Positions 1-37,327 of a stretch of DNA of 37,327 nt are shown here, piece after piece. The notes beneath the pieces are model-generated. The model made no database searches. It saw only the letters and a list, made by a program, of their open reading frames with translations, and had not been told where the DNA came from. How positions within the stretch are numbered: position 1 is the first letter of the stretch; each line of letters starts with the position of its first letter. The DNA is from Pseudomonadota bacterium (GTDB lineage Bacteria; Pseudomonadota; Gammaproteobacteria; Burkholderiales; Rhodocyclaceae). The translations under genes and the position numbers were made by a program. The stretch spans positions 1 through 37,327 of the forward strand of contig JAGTRV010000007.1 in the NCBI GenBank assembly GCA_018262245.1. The letters are read 5' to 3'.

Positions 1-841
1 CATCGAGGATTGGGTTGGTGTTGTTGATGTGGATAAGAATGCGCCGAGTCCTGGCCGGCAAACGGCCAAGATGCTCGATCATGCCGCCGCTGCCGGACTG
101 GGCCAAATGGCCGATGTCGCTACCGCGTTTGCTGGAAATGCCCAGCTGAATCATCTCGTTATCGGTCCAGAAGGTGCCATCGACCAGCACGCAATCTGCG
201 TCTTCCATCTGCGCCCGAACGGAAGACGAGATTTCAGCCAGGCCGGGCGCGTAGAACACGCGGCCGCCGCTGTCCGGATCGATGACCGTCAGACCGATAT
301 TGTCGCCCGCTGCCGGTGCGTTGCGGTGCGGCGAGTAAGGCGGTGCTGCGCTGCTCAGTGGCAGGGCAAACCATTTCAGTTGCGCACTACCCTCCGGAGC
401 AAAGGGCCGGCCATCGAAGGGCAGATTTCGCCAATCCACCCCGCAATAGTGTTCGAGTAAGGCGAGGATGGGGTTACCGCGCGTCAGGTCTTCATGGACC
501 GGGGCCGCAGCCCAGATCGGCCAGCGCACGTTGTGCTCGCGCAGCATGTAAAGGCCGGTGGTATGGTCGATCTGGGCATCCGCCAGGACAATCGACTTGA
601 TCGGACTGCCGCGCAGCGCCGGCCCAGGCCAGGCAGCAGGAAAGGCGCGCAATTGTTGCAGGATGTCGGGCGAGGCATTGACCAGCACCCAGTCCTTGCC
701 ATCCGGGCTGATGGCGATCGACGACTGAGTACGCGGCTGAGCCGAGATGCTGCCATCGCGCACGCCCTGGCAGTTGCGGCAGGCACAATTCCACTGCGGA
801 AAGCCACCGCCGGCACCGGCACCAAGGACACGTATTTTCAT
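1..841 (-). CDS. pqqB: PqqB, PQQ biosynthesis protein (3' end cut by window)
   Basis: Reading the minus strand from the ATG at 841 gives an open frame to the window edge, about 280 residues. The family is about 305, so roughly 25 C-terminal residues lie outside. The N-terminus MKIRVLGAGAGGGFPQWNC with CACRNCQG just after it is the classic PqqB start, and ADAQIDHTTGLYMLREH and IHINNTNPIL further on are also typical. PqqB belongs to the metallo-beta-lactamase fold and acts in the oxidative tailoring of the PqqA-derived tyrosine during pyrroloquinoline quinone synthesis; it is cytoplasmic. It follows pqqA by 69 bp with a stem-loop between them. Because the frame has no stop inside the window, simple ORF calling misses it. 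The identification is near certain; only the 3' end is missing. Confidence 0.95.
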   Translation of the reverse strand, partial: MKIRVLGAGAGGGFPQWNCACRNCQGVRDGSISAQPRTQSSIAISPDGKDWVLVNASPDILQQLRAFPAAWPGPALRGSPIKSIVLADAQIDHTTGLYMLREHNVRWPIWAAAPVHEDLTRGNPILALLEHYCGVDWRNLPFDGRPFAPEGSAQLKWFALPLSSAAPPYSPHRNAPAAGDNIGLTVIDPDSGGRVFYAPGLAEISSSVRAQMEDADCVLVDGTFWTDNEMIQLGISSKRGSDIGHLAQSGSGGMIEHLGRLPARTRRILIHINNTNPILD

Positions 842-874
842 AATTGGCTATTCAGGCTCATGCTCTGCGGAAAT

Positions 875-898
875 GGCCGAAGGCAGCTGCCTCCGGCC
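875..898 (-). promoter_or_regulatory. Stem-loop between pqqA and pqqB
   Basis: A 24-base near-perfect palindrome whose single mismatch becomes a G-U pair in RNA made from the minus strand, so the fold favours the pqq transcript. Arms begin GGCCGGAGGCA and end TGCCTTCGGCC. No T-run follows, so it is not a standard intrinsic terminator. In other bacteria pqqA message is made in excess of downstream pqq genes, so attenuation or 3'-end protection of pqqA RNA is the likely role (inference). Confidence 0.6.
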
Positions 899-910
899 CT
901 CTCGGCACCC

Positions 911-985
911 TTAGCGGGCCGCCACGTACATCGTGATTTCGAAGCCGAAACGCAGATCACAGGCTTGCGGGGTCGTCCAGGTCAT
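911..985 (-). CDS. pqqA: PqqA, PQQ precursor peptide (24 aa)
   Basis: A 24-residue ORF beginning MTWTTPQACDLRFG and ending in VAAR. It carries the family-defining Glu16-x-x-x-Tyr20 pair (E-I-T-M-Y); these two side chains are cross-linked by the radical SAM enzyme PqqE and become the carbon skeleton of PQQ. A ribosome-binding site GGAGAC sits at 991-996, five bases before the ATG. pqqB follows downstream on the same strand, the standard pqqAB order. It is too short for ordinary ORF finders. The combination of length, motif, RBS and neighbour makes the call secure. Confidence 0.95.
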   Translation of the reverse strand: MTWTTPQACDLRFGFEITMYVAAR

Positions 986-1173
986 GTTGTGTCTCCATTG
1001 AGTTGAGTGAGGTTCGATGCACGGCACCGGACCTGAACCCATCGTACCCAGAGCGATTTCCCGGTGCCTCGAGAAAGCCTTCAGAAACGCCTACAGATTT
1101 TCATGATTCGACAAATTGACGCATCCCCTCATTCCCCTGCTAAGGTGCGCTTCCCATTTCGCAAATTTCACTT
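986..1173. promoter_or_regulatory. Divergent pqqA / aminopeptidase intergenic region with inverted repeat
   Basis: This 188-bp region must hold the promoters for pqqA (minus) and the aminopeptidase (plus). An 8-bp inverted repeat, GGCACCGG at 1023-1030 and CCGGTGCC at 1061-1068, lies 30 bp apart in the pqqA leader; it could be an operator or a leader hairpin. A weak plus-strand promoter candidate is TTGACG at 1116-1121 with TAAGGT at 1141-1146, but its 19-bp spacer is long. I see no clear minus-strand promoter. Confidence 0.3.
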
Positions 1174-2136
1174 ATGTTTTCCCCTCTTGAACCGCTGAGC
1201 ACTGGCTATCTCGACGTCGGGGACGGGCACCGGCTTTATTTCGAGACCTGCGGAAATCCGCGTGGCCTGCCCGTTGTAGTGCTGCACGGCGGTCCTGGAA
1301 GTGGCACCAGCGCCAGAATGCGCACGCTCTATGACCCGGAGCGCTTCCATACAGTCCTCTTCGACCAGCGCAGCTGCGGGCGTTCTCTGCCTCAGGGAGA
1401 ACTGCACGCCAACGATCTGAATGCTCTGATTGCCGACATCGAACGTTTGCGTATTCATCTTGGGATCGCTCGCTGGCTGGTCAGCGGCGGTTCATGGGGC
1501 GCCACGCTGGCACTGGCCTATGCCGCAAACGCCCCGCAGGCCGTACTCGGAATACTGGTGCGTAGCGTATTTCTTGCCGGAGATCACGACATTCAATGGT
1601 TTTTTCAAGGCGCCAAAGCACTCGTTCCCCAAGCGTGGGAAGCCTTTGCCGCGCAGGTCACACCAGAGAGTGCCGACCTTCTGGGCGGTTTGCGCCGATG
1701 CCTGAATGGCAATGACCTGGCGCAGGCAAGACAAGCCGCAGTGGCCTGGGCCCGCTATGAGCAAAGCCTGGCGCAGCCTGGCCAGGCGCCGCTGCCCTCG
1801 CCTGAACTTGATGATCTGGCGACGCAGGATCGCCTGGTCAGGAAATACCGGATACAAGCGCACTATTTGGCGCACCAATGCTTTCTTGGCGAAACAGGCA
1901 TTTTCAGTCTCATTGCCCGTTTGCCGGCGATCCCCGTGGCCATTGTTCACGGCCGGCTGGACTGTGTGTGCCAGCCGGAGAACGCCAGGCGCTTGCAGCA
2001 GGCGATCCCGGGGAGTCGCCTGGCATGGGCCGACGGCGCTGGCCACGATCCCTTTCACCCGGCCATGAGCAACGCCTGGATCGCGTTTCTGCACCACTTT
2101 TCCGAAGCGGGAAACTTCGACATTGCCGAGGCCTGA
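1174..2136 (+). CDS. pip: Prolyl aminopeptidase (alpha/beta hydrolase, peptidase family S33)
   Basis: A 320-residue cytoplasmic protein, the usual length for proline iminopeptidase, which removes N-terminal proline from peptides. Visible landmarks are the oxyanion-hole motif HGGPG at residues 38-42, DQRSCGRS at about 64-71 (family consensus DQRGCGRS), the nucleophile elbow GGSWG with Ser107, Asp263 in HGRLDCVCQPENA, and His291 in GAGHDPFHP, completing a Ser-Asp-His triad. The start at 1174 fits the family N-terminus (PLEPLSTGYLDVGDGH), although no strong Shine-Dalgarno is seen. The gene is monocistronic, divergent from pqqA and upstream of the cobalamin leader. Confidence 0.9.
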   Translation: MFSPLEPLSTGYLDVGDGHRLYFETCGNPRGLPVVVLHGGPGSGTSARMRTLYDPERFHTVLFDQRSCGRSLPQGELHANDLNALIADIERLRIHLGIARWLVSGGSWGATLALAYAANAPQAVLGILVRSVFLAGDHDIQWFFQGAKALVPQAWEAFAAQVTPESADLLGGLRRCLNGNDLAQARQAAVAWARYEQSLAQPGQAPLPSPELDDLATQDRLVRKYRIQAHYLAHQCFLGETGIFSLIARLPAIPVAIVHGRLDCVCQPENARRLQQAIPGSRLAWADGAGHDPFHPAMSNAWIAFLHHFSEAGNFDIAEA

Positions 2137-2159
2137 TAAAAAATGCAGACCAGCAAAGA

Positions 2160-2198
2160 TTGACAATACGCTCACTGCATACAATTTTTCTGTACAAT
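2160..2198 (+). promoter_or_regulatory. Candidate promoter for the cobalamin operon
   Basis: A perfect -35 hexamer TTGACA at 2160-2165 is followed by two TACAAT hexamers at 2180-2185 and 2193-2198. Neither has the ideal 17-bp spacing (14 and 27 bp), so the exact -35/-10 pairing is unsettled. The region sits just before the riboswitch P1 strand at 2208, where a promoter is required. Confidence 0.4.
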
Positions 2199-2207
2199 CC
2201 GCCCTGT

Positions 2208-2435
2208 TTTGGGTGCCTTGCCTCGCGTTCGCGAGGCGGGTGAAACGGGAAGCCGGTGACTCTGTGCAAGCAGACATTCCGGCGCAGCCCCCGCTGCTGT
2301 AAGCCTGACGACTCCACCCCACGCCACTGTGCATTGCATGGGAAGGTTGGTGGAGAAGATCGAAGGCGAGCCAGAAGACCGGCCCAAATCAACGAAGTAC
2401 CAATCCCCGGGGTGAGGGCGAGGTTCTGTTGATTT
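2208..2435 (+). promoter_or_regulatory. Cobalamin riboswitch upstream of cbiM
   Basis: The aptamer closes with P1 TTTGGG (2208-2213) pairing CCCAAA (2383-2388). A P2 hairpin GCCTCGCG/CGCGAGGC follows at 2220-2237, then the core GTGAAACGGGAA at 2240-2251, the CAGCCCCCGCTGCTGTAAG segment at 2285-2303, a CTCCACC/GGTGGAG stem and the B12 box GAGCCAGAAGACCGGCC at 2369-2384. The same core occurs in the second riboswitch at 13111. Immediately downstream AAATCAAC (2386-2393) can pair with GTTGATTT (2428-2435); this helix shares AAA with P1, so the two compete or stack as an expression platform. Expected role: cobalamin binding lowers expression of the cobalt transport and corrin genes. Confidence 0.92.
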
Positions 2436-2546
2436 GCTGCCGGCAATCCGTTCTTCGGGATTACCTCGACCGCAGCCACTCTTCCGACCTTCAAGACTTT
2501 TCCACGGCCTGGTGCTGTTTGCCATTTCTCGCTGTGGGAGAGAATC

Positions 2547-3224
2547 ATGCACATCATGGAAGGCTTTTTGCCCTTCAAGCACGCGGTCGGCTGGACGATC
2601 GCTGCGGTGCCATTCGTCGCCGGAGGCCTGCTGGCCATCAAGAAGCGCATTCGGGACAAACCGGAACAGCGCATGCTGCTTGGCGTTGCCGCGGCCTTCG
2701 CCTTTGTTCTCTCGGCACTGAAACTGCCCTCCGTCACCGGCAGCTGTTCGCACCCGACCGGTACCGGACTTGGCGCCCTACTCTTCGGCCCGGTCGCCAT
2801 GGCGCCTATCGGGGCTGTGGTGCTGCTTTTCCAGGCCTTGCTACTTGCCCACGGCGGCCTGACTACCCTTGGCGCCAATATCTTCTCGATGGCTGTCGTC
2901 GGACCGTTTGCTGCTGCCGGCATTTTTCGCCTGGCGCGCAGCCTGAAAGCCTCGTTTGCCGTCAGCGTCTTTCTCGCGGCCAGTCTGGCCGACCTATCGA
3001 CCTACGTGACGACCTCGCTGCAACTGGCCTGGGCCTTCCCTGACCCGACCGGTGGTTTTGTCACGTCATTCGCCAAGTTCGCCGGCATTTTCGCCATCAC
3101 ACAAATTCCTCTGGCGATCAGCGAGGGTTTTCTGACTGTGCTGATTTTCAATGCCTTGGCCCGTTTCAACCCGCAGGAGCTGCAAGAACTGAAGCTGCTT
3201 CCTGCCGATAAGGCCAGGGCATGA
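2547..3224 (+). CDS. cbiM: CbiM, substrate-binding membrane component of cobalt ECF transporter
   Basis: A 225-residue polytopic membrane protein starting [16 protein letters not shown]; the invariant Met1-His2 N-terminus supplies metal ligands in the CbiM/NikM family, and the later [17 protein letters not shown] segment carries the second conserved histidine. It is the S-component that selects Co2+. A good ribosome-binding site (GGGAGA) precedes the ATG. The gene is first in the riboswitch-controlled operon and overlaps cbiN by four bases (ATGA). NikM is excluded mainly by context: cbiN, cbiQ and cbiO follow, then corrin genes. Confidence 0.95.
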
Positions 3225-3571
3225 AGCGCTATCAGAACCTGTTGTTGCTGCTCGCCGTGGTACTGCTCGCCGTGGTGCCACTATGGCTGCACTCGACGCC
3301 GGCAACAGATGGCAGCGGCAAGCCGGTCGAGATTTTTGGCGGCGCCGACAATCAGGCCAAAGACCTGATCGGCCGGATCGCCCCCGCTTATCAGCCATGG
3401 TTCGAGCCTGTCCTCGAGCCGGCCAGCAGTGAAATCGCATCCCTGCTATTTGCCCTGCAGGCAGCCCTTGGCGCTGGCTTCATTGGCTATTACCTGGGCG
3501 TTTCAGTAGCACGGGAAAAGATGCGCCGGGCAGCGACCAAGACGCCGGAGAAGGCTGCCAGTGCTGATTGA
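3221..3571 (+). CDS. cbiN: CbiN, cobalt transport accessory membrane protein
   Basis: A 116-residue protein with an N-terminal membrane segment (about residues 5-24), a soluble periplasmic stretch with [13 protein letters not shown] and [16 protein letters not shown], and a second membrane helix (about 76-95). This two-helix hairpin layout is standard for CbiN, which assists CbiM in loading cobalt. The charged C-terminal tail ([17 protein letters not shown]) is somewhat longer than in many homologues. The start overlaps cbiM by ATGA; the end overlaps cbiQ by 11 bp, indicating translational coupling. Confidence 0.93.
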
Positions 3572-4301
3572 GCAAGCGGCCTACGCCAATCGCTGGCGCC
3601 CGGTTTCGCCGGCCGCCAAGGGGCTTTTTGCGGCCAACGCCCTGATTGCGGCATTTGCCGCCAGCACGCCATCGACTGCCGCCATCATCGCTGCGGTGCT
3701 GATGACAGTGACTGTGCTGGGGGCCGGCATCGCGCTGCTTTCCTACTTGCGCGTCAGCGCGCCGGCCTTGTTGTTTCTGGCACTCGGCTGCCTGTCGCTG
3801 GCCTTTTCTATCGATGTCGGCAATGGCGGGCCCGTCTTGCAGCTGGCACCGACGGGGTGGCACAAGCTGGCGGAAGTTGGTGCCCGCTCGCTTGGCGCCT
3901 TGGCTGCCTTGCTCTTTCTCATCCTGACCACGCCGCTGATCGATCTGATCGCCCTGCTCCGTCGCCTGAAAACGCCGGAGTTGCTGCTCGAAATCATGGT
4001 TCTCTGCTATCGCATGCTGTTCGTATTCTCGGTGGCCATCGATGAAACGCTGACCGCTCAATCGGCCCGTCTCGGCTATGCCTCCCCCCGGCTGGCCATG
4101 CGCTCGCTGGGGGAGCTGGCGGCCAATTTGACCCTGCAGGTTTGGCAGCGCGCCCACGCCTTGCATGTTGCCGCCCAGGCACGCAACAACGATGGCCCGC
4201 TCCGTTTCATCGAGCCGGTCTTCCCTCATGCCAGACGTGATTGCTGCATTGCCGCGTTGGCTGGCAGTAGCCTGATCGCCCTCGCGCTGGTGCTGAGATG
4301 A
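3561..4301 (+). CDS. cbiQ: CbiQ, transmembrane (T) component of cobalt ECF transporter
   Basis: A 246-residue integral membrane protein beginning at a GTG inside the cbiN 3' end, with GGAGAAGG seven bases upstream, which supports that start. It has several hydrophobic helices and the coupling-helix region with Ala-Arg-rich segments (LQVWQRAHALHVAAQARN) that docks on the ATPase in ECF T-components. It transmits ATPase motion to CbiM. It overlaps cbiO by ATGA. Its position between cbiN and cbiO is the canonical MNQO order. Confidence 0.92.
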   Translation: MLIEQAAYANRWRPVSPAAKGLFAANALIAAFAASTPSTAAIIAAVLMTVTVLGAGIALLSYLRVSAPALLFLALGCLSLAFSIDVGNGGPVLQLAPTGWHKLAEVGARSLGALAALLFLILTTPLIDLIALLRRLKTPELLLEIMVLCYRMLFVFSVAIDETLTAQSARLGYASPRLAMRSLGELAANLTLQVWQRAHALHVAAQARNNDGPLRFIEPVFPHARRDCCIAALAGSSLIALALVLR

Positions 4302-5173
4302 GTGCGCCATTGCTTGAGTTGAGCCAGGTCAGCTATCGCTATCCCGACGGCAGTGTCGGGCTCAAGGATTGTTCGCTCGCCATCCAGCGAGGCAGCCGCA
4401 ATGTGCTGATTGGCGCCAATGGTTCGGGGAAAACCACCCTGTTCCAGCACTGCAATGCCTTGTTGCGCCCCCAGAGCGGCGCGGTGCGCTATGCCGGCAG
4501 CGCAGTCGATTACCGCCGGGCTGGCCTGCACGAACTGCGCAGCAAGGTCGGCATGGTCTTTCAGAACCCGGACCGCCAGCTTTTTTCCGCCAGCGTGCAG
4601 GAGGACGTTTCCTTCGGCCCGCTCAATCTCGGTCTGGACATGGCCACCGTTCGCCAGCGCGTTGCCGGGGCCTTGCAGGCGGTGGGCATGCAGGCACAGG
4701 CCGACAAGGCCGTGCATAACCTCAGCTTCGGTCAGAAAAAACGCGTCTGCATTGCCGGGGTGCTGGCCATGGAGCCGGAATTGCTGATCCTCGACGAGCC
4801 GATGGCCGGCCTTGACTACGCCATGCAGACAGACCTGCTGACGGTGCTCGACGGCTTGCACGAACGAGGCATCACCTTGCTGGTGGCCACCCACGATATC
4901 GATTTCGCCTACCGCTGGGCGGAACGGATTCACCTGATGGCCGATGGCCGTTGTACGGCGTCGCTGAATGCCCAAGAACTGGGCGATCACAGCCAGGCGC
5001 TGGCCGACATCGGCTTGCCGCAACCGGAGGTGATCAGCCTCTACCGTGGCCTGCTCGCTCGTGGCCTATTGCCTGCCGTACCAGCCGGACCAGCCCCGCG
5101 CTGTGCCGCAAGTCTGTTGGCCATGTTGGCAGCGACCAATCACCCAAAGGAAAGCCCATGCAAAATTGCCTGA
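4298..5173 (+). CDS. cbiO: CbiO, ATPase of cobalt ECF transporter
   Basis: A 291-residue ABC ATPase that powers cobalt import. Walker A GANGSGKTT lies at residues 39-47, the Q-loop in MVFQNPDRQLF near 87-97, the signature LSFGQKKR at 142-149 (LSFGQ rather than LSGGQ, as is usual in CbiO), Walker B LLILDEP at 162-168, D-loop GLD and switch histidine in ATHD near 199. The C-terminal part after about residue 245 is less conserved. It ends 31 bp before cobM and completes the cbiMNQO importer module. Confidence 0.95.
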   Translation: MSAPLLELSQVSYRYPDGSVGLKDCSLAIQRGSRNVLIGANGSGKTTLFQHCNALLRPQSGAVRYAGSAVDYRRAGLHELRSKVGMVFQNPDRQLFSASVQEDVSFGPLNLGLDMATVRQRVAGALQAVGMQAQADKAVHNLSFGQKKRVCIAGVLAMEPELLILDEPMAGLDYAMQTDLLTVLDGLHERGITLLVATHDIDFAYRWAERIHLMADGRCTASLNAQELGDHSQALADIGLPQPEVISLYRGLLARGLLPAVPAGPAPRCAASLLAMLAATNHPKESPCKIA

Positions 5174-5204
5174 AAACTGCTGTTCACCGTCGGAGAACCT
5201 GCTG

Positions 5205-6014
5205 ATGCCCGGGAAAATCTGGTTTGTCGGCGCCGGCCCGGGCGATCCCGACCTGATCACGGTCAAGGGGCGCAAGCTACTGGAGGCATCCGGCGCCGTG
5301 CTCTTTGCCGGCTCGCTGGTCGATCAGGCCGCGACCCTGTTCGCGCCGGACGGCTGCGATATCCGCGACTCCAAGGACATGACGCTGGACGAAATGACTG
5401 CGTGGCTGATCGAGCGCGCCCAGCGTCACGAAACCGTCGTTCGCCTGCAGACCGGTGATCCGGGACTCTATGGCGCGCTGATCGAAATGACCCAGCCGCT
5501 GACCGCCGCCGGCATCGAATGGGCCGTAGTACCCGGCGTTTCTTCGGCCATGGCCTCGATGGCTGCGGCCGGGGAAACCCTGACACTGCCTGAAGTCACC
5601 CAGACCGTCATCCTGACCCGCGTCGCCGGCCGCACGCCGATGCCGCCGGGCGAGGATCTCGAATCGCTGGCCGCGCACAAGACCACCTTGTGCATCTACC
5701 TGTCGATCACCCTGCTGCACAAGGTTCAGGACGCCCTGCGGGCGGCCGGCTGGGCCGACGATGCGCCGATTCTGGTCGTCCAGAAAGCGAGCTGGCCGGG
5801 GCAGGAAAAAATCATTCGCGGCACGCTGGCCGACATCAAGCAAAAGTGCCAGGCCGAGAAAGTTGGCAGCCAAGCCATGATCGTCGCCAGCCCGACGCTG
5901 GGCGCGGCCGACTGGCCAGACCTGATCCGTTCCAAGCTCTACGACCCCGCTTTTACGCACCGCTTCCGCAAGGCAAGCCCGGCCTCTGCCGTCACCACGG
6001 AGATCAACCCATGA
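5205..6014 (+). CDS. cobM: Precorrin-4 / cobalt-precorrin-4 C11-methyltransferase
   Basis: A 269-residue SAM-dependent tetrapyrrole methylase (CobM, equivalent to CbiF). I start it at the ATG at 5205, giving MPGKIWFVGAGPGDPDLITVKG, because GGAG lies about 10 bases upstream and this is the family N-terminus; the frame stays open upstream but the extra residues are cbiO overlap. Typical motifs are the glycine-rich VGAGPGDP, GDPGLYGALIEM and PGVSSAMA. It methylates C11 of the corrin ring in the middle of the pathway. The stop overlaps the next start (ATGA). Confidence 0.95.
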   Translation: MPGKIWFVGAGPGDPDLITVKGRKLLEASGAVLFAGSLVDQAATLFAPDGCDIRDSKDMTLDEMTAWLIERAQRHETVVRLQTGDPGLYGALIEMTQPLTAAGIEWAVVPGVSSAMASMAAAGETLTLPEVTQTVILTRVAGRTPMPPGEDLESLAAHKTTLCIYLSITLLHKVQDALRAAGWADDAPILVVQKASWPGQEKIIRGTLADIKQKCQAEKVGSQAMIVASPTLGAADWPDLIRSKLYDPAFTHRFRKASPASAVTTEINP

Positions 6015-6916
6015 ACACTGAAACCACCATCCTGCTGGTCGGCCACGGCTCGCGCGGCCGGGAAGGCAACAAGGAAACGATCAATTTTGCTGCCCAGTGG
6101 CGCGAACGCCACCCGGCATGGCGCATCGAGGTCTGCTTCATCGAGCACGCCGAGGTGCTGCTCGACGATGGTCTTGACCGCGCAGCCCGCCAGGCGAAAA
6201 AAGTGCTGGTCATTCCCTTCATTCTGAACGCCGCCGGCCACGTCAAAATGGAGTTGCCAGCCGCGATTGAAAGTGCCCGCTTGCGCCATCCGGCGGTCGA
6301 ATTCGCCGTCACCCGTCACCTCGGCATGGGGCGCGAGATGTTCGCCGTGCTGCAGGGGCAGCTGGATCGCCTGATCAAGCAGTTGGCCGTTCCCGACCCG
6401 ATGACCACCGGCGTCGTGCTGCTCGGTCGCGGCTCTTCGGATGCCGGCGCCAATGGCGAGCTGGCCAAGATGGCACGCTGGATTTTCGAGGAGAACGAAC
6501 ACGAACTGGTCGATCTCGCCTTCACCGGCGTGACCTGGCCCCGCCTGGAAACCGTGGTGCAGCGTCAGGTCAAGCTCGGCATGATGCAGATTGCCATCGT
6601 CCCGGTCTATCTGTTCACCGGCGTGCTGATCGAGCGGATTCAGGCCCAGGTGGAACGTCTGCGGCAACAATATCCGCAGATCAGCTTCGCGCTCGGCACG
6701 CACTTCGGCTTCGACCAGGGGGTTTTCGAGCTGCTCGACGAGAAGGTCAACGGCGAGCTGCCGGAAGGCCGCATGCTCGAATGCGATGGCTGCAAGTATC
6801 GCGAGCTGGCCGAAGACGAACACCTGCACGATCACAGCCATACCGCGACCGGCGGTTGCGGCCACGGCCAAGAACACGCCCACGATCACGCCCATTGCCA
6901 ACACTCCCACGCCTGA
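6011..6916 (+). CDS. cbiX: CbiX, sirohydrochlorin cobaltochelatase with CxxC and His-rich tail
   Basis: A 301-residue long-form CbiX that inserts Co2+ into sirohydrochlorin, the step that defines the early-cobalt pathway. The ATG at 6011 overlaps the cobM stop. The N-terminal half has the catalytic His12 in LLVGHGSRGREGN and NAAGHVKMELP; the second half has the matching LLGRGSSDAGAN with Arg in place of His, as usual in two-domain CbiX. After about residue 255 comes MLECDGCKYRE, an MxxCxxC-type motif, and then a tail with many His residues (DEHLHDHSH, HAHDHAHCQHSHA). The motif may hold an Fe-S cluster, as reported for a Bacillus CbiX, and the tail probably buffers metal (inference). Confidence 0.93.
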   Translation: MNTETTILLVGHGSRGREGNKETINFAAQWRERHPAWRIEVCFIEHAEVLLDDGLDRAARQAKKVLVIPFILNAAGHVKMELPAAIESARLRHPAVEFAVTRHLGMGREMFAVLQGQLDRLIKQLAVPDPMTTGVVLLGRGSSDAGANGELAKMARWIFEENEHELVDLAFTGVTWPRLETVVQRQVKLGMMQIAIVPVYLFTGVLIERIQAQVERLRQQYPQISFALGTHFGFDQGVFELLDEKVNGELPEGRMLECDGCKYRELAEDEHLHDHSHTATGGCGHGQEHAHDHAHCQHSHA

Positions 6917-6922
6917 GCCGAC

Positions 6923-7600
6923 ATGACCACCAACACTATCACCGAACAACTGACCGCCGCCGGCCGTGCCATCGAGCACGATTCATTTGCCGTGATCGAT
7001 GCCGAAGCCGGCCCGCACACCTATACCGATGAGCAGTGGCCACTGGTTCGCCGCATGATCCACGCCAACGCCGACTTCGAGTTCAACGGCCTCACCGCCT
7101 TTCATCCGGAAGCCATGCGCGCCGGCTTTCAGGCGGTGTTGAAGGGCAAAACGCCGATCGTCGCCGATGTCGAGATGATCTGCGTCGGCCTCTCCAAGCC
7201 GCGCCTGCAGCACTTCGGCCTGAGCACGCACCACTACATTTCCGACCAGGACGTCATCGAGCAGGCCAGGGCCGAAGACACCACCCGCGCCGTCCAGGCC
7301 ATGCGCAAGGCCCAGCGTCTGGGCAAGCTCGATGGCGCCATCGTCGGCATCGGCAATGCGCCGACGGCCCTGATCGAACTGGTCCGCCTGATTCGCGAGG
7401 AAGGCGTCCGCCCGGCGCTGGTGGTCGCGATGCCGGTCGGTTTCGTTTCAGCGGCCGAATCGAAGGATCTGATGATGACCGTCAACGAAGTGCCCTGGGT
7501 CGCCATCAAGGGGCGCAAGGGCGGCTCGACCCTGGTGGTTGCGGCAATCCACGCCATGCTGTCGCTGGCCGAGGCCGAACAGCACAAGTCGGTGGCCTGA
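6923..7600 (+). CDS. cobH: Precorrin-8X methylmutase
   Basis: A 225-residue enzyme (CobH, equivalent to CbiC) that moves the C11 methyl group to C12 to give (hydrogeno/cobalt) cobyrinate. The probable catalytic histidine is His47 in RRMIHANADFEF; other family motifs are PIVADVEMICVGL, AIVGIGNAPTAL and VGFVSAAESK. The length is normal. It begins six bases after the cbiX stop and is followed seven bases later by cbiD. Confidence 0.95.
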   Translation: MTTNTITEQLTAAGRAIEHDSFAVIDAEAGPHTYTDEQWPLVRRMIHANADFEFNGLTAFHPEAMRAGFQAVLKGKTPIVADVEMICVGLSKPRLQHFGLSTHHYISDQDVIEQARAEDTTRAVQAMRKAQRLGKLDGAIVGIGNAPTALIELVRLIREEGVRPALVVAMPVGFVSAAESKDLMMTVNEVPWVAIKGRKGGSTLVVAAIHAMLSLAEAEQHKSVA

Positions 7601-7607
7601 GTCCGGC

Positions 7608-8789
7608 ATGAGCGATGAAACCAGGGCGGGCGAGGTGGCGGAACAAGCCGCCACGCCTGAAAAAATACGCAAGGGAAGCGCCAGGCGGGAACGCGGCAAT
7701 CGCACCGGCTTCACCACCGGCGCCTGTTCCGCCGCCGCCGCCCGTGCCGCAACACTCGGCCTACTGCTCAGCGAAGTACCGGACACGGTGATCTGCCGCC
7801 TGCCCAACGGTCAGGAGCAAGCCTTTTCCGTCACCGATGGCTGCGTCGAGGAATCCTCCGGCCTGGCCCATGCCGTGATCATCAAGGATGCCGGCGATGA
7901 CCCGGATGCCACGCATGGCGCGCACATGACGGCCGATGTGCGGCTGTTGCCCGATCGGGCTGGCGAAATCGTCCTCAAGGGCGGTTTCGGCGTCGGCGTC
8001 GTGACCAAGGACGGTCTCGGCCTGGATGTCGGCGGCCCGGCAATCAACCCGGTGCCGCGCCGCAATATCCTCGACAACGTGCGCGCCGTTGCCGGCGAGT
8101 TACTCGACCACGATGGCCTGGAAGTCACCATTTCCGTGCCGGGCGGCGACGAGATGGCGAAAAAGACGCTGAATGCGCGGCTCGGCATCCTCGGCGGTAT
8201 TTCCATCCTCGGCACCACCGGCATCGTCCGTCCCTACTCGACGGCCGCCTTCCGGGCCAGCGTCGTGCAGGCCGTGGATGTGGCCACCAAGCAGGGCCAG
8301 ACCAGCGTCGTTTTCACGACGGGCGGGCGCACCGAGAAATTCGCCATGCGCCAATTGCCGGACCTCGACGAATCCTGTTTCGTCCAGATGGGCGACTTCG
8401 TCAAGGCCGCCTTTAGCAGCGCCATCAAGCACAAGTTGCCCACCGTTTATGTCGGGGCGATGGTCGGCAAGCTGACCAAGATGTGCCAGGGGCTGGCCGT
8501 CACGCACGCCTGGAAGGCCGAGGTCGACCGCGACATCCTGGCCGATTCGGCGCGTGAAGTTGGCGCCCCGGATGATCTGATCGAGGAAATCCGCTCGGCC
8601 GAAACCGCGCGCTTTGCCGCCGAACGGCTGGCCAGTCTCGGTCTTGCCGTGACTTTTCATCGCCAACTGGCCATCAAGGCCATCCGCAGCCTCAAGGGCC
8701 AGTACCCCGGCAATTACCGCCTGGCCGTGCTGGTCTGCGATTTCGAAGGTCAATTTATTTGTCGGGTGAATGAAGATGAAGCGCTCTGA
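7608..8789 (+). CDS. cbiD: CbiD, cobalt-precorrin-5B C1-methyltransferase
   Basis: A 393-residue protein. I choose the ATG at 7608 (MSDETRAGEVAEQ); an in-frame ATG at 7539 lies inside cobH and is unlikely. The diagnostic motif RTGFTTGACSAAAARAA follows a basic N-terminal extension of about 30 residues, with INPVPRRNI and TGIVRPYSTAAF further in. CbiD carries out C1 methylation in the anaerobic pathway, so with CbiX and CbiG it shows this operon uses the early-cobalt route. The 3' end overlaps the cbiE-cbiT gene by 20 bp. Confidence 0.95.
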   Translation: MSDETRAGEVAEQAATPEKIRKGSARRERGNRTGFTTGACSAAAARAATLGLLLSEVPDTVICRLPNGQEQAFSVTDGCVEESSGLAHAVIIKDAGDDPDATHGAHMTADVRLLPDRAGEIVLKGGFGVGVVTKDGLGLDVGGPAINPVPRRNILDNVRAVAGELLDHDGLEVTISVPGGDEMAKKTLNARLGILGGISILGTTGIVRPYSTAAFRASVVQAVDVATKQGQTSVVFTTGGRTEKFAMRQLPDLDESCFVQMGDFVKAAFSSAIKHKLPTVYVGAMVGKLTKMCQGLAVTHAWKAEVDRDILADSAREVGAPDDLIEEIRSAETARFAAERLASLGLAVTFHRQLAIKAIRSLKGQYPGNYRLAVLVCDFEGQFICRVNEDEAL

Positions 8790-10062
8790 TCAATGTGCCT
8801 TGATTGGCATTCTCGATGACGGCTGGTCGGGTTTGTCCGAAACCGCCCGCCAGCGTCTGGCAGCGGCCGATATCGTGATTGGTGCCGGGCGGACGCTGGA
8901 ACTAGTTCGCCCGCACTTGTCCGCCGGTACAACCCTGAAGGACATGAACGGCGCGCTCGGCCAGGTTGGCGGCTGGATACTGGCTGCCCGTGACGCCGGC
9001 CAAACGGTGGCCGCACTGGCCACCGGCGACCCGCTCTGCCACGGCATCGCCTCGTGGCTGACCGGTAAACTGGGGCGTGACGGATTCGACATCCTGCCGG
9101 CAGTATCGACCTTGCAACTGGCCTTTGCCCGTTTCAAGACGCCATGGCAGGACATCAAGATTGCCACCTGCCACAGCGCCGATGCCGGCGAATGGTTTGT
9201 CGGCGCCACTCCGGCCCACGGCCTCTACAAACTGATGCGGACCATCGCCCGGCATCCGCGCGTCGCGCTCTTTACCGGCCCGGAAAACACGCCGGCCCGG
9301 CTGGCCCGGGCGCTGATCACCGCCGGTTACGGTGATGACACCAAGCTGTCGATCGCCTGTCGTCTTTTGCTGGCCGATGAGCAGGTCTTCGCTGGCCTAA
9401 GCCCCGCCGAGGCCGCGACCATGGAGTTCCCGCAGCCGAACGTCGTGCTGGTCGAACGGGTAGCGGAGGCGCCCCGGCCGAGCTTTGGCCTGGAAGATTT
9501 GGAATACATCCAGCGCTCGCCGGAAAAAGGCCTGATCACCAAGCAGGAAGCCCGTGCGCTGTCGCTGGCCAAGCTGCGCCTCGCACCCGATGCCGTCGTC
9601 TGGGAGATCGGCGCCGGTTCCGGCTCGGTCGGCCTCGAATGCGCCCGGCTGGCCCCGTTCGGCCATGTCTGGGCGATCGAGAAAAATGAAGGCGATGCCG
9701 CCAATGCCCGGGCCAATGCTGAACGTTTCCGCGTCGGCAACTACACGCTGAGCGAAGGCAAGGCCCCGGCGCAGCTCGATAGCTGGCCAGACCCGGATGC
9801 CGTCTTCATCGGCGGCTCCGGCGGCGAACTGGCCGAGTTGATCAAGCTGATCCTCGGGCGCCTGAAGCCGGGTGGCCGGCTGATCATGAATTTCGTCACG
9901 CTGGAAAACCTCGCCACGGCCACGGCAACGCTCAAGGAGTGCGGCGCCACCTGGGATGTCGTCCAGCTTCAGGCCAGCCGCAGCCAGCCCATTCTCGACA
10001 TGCACCGGATGGCCGCGCAGAACCCGGTGTGGATTGTTAGCGCAAGCAAGGAAAATCTATGA
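8770..10062 (+). CDS. cobL: CbiE-CbiT fusion: precorrin-6Y C5,15-methyltransferase (decarboxylating)
   Basis: A 430-residue two-domain enzyme. Residues 1-228 form the CbiE-type tetrapyrrole methylase (DIVIGAGRTLEL, ATGDPLCHGI, PAVSTLQLAFA), which methylates C5. Residues 240-430 form the CbiT-type Rossmann methyltransferase with SAM motif WEIGAGSGSVGLE at 278-290, which methylates C15 and decarboxylates the C12 acetate. Two starts are possible, the ATG at 8770 or at 8776; the second is better placed behind GGGTGA. Both lie within cbiD. A fused CobL is common outside enterobacteria. Confidence 0.94.
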   Translation: MKMKRSDQCALIGILDDGWSGLSETARQRLAAADIVIGAGRTLELVRPHLSAGTTLKDMNGALGQVGGWILAARDAGQTVAALATGDPLCHGIASWLTGKLGRDGFDILPAVSTLQLAFARFKTPWQDIKIATCHSADAGEWFVGATPAHGLYKLMRTIARHPRVALFTGPENTPARLARALITAGYGDDTKLSIACRLLLADEQVFAGLSPAEAATMEFPQPNVVLVERVAEAPRPSFGLEDLEYIQRSPEKGLITKQEARALSLAKLRLAPDAVVWEIGAGSGSVGLECARLAPFGHVWAIEKNEGDAANARANAERFRVGNYTLSEGKAPAQLDSWPDPDAVFIGGSGGELAELIKLILGRLKPGGRLIMNFVTLENLATATATLKECGATWDVVQLQASRSQPILDMHRMAAQNPVWIVSASKENL

Positions 10063-10862
10063 CTCAAGCCGCAAAAACCCACGGCAAGCTGATCGGCGCC
10101 TCACTCGGCCCCGGCGATCCCGAACTGATCACCCGCCGTGCCTGGGCCGCCCTTCAATCAGGTGCCCGCTGGCTGTACCCGGTCAAAAAGGCCGAAGAAT
10201 CGTCTTACGCGCTGTCCATCGTCGAACGTGGCGGCATTGCCATTCCGGCGGATGCCGTCGAACTGGTCTTCCCGATGACGCGGGATGCCGAAATCCTGGC
10301 CAAGGCCTGGGTCCGTGCCGCCGAGCGTACCGTCCAACTGCTGGCCGAAGGACGCGATCTGGTTTTCCTGGTCGAAGGCGACGCGTCCACCTTCGCCACC
10401 TTCGGCCACCTCGCCCGCGTCGTCCGCGAGTTGGTACCGCAGATCGAGGTCGAGACCATTCCCGGCGTTTCCTCATTCGCAGCGGCGGCCGCAACCACCG
10501 GTACAACGCTGGCGGAAGAGGACGAAACCTTTGCCATCATTCCGGCCGCTTATGGGGTCGCCGTCATCGACCACCTGCTCGACGAGTTCGACACCCTGGC
10601 CCTGCTCAAGGTCAAACCGCTGGTCGACGAGGTGATCGACCTGCTTGAACGGCGCGACCTGCTCGGCACCTCGGTCTTCATCGAGAAAGTCGGCTCACCG
10701 GATGAGCGGGTGGTGCACGACGTGGCCAGCCTGAAAGGCGAGAAGGTCAATTACCTGTCCCTGCTGCTGGTCCAGAACCCGAAACGCGTCCGCGGCGAAC
10801 TGCGTCGCGGCTGCCGAAAACGCAAGGAAGCCATCGAGTCTTCGCTGGCCGCAATCAACTAG
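10059..10862 (+). CDS. cobI: Precorrin-2 / cobalt-precorrin-2 C20-methyltransferase
   Basis: A 267-residue SAM-dependent methylase (CobI, equivalent to CbiL) acting on factor II/precorrin-2. The motifs are LIGASLGPGDPELITRRAW near the start, LVEGDASTFATF, and TIPGVSSFAAAAATTG. The C-terminus has a basic stretch (KRVRGELRRGCRKRKEA) beyond the catalytic domain. The start overlaps the cobL stop by ATGA. Assignment to C20 rather than another position rests on the GDASTF motif and on the fact that the other methylases of the pathway are already accounted for by neighbours. Confidence 0.93.
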   Translation: MTQAAKTHGKLIGASLGPGDPELITRRAWAALQSGARWLYPVKKAEESSYALSIVERGGIAIPADAVELVFPMTRDAEILAKAWVRAAERTVQLLAEGRDLVFLVEGDASTFATFGHLARVVRELVPQIEVETIPGVSSFAAAAATTGTTLAEEDETFAIIPAAYGVAVIDHLLDEFDTLALLKVKPLVDEVIDLLERRDLLGTSVFIEKVGSPDERVVHDVASLKGEKVNYLSLLLVQNPKRVRGELRRGCRKRKEAIESSLAAIN

Positions 10863-10877
10863 AACGGACGCCACCTC

Positions 10878-11621
10878 ATGAGAATCGCAGTCGTTTCAAT
10901 CACCAAACATGGCATCGCGCTGGCCGGCAAGGTCGTTGCCGCCCTGCCCGGCGCCCAAATCTTCACCCCCGAGAAATTCCGTCGCGAGGCTGAAATCTCG
11001 GCCCCCGGCGCGGCAAACTGCTACGAAGGCAAGGTCGGCGATCAGGTACCGGCGCTGTTTGCCGCCTTCGACGGCATCGTTGCCATCGTCTCGCTGGGCG
11101 CCGTCGTCCGCCTGATCGCGCCGCATTTGAAAAACAAGGAAACCGACCCGGCCGTCGTCGTCATCGACGAAGCCGGCAAGTTCGTCATCCCGATGCTGTC
11201 GGGGCACCTTGGCGGGGCCAATGCCCTGGCCGGCCATCTGGCGACGGCGCTCGATGCCATCCCGGTGCTGACCACCGCCTCCGATGCGCGCCAGACGCTG
11301 GCCGTCGATCTGCTCGGTCGCGAGCTGGGCTGGACCTTTGAGGCGACGCACGATGAAATCGTCCGCTGCAGCGCCGCCATGGTGAACGATGAAGCCGTTG
11401 CGCTGGTTCAGGAAACCGGCAGTACCGACTGGTGGGCCGGACACGCCAATGGCCGCAGCGGACCGTTGCCGGGCAACGTGACGTTGTTCAAGCGGCTGGA
11501 GGAAATCGATCCCAGCCATTTTGCCGCCGTGCTGTGGATCAGCGACCGTGAGATGCCAAATGCGCTGGCTGCCCGCCTGGCCGGCAAACGGGTGGTCTAT
11601 CGCCCGGCGCAAGCCGTATGA
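10878..11621 (+). CDS. cbiG: CbiG N-terminal/central part, cobalt-precorrin-5A hydrolase
   Basis: A 247-residue protein corresponding to the N-terminal and middle domains of CbiG, which opens the delta-lactone of cobalt-precorrin-5A and releases acetaldehyde. Motifs include IAVVSITKHGIALA, VSLGAVVRLIAPHLKNKETDPAVVVID and the strongly conserved MLSGHLGGANALA. The C-terminal CbiG domain is encoded by the next, separate ORF, which overlaps it by four bases (ATGA). It starts 15 bp after cobI. The split is clean, with start and stop codons, so it does not look like a recent frameshift. Confidence 0.93.
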   Translation: MRIAVVSITKHGIALAGKVVAALPGAQIFTPEKFRREAEISAPGAANCYEGKVGDQVPALFAAFDGIVAIVSLGAVVRLIAPHLKNKETDPAVVVIDEAGKFVIPMLSGHLGGANALAGHLATALDAIPVLTTASDARQTLAVDLLGRELGWTFEATHDEIVRCSAAMVNDEAVALVQETGSTDWWAGHANGRSGPLPGNVTLFKRLEEIDPSHFAAVLWISDREMPNALAARLAGKRVVYRPAQAV

Positions 11622-12013
11622 AAATCACCCTCGGTCTCGGTTGCGACCGGAACACGCCAGCGAGCACCATCGCCCAGGCGATTGGCGAAGCGCTGGCGGC
11701 TGCGAATGCCACGCCAGCCGATGTAGCGGGCGTCGCGTCGATTGACCTGAAGGCCGATGAGGTCGGGCTGCTTGAAGTGGCCGCCCAACACGGATGGACG
11801 ATTGATTTCCATCCGGCGGCAGCGCTGGCGGAGGTCGAGGTCCCCAACCCCTCGGAAACAGTCCGCAAATATACCGGCACCCCTTCGGTTTCGGAGGCGG
11901 CGGCCATGCTCGCCGCCCGTGCCGACCAGACCCATTTGATCATCGAAAAACACAAGTTGCGCGGCCCGGACGGGCGTAACGCGACTGTCTCCATTGCAAG
12001 GATTCCAGAATGA
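11618..12013 (+). CDS. cobE: CobE / CbiG C-terminal domain protein
   Basis: A 131-residue stand-alone version of the CbiG C-terminal domain (CobE family). It begins MKITLGLGCDRNTPASTI, the typical GxGCRxGT-like start with Asp-Arg-Asn here, and includes ASIDLKADEVGLLE and PSVSEAAAML. With the preceding ORF it supplies a complete CbiG in two polypeptides. It is translationally coupled on both sides by ATGA overlaps. The exact role of CobE alone is not well defined. The name cobE is used because the domain is separate; calling it cbiG-C would be equally fair. Confidence 0.85.
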   Translation: MKITLGLGCDRNTPASTIAQAIGEALAAANATPADVAGVASIDLKADEVGLLEVAAQHGWTIDFHPAAALAEVEVPNPSETVRKYTGTPSVSEAAAMLAARADQTHLIIEKHKLRGPDGRNATVSIARIPE

Positions 12014-12990
12014 ATGAAACTCAGACGAAAACCGGGAAAATCATGCTCGTCGGCCTCGGCCCGGGCAGCAACGACCACCTGACCGCTCGTGCTCGCGCCG
12101 CCATCGCCGAAGCCGACACGATCATCGGCTACGTTACCTATATCCGCCTGGTGGCCGATCTCGTGGTCGGCAAGGAAGTGATCAAGAAATCGATGACCGA
12201 GGAACTCGACCGGGCCATCGAGTCGCTCGACCGGGCCCGTCAGGGCAAGAAGGTGGCCCTGATTTCATCAGGCGACGCCGGCGTTTACGGCATGGCCGGG
12301 CCGACCTTCGAAGTACTGTTCCAGGCCGGGTGGACGCCGGATTCGGACATTGAAGTCGAGATCATCCCCGGCGCTTCGGCGCTGAACACCTGCGCCGCGC
12401 TGGTCGGCGCCCCGCTGACCCACGACTTCTGCGCCATTTCCCTGTCCGACCTGCTGACACCATGGCCGACCATCGCCCGCCGGCTCGATGCGGTGGCCTA
12501 TGCCGATTTCGTCGTTGCGCTGTACAACCCGAAAAGCGGTCGCCGCACCCAGCAGATCGTCGAGGCGCAGCGCCTGTTCCTGCGCCACCGCGATCCGCAA
12601 ACGCCGGTCGCCATCGTCAAATCCGCCTACCGGCCGAAGCAGCGCATCGAATTCACGACGCTGGAAAAGATGGGCGAGGCTGACATCGGCATGCTGTCGA
12701 CCGTGCTGATTGGCAATTCCAACACCTTCATCAAACATGGCCTGATGGTGACGCCGCGCGGCTATGCGAACAAGTACGCCGTCGAGGCTGGCGAACGCAA
12801 TATCCACGACGGCGAACAGGCTGGCCGCTCGCTGTCCACCGGCCTCAACGGCTGGATGGCGAGCATTCAGGCGAGCGGCAAGAGTGCCGCCGAACTGGCC
12901 ATCGAGCACCGCCTGCCGGAGGACTACATCGCTGCCGTGCTGGCTAGCGAAGTCCCTGCGGAAGGCGAAGCGAACGAGATCGAAGCATGA
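12010..12990 (+). CDS. cobJ: Precorrin-3B / cobalt-precorrin-3 C17-methyltransferase with C-terminal extension
   Basis: A 326-residue protein. Residues about 9-250 are the tetrapyrrole methylase (CobJ/CbiH) with VGLGPGSNDHLTARA, ISSGDAGVYGMAG, EIIPGASALNT and ALYNPKSGRRTQQI; it contracts the ring while methylating C17. Ordinary CbiH is about 240-260 residues, so the last roughly 70 residues (from GRSLSTGLNGWMASIQASG on) are an added helical segment of unknown role. It is the last gene of the operon; the transcript then runs toward the second riboswitch. Confidence 0.93.
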   Translation: MNETQTKTGKIMLVGLGPGSNDHLTARARAAIAEADTIIGYVTYIRLVADLVVGKEVIKKSMTEELDRAIESLDRARQGKKVALISSGDAGVYGMAGPTFEVLFQAGWTPDSDIEVEIIPGASALNTCAALVGAPLTHDFCAISLSDLLTPWPTIARRLDAVAYADFVVALYNPKSGRRTQQIVEAQRLFLRHRDPQTPVAIVKSAYRPKQRIEFTTLEKMGEADIGMLSTVLIGNSNTFIKHGLMVTPRGYANKYAVEAGERNIHDGEQAGRSLSTGLNGWMASIQASGKSAAELAIEHRLPEDYIAAVLASEVPAEGEANEIEA

Positions 12991-13075
12991 CGCCAGCCGG
13001 TGCAGAAATCGCGCCGCTTTGAATTGATGGCTGCCGTCCGGCGCAGCACAAATCGGTCGTTTTGCCGGACAAGCA

Positions 13076-13366
13076 GCAACAGGTGTCTTTGGCTGATTCA
13101 ACGGCCAAAGGTGAAACGGGAACGGGGTGCGTGGCGACTCGATAAAACGAGTGACCACAATGCCCCGGCTGCCCCCGCAACGGTAAGCGAGTGCGGAAGT
13201 GTCAAGGTGCCCCGGCATGGGGTCACCAGCCACTGGTTCGTCACGTGGCGTCCATAGGACGTGCGCGGTCGTGCCGGGAAGGCGACGCTTCAAGACTTGC
13301 CAGCCCGGAGACCGGCCTGTTGCTTCGTGTCGCTGCGCTCAACGGCATGGCGACGATAGGCAACAG
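13076..13366 (+). promoter_or_regulatory. Cobalamin riboswitch upstream of TonB-dependent receptor
   Basis: P1 is an 8-bp helix, GCAACAGG (13076-13083) with CCTGTTGC (13316-13323). A P2 hairpin CTTTGGC/GCCAAAG lies at about 13088-13110, the core GTGAAACGGGAA at 13111-13122, GCTGCCCCCGCAACGGTAAG at 13168-13187 and the B12 box GCCCGGAGACCGGCCTG at 13303-13319. Downstream, GCAACAG at 13360-13366 repeats the 5' P1 strand, so CTGTTGC (13317-13323) can pair either way: a switch helix. The peripheral region 13200-13290 is longer than in the first riboswitch. Expected effect: the receptor is shut off when cobalamin is plentiful. Confidence 0.92.
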
Positions 13367-13400
13367 ACCGTCTGCGGGGAAGCAGATGGCGGCATTTGAA

Positions 13401-13419
13401 GCATGGCCCTGCGCCATGC
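13401..13419 (+). other. Hairpin in the receptor leader
   Basis: GCATGGC and GCCATGC, 7-bp arms with a 5-base loop, lie between the riboswitch and the receptor start at 13468. No T-run follows, so it is not a clear terminator; it may be part of the expression platform. Confidence 0.35.
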
Positions 13420-13467
13420 CTTGTCGTCATCCGCAAGCTGACGGTCGAACATGGGAGTTCGATTCAG

Positions 13468-15621
13468 ATGTCAAAAACAGGATTCAGCCGCCAGCGAGCG
13501 AGTGAGCCAGGCACCCCAGTCCATCCAGTCAGGCGGCAGTCTGCCCTGGCACTGACCCTGCTGTCGGCTCATGCCTTGCCGGCCATTGCCGCCGGCCTGC
13601 CGACGCTGCAGGAAGTCACCGTCAGCAGCGGCAGCAAGGACTTGATCGGTATCGCCGAAGCGGCCAGCGAGGGAACGGTCACCGCCAGGCAACTGGCCAA
13701 TCGGCCATTGCTCCGCCCGGCCGAGGTCATGGAAGTCGTACCGGGCATGGTGGTCACCCAGCATTCCGGTGATGGCAAGGCCAACCAGTATTTCCTGCGC
13801 GGCTTCAACCTCGACCATGGCAGCGACTTCTCGACACTGGTCATGGGGATGCCGGTCAACATGGTCAGCCATGCCCATGGCCAAGGCTACATGGACCTCA
13901 ATTTCCTGATCCCGGAACTGGTCAGCACGGTCAAATACAAAAAAGGCGTCTATGGCGCCGAGGATGGCGACTTCGCCACCAGCGGCAGCGCCCGCATCGA
14001 TTACCAGCGCAAGCTGAATGCCCCCTTTGTGGAACTGGGCCTGGGCCAGCACAATTACCGCCGGCTACTCGCGGCCGGCAGCAGCGAATTCAACGGTTTC
14101 AGCCTGCTCGCCGGCGTCGAGCTGGCCGGCAACAATGGCCCCTGGGAGCAACCGGAAAACCTGGCCAAACAAAATGCGGTATTCCGCCTTTCATCCGGCA
14201 CTGCGGCCAACGGTTTTGCCCTCACAGCCATGCTCTACAAGGCCGAGTGGACGGCCTCCGAACACGTGCCGGAGCGCGCCATCAGCAGCGGTGAAATCGG
14301 CCGCTACGGCACGTTGGTCAAAAACGACGGTGGTCAGACTCACCGTTACAGTCTGTCCGGCGAATGGGCTACAACCGATGAAAAAGGTGCCACGCGAGCC
14401 AATTTATACGTCATCGACTACGGCCTCAATCTGTTCTCCGCCCCCTCCGGCTATATCAGCGGTCTGGCCGGCGATCAGCACGAACAAGCCGACGAACGCC
14501 TCGTCCGGGGCGGCGAGCTGCGCCATAGCTGGTTCCTCGGCCCGCAGTTCAAGGACAGCGAACTGATGGCGGGGATTCAGCTGCGCCAGGACCGTATCGC
14601 CAGCGTTGGGCTCTACAACACGGAAAATCGCCAGCGGACCAATACCGTGCGCGAGGACAGAATCACCGAAACGGCGAGCGGGCTGTTCATGGAGATCAAA
14701 ACACAGTGGCTGCCCTGGCTGCGGAGCAGTATCGGTGCACGCTACGACCAGATCCGGGCCGAGGTCATTGCGTTGGGCGGGGCCAACAACATGGAAAACG
14801 GCGGCGATGTGTCGGCCCACCAGGCCAGCCCCAAACTGGGTGCTGTCTTCGGCCCCTTCGCTTTGCTCGGCCCGACCGAGTTTTATGCCAACTGGGGGCA
14901 CGGTTTCCACAGCAACGATGCACGTGGCGCAACGACGAGAACCAACCCGCAGAACGGCGCCTCAATCGATACGCTACCGCTGATCGTCAAGGCCAGGGGC
15001 AGCGAACTAGGCGTTCGTGTCGTCCCCCTTCCCGGCTGGAACAGCAGCCTCGCCATCTGGCAGATGGAACTCGCCTCGGAACTGGTTTTTATTGGCGACG
15101 AAGGTGTGACGGAACCCAAGGGGGCTTCACAACGCAGCGGACTGGAATGGTCCAACTACGTCACCCCGATCCCTGGATTGATCGTCGATGCCGACTTGGC
15201 ACTGTCAAAGGCGCGCTTCAAAACCGAAGTTAACGGTGGGCGCCATGTGCCGAATGCCATTCCGCTAACCGCCTCGCTTGGCTTGACGGTAGACGATGGC
15301 GGACCATGGTTTGGCGGTGTTCGTGTGCGCTACCTTGCGCCCTACAGTCTGGAAGAAACCGGCAGCGAGAAGTCCCAAGCCTTCTGGATGGCTAATCTGA
15401 AGGCGGGCTACCGCTTCAACAAGCAATGGCAGCTGAGTCTTGATGTGTTGAACCTGTTTGACAAAAAAGCCAATGACATCGAGTACTGGGGCGGTGCTTG
15501 CACGCGGAGTGAGGCGACACTGGGAACCGCGGGCTGTGGCGGCGGCTCGCCAATCGATGGCCATCTGGTCCATCCCCTTGAACCGAGGACGGTACGCCTT
15601 GGGCTCAGGGTCAATTTTTAA
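13468..15621 (+). CDS. TonB-dependent outer-membrane receptor under cobalamin riboswitch
   Basis: 717 residues from the ATG at 13468, chosen because GGGAG lies 10 bases upstream and a signal peptide then follows (basic VRRQ, hydrophobic SALALTLLSAHALPAIAA, cleavage near residue 42). A longer in-frame start at 13396 exists but is less likely. The plug domain has LLRPAEVMEVVPGMVVTQHS and YFLRGFNLDHGSDFSTLV; the beta-barrel includes WGHGFHSNDARG and ends in Phe (RLGLRVNF), the usual barrel assembly signal. The sequence is not the classic E. coli BtuB type as far as I can tell. The riboswitch implies a ligand linked to cobalamin: a corrinoid, or cobalt in chelated form (inference). Confidence 0.88.
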   Translation: MSKTGFSRQRASEPGTPVHPVRRQSALALTLLSAHALPAIAAGLPTLQEVTVSSGSKDLIGIAEAASEGTVTARQLANRPLLRPAEVMEVVPGMVVTQHSGDGKANQYFLRGFNLDHGSDFSTLVMGMPVNMVSHAHGQGYMDLNFLIPELVSTVKYKKGVYGAEDGDFATSGSARIDYQRKLNAPFVELGLGQHNYRRLLAAGSSEFNGFSLLAGVELAGNNGPWEQPENLAKQNAVFRLSSGTAANGFALTAMLYKAEWTASEHVPERAISSGEIGRYGTLVKNDGGQTHRYSLSGEWATTDEKGATRANLYVIDYGLNLFSAPSGYISGLAGDQHEQADERLVRGGELRHSWFLGPQFKDSELMAGIQLRQDRIASVGLYNTENRQRTNTVREDRITETASGLFMEIKTQWLPWLRSSIGARYDQIRAEVIALGGANNMENGGDVSAHQASPKLGAVFGPFALLGPTEFYANWGHGFHSNDARGATTRTNPQNGASIDTLPLIVKARGSELGVRVVPLPGWNSSLAIWQMELASELVFIGDEGVTEPKGASQRSGLEWSNYVTPIPGLIVDADLALSKARFKTEVNGGRHVPNAIPLTASLGLTVDDGGPWFGGVRVRYLAPYSLEETGSEKSQAFWMANLKAGYRFNKQWQLSLDVLNLFDKKANDIEYWGGACTRSEATLGTAGCGGGSPIDGHLVHPLEPRTVRLGLRVNF

Positions 15622-15658
15622 GAGGCCGGGGCGATCGGCAGGTTCGAACGCCCCCTCT
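15622..15658 (+). terminator. Possible factor-independent stem-loop after the receptor
   Basis: GGGGCG (15628-15633) pairs with CGCCCC (15649-15654), and flanking GAG/CTC extend the stem. It begins right after the TAA of the receptor gene. No T-run follows, so termination is only suggested. Confidence 0.3.
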
Positions 15659-15711
15659 GCATCACCAAAACTCTGCACAGAGCAAACAGCCCCTGCCCAC
15701 AAGGCCGGGTT

Positions 15712-16614
15712 TTGTTGAATAATGCAGCCATGATGATTGCTGACGCCCATGACCCCAACGATCCGGACAAGAAAGGTGACGCCCTGAAGGCACAGCGCTT
15801 TCAGATGTTGGCCGACATCGCCAAGGAACTCTCTGGCGAAGTGGTGTTTCCGACTTATTTCGATGCCGTACTGCGCCTGCGCAAAGCCTTGCATGACCGC
15901 GACCAGAGCATCGCCAACATTGCCCATGCCGTTTCGGTCGAGCCACTGATTTCAGCCAAGTTGCTCCATCTGGCCAACTCGGTTGCCTTCAACCCGCAGG
16001 GAAATGAGGTCGTCGACCTGAAATCAGCCATCGTCCGCCTGGGACTCAATGCCGTGCGAACGGCCGCACTCTCAATCGTGATGACCCAGTTGATGCGGGC
16101 AAAAGGCATGGCCGAGTTTTCCGAAATTACCCGTGGCCTCTGGGAACATTCCATCCAGACCTCCGCCGCGGCCAGGGTCATCGCCAGGCAGATGACCCGC
16201 CTGAACGCTGACGAAGCCATGCTGGCCGGCCTGATTCATGATCTGGGTGCCTTTTACATGCTCTATCGGGCCACCCAGTACGAAGAACTCCGCCATCGTC
16301 CGGAGAGCATCAAGTACCTGATCGCCAATTGGCATGAAAGTATCGGCGTTTCTTTACTTAACGCCCTGGGACTGCCGGCGGAAATCGTCGAGGCCACGGC
16401 GGACCACGATCATGTGCGCCCGACGCCGACAGCGATCAAAACCCTGTCTGAGGTCATCTACGTAGCCAACATGCTCTGTGGCGGGCATTTTGAATGGCTG
16501 ATGCAGGATCAGCCGGAACTACCGTCCGAACTCACCGCACTGGAAGAAGAATTCGGCCATCTGCGGCCGGAAATCGAGGCCTTGACGGCGGAAATGCGCG
16601 ACAGCTTCAGCTGA
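15712..16614 (+). CDS. HDOD-domain signalling protein
   Basis: About 300 residues, mostly one HDOD domain (roughly residues 20-225): FPTYFDAVLRLRKAL, EPLISAKLLHLANSVAF, LKSAIVRLGLNAVRT, GLIHDLGAFYML and LPAEIVEATADHDH. HDOD proteins are HD-like, often non-catalytic, and act in signalling tied to second messengers, motility or stress. The frame opens with TTG at 15712, which has AAGG at a good distance; the ATG at 15730 is the alternative. It is convergent with trmJ, with only six bases between the stop codons. The specific partner is unknown. Confidence 0.85.
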   Translation: MLNNAAMMIADAHDPNDPDKKGDALKAQRFQMLADIAKELSGEVVFPTYFDAVLRLRKALHDRDQSIANIAHAVSVEPLISAKLLHLANSVAFNPQGNEVVDLKSAIVRLGLNAVRTAALSIVMTQLMRAKGMAEFSEITRGLWEHSIQTSAAARVIARQMTRLNADEAMLAGLIHDLGAFYMLYRATQYEELRHRPESIKYLIANWHESIGVSLLNALGLPAEIVEATADHDHVRPTPTAIKTLSEVIYVANMLCGGHFEWLMQDQPELPSELTALEEEFGHLRPEIEALTAEMRDSFS

Positions 16615-16620
16615 TGGCGC

Positions 16621-17385
16621 TTAGCTCTTGCGGCCGTGGCCGGTTTTTACCTGGGTTGAGGCCAGGATGCCACGCAGGATATTGATCTCGTCCTTTTCCA
16701 ACCTGACCCGGCCGAACAAGCGGCGCAGTTTCGGGAAAAGTCGCCCCGGTTGCTCGGGGTTATAAAAACCGCTATCGGTCATGATCGTTTCGAGGTGTCC
16801 ATAAAGTCCCTCGATCTCGTCGTGCGTCGCCACCGGAGAGGCGAAAGGTGTCACGCCCGGCTCGACCACGGGGGGCTTTTCCAGGAATGCGGCCATCCGG
16901 CACTCGTAGCACAGCACCTGGACAGCCGAGCCGAGATTCAGCGAACTGAAATCCGGGTTGGTGGGAATCGTTACCGCCGCCTGGCAATGCAGGATTTCTT
17001 CGTTGGTCAGGCCGACGGTTTCGTTGCCGAAAACCAGCGCGACATCGCTCCCGGCGGCAGCCTCGGCGATCAGTCGGGCCACCGTCTCGCGCGGCGCCCC
17101 GAGAACCGGACCGATGTCACGCTGCCGCGCCGACAGCGCAACGGCAAAGGCCGTCCCGGCCAGTGCCTCTTTCAATGAAGTGGTGACGGTGGCTCGAGCC
17201 AGCACATCAACAGCCCCGGTTGCCCGCGTGTCCGCCTCCGGGTCGGGAAACTGCTTAGGGGTGACCAGATACAAACTGGACAGCCCCATGGTCTTCATGG
17301 CCCTTGCTGCAGCACCGATATTGCCCGGATGACTCGGACGGCACAGGACGACTCTGATACGTGACAGCAGGACTTCGGGGTTCAT
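16621..17385 (-). CDS. trmJ: TrmJ, tRNA (cytidine/uridine-2'-O)-methyltransferase
   Basis: A 254-residue SPOUT-class RNA methylase expected to 2'-O-methylate position 32 of certain tRNAs. The motifs are RVVLCRPSHPGNIGAAARAM at the N-terminus, VFGNETVGLTNEE, and the C-terminal knot IPTNPDFSSLNLGSAVQVL. The C-terminal extension with HLETIMTDSGF and RRLFGRVRLEKDE is typical of TrmJ and separates it from TrmL. It is divergent from suhB across a 66-bp gap, an arrangement seen in many Beta- and Gammaproteobacteria. Confidence 0.93.
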   Translation of the reverse strand: MNPEVLLSRIRVVLCRPSHPGNIGAAARAMKTMGLSSLYLVTPKQFPDPEADTRATGAVDVLARATVTTSLKEALAGTAFAVALSARQRDIGPVLGAPRETVARLIAEAAAGSDVALVFGNETVGLTNEEILHCQAAVTIPTNPDFSSLNLGSAVQVLCYECRMAAFLEKPPVVEPGVTPFASPVATHDEIEGLYGHLETIMTDSGFYNPEQPGRLFPKLRRLFGRVRLEKDEINILRGILASTQVKTGHGRKS

Positions 17386-17415
17386 GGTGTAAAATTCGTT
17401 CTTTCAAATATATAT

Positions 17416-17435
17416 CGGGTGGCACTTGCCGCCCG
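17416..17435 (+). promoter_or_regulatory. Stem-loop in the suhB 5' leader
   Basis: CGGGTGGC and GCCGCCCG form an 8-bp stem (one G-U) with ACTT loop, ending 16 bases before the suhB ATG. An AT-rich stretch just upstream (CAAATATATATC, 17405-17416) may be the -10 region. Translation control of suhB by its leader is known in enterobacteria; the link here is inference. Confidence 0.4.
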
Positions 17436-17451
17436 TTAGCTCTTTAAGCCC

Positions 17452-18258
17452 ATGCATCCAGCTCTGAATATCGCCATCAAGGCAGCGCGTCGCGCCGGCC
17501 ATATCATCAATCGCGCTTCGAACGACCTCGACTTGCTCAAGGTGACCGCCAAGCAGCCCAACGACTTCGTGACCGAGGTCGACAAGGCTGCCGAAGCTGC
17601 GATCATCCAAACCCTGCAGGAGGCCTATCCGAATTACGGCATTCTAGCAGAGGAGTCTGGCGAGACCGCTGGCAAGGGCGATGGCGAATACCAGTGGATC
17701 ATTGATCCGCTCGACGGCACGACCAACTTCATTCACGGCATGCCGCAGTATGCCGTTTCGATCGCGCTCGCCAAGGGCGGCGTAGTCGAACAGGCCGTCG
17801 TCTTTGATCCGAATCGCAACGAACTCTTCACGGCCAGCAAGGGCGGCGGCGCCTTCCTCAACGAACGCCGCATTCGCGTCTCCCGTCGCACCCGCCTCGG
17901 TGAATCGCTGATTGGCACCGGCTTCCCGTACCGGATGTTCGACAAAATCGATCTCTACCTGTCCATCTTCAAGGAACTGGCCGAGAAAACCGCCGGCCAG
18001 CGCCGTCCCGGTGCAGCCTCGCTCGATCTGGCCTATGTCGCCTGCGGCCGTTACGACGGCTTCTGGGAATTCGGCCTGTCGCCGTGGGACATGGCAGCCG
18101 GCGCATTGCTTATTTCCGAAGCCGGCGGTCTGGTCAGCGACCTGCGCGGTGAGGCCAGCTATCTTGAGACCGGCAACCTTGTTGCCGGCACGCCGAAGGT
18201 TTTCGGGCCACTGCTCAAAATCATCCAGGACAAGCTTCCGGATAGCGTTCGCGGCTAA
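17452..18258 (+). CDS. suhB: SuhB, inositol-1-monophosphatase family protein
   Basis: A 268-residue Mg2+-dependent phosphatase fold. Metal-binding residues are visible: Glu67-Glu68 in ILAEESGE, the [12 protein letters not shown] motif with Asp85 and Asp88 (residues 82-93), and Asp in [17 protein letters not shown] near the C-terminus. SuhB hydrolyses inositol-1-phosphate in vitro and in enterobacteria also serves in rRNA antitermination complexes. It is a single gene, divergent from trmJ, closed by a strong terminator. Confidence 0.94.
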
Positions 18259-18272
18259 AAGCGGGCTCGACT

Positions 18273-18306
18273 CATAAAAAAAGCGCCTTCGGGCGCTTTT
18301 TTTATG
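18273..18306. terminator. Bidirectional intrinsic terminator between suhB and receiver gene
   Basis: A perfect 34-base palindrome: 15-base arms CATAAAAAAAGCGCC and GGCGCTTTTTTTATG around the tetraloop TTCG. GC-rich stem and T-runs on both strands make it an efficient terminator for suhB (plus) and for the convergent receiver gene (minus). Confidence 0.96.
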
Positions 18307-18320
18307 AGGGGAAATATCAT

Positions 18321-18713
18321 TCAGACGGCTATTTCCTGCAAAACACTATCCAGTTTCCTGGCCTCAACCGGTTTAAAGAGAAAGTCCGTAAAGCCAGCCA
18401 TGCGCATGTGCGCAACATTGACCAAATCGCCATGCGCCGTATAGGCCACTACGGGCAAATCGACTAGCCCCAGCTCTTCACGGATGATTTGGCACAATTC
18501 GATACCCGACATTTCGAACATCATGATATCGAGCATGACCAGATCGAACTGCTCCTCCTTTAGCTTGGTCAGCGCCGCCTCGGCACAATTCTGTTCACTC
18601 ACCTGATAGCCGCGATGCATCAGCATGCTGGACAACAAAACACGCATCAAGGGATTGTCATCGACCACCAGTGCGCGACGGCCGGATTGATCGCTGGTAT
18701 TGATAGTGGGCAT
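18321..18713 (-). CDS. Single-domain response regulator (CheY-like)
   Basis: A 130-residue receiver domain without an output domain. Key residues are the acidic pair Asp18-Asp19 (LVVDDNPLMR), phospho-acceptor Asp62 (DLVMLDIMM), Thr92 (AYTA) and Lys114 (FLFKPVE). The first about 12 residues form a short leader. It stands alone, with a 237-bp AT-rich upstream region and a terminator behind it, so its kinase partner is not encoded beside it. It may pass phosphate to another domain or act by protein binding. Confidence 0.9.
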   Translation of the reverse strand: MPTINTSDQSGRRALVVDDNPLMRVLLSSMLMHRGYQVSEQNCAEAALTKLKEEQFDLVMLDIMMFEMSGIELCQIIREELGLVDLPVVAYTAHGDLVNVAHMRMAGFTDFLFKPVEARKLDSVLQEIAV

Positions 18714-18950
18714 AGCAAGCTCCAGAGCCTCTCAATTTTCGAGTCGAAATCAGCAGCAATTTGATAAAAATACACACTTAATCATAAATGTAATTTTTAC
18801 CATCTTAGCAAATGAAATCGCCTACTTCAAGAAAGGTCGAGCGCCTTAAATTCCAATGCTAACGGCCAATGAAATGGCCATTAGCATCCTACCGGCCAGT
18901 TTCTCGCCAATGACGCCATGCGCCCCGCCCGTCCTGGACGTGCCCGGCAT
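18714..18950. promoter_or_regulatory. AT-rich intergenic region with hairpin (18856-18887)
   Basis: This gap carries the promoter region of the receiver gene (AT-rich block at about 18765-18815, notably richer in A/T than the flanks). A 13-bp stem with one wobble, ATGCTAAYGGCCA / TGGCCRTTAGCAT, and a 6-base loop at 18856-18887 lies just after the argD stop on the minus strand; it could end argD transcription although no T-run follows. Confidence 0.5.
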
Positions 18951-20138
18951 TCAGTCTTGCTTGGCTAATAGCTCATCGAGCATGGCGATCATCTGATCAA
19001 TCTCGGTCTCACTGACGTTCAGGGCCGGCATGAAGCGCAGCAGGGTCGGGCGCGGCGCGTTGAGTAAAAGGCCGACTGGCTGCATGGTCAACGCCCTTTG
19101 AACGATCTGCGGGGCACGTTCGTCGTCGAGAATCAGTGCCCGCAACAGGCCGGAACCACGCTCTCCTTTCAGTCCGTGTTTCGCTGACAGTTCGCGCAGG
19201 CATTTGGCGAGGTATTGACCGCGTGCTTCAATTTCAGCCAGAAAGCCAGGAGCCAGCATGCGCTTCATTATCGCAACGCCGACGGCCGTCATCAGCGGAT
19301 TACCGTTGTAAGTGCCCCCCTGGTCACCAGGCTCGAAACAGCAAATGTCCTCGCGGGCGAGCAATGCCGCCAGCGGCACGCCGCCGCCGATGCCTTTGCC
19401 CAGCGTCATGATGTCCGGCTCGATGTCGGCATGTTCATGGGCAAACAGCTTGCCGGTTCGACCAACACCGGTCTGCACTTCATCGACGATGAGCAGGATG
19501 CCGCGCTGGCGGGTCAGTTCGCGCAGCGCTTTCAGGAACTCGATACCAGCCGGGATCACTCCGCCCTCGCCTTGCACCGGCTCCAGCATCACGGCCACGG
19601 TTTTCGGGCCGATCAGCGCTTCGACCGCGGCAATGTCGTTGTAAGCAGCCTTCGGAAAACCCGACACCTGCGGTGCATACAGCGTATCCCAGCCGGCCTT
19701 GCCGGACGCCGACATGGTGGCCAGCGTCCGACCATGGAAGGAATGCTCGAAGGTAATGATCTCGTGGGCGCCACCTTTATGCAGCCTTCCCCACTTGCGG
19801 GCCAGTTTGATCGCACCCTCGTTGGCTTCGGCGCCGGTGTTGGCAAAGAAAACGCGGTCAAAGCAGGAATTTGCCGTCAGCAACCCGGCCAGTTCGACCA
19901 TTGGCCCGTTGTAGAAAGCCGGGCTCGGGTTGATCAGACGGCCGGCCTGCCCAACCAGTGCTTCTGTGATTTCCGGCGGGCAATGGCCAAGACAATTGAC
20001 CGCCCAGCCCTGGATAAAATCGAGGTAGCGCTTACCTTGATGATCGATCAACCACGCCCCCTCACCCCGTTCAAAGACGAGGTCGGGACGGTTGGTGATA
20101 TACATCAGGGAATCGGTGGAAAACGCTCCGTATTGCAT
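18951..20138 (-). CDS. argD: Acetylornithine aminotransferase-type class III transaminase
   Basis: A 395-residue PLP enzyme of the ArgD/succinylornithine transaminase group, converting N-acetylglutamate semialdehyde to N-acetylornithine in arginine synthesis. Visible are [18 protein letters not shown] (phosphate binding), HSFHGRT, the PLP-ring Asp219 in [13 protein letters not shown] and the Schiff-base Lys248 in [10 protein letters not shown]. The length and motifs fit ArgD best; other class III substrates cannot be fully excluded. It is the last of three minus-strand genes after an MFS exporter and a GlcG-like gene, separated by 54 bp. Confidence 0.9.
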
Positions 20139-20192
20139 GACTGGCTCCGGAATTGGCTGAGGGCGAAAGTATATGGCCGGATGGTGGCCGAA

Positions 20193-20630
20193 TTATTTTG
20201 CGGCTGTATTTTGTAACCAAGCAGCCAGTGCGGCTTCACCAAAAGCAACATCCTGTGCCTCCGAACCACCGGAAATTCCAATGGCACCGACCCGTGCGCC
20301 GTCGTACTTGATCGGCAGGCCACCGCCAAAGCTGACGAAGCGCTCGCGGTGCATCAAGCCATGCCGCAACATTTCGCCACCTTCGGCCAACCGCCTGTCC
20401 CACTTGCCAGTCGCCAGGCCAAAGCTGACGGCGGTGTAGGCCTTGTCGAGGGCGATGTCGATGGAGTGGTACGGGGCGCCGGTCTGGCGCTTGAAAACCA
20501 ACGGGTAACCGGCACGGTCGACCACCGCCACGCAGATATTGACACCGGCCAATGCGGCTTCGGCCAATGCCAGTACGGCGATCTCACTGGCCGCAGCAAG
20601 ATCGAGAGATGCAATCATTTCAATGGCCAT
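20193..20630 (-). CDS. GlcG/HbpS-family heme-binding-like protein
   Basis: A 145-residue protein. The ATG at 20630 is chosen because AAGGAG sits six bases upstream; an in-frame ATG at 20651 lies deeper in the MFS gene. Family features are VAVVDRAGYPLVFKR, ALDKAYTAVSFG, FGGGLPIKYDG and VGAIGISGG. This small fold (formerly DUF336) includes HbpS, which senses heme and redox stress, and GlcG of glycolate loci, but many members have no assigned function. It overlaps the MFS gene by 11 bp, so the two are co-translated. Confidence 0.88.
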   Translation of the reverse strand: MAIEMIASLDLAAASEIAVLALAEAALAGVNICVAVVDRAGYPLVFKRQTGAPYHSIDIALDKAYTAVSFGLATGKWDRRLAEGGEMLRHGLMHRERFVSFGGGLPIKYDGARVGAIGISGGSEAQDVAFGEAALAAWLQNTAAK

Positions 20631-21888
20631 CTTTGGCTCCTTGATGCGCAACGGCTATTTGCGTCAGCAAGCGCCGTCGCCGGGTGAACAGGAAAACAAC
20701 GAAAAAGAGCAGGATGCCCCCTTCAAGCAACAGCGTAGGCCCCGCCCCGAAACCCGCGGCAACGAAGCCGGCGAGCAGTCCGCCCAGCGCATCGAAACCG
20801 AAGCGGGCCGAGGTAAAAAAGGAAACGACGCGACCGCGCAACTGCTCCGGTGCTGTGCTCTGCAGCACCATGTTGATGCCGACATTGCACACCGAGATAC
20901 CAAACCCGAGGCCAACCATCCCGCAGAGCGCCAGAGGCAGCCAGGTCGTTGTGGCAAAAACCAGCAAGCCGGCGGCACTGATCGCAACACCGGCGACCAC
21001 CGCCGATATGACAGCCGGCGCTGACTTGCGGGTCGCTAGAAAAATGGTAGATACAAAGGCCCCGCAACCGGCCGCCCCCCACAGCCAGCCCAGCGTCGTC
21101 GCATCGCCGGCGAAGACATCGCGCGCAAAGATCGGCAACAGGACGGCGTAGGCGGAAGCCGTCAGGTTCAATGCGATCAGCGTGATAATCAGCATTCGGA
21201 CCGTCCACGTCTGCCAGGCGTACAAAACCCCTTCCTTGAACACCTGCCCGACCGAACCCTTGGCCCGCATCGGTTGCTGGCCGCTGACCAGCAGGATTGC
21301 GGTAATCAAGGCCAGGAAAGAGAAAGCATTGATCGCGAAACAAAAAGCCTCCGAGGTCAGGCCGAGCAGCAGGCCGGCAATCGGCGGGCCGATGAAGCGG
21401 CCGGCGTTGAAAAGCATGGCGTTGAGCGCCAGCGCGTTGGGAAGATCGTCGCGACTGCCGACAAAACTGCCAATCAGCGATTGGCGCAATGGTGCATCGA
21501 AACTGCTCAGGACACCGAGCAGCAAGGCCATCAGGACAATAAAGCTGGTGCCGATCCAATCCATCCAGCAAAGGCCGGCCAGCACGAAGGCCTGCACTGC
21601 CATCAGCGATTGCACGCCAACCAGCCATTTCTTCTTGTCATGCTTGTCGATCCAGGCCCCGGCCAGCGGCCCGACCACCAACTGCGGGATCAGGCCACAG
21701 AAGGCAGTGATGCCGAGCAGGGCAGCCGAACCGGTCAGTCGGTAGACCAGCCAGGACAGTGTCACCTGCTGGATCCATGAGCCGAGAATGGAAACCGCCT
21801 GACCAGCGAAATACAAGCGGAAATTGCGATGCGCCAAGGCGCGCATGCCTGCCGGCAAATGGCTGGCACGAGGGGAGGATGCTGTCAT
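20620..21888 (-). CDS. MFS transporter (EntS-like / MFS_3 family)
   Basis: A 422-residue, roughly 12-helix permease. It begins HRNFRLYFAGQAVSILGSWIQQV, the hallmark of the MFS_3 group that contains the enterobactin exporter EntS, with PLAGAWIDKHDKKKWL in the first cytoplasmic loop and PEQLRGRVVSFF in the middle. Members usually export small molecules or siderophores. The substrate cannot be read from sequence, and no siderophore genes are nearby. It is the first gene of a three-gene minus-strand unit. Confidence 0.88.
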   Translation of the reverse strand: MTASSPRASHLPAGMRALAHRNFRLYFAGQAVSILGSWIQQVTLSWLVYRLTGSAALLGITAFCGLIPQLVVGPLAGAWIDKHDKKKWLVGVQSLMAVQAFVLAGLCWMDWIGTSFIVLMALLLGVLSSFDAPLRQSLIGSFVGSRDDLPNALALNAMLFNAGRFIGPPIAGLLLGLTSEAFCFAINAFSFLALITAILLVSGQQPMRAKGSVGQVFKEGVLYAWQTWTVRMLIITLIALNLTASAYAVLLPIFARDVFAGDATTLGWLWGAAGCGAFVSTIFLATRKSAPAVISAVVAGVAISAAGLLVFATTTWLPLALCGMVGLGFGISVCNVGINMVLQSTAPEQLRGRVVSFFTSARFGFDALGGLLAGFVAAGFGAGPTLLLEGGILLFFVVFLFTRRRRLLTQIAVAHQGAKDGH

Positions 21889-22157
21889 CAGGATAATCGG
21901 TAATCGGCACAGGTCAGCGGGACGCGTGCCGGAACATCAGGTAGCCGAGCAGCGAGGCTGCCGTGTTCATCACGACACCCCAGGCCCTTCGGCCGGCTGC
22001 AACGATAGAGATGATAACTGACAGCGGCACTGGTCCGCATGGCAAATCCGAACAGGGGTGCCACTCCCCCCGGTGCTATGCGATAAGCACAGACCGCATG
22101 GTTCACGCCTGATGGCTGGCTAGGTTATTTTTACGGCAAATAGCGCTGGCTGTTGAA
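21889..22157. other. Intergenic region between MFS gene and GGDEF-EAL gene
   Basis: 269 bp with no convincing gene. It must hold the MFS promoter and the end of the GGDEF-EAL transcript, but no clear terminator or promoter is visible. A minus-strand mini-ORF at 21914-21970 (MNTAASLLGYLMFRHASR) and a 72-codon frame at 21888-22106 lack ribosome-binding sites and family resemblance. Confidence 0.5.
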
Positions 22158-25148
22158 TCAGACTTGGCGACTGGCCACCAGATCGGGGATTTTTCCGGCC
22201 GGCACCCCCGGACTGCAATAGAACCCCTGATATTCGTCACAGTGATGACTACGCAGGAACTCGAGTTGCTCGGCGGTTTCAACGCCCTCGGCAATCACCT
22301 TGCGTTCCAACTCCTCCGCGATACCAATCACCATGCGGATGATCGCTGCATCATTGGTGTTGTGCTCCAGATCGCGGACAAATGAACGGTCGATCTTGAT
22401 CTTGTCGATCGGGAAGCGCTTCAGGTAGGAGAGGCTGGAATAACCCGTTCCGAAATCATCGATCGACAGCCCAACCCCCAGCATCTTCAGTTCGTCCATG
22501 ATACGAATCACCCGCTCCGGATCCTCGATAATGACGCTCTCCGTAATTTCCAGTTCAAGATAACGTGCCTCCAGGCCAGAGCTCTGAAGCGACTGCGACA
22601 CCAAGGCGACGATATCGGCACCATGAAACTGGACCGCAGACAGGTTGACCGCCACAACCTTGGGCGCCATCCCGGCATCCTGCCATGCCTTGTTTTGCCG
22701 GCACGCCTCTTCCAGCACCCAGGTACCGATTGGCAGGATCAGCCGGCTTTCTTCCGCCAAGGGAATGAAATTCACCGGCGACACCATGCCCAGTTCCGGA
22801 TGCTGCCAGCGGAGCAAGGATTCGAAACCGATGATTTCTCCGCTATTGATATCGACCTGCGGCTGATAATGCAGCAGCAGCTCATTCCGTGACAGCGCCC
22901 AGCGCAGATCGCTCTCCAGGCGCAGACGTTCCGCCATACGGACGTTCATGTCGGCCGAGAAGAAACGGAAGGCGTTTTGCCCCGAGTCCTTGGCGTGATG
23001 CAGTGCATTATCGGCATTACGCAACAGGCTTGCGACATCATGGCCATCACTGCCCAGCAGACAAATGCCGGCCGACGCCGTAGTCACGATATCGCTTCCT
23101 TCGATCATCACAGGCTGAGCAATCGCATCCAGCAATTTGCGGGCAACCACCTCGGCCACAACGGGACGTATCCCCTGGGCGAGCAGAACGCCAAACTGAT
23201 CCCCCCCCAGACGACCAAGAAAATCACCATCCCGAAGTATTTTTCGCAAGCGCACGCTGATGCGGCGCAGCATGGCATCGCCAGCGGCATGCCCGAAAGC
23301 ATCATTGACCCGGCTCAACTGATCAAGGTCGATCAGAATCAGCGCACCTTTCCTTGCCGCTGCCAGCCACTCCCCCATGATCCGGGAAAATCCCTGACGA
23401 TTCGGCAGTTCGGTCAACTGATCGACGTGGGTCAGCGACTCGATGCGTGCCTCCGCAGCCTTGCGCTCGCTGAGATCGGTGACAAATACAGCCCAGTTGA
23501 CGACCTTGCCCGCATCGTTGCGAATCGAACTGATATTGCAATAGATAGGCAGCAAACTTCCATCCTTGCGCACAGCCTTCATCTCGCCACGCCAGACGCC
23601 CTGCTCGTTAAGCGCTAATGAAAGCTCATCCAGCGAAACCTTGTCCTGATAGCCTTCAAGCATGAAGCGCGGCGGCCGGCCCTTGAGATCGTCCAGACTG
23701 TAACCACTGATCGTCGTCACCGCCTTGTTCAGCGTAACCACCTGGCGCTCCGCATCAAGGATCAAGACAGCATCGTTGGCATGATCGAAGAAGTGGGTGA
23801 TCAGGCGCTGGCGCTCCTCGGCCTCATAGCGCTCAGTCATGTCCCAGGCCACCCCAGCCAGGCCTCTTGGCTGACCATCATCACGGTATACCGGCACGCG
23901 CAAAAACTCGAACGGCGACAGCTTGCCGCGCAGATGCAGCCAGACAACCTCGCGTACCGGCCCGCCTTTGCGATAAACCTCCAGTTGACCGTCACGCAGC
24001 ACTTTGGCCTCCTCTGCCGGGAACAGCTCATCGACGGTATGGCCAAGAACCTGCTCCATTGGCAGGCCTTTGTAGTGACAGAAAGCCTCATTGACCGCCA
24101 GATAATGCCCTTCGTTATCGAGCAGCCAGGCTGGATCGGGAATCGAATCGAGCAAGGCCCTGCCTTCACGGGTTTTATCGGCAAAATCCTTGGCCAGTTT
24201 TTCTGCCAGCGCCTCTGCCTGGCGATACCCCATTGCCCAGGAGCGCATCAGCGCAATCAAAGCAACCGCCAGCACGATGCCGAGAAAAGCATAGACCACC
24301 GCCCGGCGCCGCCATTCGGCCAGCACCTCAGCTTCGGCCAGGCCTACGGTAACCACAAATGGGAAGCCTTCTATCGCGCGGTAAGCGAATACCCGCTGCA
24401 CGCCATCCAGGCCTCCTGCGCGCCGAAAACTGCCTGACACGTCCCCCGCCATCAAGCGTGCCGAAATTGGATTATCAAGCAGCGCTCGACCTTGCCAGTC
24501 GGGCAGTTCCGGCCAACGGGCAAACAATTCCATATCCCGGCTCCACAGCGCAATGACGCCCTGCTGGCCGACATCCAAACCATGGTAGTAACGTTCGAAG
24601 TAATCGGCCCGCAAAGTGCCCAATACGATGCCGGCGAAATTGCCAGCCTTGTCCTGCAAGCGGCGGGCAAAAACGATCACGATATCGTTGGTCACACGGG
24701 AAACCAGCGGCGGAGAAATAACCAATCCGGCCGCAGGATCATCACGGAGACGAATAAAGTACGGGCGGTCACCAATATTGACATCAGCCAGCGTTCCACT
24801 GGCATCGTAGACATAATGCCCTTCTGCATCGGCTACGCGAAAACTATGCACTTCAGGGAAATTGGCCTGATAGCGCCGTAACTCGGCATCAAGGCGCTCG
24901 CGCGAGGCACGATCCACGACATCCTGCTGGAAACGCTGCACAAAATCGGAAAGATGATGATCAATCTTGCTCGCCGCCCCCTGCAGATGGCTCTCCAGCA
25001 ATTTGACCAGCGTCTGGCCGAGATGCTCGGCGGCCTGCAATTCACGCTCACGTGATTGATGAAGGTCTATACCGACCCATCCGAACAGGGAAATACATAG
25101 TGCCGTCACCAGCAACACGCCAAAACGCAAAGACAACTTCCCCGCCAT
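22158..25148 (-). CDS. Membrane-bound dCache-PAS-PAS-GGDEF-EAL protein with GGDQF site
   Basis: A 996-residue c-di-GMP signalling protein. A first membrane helix (about 9-28) and a second (about 283-303) enclose a periplasmic sensor resembling dCache domains (DRPYFIRLRDD, GLVISPPLVSR). Two PAS domains follow (about 330-440 and 450-560), then GGDEF (about 570-730) and EAL (about 740-985). The diguanylate cyclase signature is RLGGDQF at 646-652, with Gln in place of the usual Glu, and FK of the DxDxFKxxND motif is LS, so cyclase activity is doubtful. The EAL domain keeps Glu776 (ESLLRW), Asn835, DDFGTGYSSL (897-906), Lys918 and Glu954, consistent with an active phosphodiesterase. A likely role is sensing an external small molecule and lowering c-di-GMP. 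Confidence 0.92.
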   Translation of the reverse strand: MAGKLSLRFGVLLVTALCISLFGWVGIDLHQSRERELQAAEHLGQTLVKLLESHLQGAASKIDHHLSDFVQRFQQDVVDRASRERLDAELRRYQANFPEVHSFRVADAEGHYVYDASGTLADVNIGDRPYFIRLRDDPAAGLVISPPLVSRVTNDIVIVFARRLQDKAGNFAGIVLGTLRADYFERYYHGLDVGQQGVIALWSRDMELFARWPELPDWQGRALLDNPISARLMAGDVSGSFRRAGGLDGVQRVFAYRAIEGFPFVVTVGLAEAEVLAEWRRRAVVYAFLGIVLAVALIALMRSWAMGYRQAEALAEKLAKDFADKTREGRALLDSIPDPAWLLDNEGHYLAVNEAFCHYKGLPMEQVLGHTVDELFPAEEAKVLRDGQLEVYRKGGPVREVVWLHLRGKLSPFEFLRVPVYRDDGQPRGLAGVAWDMTERYEAEERQRLITHFFDHANDAVLILDAERQVVTLNKAVTTISGYSLDDLKGRPPRFMLEGYQDKVSLDELSLALNEQGVWRGEMKAVRKDGSLLPIYCNISSIRNDAGKVVNWAVFVTDLSERKAAEARIESLTHVDQLTELPNRQGFSRIMGEWLAAARKGALILIDLDQLSRVNDAFGHAAGDAMLRRISVRLRKILRDGDFLGRLGGDQFGVLLAQGIRPVVAEVVARKLLDAIAQPVMIEGSDIVTTASAGICLLGSDGHDVASLLRNADNALHHAKDSGQNAFRFFSADMNVRMAERLRLESDLRWALSRNELLLHYQPQVDINSGEIIGFESLLRWQHPELGMVSPVNFIPLAEESRLILPIGTWVLEEACRQNKAWQDAGMAPKVVAVNLSAVQFHGADIVALVSQSLQSSGLEARYLELEITESVIIEDPERVIRIMDELKMLGVGLSIDDFGTGYSSLSYLKRFPIDKIKIDRSFVRDLEHNTNDAAIIRMVIGIAEELERKVIAEGVETAEQLEFLRSHHCDEYQGFYCSPGVPAGKIPDLVASRQV

Positions 25149-25451
25149 CCCTCCCCCCGACTAATCCAGAAGCATTTTTTATTGCAGTCTAGCACGCTGA
25201 ACATGGGGTACTGGGTGCAAAAAAATCACGATTGCATTGTTTTACACAGTAGTTTCCAACCAAAGATTGCCAATCCGCAGCAAAATCCGGGGCTATTGGG
25301 CGTGATTCAAGGGAATTCCCGGCGAGAGAATCCTTCGAAGCCCATGTTTAATATCAGGGACGATAATTGGCTCACGCCGCTTGCCGACAACGGGGAAAAC
25401 GATGGGCAGAAATGCAAAACGGCCCGGAAAGGGCCGTTTTGCATCGAATTC
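25149..25451. other. Intergenic region upstream of the GGDEF-EAL gene
   Basis: 303 bp, partly AT-rich near the GGDEF-EAL start. It holds the tRNA terminator (25412-25444) and a 10-bp perfect palindrome GGGAATTCCC at 25311-25320 of unknown meaning. No further gene is supported; plus-strand frames here run into the antisense of the tRNA. Confidence 0.5.
25412..25444 (-). terminator. Intrinsic terminator of tRNA-Ser
   Basis: 14-base arms ATGCAAAACGGCCC and GGGCCGTTTTGCAT around a 5-base loop, starting 7 bases past the tRNA 3' end, with a T-run on the minus strand. The symmetry means it could also act on plus-strand transcripts. Confidence 0.92.
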
Positions 25452-25542
25452 TGGCGGAGGAGGCGGGATTCGAACCCGCGGTAGGGGATTACCCTACACA
25501 CGCTTTCCAGGCGTGCGACTTAAACCACTCATCCACCCCTCC
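25452..25542 (-). tRNA. tRNA-Ser (anticodon GGA)
   Basis: On the minus strand the gene starts GGAGGGGTGGATGAGTGG and ends with an encoded CCA. The acceptor stem GGAGGGG pairs with CTCCTCC (one G-U) with discriminator G. The anticodon arm CACGC-CTGGAAA-GCGTG gives anticodon GGA. A long variable arm (TAGGGTAATCCCCTA) marks a class II serine tRNA, and the T-arm is GCGGG-TTCGAAT-CCCGC. It reads UCC and UCU codons. Confidence 0.97.
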
Positions 25543-25553
25543 GGAAGCCGCGC

Positions 25554-25581
25554 ATTGTAGCAGAAGCGCGAAAATGGTCAA
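25554..25581 (-). promoter_or_regulatory. Sigma-70 promoter of tRNA-Ser
   Basis: On the minus strand TTGACC (25581-25576) and TACAAT (25559-25554) are separated by 16 bp, placing the start of transcription a few bases before the tRNA 5' end at 25542. A GC-rich discriminator (GCGCGGC) follows the -10, as expected for a stringently controlled stable-RNA promoter. Confidence 0.85.
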
Positions 25582-25847
25582 ACAAACTTTCGGAAAAAAG
25601 CCAGTCCAAACCAGAGCAGTAGCAGTAGCGCAAAACTGGCAATGCCGATCACATTCTCATTTGATGAACGCGGCAACAGCGCAGCAACAACCCGCCGAGG
25701 TGCCTTGGTCAACAAATCGAATAATTGGTAGATACGATTATTTGCCCGGTGCCGCCCCGCCAGGATGTGGAGCATGCCCTGCCCGAGAAGGCACAGGCCC
25801 AGCATCTCAATGATGGCTCTGGCGGCACTGATCAGGAAAAAGATCAC
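25578..25847 (-). CDS. Small two-helix membrane protein, last gene of the symporter operon
   Basis: An 89-residue ORF beginning at GTG, nine bases after the DUF4212 stop. It has hydrophobic segments at about residues 2-28 (FFLISAARAIIEMLGLCLLG) and 64-84 (ASFALLLLLWFGLAFF) around a basic middle, so it is probably an inner-membrane hairpin. I do not recognise a family. Its tight spacing behind the symporter pair suggests a shared role, perhaps an accessory subunit. No clear ribosome-binding site is seen, which lowers confidence; the 3' end overlaps the tRNA promoter -35. Confidence 0.6.
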   Translation of the reverse strand: MIFFLISAARAIIEMLGLCLLGQGMLHILAGRHRANNRIYQLFDLLTKAPRRVVAALLPRSSNENVIGIASFALLLLLWFGLAFFRKFV

Positions 25848-25856
25848 GACGACAGC

Positions 25857-26108
25857 CTAATCTTCATCCACACCGAATTCGGCATCGATCTTCCTCATCC
25901 GCCTGTTGTACCACCAGATGATCAGCAGGAAGATCACCAGAGAACCTTGAGCAGCCATGTAGAAACCAAGCGGAAAACCGAGAAATACCATCTCGTTCAC
26001 TTCCCGGGAAAACCAGGTCACGCCAAAAGTCAGACAGATCCAGCAGAGGAGCAGCGTAAAGGTCAGTCGTTTGGTCCGGCGCCAGTAGGCATCAGCTTTG
26101 GCCATCAT
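25857..26108 (-). CDS. DUF4212 small subunit of sodium:solute symporter
   Basis: An 83-residue protein with two membrane helices (about 16-34 and 43-67) and the family landmarks YWRRTKRLT, GFPLGFYMAAQGSLVIFL and WWYNRRMRKIDAEFGVDED. Such proteins occur next to a particular branch of sodium:solute symporters and are regarded as their small partner, analogous to DUF485 (YjcH) beside ActP. The ATG overlaps the symporter stop. Function is inferred from family and position. Confidence 0.9.
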   Translation of the reverse strand: MMAKADAYWRRTKRLTFTLLLCWICLTFGVTWFSREVNEMVFLGFPLGFYMAAQGSLVIFLLIIWWYNRRMRKIDAEFGVDED

Positions 26109-28141
26109 GACGATGCCTCATTGCGAAAGCGGATGCCTTTAAGGAAGCTGATCGCTCCAGGCTCCGGCTTGGTCACCAAGCTGACCAGGATGATCGTTGC
26201 AAAGCCAGCCAGAACGCCGAAGAAACCGCTGGAGGTGGCCTGAATATGGAGCCACGGTTCCATATGAAGACCACTGATACCCAGCCATGGAATGGTGTCG
26301 AATTCGACACGTACAATGTAGTAGATCGAAAGCAACACACCGACAATCATCCCGGCCAGCGCCCCCTGACGCGTCGCCCGCTCCCAGAAAATACCGAGCA
26401 CCAGTGCCGGGAAGAAAGCAGAACCGGCAATCGAGAAGGCCCAGGCGACCATGGACAAAATCGTACCCGGCTTTTGTGCTGCAACGGTTGCTGCAAGGAC
26501 GGCAACGACCAGCAACATCGACTTGGAGATCACCAGCCGGAACTGCGTCGAAGCATCCGGACGGATGATTCGATAATAAACATCGTGAGACAGTGCACTG
26601 GTGATCGTCAGTAACAAGCCATCGGCAGTGGACAGCGCAGCGGCCAAGCCCCCCGCCGCCACCAGCCCGGAGACAACGTAGGGCATACCGGCGATTTCCG
26701 GCGTCGCCAATACGATAACGTCCGGATTCAATGAAAGCTCGGCCAACTGGAGAATGCCATCGCCGTTTATATCCTCGATGCTGACCAGCCCTACCTTGGC
26801 CCACGCGGCCACCCAACCGGGTAATTTCGCGATGGGAATTTCAGCCAGGTGGGACAGGACCTCGTATTTGGCAAATACGGCATAGGCCGGCGCCGTAATG
26901 TAGAGCAGCAGAATAAACAACAGCGACCAGAACACTGATTCACGTGCTTCGCGGACCGATGGCGTCGTGTAATAACGGGTCAAGATGTGCGGCAAGGCGG
27001 CGGTGCCAACGGTCAGGCAGAAGACAAGCGCCAGAAAATTGATCCGCTGAATATTCTGTTCTTCGGCGGTCTCGCCAGGAAAGGCTTCCGCATGATGAAT
27101 CGGTTGCTTGCTGCGATCTGCCGCCGAAAACATGGCACTTTCCCAACGAGTCTTTGCCTGATCCGGGTCGTGTGGCAAATCCCGCCGATGTCTTTCCAGC
27201 GCGACAATCTCCTTCATCTGCGCATCGCTGGCCTTGAGGCGATTGATCTCGGTGGAAAGCTGCTCACGCTCATGGATCAGGGAGTGCGGTAGCTGCATGA
27301 TCTTCTGGGCGTACAGATCGGCCCTTTCACGAAAAAGCTGGCGCACCTCAATCTCGGCCGGCGTATCGAACAAACGATTTTCGAGTTCGGTGACCTGCTG
27401 CAGCACCTGCCCGTAGACCAGTTGCGGGATCGGATTGCCGGTCACGTTGTAAGACAGGATGGCCACCGGTGTCACATAGGCAACGATCAGGATCAGGTAT
27501 TGCGCGACCTGAGTCCAAGTGACGGCCTTCATGCCACCGAGAAACGAGCAGACGAGAATACCGGCCAGGCCGACGAAAACGCCAATTTCGAACTGCAAAC
27601 TGACGAAACGGCTGGTGATGACGCCAACGCCGTAAATCTGAGCAACAACATAGACAAAGGAAGCAAGAATGGCTGCCGCCACGGCAACCAGGCGAATGGC
27701 GTTACCGCCGTAGCGGGCCCCCAGGAAATCGGGAATGGTGTATTGACCAAAACGCCGCAGATAGGGCGCCAATAACAGCGCGACCAGCACGAAGCCACCG
27801 GTCCACCCGATCACATAGGCCAATCCCTGAAAACCGGAGAGATACAGCGTGCCCGCCATGCCAATGAACGAGGCAGCACTCATCCAGTCGGCACCGGTCG
27901 CCATGCCATTGAAGAAGGCGGGAATCTTCCGGCCAGCCACGTAGTATTCCGAAACGTCGGACGTCCGGCTAACGATCCCGATCAGGGCATACATCGAAAT
28001 CGTGAAAAACAGGAAGGAATAGCCGATCCAGCGCGGCGGCATGCCATGCTGTTCAAGGATGGCCAGCGCACCGATGAACGCTAGGAAGCAGCCTGTGTAA
28101 TACAGGTAGTAGCGCTGCAGCCTGGTCAGCGATTTCAACAT
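26105..28141 (-). CDS. Sodium:solute symporter (VC_2705-type, acetate/carboxylate permease-like)
   Basis: A 678-residue permease, longer than ActP (about 550). Core transport motifs include SEYYVAGRKIPAFFNGMA, GADWMSAASFIGMAG, RFGQYTIPDFLGARYG and AGGLAAALSTADGLLLTI. Two unusual parts stand out. A hydrophilic, helical insert at about residues 240-365 (e.g. LQQVTELENRLFDTPAEIEV) may form a coiled coil. Between later helices lies DINGDGILQLAE at 457-468, matching an EF-hand calcium loop. The likely substrate is acetate or another small carboxylate. It starts nine bases after the upstream exonuclease-like gene. Confidence 0.9.
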   Translation of the reverse strand: MLKSLTRLQRYYLYYTGCFLAFIGALAILEQHGMPPRWIGYSFLFFTISMYALIGIVSRTSDVSEYYVAGRKIPAFFNGMATGADWMSAASFIGMAGTLYLSGFQGLAYVIGWTGGFVLVALLLAPYLRRFGQYTIPDFLGARYGGNAIRLVAVAAAILASFVYVVAQIYGVGVITSRFVSLQFEIGVFVGLAGILVCSFLGGMKAVTWTQVAQYLILIVAYVTPVAILSYNVTGNPIPQLVYGQVLQQVTELENRLFDTPAEIEVRQLFRERADLYAQKIMQLPHSLIHEREQLSTEINRLKASDAQMKEIVALERHRRDLPHDPDQAKTRWESAMFSAADRSKQPIHHAEAFPGETAEEQNIQRINFLALVFCLTVGTAALPHILTRYYTTPSVREARESVFWSLLFILLLYITAPAYAVFAKYEVLSHLAEIPIAKLPGWVAAWAKVGLVSIEDINGDGILQLAELSLNPDVIVLATPEIAGMPYVVSGLVAAGGLAAALSTADGLLLTITSALSHDVYYRIIRPDASTQFRLVISKSMLLVVAVLAATVAAQKPGTILSMVAWAFSIAGSAFFPALVLGIFWERATRQGALAGMIVGVLLSIYYIVRVEFDTIPWLGISGLHMEPWLHIQATSSGFFGVLAGFATIILVSLVTKPEPGAISFLKGIRFRNEASS

Positions 28142-28150
28142 CCGACGGTG

Positions 28151-28822
28151 CTAATGGTTGCGGCGCAGGAAACTGCTGGCCCGCGATTCGTCGACCAGAT
28201 GCTTCGCCGTATCGATCTGTTTGCCCACGGCACGGACCAGCAACATCTGGAAGATACGGCCGATCAGCAGCGTATTGGCCATCGCATCACGCCGACCACT
28301 ACCGGAATCCAGACCGAAGACGTCGATCCAGTGATCAAGCGGCATGACTGTATGCCCTTTCTCTTCGAACATCGAGGGCAGCAGCCAGGCCAGATCAACC
28401 CATTGCGGCTGGAAATCGACCCCCAAGCGCTCCTTGAAGGCACGCTGCAGAAAGCCACCAACATAGGGCACGTGATAAGTCACCAGCGGCGCCTTGGCTG
28501 CAAACAGCAGGAAGGCCGCCAGTTGGCGATCAACGGCAGCGCCCTCGCCATCCAGCGTCGAGAAGTCGATATAGAAGGTATCGTCAGGCTGGATTGCCCC
28601 TTGCCAGACGCTGCTGGCTGCGATGCTCAGCAACTGGTCGCTATCGGGTTGCAGACCGCTACTGACGATGTCTACGACGATATAGCGGGTATGAAAATGC
28701 AGGTCGTCCAGCGCCGGAGCGGCACTGGCCCGCCAGCCCTCAAGCGAGGCACGGACATCATCCGGCAGATGGGAAGGTGCGCCACCCCGAAACAGGAATT
28801 TCTTGAGGCCAAGCATGGTCAT
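28151..28822 (-). CDS. Degenerate DnaQ-like (DEDDh) exonuclease-fold protein
   Basis: A 223-residue protein with the RNase H-like exonuclease layout. The first motif reads IVVDIVSSGL (residues 48-57) where active enzymes have DTETTG, so Asp51 is kept but the Glu is Val53. The second motif is VTYHVPYVGGFL (114-125) where HNAxFDxxFL is expected, losing the Asp. The third has GSGRRDAMA with Asp179 but no histidine five residues before. Three of five catalytic residues are therefore missing; it is probably not a nuclease but a binding or regulatory protein. The start overlaps the upstream gene (ATGA), and it lies between the CBS/nucleotidyltransferase gene and the symporter gene. Confidence 0.82.
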   Translation of the reverse strand: MTMLGLKKFLFRGGAPSHLPDDVRASLEGWRASAAPALDDLHFHTRYIVVDIVSSGLQPDSDQLLSIAASSVWQGAIQPDDTFYIDFSTLDGEGAAVDRQLAAFLLFAAKAPLVTYHVPYVGGFLQRAFKERLGVDFQPQWVDLAWLLPSMFEEKGHTVMPLDHWIDVFGLDSGSGRRDAMANTLLIGRIFQMLLVRAVGKQIDTAKHLVDESRASSFLRRNH

Positions 28823-30789
28823 TGCACCTGATAGTCGAGTTTGAGGCGCGTCTGGATCTTGCGGGCCTGACGGAAGGATTCTTTCAGGATACGGCGATCC
28901 AGTTCATTCAAGGTATCCGGATCGATCAGATTGTCCCCCTGCGTCCCCGGCTCGCCTTCCAGATACTGGTGCTGCAGGCGCAATAGCTGGATGAAATTGA
29001 GCCCTTCGAGCACCGCGTTGATTTCTTCGCTGCGAATAGACAGGCGCTGCGACGCCAGCCGCAGACGCTGGATCGAATTGGTGTTGTGCACCCCACTGGC
29101 CATCGCATAGATACGCGCGACATCAACGAAGATGCGTGAGCCGTATTTCTTGAGATCGATCTTGCCCGGATGATCAGGTTCGAGATCGGTCAGGAAGTCA
29201 CGAATCTTGCCCAGCGGCGGTTCGACATCGAGCGCATTTTTCGCCATGGCCCGCAGGAACATCGGATTGGCTGCCGTCTGGGCGAGCAGGTGGCGACGCA
29301 TGGCTTCGGCCAGCTCCGCCTTGCCGAACAAGGCGCGGAAATCGAAGAAAATGGTTGCATTGAGCAGCGCATCCGGATGCGGCACGCGAATCCAGTTGGC
29401 AAACTGATCCTTCCACTGTTCAAGCGTCAAGCACCATTGCGGATTGCTCGCCATGATGTTGCCCTTGCACAGAGGGAAGCCGCAGCGGTCAAGATCCTTG
29501 TTCACATCCAGCGCGTAGGCAAGGAAGCGCTGCTTGAGCGCCTCCTCGGAAGCCCCTTCCGGCGGCAAGAAGACGATGCCGTTATCCTGGTCGGTACTGA
29601 AGGTTTGCTCGTCGCGACCTTCAGAGCCAAACGCCAGCCAGGCCCATTCGATGCCGTCAAAATTATGCTTTTCGAGGTTGAGCTGGATAACCCGGCGAGT
29701 CAGCGCATCGTTCAGCGCCGAGATAAATTGGGTCAATTGTTCCGCACCGACTCCCTGCGCCAGCATGTTGAAGGACAGCTGCCGAACATCGGCTGCCGCA
29801 TGCTGGAGCACTTCGACGTTGTGGGCACCGTCGATGGCCTGACGAATCTGGCGCAAACCGACGCGCTGCAGCGAGAACAGATCGCGCTCGGAAACGACCC
29901 CAGTCAGCTTGCCTTCGGCATCGGTGACCAGCACGTGGCGAATGCCGTGCGTCGCCATCGCGAACATCGCATCGTAGGCCGTGGCGTGCTCTTCGATCAT
30001 GAAAGGATTTTGCGACATGGCCTGAGCAATCGGCGTCGTCAGTGGCAGGTCGGCCAGAACGACACGGTCAAGCAGGTCGGTACGCGTAAAGACGCCAACC
30101 GCCTTGCGATCCTCGCCGGCAATGACCAGCGAACCAACGCCGGCTTGCGACATCGTTTCCAGCGCAGCACGTAACGGCGTATCCGGCGAAACGGTGACCG
30201 GCGAGCGCGAACCGATGCCGGCCAACGGGGAATTGAGCGTCTGCTGCTCGCTGGCGCGCTGGGCAAATTGTAGTTGTAGCTGGCGACGCGACTGATCGAG
30301 CAAGCTGGCGATGTACTTGGTGCAAAACAGGTTGAACTCCGGGCTGGATGACATCAGCGCCAGGAAATCCTCGGCCGGCAACTGGTAGCAGAAGGTGTCC
30401 TCGACTGCCGTATAGACGTTGGTCGATGGCCGGCCGGCCGTCACTGCGCCAATCGGAAAGCTTTCACCGGCACCAAGACTGAGGATGGAATACTCGGTCA
30501 CGGTCACTTCGCCTGCCTGGCGGGCCTGCACCTTGCCGGACTCGATCAGGTAGAAGAAACGGACATCGCCGGAGTCCGGCCCGATGATCTGGCTGCCGGC
30601 CGGGTAAAACGCAATCTGTGCCTTCTCGGCAAAGCGTTGCAGCGCGTCCGGCTGCATCTTGTTGAACGGTGCGTGGTTGCGCAGAAAAGCCAAGGTGTTG
30701 CCGGCCATACGGGCACGCCCTTCCTGGCGCAGTGTCATTTCCACTTGGCCCACGGCCATTTCCTGCCCTGATTGCTGTTGCGTATTCAC
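28819..30789 (-). CDS. cNMP-binding / CBS / DUF294 nucleotidyltransferase-like signalling protein
   Basis: 656 residues from a GTG start with GAGG six bases upstream. Domain order: cyclic-nucleotide-binding fold (about 35-150, FYLIESGKVQARQ, GESFPIGAV), two CBS domains (about 195-245 and 255-310), the DUF294 nucleotidyltransferase domain with GSEGRDEQTFSTDQDNG (Gly388-Ser389 and the D-x-D pair Asp400/Asp402), and the DUF294 C-terminal domain (KIDLKKYGSRIFVDVARI). The nucleotidyltransferase core resembles GlnD-type uridylyltransferases, but no transferase substrate is known to me. The CBS and cNMP modules suggest control by adenine nucleotides or cAMP-like ligands. Confidence 0.92.
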   Translation of the reverse strand: MNTQQQSGQEMAVGQVEMTLRQEGRARMAGNTLAFLRNHAPFNKMQPDALQRFAEKAQIAFYPAGSQIIGPDSGDVRFFYLIESGKVQARQAGEVTVTEYSILSLGAGESFPIGAVTAGRPSTNVYTAVEDTFCYQLPAEDFLALMSSSPEFNLFCTKYIASLLDQSRRQLQLQFAQRASEQQTLNSPLAGIGSRSPVTVSPDTPLRAALETMSQAGVGSLVIAGEDRKAVGVFTRTDLLDRVVLADLPLTTPIAQAMSQNPFMIEEHATAYDAMFAMATHGIRHVLVTDAEGKLTGVVSERDLFSLQRVGLRQIRQAIDGAHNVEVLQHAAADVRQLSFNMLAQGVGAEQLTQFISALNDALTRRVIQLNLEKHNFDGIEWAWLAFGSEGRDEQTFSTDQDNGIVFLPPEGASEEALKQRFLAYALDVNKDLDRCGFPLCKGNIMASNPQWCLTLEQWKDQFANWIRVPHPDALLNATIFFDFRALFGKAELAEAMRRHLLAQTAANPMFLRAMAKNALDVEPPLGKIRDFLTDLEPDHPGKIDLKKYGSRIFVDVARIYAMASGVHNTNSIQRLRLASQRLSIRSEEINAVLEGLNFIQLLRLQHQYLEGEPGTQGDNLIDPDTLNELDRRILKESFRQARKIQTRLKLDYQVQ

Positions 30790-30808
30790 GACAACCTCAT
30801 CTTTTTCT

Positions 30809-31864
30809 TCAAAGTGAATAGTTTAACTTGAGACGCTGTTGCAGGCGGCGTGCCTGCTTGAGTGCCTCACGCAGAATGGCCCGATCCATGTCATGCAGCG
30901 CAGCGGGTTTCAGGCCCCCACCCTCCGCTTCGCCCTTCACCGAGGCAGCCATCTGCTGTCCCAGTCGCAATCGCAAAATCTGTGAAAAAGCCGCATTGAG
31001 CGCAGCTATTTCAGCCGCTGGCAAACCGATAGCAGCGCCGGCATCGTTCAGGCGATCAACGGTATTTATCCCTCTCGCCCCACTGGTCAGCGCAAAGATA
31101 CGCGCCGCATCGACAAAGATCCGGCTACCGTATTTCTTGAGGTCGATCTCATCATCTTCGTTGACCGCCAGTTCGCCGCGAAAATTGAGCGGCACTTCGG
31201 CCTGCAGCGCATTCGCCGCCATCAGGTGCTGAAACGATGGCGTGGCAACCGTCATCGATAGCAGCAAGGTCCGCAGGCGCTCCCCCAGTTCAAGCTGACC
31301 GTACAACGGCCGCAAATCGAAGAAAATGCTGGCATTAAGAAGCGCCCCCGGGTCCGGCCGCCGTACCCAGTCGATAAACCGGCCTCGCCACTCATCCAGG
31401 GAGAGACACCACGCCGGATTGCCGGCCATGATCTGTCCACTGCATAGCGCGAAACCGCAGGCGGCCAATTGCCGATTGACATCCTGCGCGAAGGGCAGGA
31501 ACAACTCGCGCAGCGCGGCGGCCTCCTGATCGCTCGTCGCGTTGAAGATCAGGCCGTTATCCTGATCGGTGACAAAAGTCTGCTCATGGCGCCCCTCGGA
31601 ACCCAGCGCCAGCCAGCACCAGGCCACCGGCGGCAGGCGATGTCGCTGGGCTGTCAACTCGATGATCTTTTCAGTCAGCCGGTCATTGAAATCCGAAATG
31701 AGCCGTGTTGCCGCGCAACCATCCAGTCCGCCACTGATCGCGCGCTGTTGGAATACGTGCAAACGCGCCGCCAAGGCCGGAGCCGCTTCGAGATCGAGCA
31801 GCGCATCCAGCGCCGCCGTCAGCTCAAGCGGCTCAGTACAAGACAGAAGGATGTCGGAAATCAC
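30809..31864 (-). CDS. Short DUF294 nucleotidyltransferase-like protein (paralogue without sensor domains)
   Basis: A 351-residue protein from a GTG start seven bases after the stop of the upstream gene. It aligns with the C-terminal half of the following 656-residue protein: ALGSEGRHEQTFVTDQDNG (Gly88-Ser89, Asp100/Asp102) and EIDLKKYGSRIFVDAARIFAL, so it has the nucleotidyltransferase and C-terminal domains but no cNMP or CBS domains. Active-site residues are intact. The two genes are a tandem duplication or split of function and may form heterodimers (inference). Confidence 0.88.
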   Translation of the reverse strand: MISDILLSCTEPLELTAALDALLDLEAAPALAARLHVFQQRAISGGLDGCAATRLISDFNDRLTEKIIELTAQRHRLPPVAWCWLALGSEGRHEQTFVTDQDNGLIFNATSDQEAAALRELFLPFAQDVNRQLAACGFALCSGQIMAGNPAWCLSLDEWRGRFIDWVRRPDPGALLNASIFFDLRPLYGQLELGERLRTLLLSMTVATPSFQHLMAANALQAEVPLNFRGELAVNEDDEIDLKKYGSRIFVDAARIFALTSGARGINTVDRLNDAGAAIGLPAAEIAALNAAFSQILRLRLGQQMAASVKGEAEGGGLKPAALHDMDRAILREALKQARRLQQRLKLNYSL

Positions 31865-31871
31865 ACCAGTC

Positions 31872-34037
31872 TCAGTATTTCACCCGTGCGAAATAGGTCT
31901 TCTCGGCCGCTTCGAGCGCCTGGCGAACGGTGACGATACCCTGATCTTCCAGAAGCTTGACCAGTTTCAGGAAAACCTCGCCAGTGGCCAGCGCATCTTC
32001 GAGGGCGTTGTGGCGCTTGCCGATGGCGATACCGAGCCGCTCCAGAATCACATCCAGTTTGTGCGACTCCTGGTTCGGATGGACAACTGCAGAAAGCAGC
32101 AAGGTATCGAGCACCGGCTGGGTGAAACGGATGTTGGTTCGCTCTTCCTTGAGTTGCAGAAAACGCATGTCGAAGGCCGCGTTATGCGCAATCAGCACGG
32201 TGTCCTCACAGAACTCATGGAAGGCCGGCAGCACGACATCAATGTTCGGCTGGCCACGCACCATGTCCTCGGTAATGCCGTGGATCGGGATTGACGCCGG
32301 TTTCAGCGGAATCTCAGGATCGACAATCTGATTGAAGGTCTCCTGCCGCAATAAGCGGTTATTGACGATACGGGCGGCGCCAATCTGGATGATCTCATCG
32401 CCGTTGGAAGGCTCCAGCCCGGTCGTCTCGGTGTCGAACACGGTATAGGTGAGGTCTGACAACTTGCGATCGAGGTCGATCGACTTGTCTTCAAACTTAA
32501 AAAGGTCGAAGTCGTAGTACTCCGGACGCCCCTTGCCACGGGTACGTTCCTCCTGATCCTGTTCAAGCTCCGGCGTTGCCACCGGCAGCACGAAACGGAA
32601 GTAGGCGCGGTGCGCCGCTTTTTCGCGCTGATACCAAATTTCGCCACCGTGCCGATCGATCACGTCACGCAGGGTCAGCGGCGAAGTTTCGCTACCGACC
32701 TGCATGGCCTCCATTTCCCATGTGTAGAAGGTTTCCGACGACATCGCCGGCCCGGCCCAGATCAGATCGAGATAGGCCAGCTTGCCGCTGGAGGTCAGGC
32801 GAAAGCGCAACTCACGCGGCTCGTAGTGATCCTGTAGCTTCGAGGCAAGGCAGACCAGCGCAAAGACCAGCGAGAAACTGTCGGCCTTGATCCACAAGGC
32901 ATCGTCCATTTCCTCCGTCTTGGTCGGCAACTTGAGCTTGTCGTCGATACGGCGCTGGGCGGCGGCGATGATGTCGATACCGAGAATGTCCTCAAGCGGC
33001 CAGCGCGTCTTGATGGCATCGGAAAACTGGCTCATGGTCTGGTCAATGACCACGCTGCGTTTGGCCACTTCGTCATCGATCACGCGCAGGAAACGCTCGC
33101 GCAACTCGGCTTCCATGTCCGGGTAGTCGAGCAGATTGGCCACGGCCGCACGGATATTGCCGATGGAGGAACGGCTGCCCTGGGTCAGCGTGTGCAGCGC
33201 CTGATCCCGACGCTCTTCTTCCTCGATGCTGCGCGTGATGTTTTCCACCGTCAGCACGTAACCCGACATCGATACCTCAGCTGCCTCACCGGGAGAGGTG
33301 GCCAGCACGGGCACCATCTGGATGCGCAACAACTGGCCACCACGTGTTGTCGTGATGAAATTCGAGATCGCCGTTTTGCCAGCGATCAAACGCTGGTGGA
33401 TGACTTCACGGGCATGCTCGATCTGCCCCTTTTCAAGAATAGAGAAAATCGAACGTCCGAGACCGATCAGCGCCCCACCCGCTACCGAGGTCGGGCCTTG
33501 TGACAGCGCCTTGAACTGCAGACGAGCACGGTTGTTATAGAGCAGGATGCGGCCATCAAGATTGCAGACAACAACGGCCTGCGCCAACTCTGACATCAGC
33601 GCCGCCAGCCGGTTTTTCTCTTCCTCGACCGATGCCTTGGCGATTGCGATCTGGGAATCGACATCATCCATCAGCGCATCGCGCTGCTGGGCCAGATCGT
33701 TCGCCGCCTGGGCCAGCTGCTGGACCTCCGGGGGCCCCTCGATCGTCACCCGAAAGTTTCGGTTCGCACCGAGCATTAAACGCAGGGTTTCCGCCATGCG
33801 CAGCAAGCCCTCGACGTATTGCTTGAACAGTTTGTGCAAGACCAGCACGCCAATGACAAAACCGAACAGCGTCATCATCGTACCCACCGGCAGCCGTGAC
33901 ACCAGCAGATTGGTGAGCATGCCGCGCTCGGCCTCCTTCATGTCCAGCCAGACAAGTAAAGAAGTAACGACAAACGGACCGGTCATCAGCAGACCGAGAA
34001 CGATCACGGCGACGATTAAACGATGTTTGGCCTTCAT
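31872..34037 (-). CDS. Membrane pseudo-histidine kinase fused to a DnaQ-type 3'-5' exonuclease
   Basis: 721 residues from the ATG at 34037 (GGGA eight bases upstream); the frame also allows an ATG at 34046 and a TTG at 34094. Two membrane helices (about 7-31 and 50-69) are followed by a HAMP-like linker, a PAS-like domain (about 145-270), a region placed like DHp (about 275-345) and a degenerate ATPase region (to about 487). No phospho-acceptor histidine is at the expected place (Gln286), and N-box and DxGxG motifs are absent. The C-terminal domain (about 528-698) is an intact DEDDh exonuclease: Asp535/Glu537 (FDTETTG), Asp623 (HNAAFDMRF), His676 and Asp681 (HNALEDALATGEVF). It probably links a membrane signal to nucleic acid or oligonucleotide cleavage. 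Confidence 0.88.
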   Translation of the reverse strand: MKAKHRLIVAVIVLGLLMTGPFVVTSLLVWLDMKEAERGMLTNLLVSRLPVGTMMTLFGFVIGVLVLHKLFKQYVEGLLRMAETLRLMLGANRNFRVTIEGPPEVQQLAQAANDLAQQRDALMDDVDSQIAIAKASVEEEKNRLAALMSELAQAVVVCNLDGRILLYNNRARLQFKALSQGPTSVAGGALIGLGRSIFSILEKGQIEHAREVIHQRLIAGKTAISNFITTTRGGQLLRIQMVPVLATSPGEAAEVSMSGYVLTVENITRSIEEEERRDQALHTLTQGSRSSIGNIRAAVANLLDYPDMEAELRERFLRVIDDEVAKRSVVIDQTMSQFSDAIKTRWPLEDILGIDIIAAAQRRIDDKLKLPTKTEEMDDALWIKADSFSLVFALVCLASKLQDHYEPRELRFRLTSSGKLAYLDLIWAGPAMSSETFYTWEMEAMQVGSETSPLTLRDVIDRHGGEIWYQREKAAHRAYFRFVLPVATPELEQDQEERTRGKGRPEYYDFDLFKFEDKSIDLDRKLSDLTYTVFDTETTGLEPSNGDEIIQIGAARIVNNRLLRQETFNQIVDPEIPLKPASIPIHGITEDMVRGQPNIDVVLPAFHEFCEDTVLIAHNAAFDMRFLQLKEERTNIRFTQPVLDTLLLSAVVHPNQESHKLDVILERLGIAIGKRHNALEDALATGEVFLKLVKLLEDQGIVTVRQALEAAEKTYFARVKY

Positions 34038-34106
34038 GGCACGCATCCCGACAAATTTAGGCTTGGATTTCGACCTGTTCAGGCCGTGGACCAAAGAATT
34101 CAGTGA

Positions 34107-34478
34107 TCAGGCAACCCCGAGCATGGCCTTCACCATGGCGACCAGTTCCTTGGTCGAAAAGGGCTTGGTCACGTAAGCATCGGCCCCGATCGCCAGGCCT
34201 TTTGCCACTTCGGTATCGCGTCCCTTGGCCGTCAGCATGACAATTTTCAACCCCGCTCTGGCGGGATCGGCGCGCAAGGCTTCGCAGACTTCAAAGCCGG
34301 ATTTCTTCGGCATCATCACGTCGAGCAGAACGAGATCAGGATCAAAGTCGGCCACCTTGGCCAAGGCTTCTTCGCCGTCGACCGCGACGGCGACAGCGAA
34401 TCCCTCTTTTTTCATCAAGAACTCAAGCGAGATGACGATATTCGGTTCGTCATCGACGATAAGGATTTTTTTGGTCAT
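34107..34478 (-). CDS. Receiver-only response regulator, partner of the SSF-STAC kinase
   Basis: 123 residues from the ATG at 34478, backed by the strong site GGGAGAC; longer in-frame starts overlap the kinase gene. It is a complete receiver domain: Asp9-Asp10 (ILIVDDEPN), Asp53 (LVLLDVMMP), Thr83 (MLTAKG) and Lys105 (YVTKPFS). There is no DNA-binding output, unlike CrbR/CbrB, the usual partners of this kinase family. It sits 16 bp after the kinase and 69 bp before the kinase-like exonuclease gene, so that protein is a plausible downstream target (inference). Confidence 0.92.
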   Translation of the reverse strand: MTKKILIVDDEPNIVISLEFLMKKEGFAVAVAVDGEEALAKVADFDPDLVLLDVMMPKKSGFEVCEALRADPARAGLKIVMLTAKGRDTEVAKGLAIGADAYVTKPFSTKELVAMVKAMLGVA

Positions 34479-34494
34479 GTGTTTGTCTCCCTTG

Positions 34495-37206
34495 TTATTC
34501 CTCCGATGCCGGTAACGGCACCGTGAAAATGAAATTCGCACCCTCGCCCGGGTGGCTTTCAACCCAAAGCTTACCACCGAAATATTCGATGATCTGACGA
34601 CTGATCGGCAGCCCCAGACCCGTACCTTTTGGCTTGCCGGTCAAGGTGTTTCCGCCCTGACGGAATTTTTCGAAAATGACTTCGCATTCCTCGGCCGTCA
34701 AGCCCGGCCCATTGTCCCTTACCTCGACCCGAACCATATTGCCATCAACCCCTATCTTGACCTGAACGCAGCCAAGTTCCCCCGGCACGAATTTGACGGC
34801 ATTCGACAACAGGTTGATCAACACCTGTGTCAGGCGATCGCGATCAGCCAGCACAATCGGCCCGCCGTCGGGAATATCGCCCTCCAGCAGAACGCCTTTG
34901 TCACGGAACAACTGACCGACCGAATCCATGGTCTCCCGGGCGATCTCGCCGAGATCGACTTCGCCGGTCGTCCATTCGGCACGTCCCGATTCCAGCTTGG
35001 CCATGTCAAGAATCTGATTGATCAGACGAGTCAGCCGTTCGGCTTCACCGACGATGATGCCGAGAAACCGCATCCGCTCGACCAGTTCCAGCCGAGGGTC
35101 TTCATGCAGCATTTCCGATAGGGCCCGAATCGATGTCAGCGGCGTGCGCAACTCATGGGTCACTGTCGAGATGAAATCGTCCTTCATGCGATCCAGCTCA
35201 CGCAGTCGTTCATTGGCCTCGCGCAACTCGGTCGTTGCCGCTTCGAGTTCCCGCTGTTTGGCCTCCAACTCACGACTGTGAGCCCGCACCTGAGTGGCCT
35301 CGTCGAGAATATCGAGTACCTCCTCCAGGCCAAGGTCTTCCTCCTGGGCCACCGAAGCGACCATCACCCGGGCGCTGGCCGAGCCGATCGCTCCGGCCAG
35401 CTCGGCCTCAGCGAATTGCACGAACGGCGCATCGACAGGTAGAGCCCGCCAATCAGCCATCTGCCTGCCCTGGGCATAAAGACCCAATTGTTGATGCGCC
35501 CGGTTCGCCCCCAAGAAGCGCTCAAGCAAACCAACCAGCGCATCCAGCGAGGCTTTGCCACGCCACAGCCTGGCCTCGGCCTTGTGCTGGTCAAAGCGAA
35601 AGACATCGACGAAACGTTCGGCTTGACTGGCCTCGACGGCATCCGGTGTCGAGTGCAGCGACACCGCAACATAAGCGCCGATATTGGCCAGCATGCTCCA
35701 CCACAGGCAATGTGAAATCTCATCCAGGCCGGACAGACCGAACAACGCCTGCGCTTTCAACCAGCCAATCCCGAACAGGCCGTGCTCGACAAAACCACTG
35801 GCTATCCAGCCGGACTTGGCGAACGACGGCAGCAACAACGTATAAAGCCAGATCACAAAACCGGCCGACAACCCAGCCACCGCACCGGCCCGGGTACCCT
35901 GCTTCCAGTACATGCCGCCAAACATGGCCGGCGCAAACTGGGCAACCGCGGTGAAGGAAATCAGACCAATGCCAACCAACGCATACGCCTCGCCAGCCGC
36001 CCGGAAATAGATGTAGCCAAGAAGCAGGATCAGGGCAATGGCGATACGCCGAATAGCAATCAACAATCCAGACAGGTCTTGCCTGTTCTCGGCCTGCAGC
36101 CAGGTCGAGCGGAGCAGCCACGGCATGACCAGATCGTTGCAAACCATGGTGGACAAGGCAATGGTCTCGACAATGACCATCCCCGTCGCTGCTGACAGAC
36201 CGCCGATGAAAGCAAGCAGAGCCAGCACCTCGGCACTGCGGGCCAACGGCAAGGTCAGCACGAAAGTATCCGGATTGAAGCCCTGCTCGCCAAAGTGCAA
36301 CAATCCACCCAGCGCCACCGGCAGCACGAAAATATTGATCAGCAGCAAATACAGCGGAAATAGCCAGACCGCTCGCTTCAGGTGCGACTCATCGACGTTT
36401 TCAACGACAATGATCTGGAACTGGCGCGGCAAGAAAATGATCGCCAGACCGGACAGCACAATCAGCGAGGTCCACGTTCCGGCCCGGCTCGAATCCAGTT
36501 GCAGCAAACGACCAAGCTCGGGGCTGGCCGCCGCCCGCTGAAAAAGATCACCCAGGCCACCAAACATGCCATAGGTGACAAACAGACCTACCGCCATGAA
36601 CGCAATCAGCTTGACCACAGATTCGAAAGCCACGGCCGCCACCATGCCTTCGTGCCGCTCCGTCGCATCAAGATGGCGTGTCCCAAACAGAATGGAGAAA
36701 AGTGCGAGAACGGCGGCAATCAGAAAGGTGGAATCCAGGCCCCAGAAATGGACGGCGCTACCTGAGTGCTCCAGCAAGACATCGACGCTGGCCGCCACTG
36801 CCTTCAGTTGCAAGGCGATGTAAGGCACGACACCGATCACCGCGATGATGGTGACCATGCCAGCCAGCAACTGGCTCTTGCCATAGCGCGACGCGACAAA
36901 GTCGGCAATCGAGGTAATGCGCTGCGCCTTGCTGATGCGGATCATCTTGATGATGACGCCGACGCACAACAGCATCAGGGTCGGCCCGAGATAGATGGTC
37001 AGGAACGACAGACCGCCAGAGGTTGCCCGGCCAACGCTGCCGTAGAAGGTCCAGGAGGTGCAATAGACCGCCAGCGACAGCGCATAGACGTTGGCAGAAA
37101 TAATCGACTTGCCGGCATCGGCTCGTGCATCGCCAAAACGCGCCACGCCGAACAGCAAGCCAAGATAGGCCGCCGCCAGCAGTGCGATGAACCATCCGGA
37201 CAACAT
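34495..37206 (-). CDS. SSF-STAC hybrid sensor histidine kinase (CbrA/CrbS-like)
   Basis: A 903-residue sensor. Residues 1-515 form a 12-13 helix sodium:solute symporter domain (VYCTSWTFYGSVGRAT, FGTRHLDATERHEGMVAA, AAVAFESVVKLIAFMAVG). A STAC domain lies at about 525-635 (RFVDVFRFDQHKAEARLWRG). A coiled coil (about 640-675), HisKA with His684 in VTHELRTPLTSIRALSEML, and an HATPase with Asn802 (NLLSNAVKF), DNGPGL (831-836) and GTGLGL (861-866) follow. Known relatives sense or transport histidine (CbrA) or respond to acetate (CrbS). Unlike CrbS I see no PAS domain. All catalytic motifs are intact. The start codon abuts the stop of the upstream small gene (TAAATG). Confidence 0.94.
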   Translation of the reverse strand: MLSGWFIALLAAAYLGLLFGVARFGDARADAGKSIISANVYALSLAVYCTSWTFYGSVGRATSGGLSFLTIYLGPTLMLLCVGVIIKMIRISKAQRITSIADFVASRYGKSQLLAGMVTIIAVIGVVPYIALQLKAVAASVDVLLEHSGSAVHFWGLDSTFLIAAVLALFSILFGTRHLDATERHEGMVAAVAFESVVKLIAFMAVGLFVTYGMFGGLGDLFQRAAASPELGRLLQLDSSRAGTWTSLIVLSGLAIIFLPRQFQIIVVENVDESHLKRAVWLFPLYLLLINIFVLPVALGGLLHFGEQGFNPDTFVLTLPLARSAEVLALLAFIGGLSAATGMVIVETIALSTMVCNDLVMPWLLRSTWLQAENRQDLSGLLIAIRRIAIALILLLGYIYFRAAGEAYALVGIGLISFTAVAQFAPAMFGGMYWKQGTRAGAVAGLSAGFVIWLYTLLLPSFAKSGWIASGFVEHGLFGIGWLKAQALFGLSGLDEISHCLWWSMLANIGAYVAVSLHSTPDAVEASQAERFVDVFRFDQHKAEARLWRGKASLDALVGLLERFLGANRAHQQLGLYAQGRQMADWRALPVDAPFVQFAEAELAGAIGSASARVMVASVAQEEDLGLEEVLDILDEATQVRAHSRELEAKQRELEAATTELREANERLRELDRMKDDFISTVTHELRTPLTSIRALSEMLHEDPRLELVERMRFLGIIVGEAERLTRLINQILDMAKLESGRAEWTTGEVDLGEIARETMDSVGQLFRDKGVLLEGDIPDGGPIVLADRDRLTQVLINLLSNAVKFVPGELGCVQVKIGVDGNMVRVEVRDNGPGLTAEECEVIFEKFRQGGNTLTGKPKGTGLGLPISRQIIEYFGGKLWVESHPGEGANFIFTVPLPASEE

Positions 37207-37327
37207 TTACTTGCCCCGCCGCTCAGCCACCCAGGCTGCCAATGCAATCAGACCAGCCCAGACGCCAAAGAGATAGAGATAGCTTGCCGGAATCCCCCCC
37301 ACGCTGCCTCCGGGCAGACTGAGCAAG
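37207..37327 (-). CDS. C-terminus of a small membrane protein upstream of the SSF kinase (partial)
   Basis: The frame enters from the right edge and ends at TAA (37209-37207), directly touching the kinase ATG. The last 39 residues include PGGSVGGIPASYLYLFGVW and then a hydrophobic helix ending in AERRGK. Similar short proteins with a C-terminal helix and an ERR-type tail precede SSF kinases in related bacteria, as far as I recall. Its start lies outside the window and its role is unknown; translational coupling suggests it works with the kinase. Confidence 0.75.
   Translation of the reverse strand, partial: LLSLPGGSVGGIPASYLYLFGVWAGLIALAAWVAERRGK

Follow-up and report, generated by a model that had tools for sequence, protein, structure and literature searches.

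The 37,327-nucleotide stretch of DNA analysed here (the window; contig JAGTRV010000007.1, Rhodocyclaceae) contains a gene unit in which an SSF-type sensor histidine kinase (HK) and a receiver-only response regulator (RR) are followed by EXO, a membrane protein that joins a dead kinase to a DEDDh exonuclease. The dead kinase of EXO is closer to its partner HK than to other kinases of the fetched loci. In our estimate, at a probability of about 0.65, the module serves the uptake of, and response to, short-chain carboxylates (acetate, pyruvate or propionate), the phosphorylated regulator (RR~P) controlling the exonuclease of EXO by docking. A sequence-only reading of this DNA, partly supported overall, had raised a phosphorelay that ends in a nucleotide-acting enzyme; judged from sequence, this stays the best hypothesis, backed by the conservation of HK, RR and EXO beyond the genus and by a DHp-grafted transcription factor in a sister system (see below).

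Layout of the gene unit and its accessory proteins

Nine complete genes and the 3′-end of a tenth lie on the minus strand (coordinates read from the open reading frames):

37327-37207, minus strand: small ORF, 3′-end (last 39 codons), the 5′ part cut by the contig end
37206-34495, minus strand: HK, SSF-type sensor kinase (HisKA + HATPase_c)
34478-34107, minus strand: RR, receiver-only response regulator (Response_reg, 2.1e-29)
34046-31872, minus strand: EXO, two TM helices, PAS-like segment, pseudo-kinase (DHp + CA), DEDDh 3′-5′ exonuclease (RNase_T, 1.7e-34)
31864-30809, minus strand: short-form nucleotidyltransferase (NT), DUF294 + DUF294_C (PF03445, 5.7e-45; PF10335, 1.5e-33)
30789-28819, minus strand: long-form NT, cNMP + two CBS + DUF294 + DUF294_C (by domain matches)
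28822-28151, minus strand: stand-alone DEDDh-fold protein, 223 aa, catalytically dead by its residues (NF005836, 6.6e-11)
28141-26105, minus strand: VC_2705-family sodium/solute symporter, large subunit (TIGR03648, 782 bits)
26108-25857, minus strand: DUF4212 sodium/substrate symporter small subunit (TIGR03647, 102 bits)
25847-25578, minus strand: 89-aa membrane protein, the unit's last gene (without family match)

By these coordinates the intergenic gaps are, 5′ to 3′, 0, 16, 60-69, 7, 19, -4, 9, -4 and 9 bp, confirming the ten same-strand, tightly packed genes of the sequence-only reading, and its domain identities hold as well (HisKA/HATPase, Response_reg, RNase_T, DUF294/DUF294_C twice, CBS, cNMP, TIGR03648 and DUF4212). 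The 60-69 bp gap separates RR from EXO, whose start was taken as ATG 34046, with TTG 34094 and ATG 34037 as alternatives; it shrinks to 12 bp if TTG 34094 is used. No DNA-binding family was found among the domain matches of the operon proteins. The single promoter-like match of a simple scan sits where the last gene ends. Terminator-like matches, counted on both strands, exceeded expectation (21 versus 12.9, sd 3.7), and those on the minus strand all fall within coding sequence, with none in the gaps. A tRNA-Ser gene follows 3′ of the unit on the same strand. Cyclic-di-GMP was considered as a target and dropped, because the GGDEF-EAL gene (25148-22158) lies beyond the tRNA and, among the loci compared, only that of the nearest relative (L034) has a good match 3′ of the operon.

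The small ORF directly abuts the start of HK (TAAATG), and in many loci an ORF of about 65 aa with two hydrophobic stretches, recognized by eye, runs up to the start of HK or close to it; the copy at L042 returned no Pfam family above cut-off. In relatives the small ORF is preceded by acs, which lies just upstream, within 1000 nt, in 37/37 named and 32/47 family loci for which sufficient sequence was available. The best match to acs in the window's own genome reaches just 43%; as this is where the contig ends, the gene is probably missing because of a gap in the assembly.

At the other end of the unit, the large permease subunit adjoins the small one, as in the two-subunit SSF symporters of the VC_2705 type, and carries an invariant EF-hand-like loop; the pair is likely a transporter for acetate-like substrates. 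The 89-aa protein had no family in domain searches, and most complete Dechloromonas/Azonexus loci have a similar ORF in this position. The assignment as DUF294 nucleotidyltransferases follows from PF03445 and PF10335 above cut-off together with the GSxGR and DxD motifs: GSxGRxEQ..DQDN is present in the short form, and G388, S389, R392, E394, D400, Q401, D402 and N403 of the long form are kept in 91/91 relatives. A phmmer search of the short form against the PDB gave no matches. The dead exonuclease fold noticed earlier was borne out: in the 223-aa protein and 46 relatives the equivalents of E556, D642 and H695 of EXO are replaced in 47/47 sequences and that of D700 in 45/47, and DEDDh matches are weak (best 0.0027); the counterparts in L236 and L242 retain the catalytic residues.

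The sensor kinase, the receiver and the kinase-like exonuclease

HK (903 aa) comprises an SSF (transporter-like) domain, a linker at the place of STAC, HisKA and HATPase_c. Its residues 8-463 match 10ed_A, a solved histidine kinase (1.7e-74), placing it among the SSF (SLC5) sensor kinases, a known family, as the sequence-only reading had said. Pfam returned no match for the SSF part even at E≤1, and no STAC model was among its matches to HK. The domain search found neither PAS nor REC in HK, so that it differs from the CrbS-type hybrids, a label given here by architecture; the large hybrids so labelled match HK over about residues 1-648, and the segment at the STAC place aligns with them to about residue 648. 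H684 is kept in 104/105 relatives, and the N and G boxes likewise; as all four boxes (H, N, G1 and G2) are retained, the kinase core is predicted to be active. The RR of the operon is a receiver only, without the LuxR-type DNA-binding part of CrbR. Asp53 is kept in all 123 EXO-linked RRs, as in a phosphorylatable receiver-only regulator of the DivK/DivL type; Asp53 and Lys105 are invariant and other positions vary with the type of output.

In EXO, the exonuclease residues D554, E556, D642, H695 and D700 are kept in 128-130 of 130 sequences, as in DEDDh (RNase_T) enzymes. The phospho-histidine and ATP boxes of its kinase fold are gone, as in a pseudo-kinase of the DivK/DivL type; E, D or Q stands at the phospho-His place in 123/130 sequences and His in none. 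Profile-profile comparison was used because Pfam at E≤1 misses the pseudo-kinase, as it does the SSF part of HK. By hhalign the pseudo-kinase matches HK at 3.4e-18, with unrelated profiles null, and the predicted fusion of a pseudo-kinase to an exonuclease is upheld. At E≤10 the pseudo-kinase profile recovers 120/122 close SSF-HK ORFs (median 37.6 bits), 1/8 more distant SSF-kinase ORFs (seven CrbS-type hybrids and L238) and 9/84 other HK-like ORFs, at least three of these nine being DHp-grafted ScfR proteins and one an SSF-HK fragment. On this evidence the pseudo-kinase appears to be a degenerate relative of the HK kinase core. An AlphaFold2 model of EXO (45 sequences) was weak (pLDDT 58.9, pTM 0.31) and was not used as evidence. 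The possibility of an ordinary housekeeping DnaQ was discarded for EXO, since the exonuclease is conserved along with a long N-terminal region.

Conservation of the core and relation to known systems

Comparable loci were found in relatives, which disposed of the idea of a unique operon. Among the EXO loci compared (51 named, 60 family, 20 phylum and 3 plasmid), RR adjoins EXO in 48/51, 50/60, 20/20 and 3/3, and HK is adjacent in 45/51, 48/60, 13/20 and 3/3, respectively. In the phylum loci the RR-EXO adjacency persists although gene order and other neighbours change; in Paracoccus denitrificans PD1222 the exonuclease version is on plasmid 1, under the locus tags PDEN_RS25405, PDEN_RS25410 and PDEN_RS25415. 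Joint conservation, suggested as a check on the sequence-only reading, holds for the HK-RR-EXO core, which is spread more widely than the full long gene set; the full gene order occurred, among the loci examined, only in those of Dechloromonas/Azonexus type. DUF294 proteins are present in the fetched stretch of 48/51 named, 35/60 family, 18/20 phylum and 3/3 plasmid EXO loci. Several observations count against the model: the NT is missing from the stretch in 25/60 family EXO loci; HK is not adjacent in 7/20 phylum loci; L068 keeps RR with HK reduced to a scrap; and EXO has no RR or HK nearby in L072 and L074 (the two Accumulibacter loci), L118, L119, L125, L133 and L140-L143, of which L133 and L140 are each a second EXO copy, their genomes carrying another that stands with HK and RR (L132 and L091, respectively) or alone.

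Relatives of HK-RR without EXO form a sister system: 28/31 such loci adjoin an ScfR-type (acyl-CoA-type) transcription factor into which the same DHp helix pair is inserted, with the histidine kept in 28/28, and in the HK tree the ScfR-linked kinases are one group. L305-L307 and L228, where neither output adjoins HK-RR, again count against the model. The ScfR-type proteins that occupy the output place (ScfR family: RamB, PccR; short-chain acyl-CoA transcription regulators) share the DHp graft with EXO; 30 canonical ScfR loci scored at most 3.8 bits. No ScfR protein is encoded in the operon, and none was found in the window's genome. NTs, seen with EXO in many loci, occur in 0/8 ScfR loci of 20 kb, a contrast that is to be read on those eight, the other 23 stretches being 7.5-14 kb long.

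CbrB, of the SSF-kinase system CbrA/CbrB, is a DNA-binding regulator, unlike the receiver-only RR, and we know of no exonuclease or NT in that system. The small ORF before the kinase resembles in its place cbrX of this histidine transceptor (PMC9100948, in the part available). MxtR/ErdR, the same as CrbS/CrbR (Pseudomonas, Vibrio, Sinorhizobium), likewise has an SSF-type kinase; the parts available of PMC9100948, PMC7918813 and PMC5436829 describe CrbS as a hybrid kinase that contains PAS and REC and acts through the LuxR-type CrbR. Here, in contrast, HK has no REC or PAS match, RR is receiver-only and the live exonuclease forms one protein with a membrane pseudo-kinase; one genome (G509) holds both kinds (L193, L242). 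The sequence-only reading, which could name no described pathway that uses all these parts, was too strong on this point, because the Pseudomonas MxtR/ErdR regulon groups acs, the SSF permease gene actP and a CBS-DUF294-exonuclease pair (PMC9927547, excerpts). The pairs PP_0354-PP_0353 and PA3233-PA3232, the latter adjoining actP in P. aeruginosa, have the same two activities in the same regulon; PP_0353 is a stand-alone RNase_T protein, whereas in this operon the stand-alone protein is the dead one and the live exonuclease is membrane-bound and kinase-fused. According to the same excerpts, mxtR, erdR, pp_0353 and actP-I matter for growth of P. putida on pyruvate. Counting against the model, they report no phenotype for a pp_0353 deletion on acetate, or for a pp_0354 deletion on acetate, succinate or pyruvate; a P. 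fluorescens pflu5625 (NT) mutant, in the portion of its source available, likewise had none.

Proposed signalling and rival explanations

In Caulobacter, the single-domain regulator DivK is sensed in its phosphorylated form by DivL, a PAS-containing dead kinase (PMC5361649, in part). RR and EXO, by analogy, may form such a pair, with the difference that DivL hands the signal to the CckA pathway and EXO bears its own enzyme. The best reading is that the receiver would act by docking on the DHp graft carried by the protein it controls, in this case the exonuclease, as DivK on DivL. HK would sense a carboxylate or its flux, as its family and the acs and permease neighbours suggest, autophosphorylate on His684 and pass the phosphate to Asp53 of RR, the motifs for both being present. 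RR~P would then dock on the dead kinase, as suggested by homology, by the gene neighbourhood and by the ScfR sister system, and alter the DEDDh activity. In the weakest step of the scheme, the DUF294 NTs, with CBS and cNMP inputs in the long form, and the exonuclease may work in opposite directions on one and the same nucleotide or RNA 3′-end, and so tune permease and acs output post-transcriptionally. The dead stand-alone exonuclease could be a non-catalytic partner.

The operon might instead simply bundle the MxtR/ErdR (CrbS/R) acetate/pyruvate set, with RR acting on an unlinked transcription factor and EXO being a separate RNA-turnover enzyme with an old kinase fold. Three observations fit: in Pseudomonas, MxtR/ErdR targets acs, permease, NT and exonuclease as one set; the sister HK-RR adjoins a transcription factor; and several loci have EXO without RR. 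We nevertheless consider this explanation unlikely, given the preferential match of the pseudo-kinase to its partner HK, the invariable RR-EXO adjacency of the phylum loci and the lack of any DNA-binding family found in the operon. Far less probable still is a role of the kinase fold of EXO as an RR~P buffer or sink with feedback on HK, the exonuclease being a constitutive passenger: pseudo-kinases are able to bind RR~P and stabilise it, as DivL does (PMC5361649, in part), but the five exonuclease residues were kept while the kinase residues were lost, and the sister output is a transcription factor.

A sub-version of the docking explanation, which we rate as rather improbable, is a protein nucleotidylation switch whose substrate is not nucleic acid: much as GlnD modifies PII, the NT would attach an NMP to the permease pair or some other protein, and EXO would take it off again. 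We know of no DEDDh exonuclease that removes an NMP from protein, and NT is absent from those 25 family EXO loci; on the other side, the NT motif residues are kept, and NT accompanies EXO in many loci but ScfR in none of the eight 20-kb loci. Nucleotidylation of proteins has been predicted for Pflu5625 (PMC5715377, in part), although the mutant, as noted, is described without phenotype.

More tentatively, at somewhat less than even odds, the docking explanation extends to a modular design, in which a receiver-only RR steers whichever proteins bear the grafted DHp helices of its own kinase. The ScfR branch would keep the histidine, for a phosphorelay to a DNA-binding protein; the membrane-exonuclease branch would have lost it and would work with DUF294 NTs, so that carboxylate sensing ends in nucleotide addition and removal at a shared target. 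The acs/permease/DUF294/exonuclease regulon of MxtR/ErdR is already known; what is new is the proposed direct wiring. The outputs of two-component systems are mostly transcription factors or second-messenger enzymes, and the present arrangement suggests a signal that switches RNA or nucleotide chemistry, not genes alone. The sister system, with its related HK-RR and DHp-grafted ScfR, makes the docking hypothesis testable. If it is true, it would offer a mechanism to seek behind the unexplained pyruvate phenotype of P. putida pp_0353, and the conserved chain of kinase, receiver and exonuclease would link the sensing of nutrients directly to the processing of RNA or nucleotides.

The operon and its surroundings

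The window is one entire contig of a 3.78-Mb metagenome-assembled genome, 84% complete, which its relatives place in the Dechloromonas/Azonexus group. The tight same-strand gene run described in the sequence-only reading was borne out: positions 37327 to 25578 of the minus strand carry nine full-length genes plus the final 39 codons of a tenth, with gaps of -4 to 69 bp between them. Most of the gene names are backed by Pfam and NCBIfam; the 223-aa dead exonuclease had NCBIfam matches only, all below cut-off, and the 89-aa membrane protein had no family in either collection. The operon order is:

37207-37327, minus strand: small ORF, truncated at the contig end
34495-37206, minus strand: HK, SSF-type sensor kinase
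34107-34478, minus strand: RR, receiver-only response regulator
31872-34046, minus strand: EXO, membrane protein with a dead kinase and an exonuclease
next, minus strand: short DUF294 nucleotidyltransferase-type protein
next, minus strand: long cNMP/CBS/DUF294 protein
28151-28822, minus strand: dead stand-alone DEDDh exonuclease
26105-28141, minus strand: VC_2705-type symporter
next, minus strand: DUF4212 subunit
next, minus strand: 89-aa membrane protein
after the latter, minus strand: tRNA-Ser gene

Past the tRNA-Ser gene lies a gene for a Cache-PAS-PAS-GGDEF-EAL protein (22158-25148, minus strand); among the relatives' operon loci compared, only L034, the nearest, has a good match 3' of the operon. 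Residues 457-469 of the symporter form an EF-hand-like loop (DxNxDGxLxxxE), ahead of which lies a charged insert that by eye spans very roughly 80-120 aa; D457, N459, D461 and E468 are invariant in 69/69 relatives, which suggests a Ca2+ site in this loop of the transporter.

The SSF part of HK had no Pfam match; residues 8-463 match a solved histidine kinase (10ed_A). Plasmid pAZKH of Azoarcus sp. KH32C (L248, 6181-9123) encodes a protein with an EAL-domain annotation (AZKH_RS23785) that has the SSF/linker part but lacks the kinase part, the sensor half of HK here being joined to a c-di-GMP-type output. In many loci, as judged by eye, a version of the small ORF, some 65 aa long and with two hydrophobic segments, stops at or close to the start codon of HK; it has no Pfam family, and its position resembles that of cbrX before cbrA.

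The kinase-like part of EXO

EXO combines two TM helices recognised by eye, a segment resembling PAS (Pfam PAS_4 at only 0.19), a kinase-like DHp and CA region and a DEDDh exonuclease. Residues D554, E556, D642, H695 and D700 of the exonuclease are each shared by 128-130 of the 130 relatives. The phospho-histidine position is occupied by E, D or Q in 123 of the 130 and by H in none, and the N and G boxes are missing, by inspection. The kinase part aligned end to end with the kinase core of HK (hhalign 3.4e-18 with one setting and 4.6e-22 with another); the probabilities for six control profile pairs were 0.0-0.1%. At E<=10, a profile of this part found 120 of 122 close SSF-kinase ORFs (24.9-56.9 bits, median 37.6), one (7.4 bits) of eight more distant ones (L238 and seven hybrids that are CrbS-type by architecture) and nine of 84 other HK-like ORFs, a comparison that covers the kinases lying within the fetched stretches rather than all kinases. 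Six of those nine were inspected; one is an SSF-kinase fragment (L046) and three are ScfR proteins, members of the short-chain acyl-CoA regulator family. Twenty more ORFs without a clear HK score gave 5.2-22.9 bits, ScfR proteins highest. An AlphaFold2 model of EXO was too weak to add to the comparison. The dead kinase of EXO appears to be a relative of its partner HK, which would explain a possible binding of the same RR.

In the stand-alone DEDDh protein of Dechloromonas/Azonexus, other residues stand at the positions of E556, D642 and H695 in 47/47 and at that of D700 in 45/47, as if the activity had moved to EXO.

Conservation of the neighbourhood and an alternative output

The co-occurrence survey proposed in the sequence-only reading upheld the association of HK, RR and EXO: RR adjoins EXO in 48 of 51 named loci, in 50 of 60 family loci (from 57 genomes, chosen from genomes with an EXO match) and in 20 of 20 phylum loci, and HK adjoins in 45, 48 and 13, respectively. 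Of 150 genomes sampled from the GTDB family, 103 have an EXO match at E<=1e-60; the N-terminal part of EXO, used as a query without the exonuclease, is present in 37 of 398 Pseudomonadota genomes, 20 of which supplied the phylum loci. A DUF294 protein lies within the fetched stretch, often near 20 kb, in 48/51, 35/60 and 18/20 loci, an SSF permease in 41/51 named and 32/60 family loci, and DUF4212 in 40/51 named loci. The misses among named loci include contig ends (L039, L060, L073), one RR miss in the family set is a split EXO (L139), and at L068 a mere scrap of HK remains. Neither RR nor HK lies close to the EXO gene at L118, L119, L125, L133, L140-L143 and both Accumulibacter loci (L072, L074), where EXO stands by itself. 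Gene order varies among groups (NT-RR-EXO-HK, for example, NT being the DUF294 gene). Plasmid 1 of Paracoccus denitrificans PD1222 carries NT, a small protein, HK, RR and an 'exonuclease domain-containing protein', and further plasmid copies are found on Cupriavidus necator pBB1 and C39 p1. The HK-RR-EXO neighbourhood is not due to chance.

In relatives, acs precedes HK on its strand at a distance of up to 1000 nt in 37/37 named loci whose upstream stretch is 900 nt or longer (out of 45 that have HK) and, among the other family loci, in 32 of 47 (47 scored of 48), its identity resting on the gene sequence read in L042 rather than on a family scan; this points to short-chain carboxylate metabolism as the theme. 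L042 has a terminator-like hairpin (by eye) and the small ORF between acs and HK. The window's own assembled genome had no acs match above 43% identity, and the contig stops before the expected position.

HK-RR pairs of the same family also occur without EXO; 31 such loci were chosen among the matches listed, to which all counts for this set refer. An ScfR-type protein is present in 28/31, less than 600 nt from RR but about 4 kb away in L226; L305-L307 have no such neighbour. Outside the 31, L228 has neither output. Six of the ScfR-type proteins, run against Pfam, have the ScfRs domain and a helix-turn-helix (6/6) and an IrrE-like domain (4/6). All 28 match the DHp profile of the SSF kinases (10.7-37.2 bits) and keep the phospho-acceptor histidine in the inserted helix pair:

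L226, L229-L235, L288-L304, L308-L310: DHp-grafted ScfR-type regulators beside SSF-type HK and RR

None of 39 ORFs from 30 loci of canonical ScfR proteins (wrong, overlapping frames counted) exceeded 3.8 bits against this profile, and the insert is absent from the aligned rows inspected.

Asp53, the predicted phospho-site of RR, and Lys105 are conserved in 123/123 EXO-linked and 31/31 EXO-less RRs, Asp10 in 119/123 and 31/31, and Thr83 in 116/123 (plus 6 Ser) and 31/31; positions such as 17-19, 65, 87, 93, 94, 102 and 109 vary by group. In a quick HK tree (65 rows, long branches flagged), the eight ScfR-linked kinases cluster together (SH-aLRT 97), as do the seven hybrids (100), and the EXO-linked kinases fall into three groups, one of which includes L228 and L244, both without an adjacent EXO; kinship among the sequences limits the weight of such counts. 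The kinases of P. denitrificans and genome G381 nest within the EXO-linked kinases from the order to which the window belongs, though other genomes of the family of G381 (f73) have the ScfR version; output type thus tracks the kinase more than the host.

A proposed direct enzymatic output

Sequence comparison supplies the parts of a mechanism: an active-looking HK, an output-less receiver that looks phosphorylatable, a dead kinase with an apparently intact exonuclease, a conserved neighbourhood and, in the alternative output, a DHp graft. In the best explanation, to which we assign a probability of about 0.65 as a whole, a carboxylate-sensing HK would phosphorylate RR, and RR~P would dock on the dead kinase of EXO and alter the nuclease, much as the phosphorylated single-domain regulator DivK is bound by the PAS-containing pseudo-kinase DivL (PMC5361649). 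Least firmly, the DUF294 enzymes and the exonuclease might work on one nucleotide end. This is favoured by the frequency of DUF294 proteins with EXO and their absence, at 5 bits or more, from the 31 EXO-less loci, a contrast softened by the mostly short EXO-less stretches (8 of 20 kb, 17 of 7.5-8 kb, 6 of 12-14 kb). Among the seven loci with CrbS-type hybrids, L236 and L242 carry a DUF294 gene with a live stand-alone exonuclease next to it; the other five have neither in the stretch.

In P. putida, acs is under MxtR/ErdR control, and ErdR binds the promoter region of pp_0354 (a CBS protein), which forms one operon with pp_0353 (an RNase_T exonuclease) (PMC9927547); PA3232-PA3235 are upregulated in growth on propionate, yet adding propionate lowered PA3233-PA3235, and mutation of PA3234 caused no growth defect on this substrate (PMC9765439). 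For the homologue Pflu5625, protein nucleotidylation was predicted and its mutant had no phenotype (PMC5715377). CrbS is a hybrid kinase with a LuxR-type partner, and Sinorhizobium RpuS has a LuxR-type partner as well (PMC9100948, PMC7918813, PMC5436829). No description of the present system was recognised, from titles and abstract openings, among the open-licence PMC papers that literature searches listed, one of which (PMC10688885) was examined further in its PccR and kinase passages.

Since no second SSF kinase was found in the 84%-complete genome, the system may here stand in for CrbS/R (MxtR/ErdR). The EXO-linked system is SSF-kinase signalling in a new form, for which a direct enzymatic output is plausible.
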